Notes under the pieces: generated by a model
The model's input: only the letters and a program-made list of their open reading frames with translations
Told to the model about the DNA's origin: nothing
The model's database searches: none
NCBI RefSeq assembly: GCF_000423125.1
Contig: NZ_AUHJ01000004.1
Location: 186,001 to 250,000 of the forward strand
DNA from: Haliea salexigens DSM 19537
Lineage (GTDB): Bacteria; Pseudomonadota; Gammaproteobacteria; Pseudomonadales; Halieaceae
Direction: 5' to 3'
DNA: 64,000 nucleotides
Position numbers and translations under genes: made by a program
Shown here: positions 1 through 64,000 of the stretch, piece after piece
Position numbering within the stretch: the stretch's first letter is position 1
How the letters are laid out: the number at the start of each line of letters is the position of its first letter

Positions 1-143
1 TCAGCGTCCTGCTCCGCAAAATGGCGGTCGACAGCATTGAGCACAAGATTTCCAATTAAAAAGAGACTGCACCCAATGGCGAGCGCGACGAACACCATGA
101 CGCGTGCCGCCAGTGACAGGGGTTGACGCTCAGTGCGTGTCAT
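1..143 (-). CDS. Heavy-metal sensor histidine kinase, N-terminal fragment (CopS/CusS-like)
   Basis: Only the first 47 codons lie in the window; the gene runs off the left edge. The translation starts [20 protein letters not shown] and goes straight into a hydrophobic stretch (about residues 14-36), as in the first membrane segment of CusS/CopS-type kinases. The ATG at 143 overlaps the end of the response-regulator gene (stop at 130) by 14 bases, so the two are probably translationally coupled. No catalytic domain is visible here, so the assignment rests on its partner and the copper genes next door. Metal-sensing kinases of this family phosphorylate their partner when periplasmic copper or silver rises. 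Confidence 0.7.
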
Positions 144-822
144 CGTCAGTTTCAACATCAAGCGTGTACCCCATACCTCGTACGGTATGAATCAGTTTCG
201 GCTCAAAGTCGTCGTCAATTTTTGCCCGCAGCCGGCGAATTGCCACATCAATCACATTGGTATCCGAATCAAAATTCATGTCCCACACCTGGGAAGCGAT
301 CAGAGAACGCGTTAATACCTCACCCCGGCGACGCACCAACAGTTCCAAAAGGCAAAACTCTTTGTGGCTGAGATTGATTTTCTGGCCGGCACGGGTCACA
401 CGGTGTTTCAGTAGATCAAGGGTCAGGTTGGCCACCTGAAGATACTCTGACAAAGCGGGTGTTGAGCTTCTGCGTAACAGCGTGCGCACCCGAGCCAAAA
501 GCTCGGCAAAGGCAAAGGGCTTCACAAGATAGTCGTCGGCACCCAACTCCAAGCCCCTAACGCGATCATCCACAGAGTCGCGTGCGGTTAAGAACAGTAC
601 CGCTGTCTGCTGACCGGCGTCGCGCAAGGACTGCACAATACGCCAGCCGTCCACATCCGGCAGCATCACATCGAGAATAATCAGATCAAAGGACTCGGTC
701 ATTGCCAAATGGTGCCCGTCCAGCCCGTTACGCGCCAATGCAACCACAAAGCCCGCTTCGGTCAGACCTTGACGAAGATAGTCTCCTGTCTTCACTTCGT
801 CTTCCACAACCAAAAGTCGCAT
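130..822 (-). CDS. copR: Copper-responsive response regulator, OmpR family (CopR/CusR-like)
   Basis: A 230-residue two-domain regulator. The receiver domain (about 1-115) has the acidic pocket VEDE (7-10), phospho-acceptor D51 in [10 protein letters not shown] and K101 in YLVKPF. A winged-helix Trans_Reg_C domain (about 130-222) ends with the typical [10 protein letters not shown] and RGMGYTL motifs. Length and sequence fit the heavy-metal RR group CusR/CopR/PcoR. The gene is divergent from copA, and the 136-base gap contains the palindrome at 891-906. It overlaps the kinase gene by 14 bases. Role by family and context: activates copper-resistance promoters after phosphorylation by the adjacent kinase. 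Silver as an alternative signal cannot be excluded. Confidence 0.9.
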
Positions 823-890
823 TGGGTATTTCTCCTGATCCGTTCACCTCAAGTGTAGCCATGCGCGCCCAACGACGAGATTACAGCCTA

Positions 891-906
891 ATTACAAGAT
901 TGTAAT
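891..906. promoter_or_regulatory. Probable CopR operator, upstream of copA
   Basis: The sequence ATTACAAGATTGTAAT has perfect 6-base arms (ATTACA/TGTAAT) around AGAT. It lies in the divergent copR-copA intergenic region, 79 bases before the preferred copA start. The same arms with another 4-base centre recur at 14481-14496 ahead of the DUF411-cus genes. OmpR-type metal regulators bind such inverted repeats; assigning it to this CopR is inference from position and recurrence. Confidence 0.75.
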
Positions 907-984
907 GCGAGTGTCATCTATGAGACAGGGGCCATTGGCTAAGCTGATAGTTGTGTAATGATGTCGATAAAAAGGGGATCCGCG

Positions 985-2748
985 ATGACAACGTCGCTGC
1001 CACAGGGCCGAAGACAGTTTATCAAGTCAGCACTCGGGACAGCGTCCGCCTTGACTCTGGCCAAAATCGCGCCCGCTTGGGCTTATCCAACAGGTAGAAG
1101 CTATGGCGATGTGATCCACGCTGATCAGGCAGTTGATCTAGTAATCCGACGGGAAAACCAGACGATCGCCGGGCTCAGCGGCAGGCCGATCACTATCAAT
1201 GGCAGCATGCCGGGGCCGCTGATCAGGCTCAAAGAAGGGCAACGCGCACGGCTGAACGTGACTAACGGGTTGAATGAGGACACGTCGATCCACTGGCACG
1301 GGATTATTCTTCCCGAGAATATGGATGGTGTGCCCGGCGTCAGCTTCCCCGGCATCAAGCCGGGAGAAACATTCCACTACGAATACGAGGTGCAGCAAAA
1401 CGGAACCTACTGGTACCACAGCCACTCCGGGTTACAGGAGCAGCTAGGCCACTTGGGGCCGCTTGTCATCGACTCAGCGGATGGCGACATTGGGGCAGAT
1501 CGGGAGCACGTCATTATTCTCAGTGACTGGACCTTCGAAGATCCCTACGAGGTGTTTCGCAATCTCACGGTGGCCGAGGGATATTACAATTATCAGCAAC
1601 GCACGCTGGGCGACACGCTCGCCGATATTCGCCGCCAAGGGATTGCAAAAACCTGGGAAGAGCGCGCCATGTGGAACCGCATGCGTATGAGTGCCCGGGA
1701 TATTCTAGATGTCACCGGGTCCACCTATACATACCTGATTAACGGCCGCGACAACGCAACCAACTGGACGGCGCTGTATAAACCCGGGGAACAGGTTCGG
1801 CTGAGAGTCATCAATGGCTCTGCCATGTCATTTTTCGATTTCCGCATTCCAGGCCTGGAGATGACCGTGGTCTCTGCGGATGGCCAGCCGGTCAAACCAG
1901 TGACCGTTGACGAGTTCCGGATCGGCGTAGCGGAAACCTACGACGTTATTGTGACCCCGCAGGGCAATCGGCCTTATACGCTGTTCGCGGAAAGCATGGA
2001 CCGCAGCGGGTACGTACGAGGTACGCTGGCGACGCAGTTGGGGCAGGCAGCGCCCGTGCCAGAACTGCGCCCCGTACCAGAGCGCGGAATGGCAGCGATG
2101 GGAATGTCGCATGCAATGGGTGACATGCAATCATCCGGTAGTGAATCAAGTATGGAAGACCATGCTGCGATGTCACATCGGCCCGGCCCGATGACGTCAG
2201 GTCGGCAGCGCCCCTCGGCACCGGATTTGGGCATTCAGCATGCACCGGGCGGGCATGGACCCGCAGCGGCCATGATAGCCCGCAATCCCGTGAGCCGACT
2301 GAACGAGCCCGGCGTCGGGCTCGAAGATGTGGGCCATCGTGTTCTGGTCTATGGTGATCTTGTGGGCGCTCATCCCTGGCCTGACGAACACGAGCCGGCG
2401 CGGAATATTGAGCTTCACCTGACGGGAAATATGGAAAAATACATGTGGTCGTTCGACGGCGAGAAATACTCTGAAGTCGATGGGCCGGTAGCATTTCGCC
2501 ACGGCGAGCGCCTGCGCCTCATTATGGTGAACGACACCATGATGGATCATCCCATTCACCTGCACGGTATGTGGATGGAGCTGGAGAATGGGCAGTACCC
2601 CCGCCCCAGGAAGCACACGATCAGCCTTAAACCGAGTGAAGTAGTTTCATTGCAGATCAGTGCCGATGCGCTCGGCAGTTGGGCATTTCACTGCCATCTT
2701 CTCTATCACATGAAGGCGGGCATGTTCCGCGTGGTCAACGTCAGCTGA
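985..2748 (+). CDS. copA: Copper-resistance multicopper oxidase CopA
   Basis: A periplasmic oxidase of 587 residues, thought in this family to oxidise or bind Cu(I). I chose the ATG at 985 because AGGGG (973-977) sits 7 bases before it; an in-frame ATG at 958 would add nine residues but has no clear ribosome site. A Tat signal carries RRQFIK at 9-14, ending near APAWA. Three cupredoxin domains supply the copper ligands: HWHG and HSHSG in the N-terminal domain, HPIHLHG and HCHLLYHMKAGM near the C-terminus. A Met/His-rich segment (AAMGMSHAMGDM and on) lies between domains, as in CopA/PcoA. It is followed by copB after 9 bases. Confidence 0.95.
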   Translation: MTTSLPQGRRQFIKSALGTASALTLAKIAPAWAYPTGRSYGDVIHADQAVDLVIRRENQTIAGLSGRPITINGSMPGPLIRLKEGQRARLNVTNGLNEDTSIHWHGIILPENMDGVPGVSFPGIKPGETFHYEYEVQQNGTYWYHSHSGLQEQLGHLGPLVIDSADGDIGADREHVIILSDWTFEDPYEVFRNLTVAEGYYNYQQRTLGDTLADIRRQGIAKTWEERAMWNRMRMSARDILDVTGSTYTYLINGRDNATNWTALYKPGEQVRLRVINGSAMSFFDFRIPGLEMTVVSADGQPVKPVTVDEFRIGVAETYDVIVTPQGNRPYTLFAESMDRSGYVRGTLATQLGQAAPVPELRPVPERGMAAMGMSHAMGDMQSSGSESSMEDHAAMSHRPGPMTSGRQRPSAPDLGIQHAPGGHGPAAAMIARNPVSRLNEPGVGLEDVGHRVLVYGDLVGAHPWPDEHEPARNIELHLTGNMEKYMWSFDGEKYSEVDGPVAFRHGERLRLIMVNDTMMDHPIHLHGMWMELENGQYPRPRKHTISLKPSEVVSLQISADALGSWAFHCHLLYHMKAGMFRVVNVS

Positions 2749-2757
2749 GGAGGCACC

Positions 2758-3507
2758 ATGAGAAAACTGAACACCGTGATATCTCTGATGCTTGCCGGGA
2801 TGAGCGCGCCGCTGCTTGCTGGCCACGCCGAAGAACACTGGCCCGAACCCGTCAAGCCCTATCGTACCGGCCAAGTGCTCTTTGACCGGCTGGAAGTTGC
2901 CCGCACCGACAATGATGACGATTTGATCGTCTGGGACATGCTGGCCTGGTATGGCGGGGATAGAAATCGAGTGTATTTCAAGAGCGAGGGGGAAAACCAG
3001 CGGGACGATGGTGAGCCTTCAGAGCTGGAAAGCGCGGAGGTACTCGCCAGCCGCTTGATTGCGCCGTTCTGGGAACTACAGGGTGGCCTTGGCACCCGCG
3101 GGTCGATGGCCTCGGGTGCGGACAGGGAGAATTACCTGGTGTTCAGCCTGTTTGGACTGGCCCCCTACCGGTTCGAGATGGATAACTCCATCACAATTAA
3201 CGAGGAAGGCGATATCACCGCCAACCTTGAGGCCGAGTACGACCTGCGCCTGTCTCAGGTGTCGTACCTGCAGCCTCGCTTGGAAGTCTCCGCAGCACTC
3301 ACGGATGCTGACGCCTACGATCGCCCCAGCGGTTTCAATGACCTGCGCGTGGGGCTACGTTACCGCCACGAACTCTCAAGGGAGTTTGCGCCTTACCTGG
3401 GTGTTTACTGGAGCCGCGCCCTAGGCAACAAGGCAGACCGAATTCGCGCGCAAGGCGGCGATGAGTCAACTCTAGGTGTCGTGGTCGGCGTTCGTATGTG
3501 GTTCTAG
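2758..3507 (+). CDS. copB: Copper-resistance outer-membrane protein CopB
   Basis: A 249-residue protein with a signal peptide (MRKLNTVISLMLAGMSAPLL) and a C-terminal barrel-like half ending in the outer-membrane signature VVVGVRMWF. The stretches DLIVWDMLAWYGGDRNRVYF and RFEMDNSITIN are typical of CopB/PcoB. The usual Met/His-rich N-terminal repeat region is almost absent, so this is a short version of the family. It starts 9 bases after copA with GAGGAGG just before the ATG, so the two are surely co-transcribed. The role of CopB in copper retention or export at the outer membrane is known only in outline. Confidence 0.92.
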   Translation: MRKLNTVISLMLAGMSAPLLAGHAEEHWPEPVKPYRTGQVLFDRLEVARTDNDDDLIVWDMLAWYGGDRNRVYFKSEGENQRDDGEPSELESAEVLASRLIAPFWELQGGLGTRGSMASGADRENYLVFSLFGLAPYRFEMDNSITINEEGDITANLEAEYDLRLSQVSYLQPRLEVSAALTDADAYDRPSGFNDLRVGLRYRHELSREFAPYLGVYWSRALGNKADRIRAQGGDESTLGVVVGVRMWF

Positions 3508-3542
3508 GTCGCTCACTGTGCACAACAACAACCGGAGGATAT

Positions 3543-4895
3543 ATGGCCAAGGAAGACGATAGAACAACGCAGTACCGAGAAGGTAGCCTCACCCTAGCAG
3601 GAACGGTGATGCTGGGGACTGGCGTGATGATCGGTGCGGGCATTTTCGCACTAACTGGGCAGATGGCTCAGATGACCGGCGTCCTCTTCCCGCTGGCGTT
3701 TCTGGGTGCTGCTGTAGTCGTGTCCTTCAGCGCCTACTCGTACATCAAAATATCCAATGCCTACCCGTCGGCAGGCGGCATTGGCATATACCTGCACAAA
3801 GCCTACGGTGACCGGTTGCCAACGGCCTTCAATGCACTGCTCATGTATTTTTCGATGGTGATTGCACAGAGCTTTCTTGCGCGGACGTTTGGCGCGTACA
3901 CCATGCAGCTGTTCGGTGGCGATGAGAGCGGCCTGATGGTGCCCATTCTCGGCGTCGCACTCATTCTTGTAGCTTTCGTCATCAACCTGTCCGGCAACCG
4001 CCTGGTCCAGGGCGTGGCGTCCGTCATAGGTGTGATAAAAATTGTCGGTATTCTCGCCATCGGGCTGACGGGGGTCTGGATTGCAGATAGTCTGTCGGTT
4101 GATTTCTCAAGCCCTGGGGAAGCCGGCACCGTCGGCAATTTTTTGGGCGCGACCGCACTGGGAATTTTGGCGTTCAAGGGCTTCACGACCATTACCAACA
4201 GCGGCTCGGAAGTGGAAAACCCGAAACGGAACGTGGGCCGCGCCATTGTGATTTCCATTGCGGCGTGCGTGGTGATCTACACCTTGGTTGGCTTTGCCGT
4301 TGCGAGTAATCTTTCCCTCGCCGACATTATTGAGACGCAGGACTACTCTCTCGCGGCGGCCGCACGGCCGGCGTTGGGCGACTACGGTGTGTGGTTCACG
4401 GTAGCCATTGCCATGATGGCTACAGCAGGCGGCATTCTGGCCAGTATCTTCGCGGTGTCCAGAATGCTGGCGATGCTGACGGAAATGAACCTGGTGCCGC
4501 ACAGCCACTTCGGTATGTCGGGCAGTATTCAAAAGCACACACTGGTCTACACCGTGGTGCTGGGGCTCATGCTGACCGCGTTCTTTGATCTTTCCCGGAT
4601 CGCTGCGCTGGGCATCATCTTTTATCTGATCATGGACATCGCCATCCATTGGGGCGTCATCCGTTACTTGCGCGAGGACATCAAGGCCAATCTCTGGGTG
4701 CCCGCCACGGCCATTGCGCTCGACCTGTTGGTGCTGGGTGGCTTCCTGTGGGTCAAGATCAATACCGACCCCTTTGTGATCGGTGTAGCCGTTGTCACCA
4801 TGATCATCATTGCGGTGGCCGAAACACTATTCCTGAAAAAGTCTGCGGAGTCAGCGCAATCTGACGAAGGGGAATCGCACGCACACGACCACTGA
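3543..4895 (+). CDS. APC-family permease
   Basis: A 450-residue inner-membrane protein with about 12 hydrophobic segments. The N-terminal motif [15 protein letters not shown] is the unwound TM1 helix of amino acid-polyamine-organocation transporters, and [21 protein letters not shown] matches the conserved TM6 region and following loop. The start at 3543 has GGAGGA 3 bases upstream; an upstream start at 3498 overlaps copB and is unlikely. The C-terminus is acidic and His-rich ([11 protein letters not shown]), a possible metal-binding tail. It lies between copB and the copper ATPase and is probably in the same operon. The substrate cannot be read from sequence. Confidence 0.85.
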
Positions 4896-4941
4896 TGTTT
4901 CATCACGTTATTCCGGTGGCAAAAAACGACGGGAGATCAGC

Positions 4942-7314
4942 ATGACTGAGCAGACAAACGCCCCTACCCACACTCCTCATGTAGGCTCGGCTCAGGGAGG
5001 CTCGGCTCAGGAAGGTCAATCGGCGAACGACCCGGTGTGCGGCATGTCAGTGGACCCGCACACGGCCGAGCATCGCAGCCGGCATCGCGGCAAAACCTGG
5101 TACTTCTGCTCCACGCGCTGCCAATCCCGGTTCGAAGAGGAACCGGAAAAATACTTGAGTGATGCCCCAAGGCAGAAGGAGGCCGCCGCCCCGGGCGCCA
5201 TATACACCTGCCCTATGCACCCGGAGGTTCGCCAGCAGGGTCCCGGCGATTGCCCTATCTGCGGCATGGGCCTGGAGCCCGAGCAGGTCAGCCTTGACGA
5301 TGCGCCCTCAGCAGAACTCAAGGACATGACCCTACGCTTCTGGATCGGGTTCGTACTCACACTCCCGGTGCTCGTGCTGGAAATGGGCGGACACCTGACC
5401 GGCCTCAGCCACATTGTGCCTGTGCAGGTGTCCAGCTGGATTCAACTGGTACTCGCTACACCCGTGGTGCTGTGGTGCGGCTGGCACTTTTTTGTCAGAG
5501 GCTGGAAATCCCTGGTCAGCCGGAACCTGAACATGTTCACGCTAATCGCCATCGGCACCGGCGTGGCCCTGATCTACAGCTTGGTCGCAACTCTGGCTCC
5601 CCAGGTATTTCCGAGCGCTTTCCGGCTCGACGACGGCGCTGTGCCGGTATATTTCGAAGCGGCGGCCGTCATCGTCGTGCTCGTGCTACTCGGGCAAGTG
5701 CTGGAATTACGGGCCCGGGAGAAAACCTCGGGCGCAATTAAGGCGCTGCTGGACCTGGCGCCCAAGACGGCCAGACGCTTGAGTGATGACGGCGACGAAT
5801 CCGATGTGCCGCTGGATCAGGTCAAGGTCGGGGAGCGTTTGCGCGTGCGGCCCGGCGACAAGGTGCCTCTGGACGGTGAGGTGCTGGAAGGCGGTTCCAA
5901 TGTGGATGAATCCATGGTGACCGGAGAGCCACTCCCGGTGGTCAAAAAGCAGGGCGACCCTGTGATTGGTGGCAGCATCAATCAACAGGGCAGCTTTGTG
6001 ATGCGCGCCGACAAGGTGGGTCGAGACACCATGCTGTCGCAAATTGTGCAGATGGTCGCCAGCGCACAACGCAGCCGTGCACCGATTCAGGGCCTGGCGG
6101 ACAAGGTGGCCAGTTGGTTTGTGCCCGCGGTCATCGTCATCGCTATGCTGGCCTTTATTGTCTGGTCCCTTGTTGGCCCCACCCCGCCGATGGCTTTCGG
6201 CTTGATCGCGGCGGTCAGCGTGTTGATCATCGCCTGCCCTTGCGCGCTGGGCCTCGCCACCCCTATGTCGATCATGGTGGGTGTCGGCCGCGGCGCTCAA
6301 AACGGTGTGCTGATTCGCAATGCGCAAGCGTTGGAGCGGATGGAGAAAGTCGACACCGTCGTCGTGGACAAGACAGGCACCCTGACAGAAGGCAAACCCC
6401 AGGTTACCCGGCTGGTTCCAGCGGAGGGGTTCAGCGAGCAAGAACTGATGCGGTTTGTGGGCGGTCTGGAAAAGGGCAGCGAGCACCCGCTGGCCCACGC
6501 CATTCTCGAAAAAGCCAAGGCTATGGCGTTGGCGCTGCCGGATGCCGAAGGCTTCGACTCCCCCAACGGTAAAGGCGTAACCGGAAAAATAGACGGGCGC
6601 ACGGTACTGGTCGGCAATCGGCTGTTGATGGCGTCAGCCGGTATCGATACCGCTGACTTCGATGCGCAAGCTGACGAGCTGCGCGAAGACGGTGCCACAG
6701 TCATTTTTGCCGCCGTTGACGGCAAAATTTGCGGTTTGCTGGCGATCGCGGACCCCGTCAAGTTGACCACTCAAGCCGCGATTTCTGCCTTGCAGAAAGA
6801 AGGCATTCGCGTGGTTATGCTGACCGGCGACAACCGTATCTCAGCCGAGGCCCTCGCCCGAAAACTGGGTATTGATGAGGTGCACGCGGAGGTACTGCCA
6901 GAGGACAAGGGCAGGATTGTGGAGGCTCTGCAGGAAGAAGGCCGGATTGTGGCGATGGCCGGTGACGGCGTAAACGATGCCCCGGCATTGGCCACGGCGG
7001 ATGTGGGCATTGCCATGGGCACCGGTACCGATGTGGCCATTGAGAGTGCCGGTATTACGCTGCTGCGAGGTGACCTGATGGGCATCGTTGAGGCTCGACG
7101 ATTGTCTCTCGCGACAATGCGCAACATACGCCAGAATCTTTTCTTCGCCTTTGTTTACAACTCAGCAGGCATTCCGATTGCCGCAGGCCTGTTCTACCCT
7201 GTCTCTGGTATCCTGCTATCGCCCATCTTTGCGGCAGCGGCGATGTCGCTGTCTTCCGTCAGCGTCATCGCGAATGCGCTGCGGCTGCGGTTCGTCAATA
7301 TTTCGGGGGAGTAA
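4942..7314 (+). CDS. Copper-exporting P1B-type ATPase with YHS and heavy-metal-binding N-terminus
   Basis: A 790-residue ATP-driven copper exporter of the inner membrane. Instead of the usual HMA domains, the N-terminus has a YHS domain (about 30-72: DPVCGM, CSTRC) and a short heavy-metal-binding domain (about 88-116: [17 protein letters not shown]). Then come the membrane helices, the actuator TGEP, the metal motif CPC (432-434), phosphorylated D476 in DKTGTLT, the SEHP motif (513-516), GDGVNDAP and two final helices. This is the CopA2/CtpA-like arrangement of YHS-HMBD ATPases. It lies in the cop operon 46 bases after the permease. Cu(I) is the likely substrate by motif; Ag(I) may also be carried. 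Confidence 0.94.
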
Positions 7315-7457
7315 TACAAGCGCCGGGTACCTTGGGCACCCGAGTATTATTAGCTCGCCACTCAAGCTGCACCACTACACCGAAGCCGGCGGGAGATACA
7401 CCGATTGACCCATTAGTGCAGACGCTCATTTTTTAAGCTGTGGAGGCATCACCGAGC

Positions 7458-7916
7458 ATGAAAATCGAAACATTTTTTGACCTGATTGAATGGAGCCGCA
7501 CACTGCATGAGACGCTGGCCAACTGCCTGTCTCATTGTGCAGCCTTGCACGATGATGAGCAGGCTGCTCTGTTGCTGGACTACCTCGCGTCCCACGAAAT
7601 CGACATGATGAACATGGTTGCGGGTTTTGAGCGACAGGCCGACCCCAAGGCTGCGCGCACCTATGTTTATGACTACGTGGGGCACGACCCTATAGCCGCC
7701 CATTTAGTCTGTGATGATCACTACGCCAAACTGAATGCGGAGGCCATTAGCGCGGAAGTCTTCGCTTTTCATGAGGAAATCATCAGCCTTTACCGGTCGC
7801 TCATTGGCAAAGCAGAAATTCCTGAGGCCTTAGAGCTCGTGCAATGGCTACTGGATATGGAAGAACATGAAACCAAGCGCCTGGTACGTCAAGTAGAGCG
7901 AATGAAAGATCTGTAA
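7458..7916 (+). CDS. Ferritin-like/rubrerythrin-like small helical protein
   Basis: 152 residues, almost all predicted helix, no signal peptide, acidic, with carboxylate/His motifs spaced as in diiron four-helix bundles (HDDEQ, SHEID, FHEEI, MEEHETKR). I do not recognise a named family with certainty; the pattern suggests a ferritin-like or hemerythrin-like metal-binding fold. The ATG at 7458 has GGAGG at 7442-7446; a GTG at 7440 lies before the ribosome site and is less likely. It follows the copper ATPase by 143 bases on the same strand, and may be the last gene of the cop operon. Function is unknown; binding of iron or copper is a guess. Confidence 0.6.
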   Translation: MKIETFFDLIEWSRTLHETLANCLSHCAALHDDEQAALLLDYLASHEIDMMNMVAGFERQADPKAARTYVYDYVGHDPIAAHLVCDDHYAKLNAEAISAEVFAFHEEIISLYRSLIGKAEIPEALELVQWLLDMEEHETKRLVRQVERMKDL

Positions 7917-8005
7917 GCAAGGAAGTACTTCATCCCACCATACACCGCGCCCTTCCGCAAAGGTGCCACCCAACGATTTTCCGAATTGAAGGCCACCAAG
8001 AACAC

Positions 8006-9271
8006 TCAGCCCATGAGGAGCACCGGAGCGAACCCACCGCCAGGCGTACGAAAATTGGTGGTTTGCCCGCGATAGAGCCTTGCTGCAGCCAACAGCGGCG
8101 CTCCGCGATAGGTATACAGGCGCACGTCCACCTTGAGCATTTCACGCTCCCCATCAACCAGCACCAGGCGTTCGGAGGGCGGCACATAGGCTTGAGCAAC
8201 GTACTCGCTATCGAGAATTCGGGCGAATGTACTTTTGGTGAGTTTACTGCCCCGATAGGCCCCTTTGCTGCCATGGCCCGCCACCGGTTTGAAGAACCAC
8301 TGTCGTCGCTGCAGCCAAAGCTCCTCTGCGTTGCCGGCAGTGACCAGCACAGTGCGCGGAATGCCACGATGCAGCACATCGGCGTGTTCGGAGGATAAGC
8401 CCCAATCGAGAAGCGCAGCGTGATCCGCAAGAGTCGCCAAGTTGCGTTTGTCCGCGAAGAGCGCGTGTGTGTAGGGGTTTGGCGTTATTACCGCGCCGCC
8501 GTCGTTCCAGGCAGCGCGCAGGGCCGCGTGTTCAGGGGCTTCGAGCCCGAAATCCACCAACCGGTTATACACCAGGTCAATGCGTTTATTCCCCGCACAC
8601 AACACCCCTGACGCGTACGTCAATTCAGCGGGTGACAGTATAACGGCGTCAATACCGTGCGCTTCCAGCAGCTGCTGTGCCAGCCGGAACTCAGGGTAAA
8701 GATACTGTTCTTCAGGCTCGTCATCGACGATCGCTATCCGCTCGGGCCTCCCGCCACCTCGCTGGGCAGACCACTCACCGATAAACTGGGCGATCACGGC
8801 GGCATCGAAGTTTTCGGCCCACGGCGGGCGTGGGTAACCATCGCAACAATTCAATTGAGCTCTTGCCAGAGCGGCGTTAAGGAACCCACCACCCGCGTTG
8901 GTGTTTACCTCAATAAGGCGCGGACCCTCCTCCCCAAGATGAAAGTCGTAGCCCATAAAAACACCTGACTGCCCAGGATTTTGCTGTGCGCTGGGTCGCG
9001 CCCAGGACAACACTTGGCGCCGATAGTCGGGAAGTTCAGCAGCCGCTTCAATGGCGCGAACAATCGAGAGCATGTCATCCAACTCCTGGCCGGGAACAAA
9101 CACGGCGACCTCGGAGAAGAATTGTTTCCAGGCGGGAGCAGAGAGAGCCCCGCCACTATCTTCACCCAGCTGACTGGCGAGATGGCTGATGATTGCAGGT
9201 CGATCGAGCGTGATGCAGGCACAGTGCTGATTGAGCCTCTGCGCCTGAGTGAGCTGTGATGAGTTATCCAT
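8006..9271 (-). CDS. ATP-grasp family protein, cytosolic (glutathionylspermidine-synthase-like)
   Basis: A soluble protein of 421 residues from ATG 9271 (a GTG at 9283 would add four). Features fitting an ATP-grasp ligase are GYDFHLGEEGPRLIEVNTNAGG, FFKPVAGHGSKGAYRG (phosphate-binding loop), EYVAQAYVPP and the late basic/acidic pair LKVDVRLYTYRG. ATP-grasp enzymes join a carboxylate to an amine or thiol using ATP. The substrate is not visible. It is transcribed against the cop operon and has no obvious partner. The long, AT-richer gap upstream suggests its own promoter. I would not name it more closely. Confidence 0.65.
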   Translation of the reverse strand: MDNSSQLTQAQRLNQHCACITLDRPAIISHLASQLGEDSGGALSAPAWKQFFSEVAVFVPGQELDDMLSIVRAIEAAAELPDYRRQVLSWARPSAQQNPGQSGVFMGYDFHLGEEGPRLIEVNTNAGGGFLNAALARAQLNCCDGYPRPPWAENFDAAVIAQFIGEWSAQRGGGRPERIAIVDDEPEEQYLYPEFRLAQQLLEAHGIDAVILSPAELTYASGVLCAGNKRIDLVYNRLVDFGLEAPEHAALRAAWNDGGAVITPNPYTHALFADKRNLATLADHAALLDWGLSSEHADVLHRGIPRTVLVTAGNAEELWLQRRQWFFKPVAGHGSKGAYRGSKLTKSTFARILDSEYVAQAYVPPSERLVLVDGEREMLKVDVRLYTYRGAPLLAAARLYRGQTTNFRTPGGGFAPVLLMG

Positions 9272-9428
9272 GTTTAGCGACACAACTGCGTCTGCTAACG
9301 ACCAACGTTGGACCGGTTGGCTGAACTCTTGTCTTAAAGAGCCGCTTGAGATTCATTCCGTCTACTCCATTTCGCGCTACAGCGGGAACACCACCACCGC
9401 CAACCTATCAGTCAGCACAACGTGTATC

Positions 9429-9710
9429 CTAGTGATCAGTTTTAGCAAACCAACGATACAAAGGAACAAACACGACAGCGAAATACCAGCCATACAAATA
9501 TACTTCGACCAAGCCAATAAAAAAGCCCGGCCAGGTAAGCCACTCAAAACCCGGCAGCAGCGGCGCCCATGCTTCATGCATGTGGAACTGACCCGGCATA
9601 AGAAGACCAAAGGCTACGCAAAGTAGGTAGCTTACTACCAGCAATAACGCGACGCTGTGACCTACCGGGGCTATGCGTAACTGACTATCCTGTCCGTTCG
9701 ATTGTTTCAT
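9429..9710 (-). CDS. Small two-TM membrane protein (DUF5676-like)
   Basis: 93 residues with hydrophobic helices at about 17-40 and 58-88 joined by GQFHMHEAWAPLLPGFEWLT. The pattern WAPLLPGF followed by GLVEVYLYGWYFAV resembles the DUF5676 family of small membrane proteins often found near metal-resistance genes; this is recognition from memory. It is on the minus strand, 137 bases downstream of nothing obvious, and starts a run of small membrane proteins. Function unknown. Confidence 0.65.
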   Translation of the reverse strand: MKQSNGQDSQLRIAPVGHSVALLLVVSYLLCVAFGLLMPGQFHMHEAWAPLLPGFEWLTWPGFFIGLVEVYLYGWYFAVVFVPLYRWFAKTDH

Positions 9711-9847
9711 TTCTCATCCTACTCCTTGCCGACAATAAGAATCGACGATTTGACGTGAATTCATTCTGTGTTGGCGGGACCGTCTGGTCGATGGGCTGGA
9801 CTAGCACAAGTTTCCGCCATTCTTAACGCCAGTCACCCAAAGTTGGC

Positions 9848-10753
9848 TCACTTAATTAACTGAGTTACTGATGCATCTCTGCGCTGCAAAAGCGCTATAC
9901 CACAGAAGATGAACAAAACTCCTAAAACCTGTACGCTTGTCAGCGTTTCCTCGAAAAAAAGAAATCCTATAAACAAGCCGAACACCGGTGTTAGGAAGCT
10001 GTATACATTCAATCGGTTCAAGGTTGAGCGCGCAAGCAACCCAAACCAGACAACAATCATTAGTGCCGTTGCCAGCCCTGAAAGAATAAGCAAAGATCCA
10101 GAAAACCTGAGGGTCCACCGCACGTCCCATTGCTCGCCCGCAATCGCTGATGTAACGAGCAGCACTCCACCGCCGATAAAAAGCTGGACGACCATGGGGA
10201 TCATAATAGAGCCTCCTGCCTGTTTTTTTAACAGGATATTTCCTGCCGCCGTTCCCACAGCTGCTAGCACAACCCACGCCATGCCCCAGAAATACCCAGC
10301 ATTGTTCTCACCGTATCCTGGCCATGCCAACAGCGCGACCCCTAGAAAACCGGTTACAAGACCCAAGATGCCTTGGGTTTTCAGTATTTCTCCAAGCCAA
10401 ACAGCGGCCATTACCGCAGCAATCAAAGGCTGAGTCCCTGCAAGCACGGTCGCCAGTCCCGGTGACAGTTTGCCGGCCCCAAGAAACATACCGCCAAAAC
10501 CCATTGCTGTGTATAACAGGCCAATCAGTCCCAACTGCACCACGTTCCGGACATTCAGTTGATAAGGCTCGCGATTCCTCGCCAAGAGACACACGCAGCC
10601 CAAAAATCCAGCGGCCAAAAAAGCTCGCAAGGCCGCGAAAAGTAGTGGAGGTGCGTCAGGCAACCCAATCACAATGAACGGAAAACAGATGGCCCAAAGC
10701 AACGCCACGAGGACCATCAACGCGATGTCAGCGAGGTCTGACGATACCTTCAT
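9848..10753 (-). CDS. EamA/DMT-superfamily exporter
   Basis: 301 residues with ten hydrophobic segments in two EamA repeats. The first repeat shows LLWAICFPFIVIGLPDAPPL, the second ends with FLFFEETLTSVQVLGVLFIFCGI, a standard DMT signature. I prefer the ATG at 10753 because the protein from there begins like other DMT carriers; the frame stays open to 10861 without family-like sequence. Family members export amino acids, nucleobases or other metabolites. The substrate is not predictable. It is separated from the neighbouring minus-strand genes by more than 130 bases on both sides. Confidence 0.85.
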   Translation of the reverse strand: MKVSSDLADIALMVLVALLWAICFPFIVIGLPDAPPLLFAALRAFLAAGFLGCVCLLARNREPYQLNVRNVVQLGLIGLLYTAMGFGGMFLGAGKLSPGLATVLAGTQPLIAAVMAAVWLGEILKTQGILGLVTGFLGVALLAWPGYGENNAGYFWGMAWVVLAAVGTAAGNILLKKQAGGSIMIPMVVQLFIGGGVLLVTSAIAGEQWDVRWTLRFSGSLLILSGLATALMIVVWFGLLARSTLNRLNVYSFLTPVFGLFIGFLFFEETLTSVQVLGVLFIFCGIALLQRRDASVTQLIK

Positions 10754-10995
10754 GGCAGACTCAGAGCAGCACGGGCTCGTAGGTCCATGACTCAGTAAGA
10801 CTCTAGAAGAGGGTTCATTCGCGCAATGAAATTCAGGGTCTCCGGTCGAAGCCGACCCCACGTGTCGCGGTGTATGTGCAATGTGTTGAAAAAGATAATG
10901 AACTTCATGTCAAAAATTGGCAACGAATGTTTTCATATGATCCAGTTATAAGCACTTTGTGTTTTGATGCGAAGCGCACTGAACTCTTCCGCCAA

Positions 10996-11739
10996 TTACT
11001 TCCAAAACATCCAGATTGCCATGCTCACCATCATGACGTTCTCCGTCAGGGAGATAAAACCAAGTGGCACTTTGCTGTCCCCTCCCACGCAGGCGCATTT
11101 GAGCTCACGCTTGTCGATATACACCGCTTTGAACACCGAAACCGCACCAATGGTGCCTATTATCAGAGCAACGGGTATCGCAATCCACATCAACACGCCT
11201 GCTATCATCAGTACACCTGCCAGCGCCTCGCCGAAGGGGTAAATGAATCCGTATCGCACCCACTTCGCAGCAAGGAGATCGTAGTTCAGGAACATGGTAG
11301 AAAAGCTGCGCACATCTTGGAGCTTTTGAATTGCCAACGCGCACATCGAAAATCCGATGAACCACTCCGCAGCTAGGATTGACACCCAACTACCCGTGGC
11401 AACGTAACCGGCCGCAAGCGCCATCAGTAGTGTCATCGCAAAGATCGCTATAACCGGCTGATAGGATGTTTCCTCTGGATCGTGGACGTTCTTTCCAAAG
11501 AAGCGTCGGAGATCGTCATGCCCACCAATCCGGCTGCCGTCAATGAAGGTTTGCGGTGTCGTTTCTACGGCATGTGTGTCTTTGAATACGTCGGTTTCTT
11601 CACGCGTTTTGAGGTGATGATCCTCGACTTCATAGCCCTCGCGTTCGAGCAAGTCTTTAGACTTCAGGCCGTAAGGACAGGTGTGATCAGACATTACCAT
11701 GCGGTAAAGCTGTGCTGTTTTGCGGTTATTCATAGTCAT
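10996..11739 (-). CDS. Glutaredoxin-MauE fusion protein
   Basis: 247 residues. Residues 10-88 form a glutaredoxin domain with the redox motif CPYG (21-24), the cis-proline TPQTF and GGHDDL near the glutathione site. Residues about 92-247 form a four-helix DoxX/MauE-type membrane domain with ALAIQKLQDVRSFSTMFLNY and the late CACVGGDSKVPLGF motif. MauE-type proteins support disulfide formation or thiol transfer across the membrane; a glutaredoxin fused to it suggests passing electrons between cytosol and membrane. Its start overlaps the end of the ion-channel gene by 14 bases, so the two are translationally coupled. Involvement in copper stress is inference from location. Confidence 0.85.
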   Translation of the reverse strand: MTMNNRKTAQLYRMVMSDHTCPYGLKSKDLLEREGYEVEDHHLKTREETDVFKDTHAVETTPQTFIDGSRIGGHDDLRRFFGKNVHDPEETSYQPVIAIFAMTLLMALAAGYVATGSWVSILAAEWFIGFSMCALAIQKLQDVRSFSTMFLNYDLLAAKWVRYGFIYPFGEALAGVLMIAGVLMWIAIPVALIIGTIGAVSVFKAVYIDKRELKCACVGGDSKVPLGFISLTENVMMVSMAIWMFWK

Positions 11740-12151
11740 ATCCCTCCATTTTCATGATCATGAAGATATGGGAAGCAGAGCAGCTTATGAGTAGGAAGCC
11801 GGTCATTGCCTCAATCCCAGCGAGAAATTTCAAATGTCCCGTAGGCACAATATCTCCTAAACCGAGCGTCGTAAGATTTACTAGCGAGAAATAGTAAGTG
11901 TCCATCCAGCTGATCTGCCCTTCGATCTCAAACCCCCCGAGCCCAGCTTCACTAGAAATCCGGAAGCTGACTGCAAACCATGCAGCAGAAAGCATTTGTC
12001 CAACGGTCGCCGCTGAAAGCATGACAAGAAACCTCGCTATTTCCGGCATTTGTGATTTCACAAGATATCGATGGGACTTACTAAGAATGGCAAAGTGACA
12101 GGCACCAGCCAAGAGTAACGCACCAAACGCAATCACCACTTGCCAAAGCAT
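11726..12151 (-). CDS. Two-TM ion channel protein (potassium-channel pore)
   Basis: 141 residues: an N-terminal helix (about 5-25), an outer helix (about 40-65), a pore loop with selectivity-filter sequence TLGLGD preceded by DTYYFSLVNLTT, and an inner helix (about 108-132). The filter is a variant of the TVGYGD potassium filter. There is no cytosolic RCK or cNMP domain. It overlaps the glutaredoxin-MauE gene by 14 bases, so their products are probably made together. Whether it conducts K+ is inference from the filter. Confidence 0.82.
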   Translation of the reverse strand: MLWQVVIAFGALLLAGACHFAILSKSHRYLVKSQMPEIARFLVMLSAATVGQMLSAAWFAVSFRISSEAGLGGFEIEGQISWMDTYYFSLVNLTTLGLGDIVPTGHLKFLAGIEAMTGFLLISCSASHIFMIMKMEGYDYE

Positions 12152-12526
12152 AGCGACCCCTTTTGCGTGTATTGGCCGGATCGTGCGTTTGAGGTTAAGC
12201 GCGAGGTATGTAGCCGCTTCAGCACGGGCTATCCTCTTTTCGTATTGCGGGTTTTAGAGACGTGTGGTGCACCCGGGAAAGCTCCTTTGGAATTAGTTTC
12301 ACAATGCGAGGCCTCAGCGCAAACCCGTGCAGATCGTCGACGATGGCTCGTTGCAGTAAAAGAATTACAACTGGAGCGGACACCCTTAACCATCGCAACA
12401 GATCTGCTCAGGCGCTGCTGGCAATAGCGCAGAAAACGACCCGCCCGAGGCTTTGTGAACCCAACACAAGAAAAATCTTTGCTGCGTTGTGCGCCTTCTT
12501 GCGTCCATGTTGCCATCGCGTTCACT
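12152..12526. other. Gene-poor interval with no recognised content
   Basis: 375 bases between the ion-channel start and the end of the ICMT-like gene. Short open frames exist on both strands (12140-12427 plus, 12229-12588 minus), but they overlap each other or real genes and have no family-like sequence. The segment must carry the promoter of the channel operon. I see no clear operator, terminator or RNA. Confidence 0.5.
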
Positions 12527-13183
12527 CTACCGATCTCGAGAGAACATGCGCCGCCAATCAGGAATGAAGCGAGGAGTAACCTGAGCATATTGAAGCCACC
12601 GCTCGCCGAACTCGGCCTCAGCGGTGTGCTCCTCGTTTTTTGCTAACGTCAGGTACATGTAGACCAGTATTGGGTACATACCAAGGGTCAAAAGCGTTAG
12701 CCACTGAAACAGGAAACCTGTCATGATCAAGATAAAGCCTGCATATTGAGGGTGTTGTATCCGGGCATACAATCCCCGGGTCGCGAGCGCAGACGTTTGC
12801 TGGGCCGTGTACAGCTCTTGCCAGCCTTTCGAGATCAGCCAGAATCCTGCGCCAATCAGCGCAAAACTGAGTAAGTGAAAAGGTCCAAAATGCGGATTGC
12901 TCTCCCAGCCAAACATCATCTCCAACAAGTGGCCCGCGTCGTGGGAGAGCCAGTCGACCTGAGGGAAATGGGACTGCAGCCATCCTGAGAACAAGTAGAT
13001 CGTTAACGGAAAGCCGTACATCTCAGCAAATAATGCAATCAAAAAAGCGCTGAAAGCGCTGAAGCTTCGCCAGTCCGTGTCAGTCTTCGGCTTGAAGAAG
13101 CTCAATGCAAAAAGAATGAAAATTGCCGAGTTTACGATAGCTAGACCCCACAAGCCGTAGGCCTGGATACTTTCATGGTTCAC
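12527..13183 (-). CDS. Isoprenylcysteine-carboxylmethyltransferase-like membrane protein (ICMT/PEMT fold)
   Basis: 218 residues with about five membrane segments. The C-terminal half has the ICMT/PEMT hallmark: RGLYARIQHPQYAGFILIMT, then a hydrophobic helix and AKNEEHTAEAEFGERWLQYA, which bind S-adenosylmethionine in this fold. Many bacterial members lie near metal-resistance genes with unknown substrate. It overlaps the DUF2933-like gene end at 13180 by 4 bases, so the two are likely one transcript. Methyl transfer to lipid or isoprenoid is the family activity; no substrate can be named. Confidence 0.85.
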   Translation of the reverse strand: MNHESIQAYGLWGLAIVNSAIFILFALSFFKPKTDTDWRSFSAFSAFLIALFAEMYGFPLTIYLFSGWLQSHFPQVDWLSHDAGHLLEMMFGWESNPHFGPFHLLSFALIGAGFWLISKGWQELYTAQQTSALATRGLYARIQHPQYAGFILIMTGFLFQWLTLLTLGMYPILVYMYLTLAKNEEHTAEAEFGERWLQYAQVTPRFIPDWRRMFSRDR

Positions 13184-13449
13184 GGTTCGCTGTCCTCATC
13201 TTTTTCCATCACTTTATCAACCGCGAAATCTCGCGATTCATCCACTCGGAAGATTACGACAAGCAGTAAAGGACACAGAATCAACATCAGGTACAGCATA
13301 GAGCCCCACAAATGGGCCTTGTGTTCATGTAGAAGGAGTAATAAGGCTAAAAACGTGAAGCCAAGGAACACAAACCAGTATCGCCACTTTACGTACGCGT
13401 TCTGAACGTTTTTCTCAAAATCATCAATTCCTTTCTGTCCATGATTCAT
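13180..13449 (-). CDS. DUF2933-like small membrane protein
   Basis: 89 residues from ATG 13449 (an upstream start at 13470 is possible). Two close hydrophobic segments (about 24-42 and 48-68) carry LLLHEHKAHLWGSMLYLMLILCPLL split around the loop, a divergent form of the DUF2933 pattern EH-AH-YL-CPL-H; the final His-rich part is lost. Its end overlaps the ICMT-like start by 4 bases. A copper-region companion of unknown function. Confidence 0.68.
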   Translation of the reverse strand: MNHGQKGIDDFEKNVQNAYVKWRYWFVFLGFTFLALLLLLHEHKAHLWGSMLYLMLILCPLLLVVIFRVDESRDFAVDKVMEKDEDSEP

Positions 13450-13497
13450 CGGGATAACCCTATTCAGCAAGCGCGTCAGAATACAAGCATCTAGACC

Positions 13498-13863
13498 CTA
13501 CATGCGCGTATGTCTGGGCATGCGGTGACAACTCCAAGGCTCATGACTCACATTGTCTTTAACATTCTGGTCGACAAACCGGTAATACTCTTCTTTAAAA
13601 CGCGTCCACCAATCACCCTTTAATCGGACACTGTACATGGCGAGAACGTCCTCCACACATTGAATACACAGTCGGGATGCATCGTAAGAAACCATTAACA
13701 TTGCTCGCTTACTGACTAGCGCCACCGATTCAATACCATACAGCTGATCAATTTCGGAGACCGCGGCATTTAGCTGGTCGTCTGCTATCGGGCTCTCCAA
13801 CGCAAGCCGGCGATTAACCAGATTAACTTCGGAAACCCCCAATCGATAGGTTTTTTTGCTCAT
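13498..13863 (-). CDS. Small protein with HMA-like ferredoxin fold but no CxxC
   Basis: 121 residues, soluble. The order of strands and helices in residues 5-75 (KTYRLGVSEVNLVNRRLAL, then a helix, then IESVALVSKRAMLMVSYDAS, then a helix) resembles a heavy-metal-associated domain, yet the CxxC metal site is missing; the only nearby cysteines are in RLCIQCVEDV, where C-x-x-C sits in a helix instead. The tail HEPWSCHRMPRHTRM holds a further Cys and several His. I do not recognise a named family. It lies between two DUF2933-type genes on the same strand. Confidence 0.6.
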   Translation of the reverse strand: MSKKTYRLGVSEVNLVNRRLALESPIADDQLNAAVSEIDQLYGIESVALVSKRAMLMVSYDASRLCIQCVEDVLAMYSVRLKGDWWTRFKEEYYRFVDQNVKDNVSHEPWSCHRMPRHTRM

Positions 13864-14019
13864 CGTCTATTTTCAGACCTCTGTTTTCTTCGTCCAGCAT
13901 CGAAAGCGTTGCTCTGCGTGATCACGTAAAACTTAACAGTCTTATGTTCCTACCCAAACATTTTGAAGTCACAAGCCCCGCTACTGATCAATACCGTATC
14001 TATCCGCTGACATTTAGGC

Positions 14020-14298
14020 TTACTCCAGCGTTGCTTCCTTCTTCTCCTTGCGACCCTCTTCTAATCCCAAACGGTAGGCCTCAGTAACATCCTGGTGCTG
14101 GTGCTTCCTGAGATCTTGCCCGCCGTGGCCTTTGTGCATGAATACATGCATCAACGGACACAACAAAATGATCATGAAAGGCAGGTAAGATAGGAAGTGC
14201 CCAGCGTGCTCTACAAAAAGAAAATACAGTGCGGCGGCAATCAAGGTGAGCGTCGTTAGCCCGTGGAGGCTAGTCCAGTAACCGGATGGGCGCGCCAT
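14020..14298 (-). CDS. DUF2933 domain membrane protein
   Basis: 92 residues. Two hydrophobic helices (about 11-30 and 36-52) and the full DUF2933 motif: VEHAGHFLSYLPFMIILLCPL followed by the His-rich HVFMHKGHGGQDLRKHQHQ (split here for length). The tail is charged (GLEEGRKEKKEA). DUF2933 proteins often accompany copper/silver RND systems; the His cluster may bind metal. It is divergent from the DUF411-cus operon, with the CopR-type palindrome in between. Confidence 0.82.
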   Translation of the reverse strand: MARPSGYWTSLHGLTTLTLIAAALYFLFVEHAGHFLSYLPFMIILLCPLMHVFMHKGHGGQDLRKHQHQDVTEAYRLGLEEGRKEKKEATLE

Positions 14299-14885
14299 GT
14301 GAATCCTCCCTTTCCATCAATTTTACGTGCTAAACAAACACCATCATTGCCATGCATCGACCACGAAGAGCACTCGGACAGAACACAACCTGACTTAGCG
14401 ACTCCAATATTGCTGAAAATCAAACGCGGCAATACACCTGCAGCGTACAACCGCAGGCCTTTCAGCCGTGTGACACTCAGATTACAAAGATGTAATTGAA
14501 AGGTAATCTTGTGGTTAGCTGTGGCCCTCTATCATCCTTCATCAAGAACTTTTGCCACCCGAGGTTCGGCGTGACTTAAAAACGGGGTCCACACAGGACA
14601 GATTGATAACCTAGCGAACGCCTTCTCTCGTCAGAAAGGCGCTTGAGCTACTTATAGATACTTGAGAATAGAAAACCATGCATGCCAACAACGGGACGTA
14701 CTGTTTTCAGACTGGCGATGAACACAGCGGACTGACCCCGGCTGAAATATGACATGAAGCGCCCATCCTTTTGCTGAATTTACAATCGACGATCGCAGTC
14801 AGTCGTCCAGTTTGTGAGAAAGCAGGCTGTCCATCCTTATAATTTTGGCCCGAAACTCGTTAACGTACTGCCGCAGGAGACAAAC
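14299..14885. other. Divergent promoter region between DUF2933 gene and the DUF411-cus operon
   Basis: 587 bases without a supported gene. It contains the palindrome at 14481-14496 and a possible hairpin at 14619-14641 (CGCCTT/AAGGCG arms, no T-run). A long leader of about 390 bases separates the palindrome from the DUF411 start, longer than expected for a simple promoter. No riboswitch class is recognised. Confidence 0.5.
14481..14496. promoter_or_regulatory. Probable second CopR operator
   Basis: ATTACAAAGATGTAAT: the same 6-base arms as the copA operator at 891-906, with centre AAGA in place of AGAT. It lies 185 bases upstream of the DUF2933 gene on one side and 389 bases upstream of DUF411-cusCBA on the other. 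Control of the cus operon, the DUF2933 gene or both by the CopR at the left edge is inferred. Confidence 0.7.
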
Positions 14886-15401
14886 ATGGAGTTGTTATCA
14901 ACAGGAAAAGGCGTGTTTCTGAGTTTGATGGTGAGCATGCTGCTCGCGGCCTGCAACGCAGAATCGGATGCCCCATCCACCGAGAACTCGCCCGCTGCCT
15001 CTACGAGTCAAGCATTAACGGTCTACAAGCAACCGACCTGCGGTTGCTGTAAGAAGTGGATGTCACATATTGAAGAAGCAGGCATTGACGTCACCGGTAG
15101 ACACATGACGTCTATGACTGCCGTCAAGGATCGGTACCAGATTGAACCCCGCTATCAGTCCTGCCATACGGCGACTTCATCTCAGGGCTATGTCTTCGAA
15201 GGACATATCCCGGCGCGCTATATTAAAGCTTTTTTAGCAAATCCACCCGATGGAGCCATCGGGCTCGCGGTGCCCGGCATGCCTGTCGGCAGCCCGGGCA
15301 TGGAAGTCGAGAACCGCTTCACGCCCTATCAAGTGCTTCTGCTGAGAAACGATGGTGGCCATGAAGTATATGCCACTATCGAAACTGCGGCGCAGCAATA
15401 A
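14886..15401 (+). CDS. DUF411 copper-binding lipoprotein
   Basis: 171 residues from ATG 14886, which is preceded by CAGGAGACAAAC. A lipoprotein signal ends in LLAAC (lipobox). The mature part begins with LTVYKQPTCGCCKKWMSHIE, the conserved CGCC metal/thiol motif of DUF411, then SCHTA and GHIPARYIKAFLANPP, also diagnostic. DUF411 proteins are periplasmic and are linked to copper and silver resistance. It is the first gene of the cus operon, 18 bases before the TolC-like gene. A longer frame from 14814 lacks a ribosome site and would bury the signal peptide. Confidence 0.9.
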   Translation: MELLSTGKGVFLSLMVSMLLAACNAESDAPSTENSPAASTSQALTVYKQPTCGCCKKWMSHIEEAGIDVTGRHMTSMTAVKDRYQIEPRYQSCHTATSSQGYVFEGHIPARYIKAFLANPPDGAIGLAVPGMPVGSPGMEVENRFTPYQVLLLRNDGGHEVYATIETAAQQ

Positions 15402-15419
15402 AAAAACGGAGCAAGAAGG

Positions 15420-16727
15420 ATGAAAATCGGTATACCCCTGCTCATTCTAATACTTGGTGCCGGTTCAGCCACTGCACAGGCACCGCGAACGGAACTAACC
15501 CTTAGCGAGGCCATCGACACTGCCCTCGCAAACGACCATTGGTTGACGGGCAGTCGACAGACACAAGCTGCATTGATCGATGAAGGTACTGCTGCTGCTA
15601 CGCTACCTGATCCGAGAATGAGCTTAGTGGCAGGCAACTTTCCGCTCGACACGTTCGATATCAATCAGGAGGCGATGACACAGCTTTCTGTCGGTATCAG
15701 CCAGATGTTTCCCCGGGGCGATACGCTGGCATTGGCGCAAAGACAAAAGCTGGAGCTTGCGCTACAACATCCATTGTTGCGCGAAGATCGCCGAGCCAAG
15801 GTGTCGGCAACCGTCGAGCAACTGTGGCTCTCCGGCTATGAAGCGCAGGAGAGTATCCGCTTAATCGAGCAAGACCGGGCATTATTCGAGCACTTGGTCG
15901 ACGCAGCGCGTGCAAGCTACGCAACAGCTATGGGCAAGGCGCGCCAGCAGGATGTCATCCGGGCAGAACTGGAGTTGACGCGGCTTGAAGACCGTTTGAC
16001 TGCACTAAAACAACGACAGGATACCGCGCAGATGCAGCTGTCAGAGTGGATTGGCTCACGTGCCGACGGCAGGCTCACGCTAACAACCATGGCAGAGTCA
16101 CCCTCTTCATCGGTCGGGACTCCGAGTTCCGAGCAGGCCCGCTACGAGCGAGTCAGTCATCACCCCCTCCTGCTGGCATTGGATAAGAAGATAGAGGCCA
16201 AAGAAACCGATGTCGATTTGGCGAGGCAGAAATACAAACCAGAATGGGGCCTGAACGCCCAATACGGTTATCGTGATCAGGATCTGCTCGGAAGGGACAG
16301 GTCCGATCTGTTTTCCATTGGAATCACCTTTGACCTACCGCTGTTTACGGCCAATCGACAGGATAAAGAAGTGAGTGCCGCTATCGCCCATGCCGAAGCG
16401 ATCAGGACTGAAAAGCAGTTACTCTTACGCCGTTTGATGGCGGAGTTGGAAACCGCCAGTGTCTACTTAGACCGCCTTGATCAGCGATACGCACTCTATG
16501 CTGACCGCCTACTACCGCAAATGGCTGAACAATCTGAAGCCTCCTTAGCCGCCTACAACAACGACGACGGCGACTTCGCAGAGGCAGTGAGAGCCCGTAT
16601 CGCTGAGTTAAACGCGAAAATAGAAGCGCTGGTGATTACGGTTGATCGGCGTAAGACCATGGCTCAAATCAATTACCTGCTTGTACAAGCGTCATCCGAA
16701 CCCACGGGGCCCGTGAACGCTATCTGA
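15420..16727 (+). CDS. cusC: Outer-membrane efflux protein, TolC family (CusC-like)
   Basis: 435 residues, with a Sec signal (KIGIPLLILILGAGSATAQA). Two OEP repeats follow: LTLSEAIDTALANDHWLTGS starts the first, and long amphipathic helices plus short beta strands (SIGITFDLPLFTANRQ) match TolC-type ducts. It forms the outer-membrane channel of a tripartite metal pump. It is in the operon order DUF411-C-B-A, 11 bases before the adaptor gene. Symbol given by operon position; sequence alone only shows the family. Confidence 0.85.
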   Translation: MKIGIPLLILILGAGSATAQAPRTELTLSEAIDTALANDHWLTGSRQTQAALIDEGTAAATLPDPRMSLVAGNFPLDTFDINQEAMTQLSVGISQMFPRGDTLALAQRQKLELALQHPLLREDRRAKVSATVEQLWLSGYEAQESIRLIEQDRALFEHLVDAARASYATAMGKARQQDVIRAELELTRLEDRLTALKQRQDTAQMQLSEWIGSRADGRLTLTTMAESPSSSVGTPSSEQARYERVSHHPLLLALDKKIEAKETDVDLARQKYKPEWGLNAQYGYRDQDLLGRDRSDLFSIGITFDLPLFTANRQDKEVSAAIAHAEAIRTEKQLLLRRLMAELETASVYLDRLDQRYALYADRLLPQMAEQSEASLAAYNNDDGDFAEAVRARIAELNAKIEALVITVDRRKTMAQINYLLVQASSEPTGPVNAI

Positions 16728-16738
16728 GGTGTAAACTA

Positions 16739-18001
16739 ATGAAAGTCCTTTACAAAACACTGCTAACGGCTGTTGTCGGCGCAGGCATTGGGGCGGGCGG
16801 CATTCTATTGCTGCCCTCTTCACACGAAGCCGCGATGCAGGCAACTGAGGACGAACGTGAACCCCTGTATTGGGTTGCACCCATGGATCCGAACTACCGG
16901 CGCGACCAGCCGGGAAAATCTCCAATGGGGATGGACTTGATCCCTGTCTACAAAGAGCAGGATGGCGATAGCGAAGCTGGCACGGTTCGCATATCACCGG
17001 ATGTTATCAACAATCTTGGGGTACGAACGGCCGCCGCCACATCGGGCCGTTTGCATCTGGCCATAACAACAGTGGGTTACGTCCAATACGATGAGGACCG
17101 ATTGGTAACGATTAGCCCGCGGGTGGAAGGATGGCTGGACACACTGCATGTCAAGGCGGCGGGGGACCCTGTTACAAAGGGAGAGCCCCTGTACACACTC
17201 TATTCGCCAACCTTGGTCAACGCCCAAGAAGAGTTCCTCCTGGCGCTGAAGCGGGATAACCCGGACCTGATCGACGCAGCCATTGAACGCTTATCGGCGT
17301 TGCAGGTGCCAAGAGCAAAGATCGAGCAGTTACGTCGAACACAGCAGGTCAGTCAAACGATCACGATCACGGCGCCGCAATCGGGCGTCATTGACAATCT
17401 AGGAGTACGTGAGGGCATGTTTGTGACACCCGGGTCTATGCTGATGACCCTGGGCCAATTAGAGCATATGTGGGTTATCGGGGAAGTCTTCGAGCGTCAA
17501 GCGGGGCTCGTTGAAGTGGGTGACAAAGTCGTTATACGACTGGAATACCTGCCTGGCCAAGAGTTACAGGGTCAGGTGGGTTACGTGTATCCATCCCTGA
17601 ACGCGCAAACCCGTACCGTACAAATTCGCGTGCGCTTCGACAACCCGAATGGCTTACTGAAGCCCGGCATGTTCGCGCAGTTGGTCATCAATACCCAACC
17701 GCGGCCTGCTGCGCTGCTGATACCGCGGGAAGCATTGATCCGAACAGGTAGTCAGGCGCGCGTGGTCCTTGCCTTGGGCGATGGGAGATTTAAGTCGGTT
17801 GCCGTCGATGTCGGTCGTATTGGTGAGCAGGAGGTCGAGATACTCTCCGGCCTAAACGAAGGCGAGCGTATCGTTACCTCAGCACAGTTCCTGATTGACT
17901 CGGAGTCCAGTAAGACGTCGGATTTCAAACGGATGTCACACAGCGACCAAGGCAGCAACGGGCACAACAGCCACAGTCATGGGGAGAGCAACCATGATTG
18001 A
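16739..18001 (+). CDS. cusB: RND membrane-fusion adaptor with heavy-metal-binding domain (CusB-like)
   Basis: 420 residues. N-terminal membrane anchor (about 5-27), then a heavy-metal-binding domain (about 40-72) with YWVAPMDPNYRRDQPGKSP and GMDLIPVY, typical of CusB-type adaptors. The lipoyl/hairpin part (TISPRVEGWLDTLHVKAAGD, TITAPQSGVIDNLGVREGMF) and beta-barrel (GYVYPSLNAQTRTVQIRVRF) follow. The tail is His-rich (HNSHSHGESNHD). It links the channel to the pump and passes Cu(I)/Ag(I) to it. Its stop overlaps the CusA start by 8 bases. Confidence 0.92.
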   Translation: MKVLYKTLLTAVVGAGIGAGGILLLPSSHEAAMQATEDEREPLYWVAPMDPNYRRDQPGKSPMGMDLIPVYKEQDGDSEAGTVRISPDVINNLGVRTAAATSGRLHLAITTVGYVQYDEDRLVTISPRVEGWLDTLHVKAAGDPVTKGEPLYTLYSPTLVNAQEEFLLALKRDNPDLIDAAIERLSALQVPRAKIEQLRRTQQVSQTITITAPQSGVIDNLGVREGMFVTPGSMLMTLGQLEHMWVIGEVFERQAGLVEVGDKVVIRLEYLPGQELQGQVGYVYPSLNAQTRTVQIRVRFDNPNGLLKPGMFAQLVINTQPRPAALLIPREALIRTGSQARVVLALGDGRFKSVAVDVGRIGEQEVEILSGLNEGERIVTSAQFLIDSESSKTSDFKRMSHSDQGSNGHNSHSHGESNHD

Positions 18002-21000
18002 GGCTATTATTCGCTGGTCCGTGGGCAATCGGTTTTTCGTATTGCTTGCTACTTTCACGCTGATTGGAGGAGGCCTGTTTGCTCTGAAGACTACGCCGGT
18101 GGATGCTATCCCAGACCTATCCGACGTGCAGGTTATTATCAAAACCAGCTATCCGGGGCAGGCGCCTCAGGTCGTGGAGGATCAGGTGACTTACCCCCTC
18201 ACAACCGCCATGTTGTCTGTACCAGGCGCCGTCACCGTGAGAGGGTATTCCTTTTTCGGAGATTCTTTCGTCTACGTAATTTTTGACGAGGACACCGACG
18301 CCTACTGGGCGCGCTCGCGGGTATTGGAGTATCTGTCACAAGTGGCTCCTACTTTGCCGCCCAGCGCACGCCCGCAGCTGGGGCCGGACGCAACCGGTGT
18401 TGGCTGGGTGTACCTCTATGCATTGGTCGATCGCACCAGTCAGCACGACATCAGTCAGCTGCGTAGCTTGCAAGACTGGTTTTTGAAATACGAGTTACAG
18501 ACGGTTCCCGGCGTTTCAGAGGTTGCTGCACTGGGTGGCATGGTTAAACAGTATCAGGTGAAGGTAAACCCCGAGAAACTGCGGGCCTTCGGCATACCGT
18601 TATCTCATATACAAATGGCGATCCAGCGCGGCAACCAGGAAATAGGTGCTTCCGTCGTGGAGATGGCCGAAGCGGAATACATGTTGAGGGCTACTGGTTA
18701 TATTCAGAATCTTGAAGATCTCGCGGTCATCCCACTGGGCGTAGACAGTCAGGGAACGCCACTATTACTCAAGGACGTGGCGGATATCGAAATGGGCCCC
18801 CAGATGCGCCGAGGGATCGCGGAGCTCAATGGTGAGGGTGAAACGGTGGGTGGCATCATCGTGATGCGATTCGGTGAAAATGCGCAAACAACCATCGACG
18901 GTGTTAAAGCCAAGCTGGAGACACTCAAAGCCGGCTTGCCGGACGGGGTCGAAATCGTCACCGTCTACGATCGTTCCGCGTTAATCTCTCGTGCCATTTC
19001 GAGTTTGTGGAAGAGCCTTGCCGAGGAACTGGCCATTGTGGCGCTGATCTGCATCGTATTCCTGCTTCATTTCAGGTCGTCCTTGGTCGCGGTGATCAGT
19101 CTGCCGCTAGGGATACTGACAGCGTTTATCGTCATGTACTGGCAAGGCATTAACGCCAACATCATGTCACTCGGTGGCATCGCAATTGCAATCGGCGCGA
19201 TGATTGACGGGGCAATCGTACTGATCGAGAACATGCATAAGCACATGGAACAAACCCCATTGACTCCCGAAAACCGCTGGCAGGTCGTGGCCGATTCGGC
19301 TGCGGAAGTAGGGCCGGCCTTGTTTTTCAGTCTGTTGATTATCACCGTCAGTTTCATGCCCGTTTTTACCCTCGAGGCCCAAGAGGGACGTATGTTCAGC
19401 CCACTGGCCTACACTAAAACCTATGCAATGGCAGCGAGCGCAGCGCTCGCGGTCACCGTCATACCTGTTCTGATGGGTTATTTCATCCGCGGAAAGGTAG
19501 TTGCAGAAAAGAAAAACCCGGTTAATCGGATTTTGATCGCCGGATACATGCCGCTACTTAAGCGGGCCCTGCGATTTCCACGATTCACGCTTCTTATGGC
19601 ATTTTTGATCTTCCTGATCGGCATATGGCCAGTCAATAAAATCGGCAGCGAGTTCATTCCCGATCTGGATGAAGGCGACCTGATGTACATGCCCACGACT
19701 TACCCGGGCATATCAGTAGGGAAAGCCAGGGAATTACTGCAGCAGACCGACAAGTTGATTGCAACGTTGCCGGAAGTGGAGACCGTCTTTGGGAAAGTCG
19801 GTCGCGCAGACACCGCCACAGACCCAGCTCCGCTCACCATGATTGAGACGTTTATCCAGCTCAAGCCAAAGGAGGAGTGGCGCGAGGGCATGACCACGGA
19901 GAAATTAAAGAAAGAGCTGGATGCCCTAGTGAAGTTTCCTGGCCTCACCAACGCCTGGGTCATGCCTATCAAGACCCGAATCGACATGCTGGCCACCGGA
20001 ATAAAAACACCGGTAGGCATTAAAGTGGCGGGCGAAGATCTCAAGGAAATACAGAAAATTGGTCAGCGCTTAGAGCAAATTCTGAAGGATGTACCTGGTA
20101 CCGCCTCAGTGTATTCTGAGCGCGTGGCCGGCGGCCGTTATATCAAAGTGGATATTCAGCGGGAAAAGGCCGCGCGCTACGGCCTAAACATTGCCGATGT
20201 GCAGCAAGTGGTGGCCAGCGCAATTGGCGGGATGAACGTGACTCAGACTATTGAAGGCTTGGAGCGCTATCCTGTCAACCTGCGCTATCCCCAAGACTAT
20301 CGAGACTCACCGGAGCAACTTGCGTTGTTGCCCATCGTCACCCCGGGGGGGCAGCGCATTGCTCTGGCTGATATTGCAGCCGTCTACGTGGAGGACGGAC
20401 CGCCAGCCATCAAGAGCGAGAACGCGAGACTCAATGGCTGGACATTCGTGGATATCGAAGGTGTAGACGTAGGCAGCTATGTCGAAGAAGCTATGGACAT
20501 CGTTCAACGGCAGCTGGACCTCCCCGCCGGCTACTCGGTCTCTTGGTCCGGGCAGTACGAGTACATGTTGCGCGCCAAGGAGAAATTAACTTATGTGGTG
20601 CCGCTGACCTTGGTCATCATCATCGTCCTGCTTTATATGAACTTCCGTAACTTTATCGAAATAGCCATTATCCTAGGCACACTGCCCCTCGCAGTGGTCG
20701 GCTCCATCTGGCTGATGTATCTGCTGAACTTCAATTTTTCAGTGGCTGTAGCCGTCGGCTTTATTGCCCTAGCGGGCGTGACGGTGGAGATCGGAATCAT
20801 CATGTTGACCTATTTGAATCAGTCCTACAGGCATCTCCTAAAGACCTGCGAAAAACGGGGTACTGCGCCGCTCCGAAAAGAGCTGTTAGAGGCTGTCACA
20901 CTCGGAGCAGGACTTCGAGTAAGACCTGTAATGATGACGACTGTCTCCACGATCGCCGGCTTGTTACCAATAATGCTTAGTTCTGGAACGGGCGCGGAGG

Positions 21001-21116
21001 TGGTTAGTCGGATTGCGGCGCCAATGGTGGGCGGAATGATTAGCGCCGTAGTACTGACTTTGCTGGTATTACCCGTCGTGTATTACCTGTGGCGCAGGCA
21101 TTCATTGACAGCGTGA
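17994..21116 (+). CDS. cusA: Cu(I)/Ag(I) efflux RND pump CusA
   Basis: 1040 residues from ATG 17994, which overlaps the adaptor gene by 8 bases. Two RND repeats with TM1 (WSVGNRFFVLLATFTLIGGG), periplasmic DAIPDLSDVQVIIKT, and the TM4 signature GGIAIAIGAMIDGAIVLIEN, which marks the monovalent-cation (Cu/Ag) branch of heavy-metal RND pumps, in contrast to the DFG form in the CzcA of this window. It exports Cu(I)/Ag(I) from the periplasm or cytosol using protons. It is the last gene of the operon; an IS element lies about 330 bases downstream. Confidence 0.95.
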   Translation: MIEAIIRWSVGNRFFVLLATFTLIGGGLFALKTTPVDAIPDLSDVQVIIKTSYPGQAPQVVEDQVTYPLTTAMLSVPGAVTVRGYSFFGDSFVYVIFDEDTDAYWARSRVLEYLSQVAPTLPPSARPQLGPDATGVGWVYLYALVDRTSQHDISQLRSLQDWFLKYELQTVPGVSEVAALGGMVKQYQVKVNPEKLRAFGIPLSHIQMAIQRGNQEIGASVVEMAEAEYMLRATGYIQNLEDLAVIPLGVDSQGTPLLLKDVADIEMGPQMRRGIAELNGEGETVGGIIVMRFGENAQTTIDGVKAKLETLKAGLPDGVEIVTVYDRSALISRAISSLWKSLAEELAIVALICIVFLLHFRSSLVAVISLPLGILTAFIVMYWQGINANIMSLGGIAIAIGAMIDGAIVLIENMHKHMEQTPLTPENRWQVVADSAAEVGPALFFSLLIITVSFMPVFTLEAQEGRMFSPLAYTKTYAMAASAALAVTVIPVLMGYFIRGKVVAEKKNPVNRILIAGYMPLLKRALRFPRFTLLMAFLIFLIGIWPVNKIGSEFIPDLDEGDLMYMPTTYPGISVGKARELLQQTDKLIATLPEVETVFGKVGRADTATDPAPLTMIETFIQLKPKEEWREGMTTEKLKKELDALVKFPGLTNAWVMPIKTRIDMLATGIKTPVGIKVAGEDLKEIQKIGQRLEQILKDVPGTASVYSERVAGGRYIKVDIQREKAARYGLNIADVQQVVASAIGGMNVTQTIEGLERYPVNLRYPQDYRDSPEQLALLPIVTPGGQRIALADIAAVYVEDGPPAIKSENARLNGWTFVDIEGVDVGSYVEEAMDIVQRQLDLPAGYSVSWSGQYEYMLRAKEKLTYVVPLTLVIIIVLLYMNFRNFIEIAIILGTLPLAVVGSIWLMYLLNFNFSVAVAVGFIALAGVTVEIGIIMLTYLNQSYRHLLKTCEKRGTAPLRKELLEAVTLGAGLRVRPVMMTTVSTIAGLLPIMLSSGTGAEVVSRIAAPMVGGMISAVVLTLLVLPVVYYLWRRHSLTA

Positions 21117-21445
21117 AACTTCAATTCATTGATAAATAATTGAACCGGCTATTGAAGTGTTTAGTTCTCTTTACTCTACCCTTCCGGAGGGCTCCAGAAT
21201 GAGGCTTGACAACAATCCTGATGCTCGCAAAACTAATAAGCCGCTAGGTCGAAAGTGAAGTTGGGTTGGATACCCCTATCACTCAAATGAGGGACCAAAG
21301 AGAAAGAACCGAATGTAGACGTACTCCTAGGAAGCGGTAGTGCCTGTTGGTCACCGTTAATCGGACTGCGACAAGGTCTCAACCTTTAAGGGCGACCGGC
21401 TGTTTTTGCGGTTCACCCAGTCTATAAGTTCATTAACTGCTGATG
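21117..21445. other. Non-coding spacer between cusA and the first IS3 element
   Basis: 329 bases with no credible gene. No strong terminator with T-run follows cusA. The last four bases (GATG, 21442-21445) are one copy of the target duplication of the insertion sequence. Confidence 0.5.
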
Positions 21446-21513
21446 TGACCTGCCCCGCATTTCTCGGACCACGATAAATTTGAGAAGATTGCTCCCTCTC
21501 ACGAGGACGAGTC

Positions 21514-21777
21514 ATGAAGAAGGGAAGATTCAGCGAAGAGAAGATGGTTGCGATTCTGCAGGAAGCAGAGCGATCAACGGTTGCCGAAGTCGCCAAGAGG
21601 TATGGCGTCAGCGAAGTCACTATCTACAACTGGCGCAAGCATTTTATGGGGATGCAACCGACAGATGTACGTCGGCTAAAGACGCTGGAGCAGGAGAATG
21701 CGCGGCTGAAGAAGATCCTAGCCGAGCGAGATCTCGAAATTGAGGTCATGAAGGAGATCAACGTAAAAAAGTGGTGA
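21514..21777 (+). CDS. IS3-family transposase OrfA (element A)
   Basis: 87 residues. A helix-turn-helix of the IS3/IS911 OrfA type (KKGRFSEEKMVAILQEAERS, VAKRYGVSEVTIYNWRKHF) followed by a leucine-zipper helix (LKTLEQENARLKKILAERDL). It binds the IS ends and oligomerises with the OrfAB transposase. Its last codons contain A_AAA_AAG (21765-21771), the heptamer for -1 frameshifting; orfB begins in the -1 frame there. Confidence 0.93.
   Translation: MKKGRFSEEKMVAILQEAERSTVAEVAKRYGVSEVTIYNWRKHFMGMQPTDVRRLKTLEQENARLKKILAERDLEIEVMKEINVKKW
21765..21771 (+). promoter_or_regulatory. Programmed -1 frameshift site of IS element A
   Basis: A_AAA_AAG read in the orfA frame (codons AAA 21766-21768, AAG 21769-21771). 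This is the classic -1 slippery heptamer used by dnaX and many IS3 elements. OrfB is open in the -1 frame from here. Confidence 0.8.
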
Positions 21778-22622
21778 GCGTGCCCGCTCGCCGCCGGCAG
21801 GTCACTTACGCAACATCACGAGGCCTGTCGGTGAGGAGAGCTTGCATGCTACTTCAGGTTGCCCGTTCGGCGCTGAGCTATCAGTCGAAGATGACAGCCA
21901 AAGATGCGGCGGTCGTGGTTGCGATGAAGCGTCTGTCCGGGCTGTACCCACGCTATGGTTACCGCCGTATTCAAGTGTTCCTTGGTAGAGAGGGCCATGT
22001 GATGGGCGAGGAGCGAGCGTATCGGATCTGGAGCCAAGCTGGGCTTCAAGTGCCAAGGAAGCGGCCCAGAAAGCGGATTGCCCACAGCAGGCCGCGACCG
22101 ACTACCCCTAGCCGCGCCAATGAAGTCTGGGCATACGATTTCGTTTTCGACGCTTGTGCAAACGGCCAGCAGTTGAAGTGCCTGACCTTGGTGGATGAGT
22201 ACACAAGAGAATGCCTAGCGATTGATGTTGCCGGCTCAATCCGTTCTGGTAGATTGATTGAAGTGTTAAGCCGTGTCATTAGTGAACGCGGCAGCCCGAA
22301 GCATATTCGCTCAGATAATGGTCCGGAATTCATTTCAAAAGCACTGCTCAGCTGGGCAGTTACAAATGGTCTCGATCCAGCGTTAATTGATCCCGGCAAG
22401 CCTTGGCAGAACGGTACCAATGAAAGCTTCAACGGTAAGTTTCGGGACGAATGCCTGGGTATGGAATGGTTCAGAACGCGGGCCGAGGCAAAGGTCCGAA
22501 TTGAGACCTGGCGACAGCACTACAATGAGGTCAGGCCACATTCGAGTTTGGGCAAACAGACGCCAAAGGCGTTTGGAATAACATGCGGCATTGCCGCTCA
22601 ATCCGGAGTCATCTCTCAATGA
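21771..22622 (+). CDS. IS3-family transposase OrfB, DDE integrase core (element A)
   Basis: 283 residues in the -1 frame relative to orfA, probably made mostly as an OrfAB fusion. HTH_21 domain first (RRACMLLQVARSALSYQSKM), then the rve core with catalytic acids in EVWAYDFVFD, IRSDNGPEF and the Glu of QNGTNESFNGKFRDECL, spaced as in D,D(35)E. It appears intact, so the element may be active. Confidence 0.93.
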   Translation: MVSVPARRRQVTYATSRGLSVRRACMLLQVARSALSYQSKMTAKDAAVVVAMKRLSGLYPRYGYRRIQVFLGREGHVMGEERAYRIWSQAGLQVPRKRPRKRIAHSRPRPTTPSRANEVWAYDFVFDACANGQQLKCLTLVDEYTRECLAIDVAGSIRSGRLIEVLSRVISERGSPKHIRSDNGPEFISKALLSWAVTNGLDPALIDPGKPWQNGTNESFNGKFRDECLGMEWFRTRAEAKVRIETWRQHYNEVRPHSSLGKQTPKAFGITCGIAAQSGVISQ

Positions 22623-22656
22623 TGGAGTGGTCCGAAAAAAGCAGGCAGGTCAGATG

Positions 22657-22870
22657 GAGTGCGATTTTATGTTTGGAGTATATGGACCCAATAACTACGT
22701 ACAGATGCCTTTAGCCACGATGTTCAAAGATGAGGTAAAGAAATCCCATTCAATTGACCCCATCAACCTTGGTCTAGAAGCGCACAGAAACGCAAACACT
22801 GAGCTTGATGCATATAGAACAGTACTAAGCTCTCAGAGGATGCGCACGCCGTGGCGGCTGCAGACATCAT
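22657..22870 (+). pseudogene. Left fragment of an interrupted CBS-domain gene region
   Basis: Sequence between the two IS3 elements. Near its right end, one frame reads SEDAHAVAAADI, which joins across IS element B (with one target copy removed) to IMTTPVATIIPENTVRETLQ, a typical CBS-domain start. Further left the open frame (to 22657) is different and gives GVYGPNNYVQMPLATMFKD, which I do not recognise; either a frameshift has occurred or it is another gene. The fragment also lost its upstream part to IS element A. Confidence 0.6.
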
Positions 22871-22886
22871 TGTAAGTATCCCCTGA

Positions 22887-23690
22887 TTAGGTCCACGCAT
22901 TACTAGAGTTTTCAGCCCGTTTTGCAGCCACTAGATATTCCACTGGAGTCAGGTCTCCGAGGGAATCATGGGGCCGCTGTTCGTTGTATTTCCTCATCCA
23001 TTCATTGGTCAGGTCTCGCACCTCAGATAGCGAACTGAACAGATAGAGATCCAAGATCTCATCCCTGTAGGTTCTGTTGAATCGCTCTACGTATGAGTTC
23101 TGTGTGGGCTTTCCTGGTTGGATAAAGTCTAGGTGAACTCCATGATCCTCTGCCCAGCCTGCCAGGGCGATTGATATAAATTCTGGACCGTTATCGCAAC
23201 GCATCTTCTCGGGGTAGCCCTTCTGCTCAGCAATCCTGTCCAGCACCCGGATCACTCTGGCTGCGGGTAGATTCAGGTCCACCTCAATCGCCAGTATTTC
23301 CCGGTTAAAGTCCTCCAGAACGTTGAAGGTGCGGAATCGACGGCCATCACGGAGCGTGTCGCTCATGAAGTCCATCGACCAGCACTGATTGGCCATATTG
23401 GGTACCGCCAGTGGCTCCGGGTTGCGGGTGGGCAGCCGTCGCTTACCTTTACGGCACTTATTCAACCGTAGAAGACAGTACACACGGTGCACGCGCTTAT
23501 GATTGCAGCCGTGCCCGCGACGCCTGAGTGTCTTGTACACCTTGGGAAAGCCCCACCCAGGGAATTCCTCAACGACCGCCTGGATGGCCTCAATCACAGG
23601 CATATCCTTGGAGGTATCCGGCCGGTAGCGATAGACAGAGCGACTGAGGTTCAAGATCTGACATGCAGCCCTGAGGCTCAGTCCGTGCAT
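22887..23690 (-). CDS. IS3-family transposase OrfB (element B)
   Basis: 267 residues from the first in-frame Met; probably translated as a fusion with OrfA by -1 frameshift. HTH_21 (ACQILNLSRSVYRYRPDTSK), then the rve catalytic core: NQCWSMDFMSDTLRDGRRFR, MRCDNGPEFISIAL and NSYVERFNRTYRDEILDLYL supply the D, D and E. The C-terminal YNEQRPHDSLGDLTPVEYL is the usual IS3 ending. Looks intact. Confidence 0.93.
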   Translation of the reverse strand: MHGLSLRAACQILNLSRSVYRYRPDTSKDMPVIEAIQAVVEEFPGWGFPKVYKTLRRRGHGCNHKRVHRVYCLLRLNKCRKGKRRLPTRNPEPLAVPNMANQCWSMDFMSDTLRDGRRFRTFNVLEDFNREILAIEVDLNLPAARVIRVLDRIAEQKGYPEKMRCDNGPEFISIALAGWAEDHGVHLDFIQPGKPTQNSYVERFNRTYRDEILDLYLFSSLSEVRDLTNEWMRKYNEQRPHDSLGDLTPVEYLVAAKRAENSSNAWT

Positions 23691-23731
23691 CTGCCTGGCG
23701 AAGTCTACGAGCTCTCGCTTCGCAGCCGGCC

Positions 23732-24016
23732 TTAAAGCTTTTTTTCGACGATATCCTTCAGGGCTTCGTGCTTGAGACTGAGATCGGCGAACATCCGTTT
23801 GAGCCGTAGATTCTCTTCCTCGAGTTCTTTAAGCCGTTTGATATCGGAGACCTCCATGCCGCCGTATTTGGCCTTCCAGTTGTAGTAGGTCGCGTCTGAG
23901 ATGCCATATTCGCGACAGACCTCCATGACCTGTCTGCCGCCTTCGACTTCCTTCAGCACCTTCACAATCTGGGAGTCAGTGAATCGGGATTTACGCATTG
24001 TCGTTCTCCTTGCCAC
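23732..24016 (-). CDS. IS3-family transposase OrfA (element B)
   Basis: 94 residues in the track from an upstream start; the natural start is probably MRKSRFTDSQIVKVL at 23998. HTH (VCREYGISDATYYNWKAKYG) and leucine-zipper helix (LKELEEENLRLKRMFADLSL), ending EALKDIVEKKL, as in the IS407-like group. The last codons GAA AAA AAG hold the heptamer A_AAA_AAG (minus strand, 23744-23738), where ribosomes slip into the orfB frame. Confidence 0.92.
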   Translation of the reverse strand: MARRTTMRKSRFTDSQIVKVLKEVEGGRQVMEVCREYGISDATYYNWKAKYGGMEVSDIKRLKELEEENLRLKRMFADLSLKHEALKDIVEKKL

Positions 24017-24077
24017 ATTGATTATGGCTGAGAACTCCAGTTTTGCTTGGGACTATTGGCCGGGGCACTTACATCAT

Positions 24078-24154
24078 GACAACGCCTGTCGCGACCATCA
24101 TCCCGGAGAATACAGTTCGTGAAACACTTCAACAGTTTGAAAAACTGGGGGTAC
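24078..24154 (+). pseudogene. Right fragment of the interrupted CBS-domain gene
   Basis: Continues the CBS reading frame from 22870 once IS element B and one TCAT copy are removed: MTTPVATIIPENTVRETLQQ then FEKLGVLT. It stops abruptly at 24155, where the partial copy of IS element A begins. CBS domains bind adenosyl ligands and control channels and enzymes; the host protein cannot be named. Confidence 0.65.
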
Positions 24155-24459
24155 TGACCTGCCTGCTTTCTTCGGATCATTCAATCATTAAGAGATGACT
24201 CCGGATTGAGCGGCAATGCCGCATGTTGTTCCAAACGCCTGTAGCGTCTGTTCGCCCAAACTCGAATGTGGCCTGACCTCATTGTAGTGCTATCGCCAGG
24301 TCTCAATTCGGACCTTTGCCTCGGCCCGCGTTCTGAACCATTCCATACCCAGGCATTCGTCCCAAAACTTACCGTTGAAGCTTTCATTGGTACCGTTCTG
24401 CCAAGGCTTGCCGGGATCAATTAACGCTGGATCGAGCCCATTTGTAACTGCCCAGCTGA
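24155..24459 (-). mobile_element. Partial inverted copy of IS element A (right end)
   Basis: 305 bases, reverse complement of about 22348-22652 with scattered substitutions. It starts with the IS end TGACCTGCCTGCTTTCTTCG and reads, on the minus strand, SWAVTNGLDPALIDPGKPWQ, the C-terminal part of OrfB. A few differences (for example Arg to Trp in NGKFWDECL) show it is an older copy. At 24459 it joins an integrase relic. Confidence 0.88.
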
Positions 24460-24514
24460 AATGAAAGTACAGACCGCCCACACCACCGACCGCGTGGAAC
24501 TTCGTGCACGGTGC
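24458..24514 (-). pseudogene. Relic of a P4-type integrase gene (N-terminal segment)
   Basis: On the minus strand the 19 codons read APCTKFHAVGGVGGLYFHF. The intact integrase at 37433-38707 reads AACTKLHAVGGVGGLYLHC near its N-terminus, the same conserved DUF4102 stretch and on the same strand. The relic is cut at one side by the IS fragment and diverges beyond 24514. It marks a second, destroyed integrase at the left edge of the metal island. Confidence 0.75.
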
Positions 24515-24573
24515 CACGATCACGACAAACATGAACATTGAGTATATCGATATTTCAAAGTGTCACGCCGAAA

Positions 24574-25527
24574 TCATGCAACCCCGAAGCTTTCCCCATC
24601 ACCATCAGGACACAAATGAACCTCAACAGTTAAATGCACCAGTCCCAAAGAATCTGGAATGAGATCTTTGTATTGATCTGGCGATTGAGGGTTGTGGGCA
24701 ACCACGGCAATCTGCGCGGAATATATCTCCGGGCCAATAGACCAGACATGCAGATCCGTAACTTGGGTATCGCGGTCGGCCTCAAGTATCTCTTGAATAT
24801 TGTCTCGAAGCTCGATCGGGGCTTGCTTGTCGAGCAATATTGCACTCGTGGAGCCGAGCAAACCGTATGACCAGCGAGCAACGAGTATGGCACCGACAAT
24901 GCCCATCGCAGGGTCCATCCAGATTAGTTCATAATACTTACCTGCAAGTAGCGCAATGATCGCAAGAATTGACGTTAACATGTCTGCCATAACGTGAAGG
25001 TAGGCGGATCTCAGATTATGGTCGTGATGATGGTCGTCTCCATAGGAATGATGATGTATATGCCCATCTTCATCGCTGCCCAGAATGAACACGCAAGCGC
25101 CGTTTACAATCAATCCCAGAACCGCGACGAAAATGGCCTGGTTGAATACGATTTCCACCGGATTGAGCATTCTTACAATGCTCTCGAATCCCATGTATAT
25201 GGCGAAGATTGCCAATAGCACGGCTCCTGAGAAGCCACCCAGCGCATTTACTTTCCCGGTGCCAAAGCTGTAGACCTGGTTACGTGCATTTCGGCGGGCA
25301 TAGATATAGGCGAATGCGCTGATGCTCAGTGCAGCAGCATGGGAGGCCATGTGAAGACCGTCCGCCAACAGTGCCATGGACCCATAAACAATCCCGGCGA
25401 CAAGCTCAACGATCATCATGATCGACGTTATAGCGATCACGAGCAGTGTTTTGGATTCGCCCGGCCTGCGGTTTTCCTGACCAAATGTGTGATCGTGGCT
25501 CCAGGCTTCTTTGTTACGGCTATGCAT
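24574..25527 (-). CDS. dmeF: Co(II)/Ni(II) cation diffusion facilitator DmeF
   Basis: 317 residues, six membrane helices and a cytosolic C-terminal domain. The TM2 metal site is DGLHMASH (two His rather than His-Asp) and the TM5 site is HVMAD; a His-rich loop (HIHHHSYGDDHHHDH) precedes TM5. These features fit DmeF-type Co/Ni exporters. The C-terminal domain shows TQVTDLHVWSIGPEIYSAQI. It is the last gene of a minus-strand run that starts at the RcnR-type operator (26902-26922), after two decayed genes, so nickel or cobalt induction is likely. Confidence 0.9.
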   Translation of the reverse strand: MHSRNKEAWSHDHTFGQENRRPGESKTLLVIAITSIMMIVELVAGIVYGSMALLADGLHMASHAAALSISAFAYIYARRNARNQVYSFGTGKVNALGGFSGAVLLAIFAIYMGFESIVRMLNPVEIVFNQAIFVAVLGLIVNGACVFILGSDEDGHIHHHSYGDDHHHDHNLRSAYLHVMADMLTSILAIIALLAGKYYELIWMDPAMGIVGAILVARWSYGLLGSTSAILLDKQAPIELRDNIQEILEADRDTQVTDLHVWSIGPEIYSAQIAVVAHNPQSPDQYKDLIPDSLGLVHLTVEVHLCPDGDGESFGVA

Positions 25528-25540
25528 ATGGTCTCGCGCT

Positions 25541-26190
25541 CTATTCGGTTATGGACGTTTCACGCTTCTCTGGGCTGTTTATGGCGAGCGTTCCGAAAAC
25601 TGTGTTGATTGATTCTAGAGTCTGAACATTTTCAAAACCTGCATCCTGGACCATAGCGGGAAGTTCGCCCTCTATGTTGTCCCGCGTTGTTTCGAGCACA
25701 TCCAGCCACTGTATAGGATAGGACAATAGACGCATCAGAAACCCGGTCGGTTTACCCCAATCAGCTACAACCAGTCTACCACCCGGCTATATCACTCGAA
25801 AAACTTCTAACAGAGCCTGGGACTTCGTATATTTGTTGAGATGATGAAAAAACAACGTGGAGACAACTCTGTCAAAAGTCGAGTCCGGATAAGGAAGGTT
25901 GGTCGCCATCGCATTGTCAAAATCTACGCGTACATTGGCCTCTCTCGCGTTCCTCTCCGCTATCTCGAGTATCTTCGGATCACCATCTACACAGGTCACA
26001 TCCACACTGGCTATGCGCCGCTTGATCATAATGGATAACGTGCCGGTTCCCGCGGCCAGATCAAGATCGCTCACCCCCTCATCGAAGCCTGCGTGTTCAA
26101 TCAGGTTTCGTTTTACCAATGCATCCTTATCTACTCACGATGCAATCATAGAATACTTGGCGGCGCTTAAAAGATCAGGATGATTATAGC
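25541..26190 (-). pseudogene. SAM-dependent methyltransferase, broken by two in-frame stops
   Basis: A class I methyltransferase read in one frame: DLLSAAKYSMIAS, stop (about 26136), VDKDALVKRNLIEHAGF, glycine-rich motif DLAAGTGTLSI, CVDGDPKILEIAERNAREAN, ALLEVFRVI, TAG stop at 25784-25786, then PGGRLVVADWGKPTGFLMRL and on to 25541. Comparison within the sequence suggests the first stop replaced a Trp codon. The start is uncertain. It lies 13 bases ahead of dmeF and just after the decayed dmeF copy. Substrate unknown; methyltransferases of this kind are common in arsenic or metal islands. Confidence 0.8.
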
Positions 26191-26193
26191 TTG

Positions 26194-26874
26194 CTACCCT
26201 CTGACTTGATTCAACTCCACGGTCACATGAGCAAGCTCTTTGCATACGCCTAAATACCGTTTGATATCCTCAGGCGCTACGGTTTCATCCACCACGAGCG
26301 ACTAGATGCAGGCGTAGCTTCCCTTCCCTACTCGCCAGACATGCAAATCCAATATTGCCACCTCTACCGGCGCCGACTTGATGGCATCGTGGCTATCCAT
26401 GCCATTATGATGAGCATGGTCATCTTTCAATAACCAGGGACGGGCGAGATTGACCAACAAAGCTACCATGGCTATCAAGGTCGCCTGGTCATAGTGAATG
26501 GGGCTCGGTGCCAGCAAGCGTTCAACGGATTGAAACAACATCAACCCGGCGACTCCGACCAGTATTATCGCACTGGTATCGCCCCCGAGGATTTCAATTT
26601 TCCAGGTGCCGAAGGCGGAGCGTTTGCTATGGGCCAAACGCCGTGCTGCGCCGTAAGCCAGGACCGACAAACCCAACGCCATCGCATGGGAACTCATGCG
26701 CCAACCATCGGCCAATAGCACCATGGAGTTGTAAATCCATCCCCCGGCGATTTCCACCACCATGGTAATTGCAGTGAGCCAAACGGCCCACCGGGTGTTT
26801 CGTTTCGCTAACGGATTGCCGTCATCAAAAATATGGGAGTGCTGCCAAGGCATGGTGTTGTCAAATTTTTCCAC
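26194..26874 (-). pseudogene. Second dmeF-like CDF gene, decayed
   Basis: Homologous to dmeF: HSHIFDDGNPLAKRNTRWAV, four helices, then a His-rich loop (DDHAHHNGMDSHD) that jumps directly to the end domain (VEVAILDLHVWRVGKGSYAC). TM5, TM6 and the second metal site are deleted. The TM2 site is altered (DGWRMSSH, Arg for His), and a TAG stop after YACI (26302) precedes SLVVDETVAPEDIKRYLGVC, which still reads on to 26194. It stands next to the operator of the rcnR-like gene, so this was probably the original regulated exporter. Confidence 0.85.
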
Positions 26875-26901
26875 AGGACTGGTACCTTAATGCATCGCGG
26901 T

Positions 26902-26922
26902 ATATACTATACCCCAGTATAT
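26902..26922. promoter_or_regulatory. Probable RcnR operator between decayed dmeF and rcnR
   Basis: ATATACT (26902-26908), centre ATACCCC, AGTATAT (26916-26922): inverted arms around a C-tract, the organisation known for RcnR/FrmR/CsoR-family operators (TACT, G/C tract, AGTA). It sits between two divergent genes, 26 bases before the repressor start, and so can control both directions. Confidence 0.8.
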
Positions 26923-26947
26923 ATTTATACACTAGAGAACAGTGCTT

Positions 26948-27223
26948 ATGGCACACACCAACAGGGATCAAAAAAAGCTCTTAACCCGGGTTCGACGCAT
27001 TAAGGGGCAGGCAGAAGCCATTGAAAAAGCCCTGGATCAGGGCAAGGATTGCACAGCCATACTGCAACAGATAGCGGCCATACGCGGTGCTATCAATGGC
27101 CTGATGTCCGAAGTGCTCGAAGGTCATCTGCGTGAACATCTGGGCGCCGAAAACATTTCTCAGGCACAGCGTCAGCAGGAACTCGATGATGTCATCGGCA
27201 TACTGCGATCGTATTTAAAATAA
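26948..27223 (+). CDS. rcnR: Ni/Co-responsive repressor, RcnR branch of the CsoR/RcnR family
   Basis: 91 residues from ATG 26948. Three-helix CsoR/RcnR fold with LLTRVRRIKGQAEAIEKAL and LQQIAAIRGAINGLMSEVLE. The metal-site residues are H3, C35, H60 and H64. H64 separates RcnR (Ni/Co) from FrmR (formaldehyde; Glu at 64), so this is predicted to be a Ni/Co sensor. It is divergent from the decayed dmeF, with the operator between them. In the family, metal binding releases DNA and opens efflux genes. Symbol given on residue pattern; substrate choice is inference. Confidence 0.85.
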   Translation: MAHTNRDQKKLLTRVRRIKGQAEAIEKALDQGKDCTAILQQIAAIRGAINGLMSEVLEGHLREHLGAENISQAQRQQELDDVIGILRSYLK

Positions 27224-27252
27224 GTCATTCAACGATTAATTCCGAAATACCG

Positions 27253-27630
27253 GTGAAGACATTGCGAACGCGCCTGAAACGATGGGCCAGGCTTATCAGG
27301 CAGGACATGTATACGGTGTGGCTGGTTGCGCGGGACTCGCGTACTCCTCTGCACACCAAAATACTCGCCTTTGTCGTCGGTGCCTATGCTTTTTCCCCTA
27401 TCGACCTCATTCCAGACTTCATCCCGGTCATTGGCTACCTGGATGACTTATTGATCGTTCCGGCGGGCATCTGGCTGGTAGTAAAAATGACTCCAAAGAT
27501 TGTCATTCATGAGAATCGCGAACGTGCCAGACTCCACCACCCAACGCCGATCAGCCGGGTCGCGGCGAGCGTCATTATCGGTCTGTGGCTATCTGCTATA
27601 GCCATATCAATCTATCTATGGGGATATTGA
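27253..27630 (+). CDS. YkvA-family DUF1232 membrane protein
   Basis: 125 residues starting at GTG 27253. The DUF1232 core is clear: RTPLHTKILAFVVGAYAFSP, then IDLIPDFIPVIGYLDDLLIV, followed by a C-terminal membrane helix (about 103-124). Small membrane proteins of this family are widespread and poorly understood; they are often near metal-transport genes. It starts 29 bases after rcnR and is probably in the same transcript. Confidence 0.85.
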   Translation: MKTLRTRLKRWARLIRQDMYTVWLVARDSRTPLHTKILAFVVGAYAFSPIDLIPDFIPVIGYLDDLLIVPAGIWLVVKMTPKIVIHENRERARLHHPTPISRVAASVIIGLWLSAIAISIYLWGY

Positions 27631-27768
27631 TGAGCCAATTGAATTATCACCTCCACTTGATTTCGTCAGGCCACCGCACGACGGACTCACCTAACGCCAT
27701 GGGAGTCCAGTCCTTTCTATGTGGTTGCCTTTCTGCTAGGCTCTCGCTCACATTATTGGACCGCCTGC

Positions 27769-28116
27769 ATGATTAAACGCTGTTTCATAGTCGCAATGAC
27801 GCTGTTGATTGCTTTGCAGTCGATGGCATCTATTGCCTATGAGGCACAGCCGCACAACCCTGCAATGCCACATCATGATGAGCATTCACACGAATCAGCG
27901 GATTTTTTCAGCGAAAATCAGGCAACCAAGTCGTCTCCCGACAGCCCCAATCATTCAGCGGACCATTGCCATCACAGCCATAGCTGCTTCCACATGGTGT
28001 TGCTGGGAACCCTCACCAACACTTCCGGCTTAACTGCGGGAATAGTACTGTCCGACTACCAAGTCAACTTCACCACCGGGGTTCAATCCTCCCTTTTCCG
28101 CCCTCCTATCGTCTGA
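27769..28116 (+). CDS. CzcI-like periplasmic His-rich protein
   Basis: 115 residues from ATG 27769 (the frame is open from a GTG at 27721, but the signal peptide begins at 27769). Sec signal MIKRCFIVAMTLLIALQSMA, then a His/Asp-rich stretch (HHDEHSHESADF, HSADHCHHSHSCFH) that can bind divalent metal. It sits directly ahead of czcCBA, the position of CzcI-type regulators of czc operons. Assignment by position and composition; sequence family not proven. Confidence 0.65.
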   Translation: MIKRCFIVAMTLLIALQSMASIAYEAQPHNPAMPHHDEHSHESADFFSENQATKSSPDSPNHSADHCHHSHSCFHMVLLGTLTNTSGLTAGIVLSDYQVNFTTGVQSSLFRPPIV

Positions 28117-28176
28117 TCCTGCGAATACCTTCCCCACCCGGGGAACTGTCATCTAGACTTTCGTAGGAGCAGTCTT

Positions 28177-29487
28177 ATGCTTTTCAGCATGCCCGTAAAA
28201 AACGGGCGGCGCGCAATGCCGTGCCACTTTATTATCCATGCTTTTTGCCTCTTAGCGCTGGCATTCGGTTCTGCCCTGGCCCATGCCGGTGACAAACCGC
28301 TCACTCTGTCCGAGGCCCTCTCGCGGACCATGGCGCAAAACCCCGGCCTCCAGGTCTTCGATTTTCGCCTTCAGGGCCTTGAGGGTCGCCGCGTTACGGC
28401 AGATCAAAATCCTGCCCTGGAGGCCGGCCTGGAAGTGGAAAACTTCCTCGGCAGCGACAATCTGGAAGGGGTCGACGGGGCGGAGTACACCCTGTCCTTG
28501 TCATCGGCTCTCGAACTTGGCGGCAAGCGTCAGGCCCGCGTGAGCGTGGTTAACTCACGATACGGGCGGGTCGAGGTCGAGCGCCGGGCCGAGACCCTGG
28601 ATCTCTTGGGACAGGCGACCCAGCGTTTTGTCGCCACCCTGGCCCTGCAGGAAAAACTCCAACTAGCCGCTGAAGCCGTGGCGCTGGCCGAGACCACCCA
28701 CGAGATCGTCACCCGACGTGCCGACCGGGGCGCAGCGCCGCAGGCCGAAGTCCTGCGCGCCAGGGCCGCGCTCACCCAGAGTCGTATTGAGCAGGCCCGT
28801 CGGCAAACCGAATTCGCGAGCCGGAAAATGGCTCTGGCTTCCCTGTGGGGCGATACCAGCCCGGACTTTCAATTGCTGGAAGGCGATCTGTTCCAGTTCG
28901 GTTACTCCGACAACTTCGATGCCCTGTACCAGCGGGTCAGCGCCAGCCCAGCCATTCAAATCTACGCGAGCGAACAGCGTATCCGCGAAGCGGAGATTCA
29001 GCTGGCGCGCAGCCAGTCCGAGAGCGACATCCGTTGGCAGGTCGGCATCCGGCGCTTCGAAGAGACGGATGATACGGCCTTGACCGCTGGGCTTTCGGTA
29101 CCGCTCTTTTCCGGACGGCGCAATCGGGGCGAGGTGCAGGCCGCCCTGGCGGCGCGGGATGAGGTCCGATTCCGCCGGGAGGATACCCTGCTGCGCCTCC
29201 ATTCGCGCCTCTTCGATGCCTACCATTTGCGGCAACAAAGTATTGAGGCTGTTGAGCAGATTCGCAGCCAAATGCTTCCCGACCTGACCGATGCACTCAC
29301 TCAGACCGGCCAAGCCTATGAAAACGGCCGCTACAGCTATGTGGAGTGGACCGCCGCACAGCGTGAGCTGCTCTCAGCACGGGAGGTACTGGTCGACGCC
29401 GCGACCACGGCGCTGCTCAACCAGGCGTTGATCGAACAACTTACGGCGCAGCCACTCGCGACTGCTCCGGGCGCCCCGGCGCGCTAA
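28177..29487 (+). CDS. czcC: Outer-membrane channel CzcC, TolC family
   Basis: 436 residues; GGAG lies a few bases before ATG 28177. A signal peptide (FCLLALAFGSALAHAGD) and two OEP repeats (LTLSEALSRTMAQNPGLQVF; long heptad helices; LSVPLFSGRRNRGEVQAALA). It is the outer-membrane duct of the divalent-metal pump. Part of a czcI-C-B-A run, with 23 bases to czcB. Confidence 0.9.
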   Translation: MLFSMPVKNGRRAMPCHFIIHAFCLLALAFGSALAHAGDKPLTLSEALSRTMAQNPGLQVFDFRLQGLEGRRVTADQNPALEAGLEVENFLGSDNLEGVDGAEYTLSLSSALELGGKRQARVSVVNSRYGRVEVERRAETLDLLGQATQRFVATLALQEKLQLAAEAVALAETTHEIVTRRADRGAAPQAEVLRARAALTQSRIEQARRQTEFASRKMALASLWGDTSPDFQLLEGDLFQFGYSDNFDALYQRVSASPAIQIYASEQRIREAEIQLARSQSESDIRWQVGIRRFEETDDTALTAGLSVPLFSGRRNRGEVQAALAARDEVRFRREDTLLRLHSRLFDAYHLRQQSIEAVEQIRSQMLPDLTDALTQTGQAYENGRYSYVEWTAAQRELLSAREVLVDAATTALLNQALIEQLTAQPLATAPGAPAR

Positions 29488-29510
29488 CCCACGAATTCAG
29501 GACTCACACC

Positions 29511-33885
<4,375 letters not shown>

Positions 33886-33897
33886 CCAAAGCCCTAC

Positions 33898-33927
33898 CAT
33901 GGGGAGGAGTCTCCCCATGTTTTTTTT
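33898..33927 (+). terminator. Rho-independent terminator after czcA
   Basis: Perfect 9-base stem CATGGGGAG/CTCCCCATG around loop GAGT, followed by eight T (33920-33927). It closes the czc operon 12 bases after the czcA stop. Confidence 0.95.
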
Positions 33928-33964
33928 CAGCGTTCTTTAATGCGTTTTATACCCAGGAAAGACT

Positions 33965-34159
33965 ATGAACGATCCAAGGAAGCAACGAAAAGACGACTCG
34001 AAAGAAGTTCCATCCTTTCGAACACATCGCATCCACGCCATTAACAGTGACTGGTATTTTTTAACCCGTGAAGGTCAAAATATCGGACCGTTTTCGACCA
34101 AAGAAGCTGCAGAAGAGGGCTTGGCGGAATTTCTGAAAACTGCCAAAAAGGGTGAATAA
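33965..34159 (+). CDS. DUF6316-family small protein
   Basis: 64 residues, soluble. The motif DWYFLTREGQNIGPFSTKEA with a following AEEGLAEFLK matches the small DUF6316 proteins of marine gammaproteobacteria, recalled rather than searched. It stands alone after the czc terminator; function unknown. Confidence 0.75.
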   Translation: MNDPRKQRKDDSKEVPSFRTHRIHAINSDWYFLTREGQNIGPFSTKEAAEEGLAEFLKTAKKGE

Positions 34160-34275
34160 GCAATGGTCCAAAACCCACAGAGTCGCCAAGTCACAGGTAA
34201 CCAGGTAACTATGTAAAGAGTAGGTTAAGTACACCAAATACATTTTTATCAATAGCCCCCAGCGAGGTTAATCCG

Positions 34276-35184
34276 ATGAGCCACGATCATGTGCATATGC
34301 CCCCCGAGATCAAGGATAAACGCGTTGCTATCGCCATCTGGGCGAACGGGATCTTGACCCTGGCTCAAATTGGGGGAGGTATTTTTGCCGGCAGTCTCGC
34401 CCTTATCGCCGACGCCCTCCATAACTTCTCTGACATGGCATCACTCGTCATCGCGTTCGCGGCGCAAAAAATTGCGCGCCGTCCGGCTGACGCAAAGATG
34501 ACCTTTGGCTATGGACGCATTGAAATCGTTGCAGCCCTCATTAATTACACTACCTTGATCATTATCGGGATCTACCTGATCTACGAAGGGGGCATGCGGA
34601 TCATTGATCCTCCAGAGGTAAAGGGCTGGTGGGTCGTCTGGCTTGGTGTTATCGCTCTGGCCGTGGATACATTAACAGCGTCACTAACGTTTTCGATGCA
34701 GAAAGACAGTGTCAACATCCGCGCACTGTTTCTTCACAATCTGTCGGATGCACTTGCGTCGGTCGCCGTGGTCATTGGCGGGAGCCTTATTTTACTCTAC
34801 GACATGCGCTGGGTTGATCCTGCCATCACCATCGGCATCGCGGGCTACATTCTCTACCTGGGTCTGACAGAAATCGGCGGTACTATCAGAACCCTCATGC
34901 TGGGCAGCCCGGTGGGTATCGATACCAATGCCGTCATTGTTGCCCTGTCCAACATCGAAGGCGTTATCGATCTTCATCACGTGCATTGTTGGCAGATGGG
35001 CGAGCACGATGCCTCGCTGGAGGCCCATGTGATTATCGATGAAAGCGCATGGGGTCAGCTTGAGAATATCAAGTACTGGATAAAACAGGCACTGGCGCAG
35101 GAATTCAACATCAGTCATTCAACACTGGAATTCGAGCACCCGGACCACGGGCACAAGGATGCCCACACCTATGGGCATGGTTGA
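34276..35184 (+). CDS. Zn/Cd-type cation diffusion facilitator (CzcD-like)
   Basis: 302 residues: six membrane helices plus C-terminal domain. Both metal sites are His-Asp type: TM2 LIADALHNFSDMASL and TM5 FLHNLSDALAS, the Zn2+/Cd2+ pattern, unlike DmeF here. C-terminal HHVHCWQMGEHDASLEAHVI is the cytosolic dimer domain; the tail is His-rich (EHPDHGHKDAHTYGHG). It pumps zinc out of the cytosol, so complements czcCBA. Start by MSHDHVHMPPE with His at the N-terminus. Confidence 0.9.
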   Translation: MSHDHVHMPPEIKDKRVAIAIWANGILTLAQIGGGIFAGSLALIADALHNFSDMASLVIAFAAQKIARRPADAKMTFGYGRIEIVAALINYTTLIIIGIYLIYEGGMRIIDPPEVKGWWVVWLGVIALAVDTLTASLTFSMQKDSVNIRALFLHNLSDALASVAVVIGGSLILLYDMRWVDPAITIGIAGYILYLGLTEIGGTIRTLMLGSPVGIDTNAVIVALSNIEGVIDLHHVHCWQMGEHDASLEAHVIIDESAWGQLENIKYWIKQALAQEFNISHSTLEFEHPDHGHKDAHTYGHG

Positions 35185-35307
35185 CAGAAACATTCTCCAT
35201 AAGCACCGGCAAGAACGGAGCCGTTTTAAAACCGTCCGTGAAAGTGGGGTAGAACCCCGAGAAACAATTGACAAGCAAGAGCGGCCCAACATTCACCGGC
35301 CTTTCCG

Positions 35308-35952
35308 TCAATCACCGCGTCTGCCGAAATGGGTGTGTGGTTCACTCCGCCAAGACCGGCCCGCATCTCGAAGCACTTCATAGGCTGTGTGCAGAAAAAC
35401 GACAGCCACAAGACTGGCGGCTATTAAGTCCGGCCAATACGAATCGAGCCAAATAACCAGAACTCCCGATATAATTACTCCGACATTCCCGATCACATCA
35501 TTGCGGGAACACAGCCACACAGAACGCATGTTCACATCCTCACCCCGATGCTTCATCAGCAGTCCGAAGCAAACCAGGTTGCCAACCAGCGCCACACCTG
35601 CAACTGCCATCATCGCCAACCCAATTGGCTGTGGTTCTCCCAGCAGACTGGCGATAATCGTGAGGATAAGGCCCAGCCCAAAGGTGAGCTGAATCAACCC
35701 TTTCATAAAGGCTGCCCCGGCACGCCAGCGCACACTGCGAGCAACCACGAAGAGGCTTATGGCATAGACCAGACTGTCGCCGAGATTATCGGCGGAATCC
35801 GCCATCAGCGCCTTGGAGTCGGCCCAGATGCCAGCGCCGAGTTCCGCGGCGAACATCAGCAGATTGATCCACAGGACAACGTACAGCGTTTTACGGCGCC
35901 CCGCCGTAGCCAATTGGTCAACCGTATCGACATCGCAGCAACCTGAACTCAT
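35308..35952 (-). CDS. Short CDF-superfamily cation transporter, MerR-controlled
   Basis: 214 residues from ATG 35952 (the frame is open further to 36021). A Cys-rich start (MSSGCCDVDTVDQ) then six hydrophobic segments with ALMADSADNLGDSLVYAISL (TM2 Asp-Asn-Asp site) and CSRNDVIGNVGVIISG (TM5 site). The usual C-terminal domain is absent, as in the short 'cation transporter' family found beside MerR regulators. Promoter with the CTGTA/TACAG palindrome lies 42-57 bases upstream. Likely Cd/Pb/Zn efflux by context. Confidence 0.85.
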   Translation of the reverse strand: MSSGCCDVDTVDQLATAGRRKTLYVVLWINLLMFAAELGAGIWADSKALMADSADNLGDSLVYAISLFVVARSVRWRAGAAFMKGLIQLTFGLGLILTIIASLLGEPQPIGLAMMAVAGVALVGNLVCFGLLMKHRGEDVNMRSVWLCSRNDVIGNVGVIISGVLVIWLDSYWPDLIAASLVAVVFLHTAYEVLRDAGRSWRSEPHTHFGRRGD

Positions 35953-35983
35953 TATTCTCCCCAAGCATTGTGTTTTCTCTGCT

Positions 35984-36014
35984 ACCTTAAAGTCTGTAAT
36001 CGCTACAGAGTCAA
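35984..36014 (-). promoter_or_regulatory. MerR-type promoter of the short CDF gene
   Basis: On the minus strand: -35 TTGACT (36014-36009), 19-base spacer, -10 TAAGGT (35989-35984). The spacer holds the palindrome CTGTA-GCGAT-TACAG (36008-35994). The overlong 19-base spacer and the palindrome are the classic layout bound by MerR-family activators. Confidence 0.85.
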
Positions 36015-36024
36015 GAGACACACC

Positions 36025-36420
36025 ATGAAGATTGGCGAAGCATCACGACTGTCAGGCTGCCATATCGAAACCATTCGCTACTACGAACGGGTGGGCATTC
36101 TTTCGCCTACTGTGCGTTCGGAAAGTGGGTACCGTTGTTACGCAGACCATCATATCCAGCAGCTACGCTTTATTCTTCATGCTCGTGAGCTGGGTTTTTC
36201 AGTGGACGATATCCGAGAACTGCTGTCGCTCAAAGAACAACCCGATCTTTCCTGTCAGGCTGTGGACAGTATTACTGATAAGCATCTGCACGGAATTCGC
36301 AACCGCATCAAGTACCTTGAATCTCTGGCTAGGGAGCTTCGGCGTATATCTGCAAGCTGCCCAGGTGGTGACATTGCCGAATGCCGTATCCTGGAGGCCC
36401 TGGGCAACAGTAGTGATTAA
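36025..36420 (+). CDS. MerR-family metal-responsive regulator (CadR/PbrR/ZntR-like)
   Basis: 131 residues from ATG 36025. N-terminal winged HTH (MKIGEASRLSGCHIETIRYY, ERVGILSPTVRSESGYRCY), dimer helix, and metal-site cysteines at C77, C112 (SCPGGD) and C120 (ECRILEAL), the three-Cys pattern of Cd/Pb/Zn sensors rather than Cu sensors. It is divergent from the short CDF gene and should twist its 19-base-spacer promoter. The exact metal is not certain. Confidence 0.9.
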   Translation: MKIGEASRLSGCHIETIRYYERVGILSPTVRSESGYRCYADHHIQQLRFILHARELGFSVDDIRELLSLKEQPDLSCQAVDSITDKHLHGIRNRIKYLESLARELRRISASCPGGDIAECRILEALGNSSD

Positions 36421-37432
36421 ACAGCTTCGAAGCCTTGAAAGCACCTTGTAGGCATTTACATGACAATGCACTTAGTGCCCTATTTTAGATATAGCTTGAA
36501 CTGAACGGCCGTCTTCTAGGATTTCCTGAGTTCTATCCCATTTCCAAAAAGTACTGTAAGCCCTCAGGTTTTATCTCCTAAATCACCGAACTTTTCACGG
36601 TATAACTCAGCACCTAAAGCCATTACTTCCGGGCCGCACCCTCACCTTCAGTCTCGGCACCCGCAATTCTTTAGTCAAGCTGCCGCTGGCACTGTCCCTG
36701 CAGGATGTCTGACGTGCCGCTACTGTGGTAATTTTTTTGCAATCACAGGTGGAGTTGTTCGGAATGCTTGCCTATCTGCGGTGCGTTCCGGGCTACCTGA
36801 CCAAAGACAACTGACTCTGACGCGCCTCATCAATCATTCAATCCAGTGAACACCGGTCTATCCCCGTGTAATGTGGTAGAGCCGTTGGATAGAGCGCCGC
36901 AACAGGTCGCGCAGTATGTTGAACTTTTTGTTGGCAAATATACCGCTACTTCTTATTAATCTATATAAATCAATAATGCGGGATGCATGGTGGCGGCGTG
37001 GGGGAGACTGTCACACTCCCGGAATAGCGGGCTGGCAAGTCTGGCGCGGCAGCTTGCCAAAATTCCCGATGCGGTCTGTTTTCGATCAAACGAACAGACC
37101 TGCATTCGGGTCACCATCTAGGTAGAGTTTGGTAACTCGTCAAAAGACCGGCTCCGAGACCTCGAGTGGCCGTGGGGATTTACGGCGGTAGTAGCGAAGC
37201 GGCGTGTTCAAACCGGATTACTACCTCGTCTGGTGCAAACATTGGACCGAGTCGTATGATTGGGCAGCCAGTGGTGAGAACATCGAACCGCAAGGGGCGG
37301 TAAAGCAACATTTTCAGGTAATATAATTTTTTGAAGTGTATTTTTATCTTATTCTATACGTTATTGTTTTATATAAACTATTGGTGCCCGGGACCTGCGA
37401 CTCCGCACTGCATATCATTTGCGCACCCAGAT
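36421..37432. other. One-kilobase non-coding stretch with hairpin clusters
   Basis: No convincing gene between merR and the integrase. A 69-codon frame (36916-37125) has no family features. From about 37003 to 37110 there are three successive inverted repeats: GGGAG/CTCCC, TGGCAAG/CTTGCCA (37033-37059) and the long imperfect hairpin at 37065-37110. AT-rich sequence runs from about 37310 to 37380. It could hold island excision or transfer sites, an RNA, or decayed genes; I cannot decide. Confidence 0.45.
37065..37110. repeat. Imperfect long inverted repeat
   Basis: Arms CCCGATGCGGTCTGTT (37065-37080) and AACAGACCTGCATTCGGG (37093-37110) pair over about 15 bases with a 12-base loop and one or two interruptions. 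A second hairpin (TGGCAAG/CTTGCCA, 37033-37059) precedes it directly. Purpose unknown. Confidence 0.6.
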
Positions 37433-38707
37433 CTAATTCACCTTCCCCTTGGATGACAGTCCTTCGCGGCAAAATCGCTCCCAATCGGCCATCAGGTTGC
37501 GGCGCTTTTCGATCAGCTCAGACCGGGCATAGGCGGCGCGGGTGGCATCGCTGTTGACGTGTGCCAAGGCGAGCTCGCAGACTTCTTCGGGGTATGAAGT
37601 GTGTTCCTGGGCCCAGGTACGGAACGTTGCCCTAAAGCCGTGCTGCGTGACCTGATGGCCCATATCCTTTAACACCTTTGTCAGGGTCGTGTTCGATAAC
37701 ATGTTGCCGGTCGGACTCACGAAAATCACCTCGGAATCATGGTCGCGGGAGAGTGATTTCAACAGATCTACCGCCTCGCGGCACAAAGGTACCTTATGGT
37801 CGCGACCACCTTTCATGCGCTCGCCCGGAATCACCCAGACCTTGGCTTTGAAGTCGATTTCGCTCCACATGGCGGCACGTATCTCGCTAGACCGGGCAGC
37901 GGTCAGAATAGCGAACCGCAGAGCCATTGCACCGGTGCTTTCCTTGGCAGCCAGTTCGCGCATGAATGGCGGAACCTCATCGACCGGCATGGCCGCCAAA
38001 TGCCTTACCTTTCTCACCTTGCCCGGCAGCGGCAGGGATAAGTCGAGATTGCCACGCCAGCGAGCTGGGTTGTCGCCAGTGCGGAGACCCTCTGCCCCTG
38101 CCATATCGAGGATGCGCTCGACTGTGGCTCTAACCCTGGTTGCGGTCTCAGTTTTGGTCTCCCAGATGGGAGATAACATTTTCATGATGTGCGCCCGCTC
38201 GATATCCGAGACCAACAGGTTACCCAATATCGGATAAGCGTAGGTTTCGAGGTGCGAGGTCAATTTCTGGACCTGTTTGGCAGTCTTGAACTCCTTGCCT
38301 TTCTTGACGATGAACCTGTCAGCCACAGTGTGGAAGGTGACTGCCTTGGCCTGTTCGGCGACCAAAGCCGAGGCGAGCGCCTTTCGCGTCACGCGTGGAT
38401 CAATGCCCTGCCTGATCTGTTCTTTGAGTTCCCGGGCCTTCTGACGTGCCACGGAAAGCGTTACTTCAGGATAGGGACCTAATCCCAGCTCAGGTATGTC
38501 TTTACCGATAGGGGTTTTCAGTATCCACGAGCGCGCAAACGTGGTGTTAGCGGACACGGGTGGAGCACAGTGCAGATAGAGCCCTCCAACGCCACCGACG
38601 GCGTGCAGTTTGGTACAGGCCGCCCCCTTGTTGCTACCCGATTGGACCCTGGCCCATTTCAGGCGGCGGACTTCGGCATCGGTCAGCTCCCGCGCGAGTC
38701 TCGGCAT
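37433..38707 (-). CDS. Tyrosine-type integrase, P4/DUF4102 group
   Basis: 424 residues from ATG 38707 (GTG at 38716 also possible). N-terminal DUF4102 domain (about 1-100: GGLYLHC, ELGLGPYPEVTLSVARQKAR), central SAM-like core-binding domain, and catalytic domain with Arg in ILTAARSSEIRAAMWSEID, His-x-x-Arg in QHGFRATFRTWAQ, His in ALAHVNSD and Tyr in RAAYARSEL. Such integrases insert genomic islands, often into tRNA genes. It stands at the right edge of the metal island and is transcribed leftward. It looks complete. Confidence 0.93.
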   Translation of the reverse strand: MPRLARELTDAEVRRLKWARVQSGSNKGAACTKLHAVGGVGGLYLHCAPPVSANTTFARSWILKTPIGKDIPELGLGPYPEVTLSVARQKARELKEQIRQGIDPRVTRKALASALVAEQAKAVTFHTVADRFIVKKGKEFKTAKQVQKLTSHLETYAYPILGNLLVSDIERAHIMKMLSPIWETKTETATRVRATVERILDMAGAEGLRTGDNPARWRGNLDLSLPLPGKVRKVRHLAAMPVDEVPPFMRELAAKESTGAMALRFAILTAARSSEIRAAMWSEIDFKAKVWVIPGERMKGGRDHKVPLCREAVDLLKSLSRDHDSEVIFVSPTGNMLSNTTLTKVLKDMGHQVTQHGFRATFRTWAQEHTSYPEEVCELALAHVNSDATRAAYARSELIEKRRNLMADWERFCREGLSSKGKVN

Positions 38708-38716
38708 TGTCAACAC

Positions 38717-38984
38717 CTCAAAGGTGATACCGCACTTTTGGGAACCGAACTCCTAGGTCCCCATTTCTATCCCTAAATAGGAGGATCAATTAGATGCTAC
38801 AACATGAAACGGGGAGAAACAACGAAATTTAGGAAACCTCTTTATTTATAGCATTCTTACGACAGATTAAGACATGCTGAGACTGGCAAAAATTCATATC
38901 TCCGGCACCACCTTCTACGTGTCTATTCTCGGCGGATAGGTAACAGTTTTCTGGCCAAGGGCTGGCAATCCAGCCCGTACGGTA
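38717..38984. other. Spacer between integrase and OmpA gene; probable island edge
   Basis: 268 bases without a gene. Sequence character changes here from island-like to more GC-rich chromosomal DNA. I find no certain attachment repeat or tRNA. A hairpin at 38959-38976 may terminate the OmpA transcript. Confidence 0.5.
38959..38976 (-). terminator. Possible terminator after the OmpA-family gene
   Basis: GGGCTGG/CCAGCCC stem with loop CAAT, 9 bases beyond the gene end on the minus strand. There is no strong T-run after it, so termination is uncertain. Confidence 0.4.
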
Positions 38985-39779
38985 TCAGTCCTGAATCACG
39001 ATTTCCACGCGACGGTTCATCTGCCGCCCTTCCGCTGTCGCGTTATCCGCCACAGGACGGGACATGCCGAAACCTTCGGTGCTGATGCGCGTTGCGCTCA
39101 CACCGGCATCGACCAGTGCCTGACGCACAGCCAGCGCTCTCCGCTCTGACAAACCCTGGTTGAAATCGGCCCCGCCGGTACTGTCGGTAAAGCCCTCAAT
39201 CAAGACGGTTTTCTCCGGGTATTCCTCAAGAAAACCGGCCAGGCGCTGGATGGTACTGTCGGCGCCCGGCTGCAGGTCTGCCTTGGCGGTGGCAAAGAGC
39301 ACATCACCCAGTGTCATGACCATACCGCGTTCCGTTTTCACGGCCTGCAGTGCGAGCAGTTCCCTGCGCAGCGAGTCTGCATCTGCCTGAGAGCGCTGCA
39401 GTTCTGCTTCACGAGCGTCCAATTGGGCCTCGCGAGCCGACAACAGGATCTGGTCCTTGGTCTTTCCCAACGACTTCAGCTTCTCGCTCGCGGCCTTGCG
39501 GTCAGCGATGGCAACCGCTGTGTCGGTACGCACTTTGGCAACATAAGCCAGCGACGTCATATCCTCTGCTGACGTAGCGACCGCCGCGGATTCGAGTGCC
39601 TTGTTTGCACGCTGCAATTCCGGCCCAGCGTAGCGCAAAACTGTCTCGTTCTGCTTCGCCGTGTTGTAGCTTGCCTCCGCATCCAGCAGCGCCTGGTTCT
39701 TCTGCAAGCCGCCACAGGCCACCAACATCGCCGAGGCCGCAACCAGCGCACCCATTTTTAAAACCGATAATACGTTCAT
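38985..39779 (-). CDS. OmpA-family lipoprotein with DUF4398 domain
   Basis: 264 residues. Lipobox LVACGG after a signal peptide; DUF4398-type helical region (about 30-150: DAEASYNTAKQNETVLRYAG, coiled coil); OmpA C-terminal domain (about 150-262) with TLGDVLFATAKADLQPGADS, VLIEGFTDSTGGADFNQGLS and RRVEIVIQD. It anchors the outer membrane to peptidoglycan. The next gene upstream on the same strand encodes a DUF4398 lipoprotein without the OmpA part, so the two probably act together. Confidence 0.9.
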   Translation of the reverse strand: MNVLSVLKMGALVAASAMLVACGGLQKNQALLDAEASYNTAKQNETVLRYAGPELQRANKALESAAVATSAEDMTSLAYVAKVRTDTAVAIADRKAASEKLKSLGKTKDQILLSAREAQLDAREAELQRSQADADSLRRELLALQAVKTERGMVMTLGDVLFATAKADLQPGADSTIQRLAGFLEEYPEKTVLIEGFTDSTGGADFNQGLSERRALAVRQALVDAGVSATRISTEGFGMSRPVADNATAEGRQMNRRVEIVIQD

Positions 39780-39808
39780 GATATCTCCTGCTATCGGATA
39801 GGTAGCGC

Positions 39809-40198
39809 TCAGTTGCGCTGACTGCGCTCAATTTCGCTGCGTAATGCCTCAATGCTCGATTCCAGCTCGCTGAGGGCAGTTTCTGCACGCGTCTTGCTGG
39901 CAAAGGCCTGGGCGTACTCGGCGTCCGCGGCAGCCTCGTCAGACAAGCGCTTTGCCTCCGCATAATCCTTCTGCTGCATGGCGAGTTGTGCCCGGCGCAA
40001 CTTCTCTTTTGCCCGATCCATGGGCACCGGCGCATGCGCGGCCGCCTCATTGTTCTCGGCGCTGACCACGGCGGTGCGTGCGCTGGCCAGTTCCCCCTCG
40101 GGGCGTGGTGTGCTGCTGCAGCCTTGGACCATCATCAAAACGCTGCCAGCGAATACGGGGGCAGCGAGCCGCCACCATCGGGGTTGGGTTAACGTCAT
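39809..40198 (-). CDS. DUF4398 lipoprotein
   Basis: 129 residues from ATG 40198. A signal peptide with lipobox (MMVQGCSS) and then helical DUF4398 sequence (ELASARTAVVSAENNEAAAH, AKEKLRRAQLAMQQKDYAEA). It ends with a coiled coil. It is 29 bases ahead of the OmpA/DUF4398 gene, so co-transcribed. An open frame reaches 40309 but has no signal peptide-like start. Role in the envelope is inferred from the family. Confidence 0.85.
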   Translation of the reverse strand: MTLTQPRWWRLAAPVFAGSVLMMVQGCSSTPRPEGELASARTAVVSAENNEAAAHAPVPMDRAKEKLRRAQLAMQQKDYAEAKRLSDEAAADAEYAQAFASKTRAETALSELESSIEALRSEIERSQRN

Positions 40199-40379
40199 CG
40201 TCGCTTTACTCCTCTGCGGGTAACTGCCGGTTACCCAAGTACATTCGGTGATAGGGGTGAGACGCGCAAATAGTGCGCTCGACCCGGCGACTAAACAAGC
40301 GGCGAACACGTTACAGAAGCGGTATTATTACAGCCTGCCTGAAAGCTCTCACAATCAGCCCCGACAGGAGTAAACGCCC

Positions 40380-42065
40380 ATGGTTAGCGCGTACACCAAG
40401 GCCCTGGTCACACTCGCCGTGCTGCTGCTCGCACCCGCCAGCCTTGCGGTCAATGACGGGCTCGACCACCATGCCGACAGCAAGGTGCTGAAAGACTTCA
40501 CGTTCGATGATGGCTCTGTGCTCGACCTGCGCCAGCACTACTACACACTGGGCAGCCCACGCCGCGGCGACGATGGCCGCGTGAACAATGCGGTATTGAT
40601 CATGCACGGCACCACGGGCAGCGGCGATGGGTTTCTCAGCGACCATTTCGCCGGTGTTCTGTTTGGTGAGGGGCAGCTGCTGGACGCCAGCCGCTATTAC
40701 ATCATCCTGCCCGATGCCATCGGCCACGGCCTGTCCAGCAAACCCAGTGATGGGCTCCGGGCGCGTTTCCCCAAGTACACCTACGATGACATGGTGCGGG
40801 CGCAGTACCGGCTTCTCACTGAACACCTGGACGTAGACCACCTGCGTCTGGTCACTGGCACCTCAATGGGCGGCATGATGAGCTGGGTGTGGGGCTATAC
40901 CTACCCGCAGTTCATGGACGCCCTGCTACCCCTGGCCAGCCTGCCGGTGGAAATTGCAGGGCGCAACCGCATGACGCGCAAGATGATTATTGACGCGGTC
41001 ACTGACGATCCGGCGTGGAACGGTGGTGATTACGAGGAACAGCCCCCGGCCCTGAAGGAGGCCATGTACGGCCTGCTGTTCATGGTGTCCAGCCCGCTGC
41101 AGTACCAACTGCAGGCCCCTACCCGGGAATCCGCGGAGGCATTGATGGACACGCTGGTGGAACGCTACCGCTCGCGCATTGATGCCAACGACCTCATCTA
41201 CGCGTTTGATGCCTCGCGCTTCTACAACCCTGCACCGCATCTGGAGAAAATACAGGCCCCGGTGCTGGCCATCAACTCCGCAGACGACCAGGTGAACCCA
41301 CCGGAACTCGGCATTCTGGAGCGCGAAACCGCGCGCATCCCCGGTGCCCGCGCCGTGGTATTGCCGATAACCGACATGACGCGCGGCCACAGCACGCACT
41401 CACGGCCCACCATCTGGGGCCCCTATCTGGCGCAGCTCCTGGCGGCCACGGCGCCGGAGGCACCACGCGAAAAAGCCCCCCCACCGGCTCTGCTGGACAC
41501 AACGGACAATGCCTGGGACGTTAAAGCACCCGCGCAATTCCAGGCCCGCTTTGTCACCACCGAAGGTGCCTTTACGATACAGGTGCACCGCGAGTGGGCA
41601 CCCAGGGGCGCAGACCGCTTCTACCAGTTGGTGAGAAACGGCTTTTACAACGGCGTACACATCAACCGGGTTATGCCCGGGTATATCGCCCAGTTCGGGC
41701 TCAGCCCCTACCCCGCCGTGACAGCAGCGTGGAAAGCGATCACGTTGACCGACGACCCCGCAAAAGCCAGTAACACGATCGGCCGCGTCGCGTTCGCCAT
41801 GACCGGGCCAGATACCCGCTCAACCCAGGTGTACATTAACCTCGGCGACAACGCGCAGCTGGATGAAGAGGGCTTCGCGCCCTTTGGCGAGGTGGTTACC
41901 GGCATGGACGTGGTGGAGCGGTTGTACCCGCTGTACGGCAACAACGCGGGTGGCGGCATGCGCCACGGCCGTCAGGGGCCACTGGAACAGGGCGGCGCCG
42001 ACTACGTGTTCACGCATTACCCGCTGCTGGACTACATCGTGAACGCGAATGTGGTCGGCGAATGA
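40380..42065 (+). CDS. Exported alpha/beta hydrolase fused to a cyclophilin-type peptidyl-prolyl isomerase
   Basis: 561 residues with a Sec signal (about 1-23). Residues 45-355 form an alpha/beta hydrolase of the MetX (homoserine acetyltransferase-like) type: oxyanion loop MHGTTGSGDGF, nucleophile S162 in GTSMGG, acid D302/D303 in INSADDQVN and His near GHSTH (336-340). Residues 388-530 form a cyclophilin domain: ARFVTTEGAFTIQVHREWAP, FYQLVRNGFYNGVHINRVMP, and PFGEVVTGMDVVERL. I know no common protein with this pairing. The substrate is unknown; the protein is likely periplasmic. Confidence 0.85.
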   Translation: MVSAYTKALVTLAVLLLAPASLAVNDGLDHHADSKVLKDFTFDDGSVLDLRQHYYTLGSPRRGDDGRVNNAVLIMHGTTGSGDGFLSDHFAGVLFGEGQLLDASRYYIILPDAIGHGLSSKPSDGLRARFPKYTYDDMVRAQYRLLTEHLDVDHLRLVTGTSMGGMMSWVWGYTYPQFMDALLPLASLPVEIAGRNRMTRKMIIDAVTDDPAWNGGDYEEQPPALKEAMYGLLFMVSSPLQYQLQAPTRESAEALMDTLVERYRSRIDANDLIYAFDASRFYNPAPHLEKIQAPVLAINSADDQVNPPELGILERETARIPGARAVVLPITDMTRGHSTHSRPTIWGPYLAQLLAATAPEAPREKAPPPALLDTTDNAWDVKAPAQFQARFVTTEGAFTIQVHREWAPRGADRFYQLVRNGFYNGVHINRVMPGYIAQFGLSPYPAVTAAWKAITLTDDPAKASNTIGRVAFAMTGPDTRSTQVYINLGDNAQLDEEGFAPFGEVVTGMDVVERLYPLYGNNAGGGMRHGRQGPLEQGGADYVFTHYPLLDYIVNANVVGE

Positions 42066-42091
42066 GCCAGCTCCCCGGCACACACTGGCCG

Positions 42092-43432
42092 CTACGCGTC
42101 AGGCGCCACACAATCGCGCAGGGTACGCTCACCGAGTTGGGCGCTCACGGCCTCGTCGATACCCGTCAGCAGCTCATCCACCGCGGCGGTTGAGACCACA
42201 CGCTGCTCCATCAGCGCCTGTTCTTCATTGGGGCTGCGGATTGCGCGCAGTAACTGGGTAATGGTGACCGTTGCCGGGTCGCGCGCCACCAGATATTCGG
42301 GTGGCTCGCTGCTGGTTTCTACCAGCAGATCCCGGCTCGCGAGCAGCTCCACCGCCTCGCCCACGCGATCGGGCGGGGCCTGGAGTACGTCGGAAAGCGC
42401 ATCCACCGTCAGAGGCGGCGCCTTGCTCACAAACGCCCGGGCAATCTGGAAAATCACCAGCAGGGTCAGTTGCTCGCGGAAGCGACCACTGAGGGCCACA
42501 CGCTGGTCGGAGAGACGAATACGCTCGGGGTACTGGTGGTAAAACGCCACCTGCGCCCCTATCAACAGAATCAACCAGCTGACGTAAAGCCAGATCATGA
42601 ACATGATCAGGATGGCGAAACCGGAATAGATGGCCGCGTACTTGGTGGAACCCGCCGCAAATTCGGCAAATACCAGCCCGGATGCCTGCCACAGCGTCCC
42701 TCCGACCACGCCGCCGACAAATGCCGAGCCGAAACTGACCCGGGTGTTGGGCACAAACACGTAAGCGAAGGTAAACGCGAGAATCACCAGCAGCAGAGGG
42801 ATCAGGCGCGAGAGCAGCACCAGCAGGCTGCCGAACGGCTCAATGTTCAATACGGCCTGCACGATGCCGCTGTTCATCATGGACGCGGTAAGGCCCATGG
42901 CAGAAAAAACCAGCACCGGCCCGACCATGATCACACTGAGATAGTCACTGAAACGCCGGGAAATGGGGCGCGAGGACTTCGCCCGCCAGACGTAGTTAAA
43001 GGATACTTCGACTTTCTGGATCAGCGACACCACGGTGTACAGCAGCAGAGCCAAACCCACAGAGCCCAACACCCCCACTTTCATATTCTCGACAAAATCC
43101 AGCAGGTTGAGCACTATTTCGTGCCCCTGGTCGCCCAACGGCGCCACCAGGTTGTAAAGCAACGGCTCAATCTGGTTGTGTACGCCAAAGGCCTTGAGTA
43201 CGGAAAAACTCACGGCCAGCAACGGCACCATGGACAGTAGCGTGGTGTACACCAGGCTCATGGCGCGCAGGGTCAACTGGCCCTGGGAAATCTCCCGCAC
43301 CAGCACGAACAGGAAGCGTATGGATTTGTAGGCCCACCGCTGCACACTGGAGAGCTGTTCGAGATCGACCCGCCACAGTTCATTGAGCAGAAAGCCCCTG
43401 ATGCTGCCGTATATCCCTGTCGGGCCTTGCAT
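42092..43432 (-). CDS. YihY/BrkB-family inner-membrane protein
   Basis: 446 residues. Six-helix YihY core (about 40-300) with LTLRAMSLVYTTLLSMVPLL and FAGGTLWQ-like VGGTLWQASGLVFAEFAAGS, then a cytosolic C-terminal winged-helix-like part (about 320-446: LTLLVIFQIARAFVSKAPPL). The family was once called ribonuclease BN, which is wrong; its real function is unclear. It is convergent with the hydrolase-cyclophilin gene, 26 bases apart. Confidence 0.92.
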   Translation of the reverse strand: MQGPTGIYGSIRGFLLNELWRVDLEQLSSVQRWAYKSIRFLFVLVREISQGQLTLRAMSLVYTTLLSMVPLLAVSFSVLKAFGVHNQIEPLLYNLVAPLGDQGHEIVLNLLDFVENMKVGVLGSVGLALLLYTVVSLIQKVEVSFNYVWRAKSSRPISRRFSDYLSVIMVGPVLVFSAMGLTASMMNSGIVQAVLNIEPFGSLLVLLSRLIPLLLVILAFTFAYVFVPNTRVSFGSAFVGGVVGGTLWQASGLVFAEFAAGSTKYAAIYSGFAILIMFMIWLYVSWLILLIGAQVAFYHQYPERIRLSDQRVALSGRFREQLTLLVIFQIARAFVSKAPPLTVDALSDVLQAPPDRVGEAVELLASRDLLVETSSEPPEYLVARDPATVTITQLLRAIRSPNEEQALMEQRVVSTAAVDELLTGIDEAVSAQLGERTLRDCVAPDA

Positions 43433-43570
43433 GACGTCTCCTTCTACCTGCGAGGGTTGTGCCCGTCATCATAGCGCAGATTGAAAAGCCGGGGGCATGG
43501 GCCGTCTGCACGATTTCGGCTATCCTGTTGCCCGGCCGCTTATAGCCGCTCACCCTCAAGGAGACACCAC

Positions 43571-43942
43571 ATGATTGGATATATCACCATCGGCGTAAAC
43601 GACATGGTCAAAGCCAAGGACTTCTATGGAGACCTGCTGGCCGACCTGGGCGCCACGATGACCATGGATATGGATCGCATTGCCTTTTTCGGCACCGGAA
43701 CGGATCAGCCCATGCTGGCCGTCTGCGTCCCCTTCAATGGTGATGCCCCGGACCCCGGAAACGGCAACATGTTTGCGATCAATGGCGGCACCAAGGAAAC
43801 CGTTGACGCGCTCTATCACAAGGCGATTGCATTGGGCGCCAGCTGCGACGGCGAGCCGGGGCAACGTATACCTGACATGTTCTACGGCGCCTACGTGCGT
43901 GACCCGGATGGCAACAAGATCGCTTTCTACGTCTTCGGATGA
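43571..43942 (+). CDS. VOC-family (glyoxalase-like) protein
   Basis: 123 residues from ATG 43571, with AAGGAGA 5 bases or so upstream. Two beta-alpha-beta-beta-beta units: MIGYITIGVNDMVKAKDFYG and the terminal GAYVRDPDGNKIAFYVFG are typical of the VOC superfamily. Metal-dependent isomerase, lyase or binding roles occur in the family. Substrate unknown. A 17-base-pair hairpin follows at once. Confidence 0.9.
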   Translation: MIGYITIGVNDMVKAKDFYGDLLADLGATMTMDMDRIAFFGTGTDQPMLAVCVPFNGDAPDPGNGNMFAINGGTKETVDALYHKAIALGASCDGEPGQRIPDMFYGAYVRDPDGNKIAFYVFG

Positions 43943-43950
43943 CCTACCAC

Positions 43951-43992
43951 GGCCGGCGTTGCATACCCCAAACAAGGTATGCAACGCCGGCC
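43951..43992. repeat. Perfect 17-base-pair inverted repeat
   Basis: Arms GGCCGGCGTTGCATACC (43951-43967) and GGTATGCAACGCCGGCC (43976-43992) with loop CCAAACAA. It lies 8 bases after the VOC gene and 56 bases before the TonB receptor. No T-run follows, so it is not a normal Rho-independent terminator, though it would form a very stable RNA stem. It could also be a binding site for a dimeric regulator. Confidence 0.9.
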
Positions 43993-44048
43993 CGCTCGGC
44001 CGTACTCTCTGCGCCCGCAAAAACCGCACAAGAAAAGAGGTAATCTTC

Positions 44049-46289
44049 ATGTACGCACGCAAGCCCATCACGCTGCTGGTCGCAGCATACCTGTCTGCCG
44101 GCAGCGCCAGCCTCATGGCACAGGGCCTCGAGGAAGTGGTCGTCACCGCGCAGAAGCGCGAACAGACGCTGCAGGACGCCCCCATTTCGATTGCCGCCTT
44201 CAATGCTGACCAGCTCGAGCAGAAGGGCGTGAACACCATCGACGACCTCGGCACCTCGGTACCCAACGTCAAGATCACCCGCTCGCCATCCAACACATCG
44301 GCCGCCACCATCGCCATTCGCGGTTCTGCCACTATCAACCCGGCCATTACCTGGGAGCCCACCGTCGGCATCTACCTCGACGGCGTGTTCATCGGCAAGA
44401 ACGTGGGTGGCATTTTTGACATCGCCGAATTGGAGCGCGTGGAAATGTTGCGTGGCCCACAGGGCACACTGTACGGCAAGAACACTGTGGGCGGCGCCGT
44501 CAACCTGATAACCACCAAGCCCAGCGGGGAGTTCAGCGGCAAGCTGCGCGCCGGTGTCGGCAACTATTCACTGGGCACTGTTTACGGCAGCCTGGATCTT
44601 CCAGCGTTCGACCTCGGTGGCGCCGGGCAAGTCATGGCCAAGGTGACCGGTTCATACCGCGAGCGTGACGGCCTGTACGACAACGTCGCCGACCCCTTCG
44701 GCAACCCACTCGCAAACCCGATGCTGATCGATGAACTCAACAACATCGACAACACCGTGGGGCGCTACGATATTCTCTGGGAAGCGAGCGACCGCCTAGA
44801 ACTGCGCTACACGTGGGACTACAGCGATCTGGACCTGGCTCCCTCCAAGAACCAGCTCACCTACCTGGACCCCAACGATCCGGCGAGCGTGAACGCGTTG
44901 CTGGCGCCGTATGTCACCGGCGAAAATGAAAACCGCGACAGCGTAAGCCTCGACCAGGCCAAGTTTGAGCGTTCAAAGTCGATTTCGCGGTCTCTGTTTG
45001 CCGATTATGATGCGGGCAGCTGGGGCGCGCTGGGAGACGTCACGCTGCGCTACATCGGCAACGATCGTTCACTGGACTGGGACGACGACATCGATATCGA
45101 CGGTTCACCGGTCAACCTGTTCACCTCAGCGCGCTTCATCGACTACGATCAGGCGTCTCATGAGGTGCAGATGATTGGCACCACCGACCGCACCAACTAC
45201 GTATTCGGCCTGTATTACTTCGAGGAAGAAGCCGCGGTGTACAACCCGATCAGCTTCTTCGGTGCCTTCGGCTCTCCCACCTCACAGAACCGCTACGGCT
45301 TCGACAACGACTCGATTGCGGTATTCGGCCAGGTTGAGTGGCGCCCGGCAGCGGATATCTTCCAGGACCGCCTGACCCTGACCCTGGGTGCGCGCTGGAC
45401 GGAAGAAACCAAAGACACCTACATCGATCACCCGAATGACGTCGATGCACAGGGCAACCCTGCTCCGTTCTCTGGCCGGGCCAAGAAGAGCTTCGATAAC
45501 GTGTCGCCCACCTTCGTCGCCGCCTGGGACGCCAGCGACAACGTGAACATCTACGGCAAGATCGCCAACGGCTGGAAAGCCGGCGGCTTCAACGGTGAAG
45601 CGCCGTTCGAAGCGGCTTTCACCACGCCGTATGATGCAGAAGAAATTCTCTCCTACGAGGTCGGTATCAAGTCGCGCTGGAACGACAACCGTCTGCAGGT
45701 CAACGGAGCCTACTTCTACAACGAGTCGACCGACATGCAGATGTCGATTTTCGTTGCCGGCAGCAGCGCCGCCTCCATTGTGCAGAACGCGGGTGAAGCG
45801 ACCATCCAGGGCTTCGAGGTGGAACTGGTTGCCCTGCCAATTCCAGAGCTGGAACTCGCGGCCAGCTATGGCTACCTCGATACCACCTACAACGAGTTCA
45901 TCGAGAACGGTGTGGACGTGAAGGACCAGAAGGACTTCCCCTACGCACCACGCAACAGCGCCAGCCTGTCGGCGGAGTACACCGTCGCCACTGGCAGTTG
46001 GGGTGACCTCACAGCACGCCTTGACTACGAGTTCGTTGACCGCCACGTGCCCTACATCGAGCCCAGCCAGAACGCCACGTCTGAGGTTCGCCCCTACGGC
46101 TTGCTGAATGGTCGCGTCACTCTGGCCAACGTGCCGGTGGGTGACGGCCAGGCGCTGAAGTTCGCCCTCTGGGGCAAGAACCTGGCGGACAAGGAATACC
46201 GCATCAACACCATCCCGTTCGGGCTCTGGACCGCCAGCTACTTTGGTGACCCGCGCACCTACGGCGTCGAAGCCACCTACGAGTTCTAG
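44049..46289 (+). CDS. TonB-dependent outer-membrane receptor
   Basis: 746 residues from ATG 44049 (an open frame upstream runs inside the VOC gene in another frame). Sec signal to AQG, TonB box LEEVVVTAQKREQTLQDAPI, plug (LGTSVPNVKITRSPSNTSAA; ERVEMLRGPQGTLYGKNTVG) and barrel with terminal Phe (YGVEATYEF). Receptors with this plug type in marine and sphingomonad bacteria import iron chelates or organic substrates. It leads the plus-strand catabolic run. A terminator-like hairpin follows. Confidence 0.93.
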   Translation: MYARKPITLLVAAYLSAGSASLMAQGLEEVVVTAQKREQTLQDAPISIAAFNADQLEQKGVNTIDDLGTSVPNVKITRSPSNTSAATIAIRGSATINPAITWEPTVGIYLDGVFIGKNVGGIFDIAELERVEMLRGPQGTLYGKNTVGGAVNLITTKPSGEFSGKLRAGVGNYSLGTVYGSLDLPAFDLGGAGQVMAKVTGSYRERDGLYDNVADPFGNPLANPMLIDELNNIDNTVGRYDILWEASDRLELRYTWDYSDLDLAPSKNQLTYLDPNDPASVNALLAPYVTGENENRDSVSLDQAKFERSKSISRSLFADYDAGSWGALGDVTLRYIGNDRSLDWDDDIDIDGSPVNLFTSARFIDYDQASHEVQMIGTTDRTNYVFGLYYFEEEAAVYNPISFFGAFGSPTSQNRYGFDNDSIAVFGQVEWRPAADIFQDRLTLTLGARWTEETKDTYIDHPNDVDAQGNPAPFSGRAKKSFDNVSPTFVAAWDASDNVNIYGKIANGWKAGGFNGEAPFEAAFTTPYDAEEILSYEVGIKSRWNDNRLQVNGAYFYNESTDMQMSIFVAGSSAASIVQNAGEATIQGFEVELVALPIPELELAASYGYLDTTYNEFIENGVDVKDQKDFPYAPRNSASLSAEYTVATGSWGDLTARLDYEFVDRHVPYIEPSQNATSEVRPYGLLNGRVTLANVPVGDGQALKFALWGKNLADKEYRINTIPFGLWTASYFGDPRTYGVEATYEF

Positions 46290-46302
46290 AACTCGCACTT
46301 GC

Positions 46303-46333
46303 CAATGGCGCCTGCGGGCGCCATTGTTCTTTG
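46303..46333 (+). terminator. Terminator-like hairpin after the TonB receptor
   Basis: Ten-base stem CAATGGCGCC/GGCGCCATTG around TGCG, then TTCTTTG. It lies 13 bases after the receptor stop and may partly separate receptor and enzyme expression. Confidence 0.75.
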
Positions 46334-46373
46334 TAGCACAGAGAAAATAACGAGACTGCTCAAGGAGCCACAC

Positions 46374-46919
46374 ATGACCCCGGATATGGAACAACAGCTA
46401 CAGGCGCTGCTGGACAAGCAGGCCATCATGGAGCTGATCAACGCCTACTGCAACGCGGCGGATCGCCACGACAACGAGAAATTCCGCTCGCTGTATCACG
46501 AGGATGCAATCGACGACCACGGCTCGTTTTTCAAGGGCCTGGCCATGGAGTTCATCGATACCCTGCCGGACATCCAGGCCAACATGGAAATCCTGCACCA
46601 CAACGTCACTACTGTGAACATCAAACTCGACGGGGACCGTGCGGAGGGTGAGGTGTACATACTCGCCTTCCACAAGATCAGCACTGACGAGGGGCCGCTG
46701 GATCTGCTGATCGGCGGACGCTACTTTGACAAGTACGAAAAGCGCAACGGTGTCTGGAAATTCACCTACCGCGCGGTGGATGCGGATTGGGCGCACCTGC
46801 ACCAGCCTTCGCTGGTGAACCTGAAGAACCCGATCATCGACGGCGCCCACATCGGGCAACCCGGTCGCAAGGACCCTTCCTATTCCATTTTCGAACTGTT
46901 GCAGTGGGGCAAACGCTAG
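46374..46919 (+). CDS. SnoaL-like (NTF2 fold) protein
   Basis: 181 residues. The opening DKQAIMELINAYCNAADRHD and RSLYHEDAIDDHG are the standard SnoaL_4 pattern; GGRYFDKYEKRNGVWKFTYR is the final beta sheet. NTF2-fold enzymes include steroid isomerases and dehydratases and hydroxylating subunits. A possible catalytic His/Asp pair is visible but the reaction is unknown. AAGGAG precedes the ATG. It is followed by a thioesterase 31 bases later. Confidence 0.88.
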   Translation: MTPDMEQQLQALLDKQAIMELINAYCNAADRHDNEKFRSLYHEDAIDDHGSFFKGLAMEFIDTLPDIQANMEILHHNVTTVNIKLDGDRAEGEVYILAFHKISTDEGPLDLLIGGRYFDKYEKRNGVWKFTYRAVDADWAHLHQPSLVNLKNPIIDGAHIGQPGRKDPSYSIFELLQWGKR

Positions 46920-46950
46920 CCTCACGCAGGCACTATTGATAAGGACACAC

Positions 46951-47373
46951 ATGACTAAAGCCGACAAGCTGAAAAATGCCAACGCGCATATCCCGCCCTG
47001 CTTGCAGGTGCTGAACGGGCAGTTGCTGGACTTTGACGAAGCTGAAGGGACTGCGGAAATGCAGTTTGATGTCAGCGAACAGTTCTGCCATTCAATCAAC
47101 GTCGTGCAGGGTGGCAATGTTACCGTGATGCTGGATGCCGCCATGTCACATGCGCTGTTCATGCAGCAGGCAGACGTTGCCGCGCTGCCCACGCTGGAGC
47201 TCAAGGTCAGTTTTCTGGAGCCCACGCTGGCGGGCAGGATTATTGCCCGGGGCAAGGTTGTGAAATGCGGCAAGAGCATTTCCTTTCTGGAGGGCTCGCT
47301 GATAAACCCGGCCGGCCAACTGGCCGCCGTTGCCTCCGCCACGGCGAAAGTTGTGCGCCACAAGAGGGACTGA
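46951..47373 (+). CDS. PaaI-family hotdog thioesterase
   Basis: 140 residues from ATG 46951. Hotdog fold with the active-site helix VVQGGNVTVMLDAAMSHAL and strands LELKVSFLEPTLAGRIIARG. It should hydrolyse an acyl-CoA; the acyl group is unknown. Its stop is 2 bases before the next ATG, so it is tightly coupled to the PQQ enzyme gene. Confidence 0.88.
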   Translation: MTKADKLKNANAHIPPCLQVLNGQLLDFDEAEGTAEMQFDVSEQFCHSINVVQGGNVTVMLDAAMSHALFMQQADVAALPTLELKVSFLEPTLAGRIIARGKVVKCGKSISFLEGSLINPAGQLAAVASATAKVVRHKRD

Positions 47374-47375
47374 CC

Positions 47376-49505
47376 ATGTCGACCCGACGCTCACTCGGTT
47401 TTGCCGCTGCCTTCGGCGCAGCCTGTTTACCCGCACTGGCACAGGACGCGGTGGAATGGCGCAGCTACGGCGGCGATGCGGGAAACACCCACTATTCCAG
47501 TCTTGAGCACATTAATCGCGATAACGTAGGGGAACTCACGCTGGCCTGGCGCTATGCCAGTGCTGCTGGCGCGCCGTTGCCACACAGTTCCGAGCTGCAG
47601 GTCAATCCGATTGTGGTAGACGGTGTGCTCTACGGTCGCAACCCGCTCTACAACGTGTTTGCCATTGATGCGGCCACCGGGCGCGAACGCTGGACCTTCA
47701 CACCTGGCGAGGAACATGCGGGCATGTCGAACATGCGCGGGGTTACGTTCTGGCAGGATGGCGACGACCGGCGCATCCTGTTCACCACAGGGCATTTCCT
47801 GATGGCGCTGGATGCCAGTAACGGCAAGTTGATTCCCGGCTTTGGCGCACAGGGCCGAGTGGATTTGCGCGAGGGCCTGGGGCGCAAGCCGGAGCAGGTG
47901 AGTATCAACGCCCCCTCCCCCGGCGTGATTTTCGACAACCTGATCATCATGGGTTCGGCGGTGACCGAGACCGCGGGCTCCGCGCCGGGTGATATACGCG
48001 CCTACGACGTGCGCTCAGGCAAGCTTGTCTGGTCCTTTCGCACTATTCCCGCGGCCGGCGAGTTTGGCGCCGACACCTGGCCGGAGGGCGCGCGTGAAAC
48101 CAGCGGCGGCGCCAATGCCTGGGCCGGCATGAGCGTGGACGCTGCGCGCGGCGTCGTCTATGTGCCAACCGGCTCCCCCGCCCCCGATTTTGACGGCTCT
48201 GCCCGCGCCGGCGACAACCTGTTCGGCAACACGCTGCTGGCGCTGGACGCTCGCACCGGCAAGCGCCTTTGGCACTTCCAGACTGTGCATCACGACCTCT
48301 GGGACCGCGACCTGAGCTCCGCACCCACTCTGGTGACCGTGACTGAAGACGGTAAATCGCGCGATCTGGTTGCCCAGGCCGCCAAGGAAGGCGTGGTCTA
48401 CCTGTTCGACCGCGACAGCGGTGAACCGGTGTTTCCCATAGAGGAAGTTGCCGTTCCCAAATCGGACATTCCCGGGGTTTACAGCGCAGCAACGCAGCCG
48501 CGCGTCACTCTGCCGGAACCCTTCGCACGCCAACACATGACCGTCGATGACCTCACGGACCTGTCACCGGAAGCCAATGCGGCGGCACGCAAGGTGTGGG
48601 ACGAGGCACACGAACTTGCCTACCTGCGCCCCGCAGGCCTGCGCAAAACCCTCTTGCTGCCGGGATTCTACGGGGGCGCCAACTGGGGTGGCGGTGCGTT
48701 TGACCCGGAAACCAACCTCTACTACATCAACGCCACCAATGCCCCGAATATCCTGCAAATGGAAGCGGTGGAGGTGGCCCGCGGGTCCACCATGGGTGTT
48801 GGCGCGTTCCTGTTTCGCCAGCAATGCGCCGGCTGTCACGGCGTGGACCTCCAGGGTTTCTATCCTTACGCACCAGCACTTACCGGGGTTGAACAGCGCA
48901 TATCGCGCCGGGAAGCGCTGGACGTGGTAGCGGCTGGCAAGGGCCGCATGATGCCGTTCGGGCATCTGTCGCGCCACGAGCGAGATGCCGTGGTGGACTA
49001 CCTGTTTGCGCTCAGCGCCGGTGAACTGAAACCCGCCGTTGACGACGACGCTACCGAGAAGGAAACGGTGCACGTATTTGCCGGTTACCGCGACTTCGTC
49101 GATGCCGAATACTACCCTGCGATCAAGCCACCGTGGGGCACCTTGACTGCCATCGACTTTGTGTCCGGCAAGATCCGCTGGCAAATACCGCTCGGAGAAT
49201 ACGCGGCACTGACGGAGCGGGGTATCGCTCCAACAGGTACGCGCAACTTCGGCGGGCCGGTGGTCACGGCGGGGGGGCTGCTGATTATCGCCGCGACCTC
49301 GGACGAAAAGCTGCGTATCTTCGACAAACGCGATGGCCGTCTGCTGTGGGACTATAAATTACCGGCCGGAGGTTATGCCACGCCCGCCACCTACGCCATC
49401 GACGGCCGACAATACATTGTCATTACCGCCAGCGGCGGCAAACTGGGCACGCCCACCGGTGATGAGTACCTCGCCTTTGCCCTGCCTGAGCCAACGGCTG
49501 ACTGA
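47376..49505 (+). CDS. PQQ-dependent dehydrogenase with cytochrome c domain
   Basis: 709 residues with a Sec signal (RSLGFAAAFGAACLPALAQD). Quinoprotein beta-propeller: WRSYGGDAGNTHYSSLEHIN, AIDAATGRERWTF, LDARTGKRLWHFQTVHHDLW and PIVTAGG-like GGPVVTAGGLLIIAATSDEK. A cytochrome c domain is inserted at about 475-550 with haem motif CAGCH (about 484-488) and Met in GRMMPFGHL. It oxidises an alcohol or aldehyde in the periplasm and passes electrons to the respiratory chain. The substrate is not evident. Confidence 0.92.
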   Translation: MSTRRSLGFAAAFGAACLPALAQDAVEWRSYGGDAGNTHYSSLEHINRDNVGELTLAWRYASAAGAPLPHSSELQVNPIVVDGVLYGRNPLYNVFAIDAATGRERWTFTPGEEHAGMSNMRGVTFWQDGDDRRILFTTGHFLMALDASNGKLIPGFGAQGRVDLREGLGRKPEQVSINAPSPGVIFDNLIIMGSAVTETAGSAPGDIRAYDVRSGKLVWSFRTIPAAGEFGADTWPEGARETSGGANAWAGMSVDAARGVVYVPTGSPAPDFDGSARAGDNLFGNTLLALDARTGKRLWHFQTVHHDLWDRDLSSAPTLVTVTEDGKSRDLVAQAAKEGVVYLFDRDSGEPVFPIEEVAVPKSDIPGVYSAATQPRVTLPEPFARQHMTVDDLTDLSPEANAAARKVWDEAHELAYLRPAGLRKTLLLPGFYGGANWGGGAFDPETNLYYINATNAPNILQMEAVEVARGSTMGVGAFLFRQQCAGCHGVDLQGFYPYAPALTGVEQRISRREALDVVAAGKGRMMPFGHLSRHERDAVVDYLFALSAGELKPAVDDDATEKETVHVFAGYRDFVDAEYYPAIKPPWGTLTAIDFVSGKIRWQIPLGEYAALTERGIAPTGTRNFGGPVVTAGGLLIIAATSDEKLRIFDKRDGRLLWDYKLPAGGYATPATYAIDGRQYIVITASGGKLGTPTGDEYLAFALPEPTAD

Positions 49506-49583
49506 GGCGCGACTGCAAAGCGGCGGTTGTCTTGTGTGGGAGCGAGTGCGACTATCGTGCTTCGTTCGCAACGAGAGCCGCCC

Positions 49584-50672
49584 ATGACCGTCATCAGCGA
49601 ATTCCAGGTCAACCGCGACAATTTTCGCGAGACCCACCTTGCACAGTACGAGAGCCCCGCACTGACGAACGACCAGTTGTTGGTGCGTATCGACCAGTTC
49701 GCGCTGACATCCAACAACGTCAGCTATGCGGCCAGTGGGGACATGATTGGCTACTGGCAATACTATCCGGCACCGGCACCCTGGGGAAACGTCCCGGCCT
49801 GGGGCAGTGGCACCGTGCTGGAGTCGGCGCATCCGGACATACCGGTGGGCGAGCGGATCTGGGGCTTCTTCCCGATGGCCAGCCACACCCTGCTGACGGC
49901 AGGCCGGATTCGGCACGATCAACTCACGGATGTCGCCGCGCATCGACAGGCGTTGCCAGGGCTGTACAACAACTTCCGCCGTATGACTGCCGAAGCCGAC
50001 TTTCTGCAGGCCATGGAGAATCAGCGCAGCCTGCTGTTCCCCCTGTTTTCAACGGCTTTTGTGCTCTGCGACTACCTGCAGGACAACGCCTGGTTTCAGT
50101 CCCGCCAGATCATTATTGGCTCCGCCTCTTCCAAAACCGCTTACGGACTCGCCTGGCTACTGCACCAACGTGACGACGCCCCGCCCGTCGTGGGCCTGAC
50201 ATCCTCCGGGAACAGCGAATTTGTCCGCACGCTGGGTTGTTACGATCAGGTGCTTAACTATGGCGCAGAAGCGGATATTGAAAAGCAGGCCAGCGTCTAT
50301 GTCGACATGTCGGGAGACGCTGGTGTCATCAGCGCGGTGCACCGCGGCCTCGGCTCGCAGCTGAGGGCCAGCGTCAGTGTCGGTCTCACGCACTGGGATG
50401 CGCCGGCCAACAAAGAAACGCTCCCAGGCCCCAAGCCAGAGTTCTTTTTCGCCCCCGCCCAGATCGCCAAGCGCGAGCAGGAGTGGGGGCACGGCGTTAT
50501 CATGGCGCGAGCAACCCGGGCCAGTGCCGAGATCGCCAACGCGACTGCACAATACACTGTGATTGAACACCAGCACGGTACCAGTGCCCTGCATACAGCC
50601 TGGCTGGAACTTCTCGATAACCGCGCACCTGCCCAGCGCGGATTGCTGCTGTCACTGGCTGAAAGGGCGTAA
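49584..50672 (+). CDS. DUF2855-family protein
   Basis: 362 residues from ATG 49584, just after AGAGCCGCCC. DUF2855 proteins look like degenerate medium-chain reductases: LAQYESPALTNDQLLVRIDQ, SNNVSYAASGDMIGYW, IIIGSASSKTAYGLAWLL (nucleotide-binding-like turn). Often found in steroid or fatty acid catabolic clusters. Last plus-strand gene of the run; it meets the minus-strand operon 10 bases later. Confidence 0.88.
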   Translation: MTVISEFQVNRDNFRETHLAQYESPALTNDQLLVRIDQFALTSNNVSYAASGDMIGYWQYYPAPAPWGNVPAWGSGTVLESAHPDIPVGERIWGFFPMASHTLLTAGRIRHDQLTDVAAHRQALPGLYNNFRRMTAEADFLQAMENQRSLLFPLFSTAFVLCDYLQDNAWFQSRQIIIGSASSKTAYGLAWLLHQRDDAPPVVGLTSSGNSEFVRTLGCYDQVLNYGAEADIEKQASVYVDMSGDAGVISAVHRGLGSQLRASVSVGLTHWDAPANKETLPGPKPEFFFAPAQIAKREQEWGHGVIMARATRASAEIANATAQYTVIEHQHGTSALHTAWLELLDNRAPAQRGLLLSLAERA

Positions 50673-50675
50673 ATC

Positions 50676-50692
50676 GCAGGCTTCAAGCCTGC
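50676..50692. terminator. Hairpin between convergent operons
   Basis: GCAGGCTT-C-AAGCCTGC, a nearly perfect palindrome at the junction of the DUF2855 gene and the SnoaL-like gene, partly inside the latter's last codons. It can act on both strands. No T-run. Confidence 0.5.
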
Positions 50693-51144
50693 CAGTGTTC
50701 CGGGCCGGGGCCCAGCACGGCAAAGGAACCGATATGGCCACGGTTGTGCTTGCAGCGGTGGCGCAACAGCCAGCACCCATCAACCAATTGCCATTCGTCG
50801 TGGTAATCGCCCAGGGTGCAGAAGGTCTGTCCCTCGCTCGCACCGCTGCCCAGGTGCATGTCACTCACATAGGCGCGGCTGCTGGCGCGGTCACCCTTAA
50901 CATCGATCAGCACGTTGCCCAGCAGGTGTTGGGTTGGGCCGCAGGCATCCAGAAATGAACGCAACAACGCGACGATCGCCTCTGCCCCCTGCAGCTCACC
51001 GGTACCCAGGTCTGCTGTCACATTGGGCATGAAAAGGCCCTTGAGGCCGTCCCAGTCGCGGCTATCCATGCCTCGCGCCACCGCAACCAGGTTGCGGTAA
51101 ATTGCGCGCTCAGCAAGCAGTGTCGTGAGCGTCGGCTCGCTCAT
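50683..51144 (-). CDS. SnoaL-like (NTF2 fold) protein, second copy
   Basis: 153 residues. LLAERAIYRNLVAVARGMDS and DWDGLKGLFMPNVTADLGTG fit SnoaL-like domains; LVDGCWLLRHRCKHNRGHIG is the closing strand. Different from the copy at 46374. Its start overlaps the SDR stop by 4 bases (ATGA), so it is the last gene of the minus-strand operon. Ketosteroid isomerases share this fold, but the reaction is unknown. Confidence 0.87.
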   Translation of the reverse strand: MSEPTLTTLLAERAIYRNLVAVARGMDSRDWDGLKGLFMPNVTADLGTGELQGAEAIVALLRSFLDACGPTQHLLGNVLIDVKGDRASSRAYVSDMHLGSGASEGQTFCTLGDYHDEWQLVDGCWLLRHRCKHNRGHIGSFAVLGPGPEHWQA

Positions 51145-51953
51145 GGCTTTTCCCCACGCGGCAACAGCACGGCGCGTATGTTATCAGCCATCTGACGCAG
51201 GGCATCGCGACGCGGCATGCCGAGCAGCGCATCAAACATGGCTTTGTTCTGCTCCCCGGCAATATACAGCGGGCCATTAGCCAGGTTCAGCAGCGCGAGT
51301 TCGGCAACTTCCCGGGGCGACATCATGCCCTCCAGCGTCGCGGGATCAATGCCCTGCAGTGCATGCGCCTCGGTATCGGTGCTCCCGGGGCACAGGGCAA
51401 GCACGTCGATACCCGCAGGCTGCAGCTCGCCCCAGAGCGATTCCCCCAGGCTGTTGGTGAAGGCCTTGCTCGCGGCATAGGCGGCAGAGAACGGAATGCC
51501 CATAAGGCCTTCCACGGAACTGGTAAGAATCACTCCGCCTCTGCCCCGTTCCAGCAGTGCCGGCAGGAAGCAATGGGTGAGCTGCATGGGCGCCGCGCAA
51601 TTGACCTGCAGCAGTGCCGCCATGCGCTCCGGTTCGTTGTTCTGGTGCGGCCCCTTGAGCCCGAAGCCCGCATTGCTGACCAACAGGCCGATGTCCACGC
51701 CCTGCGCCGCTTTCGCGATTGCATCCACCGCAGCGGGATCGGCCAGGTCCGCCGCGCACACCGTCACCTTGACGTTGTGCGCAGCAGTCAATTCGCCAGC
51801 CAGGTCGTGTAGCCGGTCGGCCCGCCGTGCAACCAGCAACAGGTCAAAGCCTGCCTCGGCCAAAAGCCTGGCGAAGGCAGCGCCAATTCCGGAGGACGCG
51901 CCGGTGACCAGGGCCGCGGGGCCGTAGCGGTCGAGAAAGTCTGTTGTATTCAT
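51141..51953 (-). CDS. Short-chain dehydrogenase/reductase
   Basis: 270 residues. Rossmann motif TGASSGIGAAFARLLAEAGF, NNAG variant VSNAGFGLKG, catalytic Ser in ILTSSVEGL and Tyr/Lys in YAASKAF. It probably uses NAD(P) on a hydroxyl or keto group. It overlaps the SnoaL gene (4 bases) and is 59 bases downstream of the Rieske gene. Hydroxysteroid dehydrogenase activity is plausible by context only. Confidence 0.9.
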   Translation of the reverse strand: MNTTDFLDRYGPAALVTGASSGIGAAFARLLAEAGFDLLLVARRADRLHDLAGELTAAHNVKVTVCAADLADPAAVDAIAKAAQGVDIGLLVSNAGFGLKGPHQNNEPERMAALLQVNCAAPMQLTHCFLPALLERGRGGVILTSSVEGLMGIPFSAAYAASKAFTNSLGESLWGELQPAGIDVLALCPGSTDTEAHALQGIDPATLEGMMSPREVAELALLNLANGPLYIAGEQNKAMFDALLGMPRRDALRQMADNIRAVLLPRGEKP

Positions 51954-52012
51954 GCACGGTACTCCATAAGGTTGATCGCGACACTGTTGCGACTACAGCG
52001 TGCAACCGTCGA

Positions 52013-53074
52013 TCATGGCTGAGCGGCACCATTGCGCGGCAGGTAGAACTGCTCGTACCAGCGGCGCAACTTGTTAATCGGACCATCGCCATCACAGAGT
52101 ATCGGGTCGGCCCGGTACACCTTGTCTTTCCAGATTTCCACATCCTGGCCGAACGCGGCGTGTGCCCCTATGGCGTATTGCTCGGCAAATTCTTCGGGCA
52201 CAGCTTCCCCGTCCAGCCCACTGACGATAACCGCGCTACACAGGTCCACTTCCTCGCTGTTGACCGGTGTATGGTAGTTCACCCACCAGCTGCGGTAGTC
52301 GACAGCGCCACCGCGGGACTCCGTGTAGTAGTACATGATGGACGGGCCGTGGTAGGTGGCATCGCCCCAGGCATCCGCAGGGTTGTCAACGTTAAGTGCC
52401 CGCATCGCCTCCATGTCGAACGGCAAGCCAGGCGGAATCACACTGCGTGCGGATGCAGTCTGCTGCACACGCGACACCTGGGTGACCGTGCGCTCGCCGA
52501 AACGATTCTCGAATTCGCGCACCTCGCCACCGTGTACATGCGGGAAGTGTGCAATGTCGACAATGTTTTCGATCACGTCGCAGGGCTGCGCACGAATACG
52601 CGAGCGGTGAAAACGCCAGTCGCCCCACCCTGCTTCACCGTGGCCCCACTCTTTGATGACGGGCAGGTAGTCCTCCGGCGCCCCACCTTCGGGATCGTGC
52701 CACAAGGCAATGAAGCCGTTGCGCTCCAGTACCGGCCAACCGCGCAGCGCATGGCGCGCCCGCTCCGGTATACGCGCAGCGTAGGGTATGTCGACACACT
52801 CGCCATCGGCGGCAAAGGTCCAGCCGTGGAAGGGACAGGCCAGCGCATCGCCAACGATCCTGCCGCCGTCGCTGGCCAGATGCGCACCCAGATGTGGACA
52901 ATGCGCATCCAGCACAGCCGCCACGCCGGACTCCCCGCGAAACAGCACCAGATCAACGCCGAAATAGTGCAGGCGCTGCACCGCGCCCGGCTCGAGTTCG
53001 CTGGAGAAGGCGACAATATGCCAACCGCGGGCAAAGCGCCCCGGCTCCAGAAATGCGTAGCGAGAATCACTCAT
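52013..53074 (-). CDS. Rieske non-haem iron oxygenase, terminal component (KshA-like)
   Basis: 353 residues. Rieske [2Fe-2S] motif in HCPHLGAHLASDGGRIVGD and ALACPFHGWTFAADG (C-x-H, C-x2-H). The catalytic iron site reads NIVDIAHFPHVHGGEV (Asn/Asp and two His). Overall like 3-ketosteroid 9-alpha-hydroxylase oxygenase (KshA) and cholesterol desaturase. It needs a reductase, which is not in this window. It overlaps the FAD dehydrogenase stop by 8 bases, so the two are coupled, and KstD plus KshA are the standard pair that opens steroid ring B. Confidence 0.9.
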   Translation of the reverse strand: MSDSRYAFLEPGRFARGWHIVAFSSELEPGAVQRLHYFGVDLVLFRGESGVAAVLDAHCPHLGAHLASDGGRIVGDALACPFHGWTFAADGECVDIPYAARIPERARHALRGWPVLERNGFIALWHDPEGGAPEDYLPVIKEWGHGEAGWGDWRFHRSRIRAQPCDVIENIVDIAHFPHVHGGEVREFENRFGERTVTQVSRVQQTASARSVIPPGLPFDMEAMRALNVDNPADAWGDATYHGPSIMYYYTESRGGAVDYRSWWVNYHTPVNSEEVDLCSAVIVSGLDGEAVPEEFAEQYAIGAHAAFGQDVEIWKDKVYRADPILCDGDGPINKLRRWYEQFYLPRNGAAQP

Positions 53075-54764
53075 CTGCAGGCTCCTGATCGGTCAGTGCG
53101 TGTTGCGCCGCCAGATAGGCAAAGGTCATGGCAGAGCCAATGGTGGCCCCTGCGCCCGGATAGGTATCACCCATGACCGCGGCACTGGTGTTCCCCGCGG
53201 CATAGAGCCCCGGAATGACGTCGCCAGACTCCTTCAACACGCGCGCGTGCTCATCGCAAAGCAGCCCACCTTTGGTATCCAGATCGCCGGCGTCACAACG
53301 CAGCGCATAGTAGGGCCCGGTTTCCAACGGGCCGAGACAGGGGTTGGGCTGTACTTTCGGGTCAGCATAGTAGCGGTCGTGCTCAGAGTCTCCGCGCCCA
53401 AAATCGGGGTCGCGTCCGGCACGGGCCTGCTCATTGAAGCGCTCGACGGTGGCGGCTAGGCCGGATGCATCAATATCCAGTGCCTCAGCAAGCCCCTGCA
53501 GGGAGTCTGCCCGGGTCAACAGCCCCGAGCTGAACAGTTCACCGGGGAGCTGGGAATCGCCCACCATTTTACCCGGCTTGATATGGCCTACCGGGTACTG
53601 CTGGCGAAAACGCGCGTCAAAAATCAGGTAGCAGGGTATAGCGCCCTCCCCGCGCGCTTCCGACGCGTACTGGTCTTTGACCACGTCTTCATACGGTTGT
53701 GCTTCGTTGGTAAAGCGCTGGCCTTTGCGATTCACCATGATGGAACCCGGATAGGCCTTGCCAGCGATCAGTGCCAGCACGCTGCCATCGGGCATACGGT
53801 AGCTCGGCGACCACCATGCGCTCTGCATGAACCCCAGCGCCGCACCCAGCGCTTGCCCCATGCGGATACCATCGCCGGTAGCCCCGGGCGCCGCAGCTGT
53901 CCAATCGGACCCAATCGGAGCCTGCTGGAAAGTTTGTCGCATGGTGGCGTTGTGGGCAAATCCGCCCATAGCCAGCAGCACCCCGCGCCGCGCGCGCACC
54001 CGCTGAGGCACGCCGTCTTTCACCACCACGGCACCGCTCACCCGACCATCCTCGAGCAGTAGTTCCTGCAGCGGTGCGTTCAGCCAGAGCGGGATGTCGC
54101 GATCCATCAACGAACGCCGCAAACGCGCCACCAGACCAGCGCCCAGCGTGACACGCTGATCACGCTTGCCACGCAGGCGCGCAGGAAGATCCAACCAGTA
54201 GCGTGCGTACAATCGGGCTCCCAACCAGATCGCTGCCGGGCCCATGGCACCCAGCTGACGCCCTTCCGTTACGGTAATATTACAACGCAGGATCGAGGAA
54301 TAATCATCCCGTATGCGCTCAGCTTCGGCTCCCAGCTCGCGCAGGGAAAAGGCGCCAGGGTCCATGGAGCGCCCACCGGACTTGTAGCCGGGTTGTGTGG
54401 GGTAGTAATCCATGTATTCCGGGAGCGGGGTAAACTCTACACGGCTGTGGCGCATCATGAACGCCAGCATCTCGCCCGCCCGCATGGCGAAGGCGCGCAA
54501 GCGCGCCGGGGAGACGCTTTCGCCGATCAGCGCATACAGATACTGCCAACCCTGTTCCGCGCTGTCATCGATTCCCAGTTCGGCTTGCCGATGGTTGCCC
54601 GGCAGCCACGCCACGCCACCGGACTTGCAGGTCGTGCCACCGTAGCGCGGTTCCTTTTCCACGACCAGAACACGGCCGCCCAACTGGTGTGCCGCTATTG
54701 CTCCGGTCATGCCCGCAGCACCGCTGCCGGCGACCAGCCAGTCAACCTCCTGATCGTATTGCAC
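53067..54764 (-). CDS. FAD-dependent 3-ketosteroid-1-dehydrogenase-like protein
   Basis: 565 residues. FAD motif DWLVAGSGAAGMTGAIAAHQ, then VEKEPRYGGTTCKSGGVAWL; the C-terminal VIPGLYAAGNTSAAVMGDTY, PGAGATIGSAMTFAYLAA is diagnostic of the KstD/fumarate-reductase group, closest in form to 3-oxosteroid 1-dehydrogenase. It would add a double bond to a 3-keto ring. It is followed by the Rieske oxygenase with an 8-base overlap. Related ene reductases in the family prevent certainty on substrate. Confidence 0.88.
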   Translation of the reverse strand: MQYDQEVDWLVAGSGAAGMTGAIAAHQLGGRVLVVEKEPRYGGTTCKSGGVAWLPGNHRQAELGIDDSAEQGWQYLYALIGESVSPARLRAFAMRAGEMLAFMMRHSRVEFTPLPEYMDYYPTQPGYKSGGRSMDPGAFSLRELGAEAERIRDDYSSILRCNITVTEGRQLGAMGPAAIWLGARLYARYWLDLPARLRGKRDQRVTLGAGLVARLRRSLMDRDIPLWLNAPLQELLLEDGRVSGAVVVKDGVPQRVRARRGVLLAMGGFAHNATMRQTFQQAPIGSDWTAAAPGATGDGIRMGQALGAALGFMQSAWWSPSYRMPDGSVLALIAGKAYPGSIMVNRKGQRFTNEAQPYEDVVKDQYASEARGEGAIPCYLIFDARFRQQYPVGHIKPGKMVGDSQLPGELFSSGLLTRADSLQGLAEALDIDASGLAATVERFNEQARAGRDPDFGRGDSEHDRYYADPKVQPNPCLGPLETGPYYALRCDAGDLDTKGGLLCDEHARVLKESGDVIPGLYAAGNTSAAVMGDTYPGAGATIGSAMTFAYLAAQHALTDQEPADE

Positions 54765-54911
54765 TACCTGACTCGCTTCTGATTGTTATGCATTGGCAAC
54801 GAGGATACGGGTGCAACCTGCCGGCCGAAAGTCGCATAGCCGCAAAACGAGTGCTGGTATGAATGCCTGAACGGCGGAAACGTGCCCGCTAAACGCGAAC
54901 AACCGGGCGCC

Positions 54912-57900
54912 TTATCCGTCGCGTGCCAACCAGTCATCCACGAGTGTCAGCGCGCGCTCGTAATCGTAGGTGGCCAGTGCACGCTGCAGTGCCCGATAGC
55001 GGTCGTGCGCTGCGCTGCGCAGAAGAGACGCCTGGTCCTCCAGCACGGGCCGGGCAGATGCATCGTCGTCGGCCAACAGGGAACGCAGAGTCAGCAGCAC
55101 CGCGCTGACACTCGCCGCGGACTTCTTCGTGGAGGCACTGTCTTCTGCCTCCGCTGGCGCAAGCGGTAGCGCCTGCAGGGCTTCCAATAAAGGACGTAGC
55201 TGGCTCTCCACCGTCAGCAACGCAGCCTGTAGATCTCCCGAGCCCTGCAAATCCGGATGGGTGACCGACTCCAACTCCGCCGCCGCCTGAGCCAATTGCG
55301 CTGCACCCAGCGTGCCCGCCAGCCCCTTCAGCGAATGCGCGCGCATTTTCGCCTGTTGCCAGTCTTCTTCCTGCACCGCTGTGCCGTAGTCGTGGACGAA
55401 CTGTGCCTGATCTATCGCAAACCCGTGGAGGATACGCCCGTATAACCCTTCGTTGCCCTGCAGTCGGGCAAGCCCCGCCGCGACGTCAACCCCCGGCAGC
55501 TCGTGCACGGCGGAGGACAAATAGGCGCGCAACTCGCGGGGGCGCTCGGGGCCGGCGTCTACCTCATCCACTGGCCGCGCCGGCACAATCCAGCGCGCCA
55601 TGGTGGTCAGCATCAGTGCCACATCAAGCGGCTTGCCAATGTGGTCGTTCATGCCCGCGGCGAGCACCTGCTCGCGGTCCCCGGGCAGCACGTTGGCCGT
55701 CATGGCGATGACCGGCAGATCGGCAATGCGGGGGTTGGCGCGCAACCGACGCGTCGCCTCATACCCGTCCATGACCGGCATCTGGCAGTCCATCAACACC
55801 CCATCGAAACGTTGGGCCTCCAGTAGTTCCAGCGCCTCGCGACCATGGCCGGCAATCGTTACCTGTATGCCGTATCCTTCGAGCAACTCCCTCGCCACGT
55901 CCTGATTGACGAGATTGTCTTCAACCAACAGGACATGAGCTCCACGCAGGCTCGTGAGCGCCACCTGCATATCCCCGGCTACCGAGCTGGCCGTCCGTCC
56001 ATTCTGGCGCTGCCCCTCGACTGCCTGCATGATGGCATCGAACAGAGTCGATGGTGTCACCGGCTTGATCAGGAAAGACGCGATGGAGAGATTACCGGCT
56101 GCCTGCTCCACTTCCGCGGGGCTGAATGCCGACATCATCACCACGGGGGGCAGCTCTGCAATACTCCCATCGTCTTCGAGCTGTTGTACCAGGTCTGCAC
56201 CCGTTATCGCCCCCAGCTTCCAGTTTACCAGCAGGACCGTGTACGGGTTTTCCGGCGCGCTGCGTTGAAGCTCCTCCATTGCTGCCGTGCCATTCGCGGC
56301 ATATCCAAGCTGGAAGCCCAAAGCAGTCAGGTAGTTGCCGAGAATTTCCCGCGCACTGGCATTTTCGTCGACTACCAATACTCTGACGCGATGCTGGGGA
56401 GGCTCCAGGACAGCCGGCGCCTCCTGCACACCGCAGGGCAGCGTGAAGTGAAACACCGAACCTACCCCATATTCGCTTTCGACCCAGATATCCCCGCCCA
56501 TCATGTCCACCAGATTCTTGCAGATGGCCAGGCCGAGGCCGGTGCCTCCGTATTTACGGGTGGTGGAAGGGTCCGCCTGGCTGAAGGCCTGAAACAGCAT
56601 CGACTGCTGCTCCGCCGTCAACCCGATGCCGGTATCGGAGACACTGAAATGCAAAACGAAATGATCGTCGCTATGCTCCAGAACGTCCACAGCGGCGATG
56701 ACTTCACCACCCTCGTCCGTGAACTTGACCGCATTACTGCAGAGGTTGACCAGAATTTGCCCGAGACGCACCGGGTCGCCCAGTACAAGTCGGGGCAGCT
56801 CCGGCGACAGCCTGAACAGAAACTCGATGTGCTTTTCCGCAGCACGCATCCCCGTGGTATTGGCCAGGCGATCGAACACCTCTTCCAGTGAGAAGGCAAT
56901 CGTCTCGATGCTCAGCTTGCCAGCCTCAATCTTGGAGAAGTCGAGAATGTCGTTGATGATCGCCAGGAGTGTTGTGGCCGAAAGTTCAATTTTCTCGAGG
57001 TAATCGCGCTGTCGATCATCGAGTCGGGTACGCTGGACGAGATGTGTCATGCCCATGATGGCGTTCATGGGCGTGCGAATCTCGTGGGACATGTTTGCAA
57101 GGAAACTGGACTTGGCCGCTGTTGCTGCCTGCGCTTCGTCGCGCGCCGTTTCCAGCTCCTGGGTCAGCAGGCGTTCGACGTGGTGGTTGATGCGTACACC
57201 GGCGATACGTGTCATCCGTCCATTGTCGTCGCGCTCCACTACCTGACCCACGTCAAGAAACCAGCGCCACTCGCCATCGGCGCAAAGCTGCCGGTGTTCA
57301 CAGCGATAAAGGTCCATGCGCCCTTCGAGACAATCGCTTGCCACCTTGAGCGAGCGGGGCAGATCATCCGGGTGTGTCAGGCGCACTACGGTATCAAGGC
57401 CGTGTCGCAGGGGGGACCAGGTATCAGCGCTTTCACGTAATTCCAGCGGTTCGTACCGCATCAATCGGGTGAAGTTCACGTTGGTGATAAAGCGGTCGCC
57501 CTCCCTCAGGTACTCCCACAACCCCAGGTCGGCGGCCTCGGCGATCAGCAGCAGTCGCTGCTCACTTTCCTGCTGTTGTTGTTCGGCGCGCATGCGCGGT
57601 GTAATGTCGATCAACGTACCGACCAGGGTGTCGCTTGTGCCCCCATCCCCGTGTTCGGAACGTCCGGTCTCAAACAGGTAACGCACCTCACCGCGGCCGT
57701 CGATGATGCGGTACTCGAGTGCAAACGTGCGGTCCTCGGCAACGGCAGCAAGGATGGTGGAACTGACGTGTTCCACATCGTCGGGATGGATGATGCTGGC
57801 ATAGCTGCGCACCGCGTTGTTGATAAATTCACTCGCGGGATAACCCGTCAGGTCTTCCACAGCGTCGTTCATGTACAACATGGTCCAGTGCTCATCCGCA

Positions 57901-60900
57901 CGCGCGCGGTAAACGGTTCCCGGGATCGTTGAAACCAGCCTGCTGTACTCCTGGTCGCGCAGGGTAAGGGCTCGCTGCATGGCCTTGCGGTCGGTGATAT
58001 CGCGCAGTGATGAAATAATACGTAAACCCGTACCCTGCCCCATCGGGTTGAGACTGATCTCGACGGGAATAAGATGTCCGTCTCGGTGCGCTGCAAGCAG
58101 TTCGCGAGCGTTGCTGTTGCGAAGTGCGCCCGCGCGCGCAGCGTTGACAAAAGCGTCGCGCATGGCCACGTCCCCCTGGCGCTGATCCTCGGGCATGAGA
58201 ATTTCCACGCTTTCGCCGATCATTTCACCAGGGCGGTACCCAAACAGTTCCAATGCACGCCGGTTAACCAGCGTAATAAAACCGTCGGCGTCCGTTATCA
58301 CCAACGCATCCGGCGCCGATTCCAGCAGTGCCTCAAACTGCTGTTGCTTTTCCGCTTCCTGTCGCCGCGCCAACTCCAGTTCGGTCACATCAAAATTGAC
58401 ACCGGTCATGAACACGGATTTGCCCGTATCATCGCAGCGTACCTGGCCGCGGGCGTGCACATAGATAACACTGCCATCGGGATGTAGCAGACGGTAGTCC
58501 GCCTCCACAGGAGCGGCTGTTGTCACGCCGCGCTGCAGCGCTTGTAACAGCACCTCGCGGTCGTCCGGATGTACCAGAGACATATACCACTCGCCGTCTG
58601 GCTGGGCATCACCGGGGTCAATACCCAGCTCACGAAGGAATCTGTCTTCCCAATACCATTGGTCAGCGAGGATATCCCACTCCCAAATAGACGCCCGTGC
58701 AGCACGCAGGGAGTCGGTTCTATTCCGCTCCGCGTCATTCAACTCGGTCAGCAATCGACGCGTCTCAGTGACATCTTGCAGCAAGCCTACATAGTGACTG
58801 ATGCCACCTGCCGGGTCGGAGACCGGCGCGATGACCTGATCACACCAGATCAGGCGCCCTTCACGGGTAACATTGGCGATCTCGCGATGCCAGACTTCGC
58901 CCGCAGCAATGGTCCGCCAGAGGTCTTCATAGAAGGAGGGCTCCATCTCGCCACTCTTCAGCAGGCGCGGGGTCTGCCCGACCGCCTCTGCGGCTGGATA
59001 ACCAGTGAGCCGCGTAAACGCCGGATTGACATACTCGATACAGCCGTTGGTATCGGTGATGAGCACCGATACCGGACTTTGCTCTACCGCCGAACCAACG
59101 GCACGCATTTCCTCGCTCTGTTCGCGCAACTGACGCTGCAGGTAGCGGCGTCCGCGGTCGGAGAGCCGCAGCACGAAAGCCAGCATGCTGATAACCAGGA
59201 TGGTAATGGCCAGCGCCACCGCATACACCAGACGCTCCACCAGCCGGTGCTGCTGCAGCACTTCCGCAACGTCGATTTCAGTTGCCACACCCAAGTCCAG
59301 CAACGACGACCAGGCCCAGGCACCCATCACCGGCACACCTCTGTAGTCGCGATAGCCCTGGGTGTCGACTCCCTCCAGCCCGGAGCTGGCCTGGCCAGCC
59401 ATCCGGGTGAGTGGCCAGGTATCCCTCGGCGTCGCAGGCGATTCACCCTCGAGCAGGTTTACTCCGGGGTCCGTGAGCAGCGGGTAGCCGCGGGGCGAGC
59501 TGATCCCCGGATAACGCTCGCCAAGCCGGCGGAAGTCGGCGAAGAAGCGCGAGCCGCCAAGCACCTCTCCTCGGCGATTGAAAATGAAGCTTTCACCGGT
59601 CTTGCCCGCTCTCGCCGCGTGTAGCAGCGAATCCACTTCCGCGCGATTTCCCGATTCAATCAGCAGGAATGCCACGGTATTACCGTCGGCATCGGACACC
59701 GCTTGTAGCAGCGCCAGGTGGTGGTCATGTTCACTGACATCGTGGTCGATGGCCAGCAGCAAGTGACCGCTGCCAGCGGCAACTGAGTCAATATATTCCG
59801 CGATAGATTCCAGCGCATACAGCTTGCCAGGCTGGACACCCTCGCTACCGGTGATCACCTTTCCCCGGGGACTCAACAGGACGAAGTAGGGACTGTGGTT
59901 GTTGGAACGCGCCGAAATTAGTTGCTGCAGCGCTCGCGCCGAGACTTCTGGTTCACCAGGGGTCCCACTGCGAGCCAATGCCGCAACATGGCCCCGTACG
60001 TCGTCAGCGCGCAACAGCTCCAGCAGAAAGAGCACCTGTCGCTCAAACCACAATTCCAGCCCTGACTGCACCCCGCTGTTGATGGAGTTCAGGATGAGCG
60101 CCTGATTGGACCTCGCCTCCGACTCCAGACGATTCAAGGTGGCCTGCGCGGCGAGCACAGTAATACTCAGGAACAACAGAGCAACGGCATAGACGACAAC
60201 GCGAAAACGCACGCCCGAGAACAGCGTCAGCTGGCGCTGGGGACTGATACCACGCAACAGAAACAACAACGTGGCAACAACCAGAGCAACAATAACCGCA
60301 AGCCCTACAAGCACTTCCAGAGATTCGCCCATCAGGACCGAGCCCCCGCGGGCAGCAGGGCGCAACGTCTGGTCGGTGACTTGCCATCGCCCGAGTATCT
60401 CGGCGCGCTCGTGGCGGGAGATGGTATCCAGCGCCTTGCGCAGCAGTCGGTCAAGGGCCACCTGGTCCTTGCGCACTGCGAGCCGCAGCCGGGTCAGATC
60501 CGGATCGGGCAGACGATAATCGCCGGTGATCGCAAGTCGACCGAGCAAATTGGCGGTAATCTGTTGGTGTAGTACAGGATACACCCCTACAGTCGCATCT
60601 GCCTCGCCGAGGGCTACTGCCATCAGGGATTCTACCGTGCCATCGGCAATCACCAGCTCGATGTCCGGGTGCAATTCAGGCAACAGGCTCTCGGTGAAAA
60701 AACCGCGCGGCACAGCAACTCGCAGGGTACTCCCCGGCGGGAGTGAGGTTACCGGTGCATCGAGGTGGCTCGCGATGCCTACGGGCGCTGAGCCATAAGG
60801 AGGAGAAAACAGCATCGACTGCTCACGCCCTGGCGTGCGCACGGTGTTGAGCAGAACATCAATACTGCCATTCAACAGCCGGTCTTCGAGCTCCGACCAG

Positions 60901-61220
60901 TGCTCAGGACCGACGAATTCGAGCTCGACACCAAGGCGCTGCGCGACCCGACGTATGACATCAACAGAGAAGCCCTGCGGCCTGCCATCTTCGTAAAAAT
61001 TGTAGGGAGCCCAGTCGACCTCGCTGCCCACACGCAATACAGGGTGCGCCTGGAGCCAGGCTTCCTCTTCTGCGGTCAGGGTCAGCTGGTCGCTGGCCGC
61101 GGCACTGACTGCGCCCGAGCAAGCGCCCGCGAGACACAACGCCAGTAGCGACAGAATGCGAATCGCCTGGCGGGAAAGTACTGGCAGCAGGGCCGCTAAC
61201 CGCAGGACGCGTGCTTGCAC
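54912..61220 (-). CDS. Very large hybrid sensor histidine kinase (SBP-Cache-5 PAS-HK-REC-REC-Hpt)
   Basis: 2102 residues from GTG 61220; an open frame reaches 61280 but only with a TTG start overlapping the next gene. Order: signal peptide; periplasmic SBP_bac_3 domain (about 57-282); two membrane helices (302-323, 338-358); Cache-like domain (365-650); helix (664-685); PAS domains at about 708-820, 830-947, 960-1080, 1090-1210 and 1220-1345; HisKA with H1379 (SHEIRTP); HATPase ([22 protein letters not shown]); receiver 1 (1613-1735) with Asn1666 in place of the phospho-Asp; receiver 2 with D1811; Hpt with H1962 (AHSLKG). It is upstream-coupled with the HD-GYP regulator. Confidence 0.92.
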
Positions 61221-61221
61221 C

Positions 61222-62277
61222 CTAACTGTCCAGGCCCAGCTCGTGGGGTGGATCTTCTTCCCGGTAGCGGCTCCGCACAATCTCCATCTCGGGAATGCAC
61301 TTCAGGAAACAATCGACAAGATGCGGTTCGAAATGCAGCCCCGACTGCGAGACGATCCAGTCAACCGCCTTCTGCACCGGCCAGGCCTCCTTGTAGGGGC
61401 GCTTGCTGGTGAGCGCATCGAACACGTCCGCGACGGCAACGATACGCCCCACCCGGGGTATCTCCTCGCCGGCCAGCCCGTGCGGGTAGCCACTGCCGTC
61501 CCATTTCTCATGGTGCGACAAAGCAACCACAGAGGCCATGGTAAGCAAGCCGGACCCTGCGGTCTCGCCCAGGATTTCGGCGCCGATGGCCGCATGGGTC
61601 TTCATGATTTCCCATTCCGCCGGCGTGAGTTTGCCGGGCTTCTGCAGGATACGGTCGGGTATGCCAATCTTGCCGATGTCATGCATGGGCGCGGCGTCGA
61701 GCAGCAACTCCGCTTCCAATTCGTCCATGCCAGCCGCCAGGGCGATCAGGCGGGAATAGTGGCTCATGCGAATGACGTGTAGGCCGGTTTCGTTATCCTT
61801 ATACTCCGCAGCCCTGCCGAGCCGACGGATAATCTGCAGCCGGGTGTCGTTGAGCTGCACCGTGCGCTGACGCACCTTGCGCTCGAGCTCCTGGTTCTGG
61901 TCGTGCAGCGCAAGATGGGTGCGCACCCGAGCCAGCACCACCGGCGGACTCACCGGTTTGGTGATGTAGTCCACTGCACCCATCTCCAGGCCGCGCAGTT
62001 CATCTTTCGGGTCGATACTGGCGGTGGCGAAGATTATGGGGATGTGGCGGGTGGTGTAGTCTTCCTTCAACGCCCGACACACCTCGAACCCGTCCATCTC
62101 GGGCATCATGATGTCAAGCAGAATCAGATCCGGCGGCGTTTTGCGCACAATCTCCAGCGCCCGACGCCCGCGTGTGGCTACCTTGACCCGGTAGGTATCG
62201 CGCAGGACTTCAGACAATATGTCGATATTCTCCGGCATATCGTCAACGACGAGCACTGTCCTCTTATGATTCTCCAT
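61222..62277 (-). CDS. HD-GYP response regulator (cyclic-di-GMP phosphodiesterase)
   Basis: 351 residues from ATG 62277. Receiver domain (about 5-120) with D55 in [13 protein letters not shown] and K in [14 protein letters not shown] domain (about 155-340) with HD in [15 protein letters not shown] and [14 protein letters not shown], which is the GYP signature. Family members hydrolyse cyclic-di-GMP. The kinase gene starts 2 bases after its stop, suggesting that the two form a signalling pair. The frame is open to 62391 but lacks a family-like start. Confidence 0.93.
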
Positions 62278-62365
62278 TGACGCATCGCTCCATCGCGCAT
62301 TGCCAGTAAGACCCACCGAGAAGTGTAGACGATGTAAGCGTCCGCGCGCAGGTATGTGCCCTACA

Positions 62366-63121
62366 CTAGCGCTGCGCGAGCTCGCGTGCAATCACCACGC
62401 GCACCAGTGGATTGAAGGGAAAACCGATATGGCTGGCGGGCACGGCAACATTGCGCACCCAGCGCGCGTCCGCCCCACACTGGGCAATGTCGCGCCCCAC
62501 AATACCATCTGTCTTGCTGTACAAAGCCAGCACCGGCAGCTGCAATTCACCCTGATAGGCGTGCTCTGTCCAGCGGCGAATGCCCTCTTCGTCCGCCGGG
62601 CCCGGGTTGCGCCCGCTCATCAGACGGTAGAGCGCGGTGCCACGGGGGTCACCATAGGGCGTGCCCAGCGTAATCACGCGCTGCAACCACTGCGGGTAAC
62701 GGTGCGCCAGGGCGACGGCCACCAATCCACCCAGGCTCCAGCCGATCAACGTGACCTTGCGTCCGGTGCGCTCAAACTCCTGTTCCACCCGCTCCGCAAC
62801 GCGGGCCTCCGTTTCGCTGCGCGCAGCGAGGGCAGCCTCCAGGCTCGCCGCCCGATCCCCGCCGCCGTGGCGTCCCAGCCCCCAAGGCAGTGCATGATAG
62901 CCCTGTTCATTGAGAAACCGGCGCAGGCCTGCCGTAGACGCATCGGCGGCCATGAACCCGGGAAGTACGATAATGCTGTGGCCATCCCCTCGCGGCAGGC
63001 GCCGTAGCAGGGGACGCAGTACAGCACTGCCACCCATCTCCAAAAAAACCCGCCCCACCTCGGTGACGCTGTGGCGAAGCAGCGGTGGCTGTGGCGGCAC
63101 CGGGGTGCTGGCTGCTGACAT
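62366..63121 (-). CDS. Alpha/beta hydrolase (lipase/PGAP1-like)
   Basis: 251 residues from ATG 63121 (GTG at 63136 is an alternative; GAGG sits 9 bases before 63121). IIVLPGFMAADASTAGLRRF is the oxyanion region, S in GWSLGG the nucleophile, D in LYSKTDGIV the acid and H in ASHIGF the base. No signal peptide. Its substrate is probably an ester but cannot be named. On the same strand as the HD-GYP gene, 88 bases upstream. Confidence 0.87.
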   Translation of the reverse strand: MSAASTPVPPQPPLLRHSVTEVGRVFLEMGGSAVLRPLLRRLPRGDGHSIIVLPGFMAADASTAGLRRFLNEQGYHALPWGLGRHGGGDRAASLEAALAARSETEARVAERVEQEFERTGRKVTLIGWSLGGLVAVALAHRYPQWLQRVITLGTPYGDPRGTALYRLMSGRNPGPADEEGIRRWTEHAYQGELQLPVLALYSKTDGIVGRDIAQCGADARWVRNVAVPASHIGFPFNPLVRVVIARELAQR

Positions 63122-63181
63122 CGTTCTATTCCTCACACTTGAGCAGAATATACGGCGGACCGCAGGGCCGGATCACCGCGT

Positions 63182-64000
63182 TCACAGATCAACCGCGCGG
63201 CCCGCCTGACGTCGCGTGATGTAGCCCGCCCGATACAGCCACGCCAGAGTATCGTGAAGACTGTCCTGCAAAGGGCGGAACTGGAATTCCAGCTCCTCTT
63301 CCACCCGGCTATTGTCCAGCGGCACCCAGCGCGTGGCGTATTCCATCGCCTCCAATCCGAAGGGCAGGTCCACTGGCAAGTGGCGGCTGACACGGTCATA
63401 CAACTGGCCTCCGAGACGGGCCGCAAGGCCGGGCAGGGGCAGTTTCAGCAAGCGCCGCCCGGTAACGGCTTCCAGCGCTTCGGCGAGCGCCTGCCAGTCG
63501 AGGTAGTGGCCTCCCATGACATACCGATTGCCGGGCGTGGATTCTTCCAGCAACCGCCTGTGCACCTCAGCCAGATCACGCACATCGACGTACTGGGTGC
63601 CCGACGAGGTGCAGGGAACAATGCCCTTCAAAAGCAACTGCAGCCCCTGGTGCGGCTCGGTGAAGCCCGGATCATCAGGCCCGATCACCTGCGCCGGGTA
63701 AGTGATCGCCACAGAAGCACCCTGCGCCTGTAAGTCGCGCACGTATTCCTCGCAGGCCACCTTGGAGCGCCCGTAGGCATTGCGCGCCCGGCCCGGCGGC
63801 GAGGCTTCGGTGAGTACGCCGGCGTGCGGATCGTACAGCGCAGTCACACTGGAGACGTGCACAACACGCGTAAGCCCCCGCTCGACCGCACCCCCGACGA
63901 CCCACTGCGTACCCTCGACATTGGTTCGCCACACGCGATCCGCATCCGCTGCGTGGGTGGAAACCATGGCTGCGGAGTGCACCACCGCATCACAGCCATC
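63182..64000 (-). CDS. NAD-dependent epimerase/dehydratase, extended SDR (5' end outside window)
   Basis: At least 273 codons; the frame continues past 64000 (DGCDAVVHSAAMVS at the edge). Extended-SDR features: VVHVSSVTALYDPHAG (catalytic Ser region), NAYGRSKVACEEYVRDLQAQ (YxxxK), and TYPAQVIGPDDPGFTEPHQG. The N-terminal GxxGxxG is outside. Members include NAD(P)-dependent steroid dehydrogenases and dihydroflavonol-reductase-like enzymes. It is upstream of the alpha/beta hydrolase on the same strand. Confidence 0.88.
   Translation of the reverse strand, partial: DGCDAVVHSAAMVSTHAADADRVWRTNVEGTQWVVGGAVERGLTRVVHVSSVTALYDPHAGVLTEASPPGRARNAYGRSKVACEEYVRDLQAQGASVAITYPAQVIGPDDPGFTEPHQGLQLLLKGIVPCTSSGTQYVDVRDLAEVHRRLLEESTPGNRYVMGGHYLDWQALAEALEAVTGRRLLKLPLPGLAARLGGQLYDRVSRHLPVDLPFGLEAMEYATRWVPLDNSRVEEELEFQFRPLQDSLHDTLAWLYRAGYITRRQAGRAVDL

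Follow-up and report, generated by a model that had tools for sequence, protein, structure and literature searches.

A KirBac-like channel gene overlapping a glutaredoxin-MauE fusion gene in a copper/silver resistance island of Haliea salexigens

The window analyzed here, a 64,000-nucleotide stretch of the Haliea salexigens DSM 19537 genome, is a copper/silver resistance island that holds two overlapping genes, one for a small KirBac-like ion channel and one for a fusion of a glutaredoxin to a MauE-type membrane domain (Grx-MauE). The pairing recurs in other genomes beyond chance, yet it is a minority arrangement. Both proteins are of known kinds, the new element being a clade of copper-island channels in which a tryptophan of the transmembrane helix TM2 is replaced by cysteine. 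With a probability of roughly 0.6, we propose that Grx-MauE uses glutathione for the upkeep of thiols at the membrane face and that the pore provides ion balance during metal export.

The gene pair and the surrounding island

Re-reading of the minus strand and a Pfam search bore out the two open reading frames and the 14-nt overlap listed in the first-pass annotation (Table 1). The channel scores 43.4 bits against Ion_trans_2 (cut-off 22.5), and the fusion scores 46.1 bits against MauE (PF07291, cut-off 27) and 24.1 bits against Glutaredoxin (PF00462, cut-off 22.9). The likely ribosome-binding site of Grx-MauE is separated from the first ATG by 3 nt and from the second by 9 nt, and because the latter spacing is the better one the true overlap of the two genes is probably 8 nt, not 14. 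A promoter and terminator scan gave signal no better than that of shuffled sequence. The earlier description of the pair itself therefore stands, but it made no mention of the copper/silver resistance island around it, which is the main context.

Table 1. Features of the gene pair and of the island in the window
Feature	Position	Strand	Evidence or remark
KirBac-like ion channel gene	11726..12151	-	141 aa; Ion_trans_2 profile
Grx-MauE fusion gene	10996..11739	-	247 aa from first ATG
Grx-MauE, alternative start	second ATG at 11733	-	245 aa; likelier start
Overlap of channel and Grx-MauE ORFs	11726..11739	-	14 nt; 8 nt with start 11733
GGAGG, likely Grx-MauE ribosome-binding site	11743..11747	-	within 3' end of channel gene
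Selectivity-filter motif TTLGLGD, residues 94-100	11852..11872	-	GLG core in 20 of 21 Cys-type channels
Codon of Cys124 in TM2 (ISCSAS)	11780..11782	-	Trp in other family members
Glutaredoxin domain, residues 5-85	11485..11727	-	Z 9-11 to solved glutaredoxins
Codon of Cys21 (CPYG), sole Grx active-site cysteine	11677..11679	-	invariant 157/157
Codons of Cys215-Ala-Cys217 (CACVGG), between TM4 and TM5 of MauE part	11089..11097	-	both Cys invariant 157/157
Multicopper oxidase (CopA type), CopB, APC permease, copper-type P-type ATPase	958..7314	+	Cu-oxidase, CopB, E1-E2 ATPase/HMBD/YHS profiles
Isoprenylcysteine-methyltransferase-like (ICMT) gene, two DUF2933 genes, small ORF	12527..14298	-	ICMT under its Pfam cut-off
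DUF411 protein and CusCBA-type RND efflux genes	14814..21116	+	DUF411, OEP, CusB-type adaptor profiles; RND pump ORF 17895-21116 by eye, no profile scan
Second RND efflux set	28177..33885	+	ACR_tran 1081 bits for 30736-33882; other two ORFs by eye

The APC permease ORF of the island (3498-4895) matches an annotated APC permease at another locus (L136). Transposase-like ORFs, read by eye, lie at 21514-24538 between the two RND sets, and they are followed, up to position 26874, by two CDF-type genes, which are unlike in sequence and of which the second is short, and by a short methyltransferase-like ORF. Two further ORFs on the minus strand were without a profile match. The product of the first (8006-9283, 425 aa) looks ATP-grasp-like by eye, matched nothing in Pfam, NCBIfam or the PDB, and has one relative across 157 Grx-MauE loci (L195:12654-13943); that of the second (13498-13863, 121 aa) matched nothing in Pfam or NCBIfam and has relatives at L131, L191 and L216, all of them copper islands. 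The same genome carries two further Grx-MauE copies (L246 and L247), both beside CusA-type genes.

Cysteines and predicted topology of Grx-MauE

An AlphaFold2 model of the fusion, built from 59 sequences with a mean pLDDT of 92.7, contains a glutaredoxin fold at residues 5-85 and helices at 94-115, 121-140, 161-180, 184-208 and 226-246. Foldseek and VIA-align matches were confined to the glutaredoxin part of the fusion. The closest likenesses of the glutaredoxin part are to Glutaredoxin 3 and to the Haemophilus influenzae hybrid Prx5-Grx, with which it shares the fold, the N-terminal catalytic cysteine and the TPQ and GG motifs; the hybrid is likewise fused to another domain, but Grx-MauE differs from both in having CPxG in place of CPxC and a five-helix membrane domain.

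Exactly three cysteines (Cys-21, Cys-215 and Cys-217) are invariant in all 157 relatives of Grx-MauE. The glutaredoxin site, whose CPYG motif had been noticed earlier and is indeed present, is CPxG and never the dithiol CPxC of class I glutaredoxins, nor is it the CGFS of class II monothiol glutaredoxins. It reads CPYG or CPFG in 143 of the 157 relatives and another CPxG in 12, and in the 2 that fall outside the pattern the cysteine and glycine are still aligned, so that the fourth-place glycine is as constant as the cysteine. Catalytic death of this site had been named as a possible objection, and a dead glutaredoxin is ruled out by this invariance.

In the MauE part, the CACVGG motif lies at the place of DCGCSG in a bona fide MauE (L342), the gene of which adjoins one read by eye as an amine dehydrogenase small subunit. 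As the CxC is also found there, it belongs to the MauE core. Grx-MauE thus shares with MauE, a protein of methylamine dehydrogenase maturation, both the profile and a CxC before the last helices, whereas it adds the glutaredoxin domain and one extra N-terminal helix, and its neighbors in the window are copper genes rather than mauD and methylamine dehydrogenase genes.

The mean number of lysine and arginine residues in the four loops, taken over the 59 Grx-MauE sequences, is 0, 2.2, 0 and 3.1, the CxC loop being the most positive. By the positive-inside rule, loop 2 and the CxC loop are predicted to lie on the cytosolic side, as is the glutaredoxin domain. Given this shared side, the simplest reading would be a glutathione-glutaredoxin-CxC exchange at the inner face of the membrane, and the motifs fit a glutathione-linked monothiol enzyme rather than a DsbD-like relay.

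Recurrence of the pair and the TM2 cysteine clade of channels

Of 397 Pseudomonadota genomes searched, 65 carry Grx-MauE, as do 6 of 232 gammaproteobacteria; 17 of 58 relatives also gave a match, though only a weak Grx-like one in G015, G032 and G037 (the genome of the window is counted each time). Matches were also present in 299 plasmid records, 285 of them covering at least 80% of the query. To describe the neighborhood we used 77 phylum loci, each taken with flanks of about 8 kb or as much as its contig offered; the copy in the window and two incomplete matches were excluded, and two of the 77 are the other Grx-MauE copies of the window's genome. A second set of 80 similarity-ranked loci overlaps the first in part (the contigs of L110 and L189 are equal in length), and 59 random regions from the same genomes served as controls. 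Seven copper-island markers (multicopper oxidase, CopB, CopA ATPase, CusA, CueR, DUF411 and DUF305) were sought with references derived from both the window and plasmids.

Grx-MauE is enriched beside copper efflux and oxidation genes. At least one marker lay within 8 kb at 44 of the 77 phylum loci and 52 of the 80 similarity-ranked loci, compared with 1 of the 59 random regions (Fisher p = 2e-13), and at least two lay there at 24/77, 36/80 and 0/59, respectively. The first contrast rules out chance adjacency of Grx-MauE and copper genes. At the remaining 33 of the 77 phylum loci, markers were absent within 8 kb, suggesting that copper may not be the sole or original task of the fusion.

A channel gene was found no more than 8 kb from Grx-MauE at 6 of the 77 phylum loci, 6 of the 80 similarity-ranked loci and none of the 59 controls. 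The phylum loci are G571, G593 (twice), G625, G642 and G506, the last five loci belonging to one genus; the similarity-ranked ones come from Oceanicola, Erythrobacter (two), Maritimibacter, Roseitranquillus and Puniceibacterium. From the density of channel genes about 0.02 such loci would be expected in 77, a figure that assumes some 4 Mb per genome and independence, although the six loci are not independent; the excess over the controls alone is slight (Fisher one-sided p = 0.03). A chance neighborhood of channel and Grx-MauE is thus rejected more weakly than that of Grx-MauE and copper genes, five of the six phylum matches being from a single genus. Seen from the side of the channel, the 397 genomes gave 29 matches at E <= 1e-28, and 7 of these, the window's included, lie within 8 kb of Grx-MauE. 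No co-localized pair outside the window's genome was found in the 232-genome gammaproteobacterial sample, which is too sparse for a test.

The search of other genomes for the same pair, which the first-pass annotation had called for, therefore found it again, and in both gene orders. The channel comes first in the window, and Grx-MauE comes first at L080, L117 and L183, where the stop and start overlap by 4, 1 and 4 nt, respectively. Recurrence in both orders with overlaps makes a shared pathway for the two proteins likely. Among close relatives only one locus, L022 (same genus), has both genes; its Grx-MauE is intact and its channel is frameshifted and interrupted by stops, so the pair is decaying in this relative. 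A CDF gene at the same locus nearly matches the window gene 24574-25527 over its first 60 residues.

The commonest third partner is DUF305, present at 11 of the 12 channel loci of both sets and not in the window. Loci with DUF305 include L137, L138, L086, L105, L183 and L191, and in L137 and L138, both of which were read, the protein has an N-terminal hydrophobic stretch. One member of this family, CopM, has been studied and is described as periplasmic and copper-binding (PMC4335983).

The model of the channel (7 sequences, pLDDT 88.0) has three transmembrane helices and a pore helix (helices 2-32 and 37-68, pore helix 82-95 and TM2 107-137), and the protein stops at residue 141 just past TM2. 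The nearest solved relative is the inward-rectifier K+ channel KirBac3.1, with which it shares an Ion_trans_2/KirBac-like pore loop alike in sequence (E 1.2e-8) and fold (TM 0.56-0.58 of the query). It differs from KirBac3.1 in lacking the C-terminal cytosolic Kir domain and in having an extra N-terminal helix, a cysteine in TM2 and the filter TLGLGD. The filter core TLGLG stands against the TVGYG, or TxGYG/TxGFG, of K+ channels. A GLG filter is found in some known K2P pores.

Among 69 distinct channels, all of which share His-19, the TM2 position of Cys-124 is occupied by tryptophan in 48 and by cysteine in 21. The alignment (A2) was seeded from Grx-linked loci or plasmid matches, and its recall is accordingly biased to the cysteine type; the phylum sample of 29 matches is less biased, though it was searched with the same alignment. 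The Cys-type channels form one clade (support 99/95), and all 21 have leucine at the middle filter place, within a GLG core in 20 and GLA in one; the other channels most often have phenylalanine there. All 21 also lie near copper genes, DUF305 or Grx-MauE, with DUF305 alone at L340 and L341; one apparent exception at first (L312) proved on a wider view to sit in a CusCBA/oxidase cluster. In the phylum sample, 12 of 12 Cys-type channels occur in such contexts as against 2 of 17 Trp-type channels, both adjoining an APC permease gene, the comparison being of unequal windows, as all but one of the Trp-type loci were seen with 1.5-kb flanks.

The cysteine is not required for a copper context, because other types occur there too: seven Trp-type channels lie in copper, Grx-MauE or APC-permease islands (L036, L048, L080, L096, L311, L313 and L369), and two channels with alanine at the TM2 site (L363 and L364) lie beside copper ATPases. 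L080 and L096, which are paired directly with Grx-MauE, are Trp-type channels with the filter TLGYTQ and form a separate lineage. Several lineages of the small channel have thus entered copper islands, and the cysteine marks the largest. Instead of TxGYG, the filter reads TLGYTQ or TLGYAQ in L080:8756-9175, L096:3073-3489, L314 and L334, two of these channels lying directly after Grx-MauE.

On plasmids, 20 channel regions from 92 records with a match were examined. Copper genes, DUF305 or Grx-MauE lie near 15 of the 20 (by annotation or scan), and all 11 Cys-type channels fall within these 15. Of the remaining five, L360, L365 and L368 have NhaA and an APC permease, L366 has an APC permease, and L370 is without annotation. 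The order copA-cueR-channel-DUF305-glutaredoxin is found in Roseovarius and Marinovum and the order CopA-CopB-channel-DUF305-glutaredoxin in Glaciecola and Alteromonas, and IS elements break some of the arrays. An APC-type permease gene, sometimes with NhaA, recurs beside channels and copper genes (L360, L365, L366, L368, L136 and L337-L339). The presence of NhaA and APC permease genes beside some channel copies is consistent with a role of the channel in ion balance.

Possible roles of the pair in metal export

We infer a topology, substrates, K+ selectivity and a physiological role for the pair as follows. The channel and Grx-MauE would be co-translated accessory genes of a mobile copper/silver island. 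Grx-MauE would act as a membrane-anchored monothiol glutaredoxin, with its glutaredoxin domain and CxC at the cytosolic face; electrons from glutathione would reach the CxC by way of the only glutaredoxin cysteine. The CxC could then keep thiol sites near the membrane reduced and unloaded while metal is pumped out, candidate targets being the copper-binding CxxC or CxC sites of the exporters or Cu(I)-glutathione adducts. The pore, a pared-down KirBac-like tetrameric cation channel, most likely for K+, would give a compensating ion flux that protects the membrane potential and the cytosolic K+ and pH against the effects of electrogenic Cu+ export and of RND efflux driven by protons. Response to a common stress would account for the shared operon of the two genes, and no coupling of electron flow to ion flow is implied. 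Cupriavidus metallidurans has been reported to need glutathione for its full resistance to copper (PMC10304878). Against this proposal stands the absence of the channel beside most Grx-MauE copies, DUF305 being the steadier neighbor of the channel.

The first-pass annotation had suggested that electrons could cross the membrane through Grx-MauE, which would resemble a minimal DsbD. In this reading the cytosolic glutaredoxin would deliver them by way of the MauE domain to periplasmic thiols, such as those of copper oxidases or DsbA/DUF411-like proteins. A link of MauE to disulfide formation in methylamine dehydrogenase has been speculated upon (PMC7794033), and DsbA-family genes occur near some Grx-MauE loci (3/77 and 7/80) and on several plasmids, but such neighbors are rare, and with only three invariant cysteines, one in the glutaredoxin domain and two in a positive loop predicted to be cytosolic, a periplasmic-side center would have no conserved cysteine to draw on. 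Unlike DsbD/CcdA, Grx-MauE has neither cysteines serving both membrane faces nor periplasmic thioredoxin-like domains. The relay is thus not supported, and we have dropped it as the leading model and consider it unlikely. We judge it just as improbable that the two genes are coincidental passengers, generic stress genes side by side in hitch-hiking islands with no common function. The islands are mobile, with transposase-like ORFs in the window, and most Grx-MauE loci have no channel; however, the pair recurs in both orders in alpha- and gammaproteobacteria, with overlapping frames and a shared third partner in DUF305.

It is also possible that the pore is gated by thiols or copper, in a way that would recall the glutathione-controlled K+ efflux of Kef or the S-glutathionylation of Kir6.1, though the channel belongs to neither kind. 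Glutathionylation of Cys-124, or its binding of Cu(I) or Ag(I), would alter gating, and Grx-MauE would reverse the modification. The replacement of tryptophan by cysteine at one TM2 position is clean over the 69 channels, the clade that carries it is well supported and always found in the contexts described above, and Grx-MauE is a monothiol glutaredoxin, the type suited to deglutathionylation. In addition, glutaredoxin rescues glutathionylated Kir6.1, a mammalian channel in which a TM2 cysteine matters (PMC11631806). The Cys clade may nevertheless represent one historical change, L080 and L096 retain tryptophan despite their direct pairing with Grx-MauE, and 5 of the 12 Cys-type phylum copies have no Grx-MauE within 8 kb. 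Furthermore, Cys-124 aligns with Val-126 of KirBac3.1, two residues past Leu-124, and is therefore probably not pore-facing, nor would it correspond to the site of Cys-176 in Kir6.1. Taken together, these points leave gating of the pore as a tentative possibility, and the more specific proposal that the TM2 cysteine turns the pore into a thiol/soft-metal switch, its K+ flux altered by Cu(I)/Ag(I) or glutathione on this residue and restored by the co-translated Grx-MauE, appears doubtful.

The pair has a distant parallel in the glutathione-controlled K+ efflux systems KefB and KefC, with which it shares only the idea of a thiol-linked K+ flux as stress protection. Kef is an unrelated protein, an antiporter fold with a KTN domain, and no Pfam match to the Kef antiporter or to KTN/RCK domains was found in the pair. 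Among the papers listed in our literature searches, none dealt with a Grx-MauE fusion or with such a channel in copper islands. The closest was a copper-gene map of Acidithiobacillus ferrivorans ACH, in which genes for a copper ATPase (copB), a copper chaperone (copZ), a glutaredoxin (grxA) and a potassium channel (kch) are drawn together; in the portions of that paper available to us, its authors tie grxA to copper-driven glutathione depletion, kch is named only in a figure legend, and, in contrast to the gene described here, grxA carries no mention of a MauE fusion (PMC7463520).

Accounts of copper resistance usually center on pumps, oxidases and chaperones, and the recurrence of a small channel, a membrane glutaredoxin and DUF305 in chromosomal and plasmid islands would extend them to ion balance and glutathione chemistry. 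The change from tryptophan to cysteine that marks the channel clade offers a single mutation by which to probe metal or thiol control of a bacterial channel, and the pairing suggests a part for both ion balance and thiol repair in the way these cells survive copper.

Follow-up and report, generated by a model that had tools for sequence, protein, structure and literature searches.

The DNA analysed here, referred to below as the window, is a stretch of 64,000 nt from Haliea salexigens DSM 19537. It harbours adjacent genes for a KstD-like and a KshA-like enzyme, and enzymes of these two families together commit the steroid nucleus to the spontaneous opening of ring B. This raises the question of whether the locus is a classical steroid ring-opening set, as suggested in the initial annotation, or has another role.

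Gene content and arrangement

Open reading frames and Pfam matches define nine genes in two convergent runs at positions 44049-54764, preceded by a possible additional first gene of the plus-strand run:

43571-43942, plus strand: VOC/glyoxalase-family protein, possible first gene of the run (PF00903, 51 bits)
44049-46289, plus strand: TonB-dependent outer-membrane receptor, candidate substrate importer (Plug and barrel Pfam domains)
46374-46919, plus strand: SnoaL_4/NTF2-like protein 1 (SnoaL1), candidate steroid dehydratase or isomerase (PF13577, 79 bits)
46951-47373, plus strand: hot-dog (4HBT) thioesterase (PF03061, 33 bits; TIGR00369 above cut-off)
47376-49505, plus strand: quinoprotein-type dehydrogenase with inserted cytochrome c domain (CAGCH; PF01011, 620 bits; Cytochrome_CBB3, 43 bits)
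49584-50672, plus strand: DUF2855 protein, distant zinc-dehydrogenase-like oxidoreductase (PF11017, 325 bits; weak ADH_N_2)
50683-51144, minus strand: SnoaL_4 protein 2 (SnoaL2), candidate hydroxysteroid dehydratase (PF13577, 97 bits)
51141-51953, minus strand: short-chain dehydrogenase/reductase (SDR), candidate hydroxysteroid dehydrogenase (PF00106, 146 bits)
52013-53074, minus strand: KshA-family Rieske oxygenase (KshA_C PF19298, 190 bits; PDB KshA 4qdc, 235 bits)
53067-54764, minus strand: KstD-family FAD 3-ketosteroid delta1-dehydrogenase (PDB 7p18, 456 bits)

Thus, the gene content, the convergent runs and the 8-base overlap between the KstD and KshA genes (53067-53074, minus strand), all described in the initial annotation, were found. 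The converging runs are separated by 10 bases, and the end of the SDR gene overlaps the start of the SnoaL2 gene by 4 bases. Among 22 adjacent KstD-KshA pairs compared, 17 overlap by 4 or 8 bases and five have gaps of 1-35 bases. The VOC-family gene precedes the plus-strand run in at least two relatives, adjoining the TonB receptor gene in L040 and L044. Genes for side-chain degradation, HsaABCD or KshB are absent from the locus.

The KstD-KshA pair and the steroid core

The window KstD matches the 3-oxosteroid 1-dehydrogenase 7p18 over residues 7-557 and scores 281 bits against R. erythropolis KstD1, with which the catalytic motifs YMDYY, NEAQPYE and YPGAG (Tyr/Tyr/Tyr/Gly) align intact; its PRK12844 score of 601 bits lies below the NCBIfam equivalog cut-off of 789. 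The KshA_C match of the window KshA compares with a gathering score of 23.3, and the Rieske and 2-His-1-Asp iron ligands are intact (CPH59, CPFH80, VDIAHFPHVH172, FGQDVEIW308). Judged by these sequence features, the two window proteins clearly belong to the KstD and KshA families. The original family assignments were therefore borne out, every catalytic residue checked being intact. In phylogenetic trees both proteins stand on long stems in clades of their own, separate from all characterised enzymes. Neither groups with enzymes known to act on other substrates, a placement that according to the initial annotation would have spoken against its proposal. In the unrooted tree the clade of the window KshA (100/100) shares its side with the KshAs of 9,10-seco clusters (100/99).

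Further KstD and KshA paralogues are present in the Haliea genome. Core-type KstD is about 41-43% identical to the window KstD and core KshA about 31% to the window KshA, and in small Halieaceae genomes the core KstD clusters with HsaA, HsaC, HsaD and IpdAB-like genes. Since it is this different KstD that sits with HsaA, HsaC and IpdAB-like genes, we rejected the window pair as the core steroid KstD and KshA. The role of a classical ring-opening set fits the other paralogues better, and HsaABCD is not encoded in the locus. In the OM60 clade (Halieaceae) the core clusters (L080-L082) come from the same bacterial family and also have a SnoaL_4 gene adjacent to KstD; they contain HsaA, HsaC, HsaD, IpdAB-like and acyl-CoA genes, and the window module is extra to such a core.

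Outside the window, selected stretches of the Haliea genome were read, with genes called by a simple codon-usage script, and in these HsaA, HsaC and HsaD homologues are scattered (C8, C4:34 kb and C1:385 kb). The HsaA homologue scores 297 bits against the solved HsaA and the HsaC homologue 222 bits against PDB 2zi8/2zyq. HsaD-like, HsaA-like and TesEFG-like genes form a cluster at C1:383-388 kb, and ChsH2/thiolase aldolase genes adjoin HsaC. Predicted and isolated steroid degraders are known among OM60 and Halieaceae members (PMC4810484, PMC5790920), and the Haliea genome belongs to this OM60/NOR5 group.

A 9,10-seco cluster with hsaABCD, kstD and kshA on plasmid 6 of Tsukamurella tyrosinosolvens NCTC13231 (L072) resembles the window in that kstD is followed by an overlapping kshA (by 4 bases there), in its homologous enzymes and in a nearby NTF2-like gene. 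It differs in that hsaABCD and a reductase lie beside kstD-kshA, whereas in Haliea the hsa genes are located elsewhere and a TonB/quinoprotein run is added.

Conservation and distribution of the locus

The search for the same gene set in other genomes, proposed with the initial annotation, revealed synteny across Haliea. In seven other Haliea loci, gene content and order agree with the window locus over the sequence covered, with 75-99% identity; in one of them, from Haliea alexandrii LZ-16-2 (L040), the proteins are 90-99% identical. The complete locus from the TonB receptor to KstD is present in one further genus (L052, approximately 70% identity). Because it is kept in these loci, the arrangement is not a matter of chance. 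Within Haliea the TonB receptor is 91-99% identical where covered, and SnoaL1 95-98%; the DUF2855 gene was not called in three loci (L044-L046). Relatives' versions of the locus carry a type-I sulfatase or alkylsulfatase-like gene, and in five of seven relatives a gene for an alkylsulfatase-like metallo-hydrolase, absent from the window, lies between KshA and the SDR.

Outside Haliea and the genus of L052 the KstD-KshA pair alone is kept, beside other genes. In most other Halieaceae genera these are genes for a permease, a DUF3604 protein, an SDR and a zinc dehydrogenase, and the TonB/quinoprotein run is missing. The latter finding would fit two unrelated neighbours, namely a KstD-KshA-SDR-SnoaL steroid operon next to an independent TonB-SnoaL-thioesterase-quinoprotein operon. 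However, the two runs are found side by side throughout the covered sequence of all eight Haliea loci, and even at the approximately 70% identity of L052; we therefore regard independent runs as unlikely, though by no means far-fetched.

The window-type KstD is present in 40 of 140 Halieaceae genomes; of these, 39 also contain the core KstD (Fisher p 5e-9) and 37 contain HsaA (p 2e-6). Genome size and genus are partial confounders of this correlation; without genus g21, the p value for HsaA is 0.012. The window pair is thus nearly confined to Halieaceae genomes carrying the steroid core.

This distribution bears on the possibility that what the locus breaks down is a polycyclic terpenoid other than a steroid (a triterpenoid, hopanoid or diterpenoid), in which KstD would desaturate and KshA hydroxylate an analogous ring and the products would bypass HsaA and HsaC. 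The deep clades of the two enzymes are in line with such a substrate, as are the redundancy with core steroid enzymes already present and the occurrence of KstD and KshA relatives in a squalene-derived, apparently triterpenoid biosynthetic cluster of Planktothrix. Yet the pair hardly occurs apart from the steroid core, and the side of the unrooted tree on which the window KshA lies (100/99) holds all included 9,10-seco-cluster KshAs, away from Planktothrix. We consider a terpenoid substrate unlikely.

A proposed role in steroid catabolism

We estimate at roughly 60% the probability that the locus is an accessory steroid-catabolic module of Haliea, which feeds a steroid-like compound into a pathway encoded elsewhere. 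In the route we infer, including every substrate and the order of the steps, the TonB receptor would take up a polar or conjugated steroid. An exported dehydrogenase of the quinohaemoprotein type would oxidise a hydroxyl group in the periplasm and pass the electrons to cytochrome c, while the SDR would oxidise a second hydroxyl in the cytoplasm. By one or both SnoaL proteins a hydroxyl could be lost as water or a double bond moved. KstD would then form the 1,4-diene-3-one and KshA would hydroxylate C9, resulting in opening of ring B, and the 9,10-seco product would be handed to HsaA, HsaC, HsaD and side-chain enzymes, whose genes lie in other parts of the genome.

The same genes might instead be a unit for tailoring or detoxification, which alters steroids of hosts or algae but does not sustain growth. 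Ring-degradation genes are indeed missing from the locus, and the quinoprotein and TonB genes point to oxidation located at the envelope. However, KstD and KshA commit the nucleus to ring opening and the downstream enzymes are encoded in the genome, which makes such a unit highly improbable.

Several observations speak against an accessory steroid module: the separate long-stem clades of KstD and KshA, the core paralogues already present and the KstD score under the cut-off; further, the lack of HsaABCD, KshB and side-chain genes in the locus, the lack of PqqE and the triterpenoid-type cluster of the Planktothrix relatives.

The quinoprotein combines a PF01011 propeller with a haem c motif (CAGCH) in a cytochrome domain at residues 476-543, and its nearest PDB entries are quinohaemoprotein alcohol dehydrogenases. 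With one of these (1kv9) it shares the PQQ beta-propeller, the catalytic Trp-Asp region and the haem c site. It differs in that the haem domain is inserted before the last propeller repeats, in that the alignment lacks the Cys-Cys disulfide and has Ser in place of a Ca-ligand Asn, and in that the scores are below the NCBIfam cut-offs. PQQ supply was judged by PqqE, a PqqC search having given no match even in control genomes. PqqE was absent in eight of eight Haliea genomes searched, while in the family-wide positive control 16 other Halieaceae were above the cut-off. For this reason the predicted PQQ cofactor is doubtful, and the quinoprotein would need scavenged PQQ; of the haem-containing PQQ dehydrogenase originally annotated, the propeller and the haem motif stood, but not with confidence the cofactor. 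The TonB receptor was also considered as the PQQ importer PqqU and rejected (NF041535, 39.7 bits against a cut-off of 1200), and the best PqqU score in the Haliea genome was 60.6 bits against the same cut-off. Among the ten listed of 96 literature matches for PQQ together with steroid terms, none mentioned PQQ.

SnoaL1 has weak PDB matches to LinA, a scytalone-dehydratase-like protein and BaiE. The match of SnoaL2 to BaiE is marginal (E 0.45), and its D27, H73 and D95, which align with acid/histidine residues of BaiE, are invariant in Haliea; the BaiE Tyr is not conserved. AlphaFold models of SnoaL1 and SnoaL2 from 6-7 close orthologues reached mean pLDDT values of 51.6 and 41.3. Isomerisation by these proteins, suggested in the initial annotation, is unproven, and the conserved residues point weakly to a dehydratase instead. 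According to excerpts of PMC12175502, the bile-acid 7alpha-dehydratase Hsh2 is NTF2-like.

Sulfated marine sterols are a conceivable substrate, in view of the sulfatase and alkylsulfatase-like genes that relatives carry in the locus. It is tempting to speculate that the locus is a pathway devoted to marine steroids that are sulfated or polyhydroxylated, such as algal sterol sulfates, with import, periplasmic quinoprotein oxidation dependent on scavenged PQQ and a KstD-KshA pair of new substrate specificity, although we hold this to be decidedly unlikely.

In marine Proteobacteria steroid uptake and first oxidation are poorly defined, and the locus is a compact and conserved group of candidates for them, in which a KstD-KshA pair is linked to a TonB receptor and an envelope dehydrogenase. 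If true, the accessory module would help to explain the several KstD and KshA paralogues in Halieaceae and would provide new steroid-modifying enzymes. Excerpts of PMC12882949 describe bile-salt uptake in Proteobacteria as unknown and report TonB receptors induced by cholate in another proteobacterium. Bile-salt degradation in Sphingobium Chol11 and Caenibius tardaugens (delta4,6 variant), as far as described in the excerpts of PMC12175502 and PMC12882949, likewise involves KstD, KshA, SDR-type hydroxysteroid dehydrogenases and the NTF2-like dehydratase Hsh2, with TonB receptors implicated in uptake. In contrast to Haliea, no quinoprotein appears in these excerpts, and the likeness of the Haliea SnoaL proteins to the Hsh2 relative BaiE is marginal. 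Finally, a plasmid of Sphingobium sp. TomMM7A (L073), although different in gene order and without a quinoprotein or DUF2855 gene in the stretch read, encodes KstD (42%), KshA (36%), several SDRs, a SnoaL-type protein and a TonB receptor.

Layout and conservation of the locus

ORF and Pfam analysis of the window recovered all nine genes that the initial annotation had assigned to this locus, each where it had been placed. They form two convergent runs 10 bases apart:

44049-50672, plus strand: in gene order, a TonB receptor, a SnoaL_4 protein (SnoaL1), a hot-dog thioesterase, a PQQ-propeller dehydrogenase with an inserted c-type cytochrome domain (quinoprotein, 47376-49505) and a DUF2855 protein
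50683-54764, minus strand: in transcription order, KstD, KshA, an SDR and a second SnoaL_4 protein (SnoaL2)

The 8-base overlap of the KstD and KshA genes, also claimed previously, was confirmed. The window is part of a 4.26 Mb assembly (G000:C4:186001-250000) which is 99.98% complete. The seven named relatives retrieved with KstD were all Haliea or Halieaceae records, the nearest being Haliea alexandrii LZ-16-2 (94% identity for KstD and 97% for KshA). Within the stretches retrieved, the other seven Haliea loci retain both runs, and DUF2855 is the least stable member. The two runs also occur together in L052, a locus from another genus, with identities of 75% (TonB receptor), 83% (SnoaL1), 59% (thioesterase) and 74% (quinoprotein) in the plus-strand run and 68% (SnoaL2), 71% (SDR), 73% (KshA) and 69% (KstD) in the minus-strand run. 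In most other genera, however, the KstD-KshA pair persists without the remainder of the locus, adjoining a CitMHS/TrkA-C permease, a DUF3604 protein, an SDR and a zinc alcohol dehydrogenase, and thus the two runs may be separable units. Among 22 KstD-KshA pairs, 17 have an overlap of 4 or 8 bases, which argues that their tight coupling is general in the family.

Two neighbouring regions deserve mention. Directly upstream of KstD, genes for a hybrid sensor kinase of 2102 aa and for a response regulator (54912-62277, minus strand) represent a possible regulator; such genes are kept beside KstD in four Haliea relatives (L040-L043) and missing there in L044-L046. On the other side, reading of the ORFs at 958-38716 revealed a multicopper oxidase, a copper-type P-ATPase, two CusA-like RND systems and cation-diffusion transporters, along with IS-type transposases (21771-23690), an integrase (37433-38716) and lower GC in parts. 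This region looks like a metal-resistance island.

An accessory KstD-KshA pair

The window KstD scores 456 bits against 7p18, a 3-oxosteroid 1-dehydrogenase, and 281 bits against R. erythropolis KstD1. Its active-site residues, three tyrosines and a glycine, are all intact, and its score is below the NCBIfam equivalog cut-off (601 vs 789 bits). The Rieske protein contains a KshA_C domain (190 bits), matches the solved KshA 4qdc with 235 bits and has intact ligands of the Rieske cluster and the iron site.

In the tree of KstD proteins, the window sequences form a clade distinct from the core KstD (described below) and from AcmB. In the unrooted KshA tree the window clade stands alone (support 100/100, stem 1.06). 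A well-supported split (100/99) places it with the Rhodococcus, Tsukamurella, Vibrio-plasmid and OM60-core KshAs; three proteins of Planktothrix and four further paralogues from Haliea are on the opposite side. Neither enzyme fell into a clade with another known substrate, the outcome by which the initial annotation had said its reading would be refuted, and neither groups among the characterised steroid enzymes in these trees.

Two plasmids encode relatives of both enzymes. Vibrio alfacsensis pYa108 (L071) carries KstD, KshA, a FadD3-type ligase, and meta-cleavage and beta-oxidation genes, and is probably a steroid catabolic plasmid of a marine Vibrio. A single run on Planktothrix agardhii No.2A plasmid p2 (L077, NZ_LR882940.1:36554-56194) comprises squalene synthase, squalene-cyclase repeats, several P450 genes, an SDR, a KstD-like gene, three KshA-type Rieske genes, a carbamoyltransferase and an emopamil-binding protein; it looks like a cyanobacterial cluster for triterpenoid biosynthesis that employs relatives of KstD and KshA.

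The idea that the window genes are the core steroid pair was rejected, since it is another KstD that clusters with the core genes in small Halieaceae genomes (L080-L082). The complete steroid cluster of those genomes contains HsaA, HsaC, KstD next to a SnoaL_4 gene, KshA (in L081) and, named from reading the sequences, TesEFG-like, HsaD, FadD3-like, IpdAB-like and acyl-CoA genes. This core KstD corresponds in type to the G000 gene at C1:311797, which shares no more than about 43% identity with the window KstD. Beyond the window pair, G000 encodes other members of both families: at least four in the KstD superfamily and six KshA-family Rieske proteins. At C8:10.5-12.8 kb, it has HsaA (297 bits against solved HsaA) adjoining a KshA; its HsaC (C4:34.6 kb, 222 bits to PDB 2zi8/2zyq) adjoins ChsH2/thiolase aldolase genes, and HsaD-like, HsaA-like and TesEFG-like genes are clustered at C1:383-388 kb. 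The locus is therefore an accessory set amid dispersed steroid genes.

Of 140 Halieaceae genomes, 40 carry the window-type KstD (at least 50% identity). Because its co-occurrence with core genes is confounded by genus and genome size, the following counts are support, not proof.

Co-occurrence with the window-type KstD in Halieaceae genomes
Gene; with (n=40); without (n=100); Fisher p
Core KstD; 39; 49; 5e-9
HsaA; 37; 52; 2e-6
HsaC; 37; 53; 4e-6

Leaving out the genus g21 gave p 0.012 for HsaA and HsaC, and the window-type genomes missing core KstD, HsaA or HsaC are fragmented assemblies. In summary, this is a real, conserved accessory locus whose gene combination is a new variant. It is probably directed at steroids, compounds that members of this lineage are already known to degrade (PMC4810484, PMC5790920).

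Two other stretches of G000 were noted. At C4:85-90 kb (L027:9211-13951), another KshA-family gene lies beside an apparent CitMHS/TrkA-C-type permease and a DUF3604 protein, such as adjoin the KstD-KshA pair in other Halieaceae genera. The 20 kb contig C29 (L038), with deviant codon usage, harbours an extradiol dioxygenase, an HsaD-like hydrolase, meta-cleavage genes, a CoA ligase and a TonB receptor; it may be a plasmid or a catabolic element of foreign origin.

Possible substrate and the remaining enzymes

In five of the seven Haliea relatives, KshA and SDR are separated by an extra gene (L041:12876-14201 and its counterparts in L042-L045). The one copy tested contains Lactamase_B and Alkyl_sulf_dimr domains, as in an alkylsulfatase-like metallo-hydrolase. 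This gene is absent from the KshA-SDR interval of the window; it was lost or was never there. In a locus of another genus (L051:2092-5044), a type-I sulfatase in two ORFs and a metallo-beta-lactamase-fold protein lie between quinoprotein and KstD. Since marine diatoms contain sterol sulfates (PMC6356472), a sulfated steroid as substrate is a reasonable but weak guess.

Both SnoaL proteins are NTF2-like, and their predicted structures were of too low quality for use. SnoaL1 has matches at E 1e-4 to 2e-3 to LinA, to a protein resembling scytalone dehydratase and to BaiE, a bile acid 7alpha-dehydratase. In SnoaL2, the match to BaiE is weak (E 0.45); D27, H73 and D95, invariant across Haliea, align in it with the catalytic Asp35, His83 and Asp106 of BaiE, while the Tyr30 position is occupied by Val. 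The 7alpha-hydroxysteroid dehydratase Hsh2 of Sphingobium Chol11 belongs to the same superfamily (PMC12175502). Previously, isomerisation was proposed among the roles of the remaining genes; these comparisons suggest that dehydration is at least as likely.

The domain content of the quinoprotein is compatible with the PQQ enzyme carrying haem c that was originally proposed. When aligned to 1kv9, however, the protein lacks the Cys-Cys pair and one Ca-ligand Asn. Moreover, PqqE was found in none of eight Haliea genomes, while it was above the cut-off in 16 other Halieaceae, and no PqqU-type importer exceeded its cut-off in G000. Thus, PQQ is only a putative cofactor. Many Gram-negative bacteria use PQQ made by others (PMC12124388), and the genus Haliea is possibly a PQQ auxotroph. 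Despite the missing PqqE, G000 encodes at least two PQQ-propeller dehydrogenases, at window 47376-49505 and at L023:10160-12118 in another stretch of the genome.
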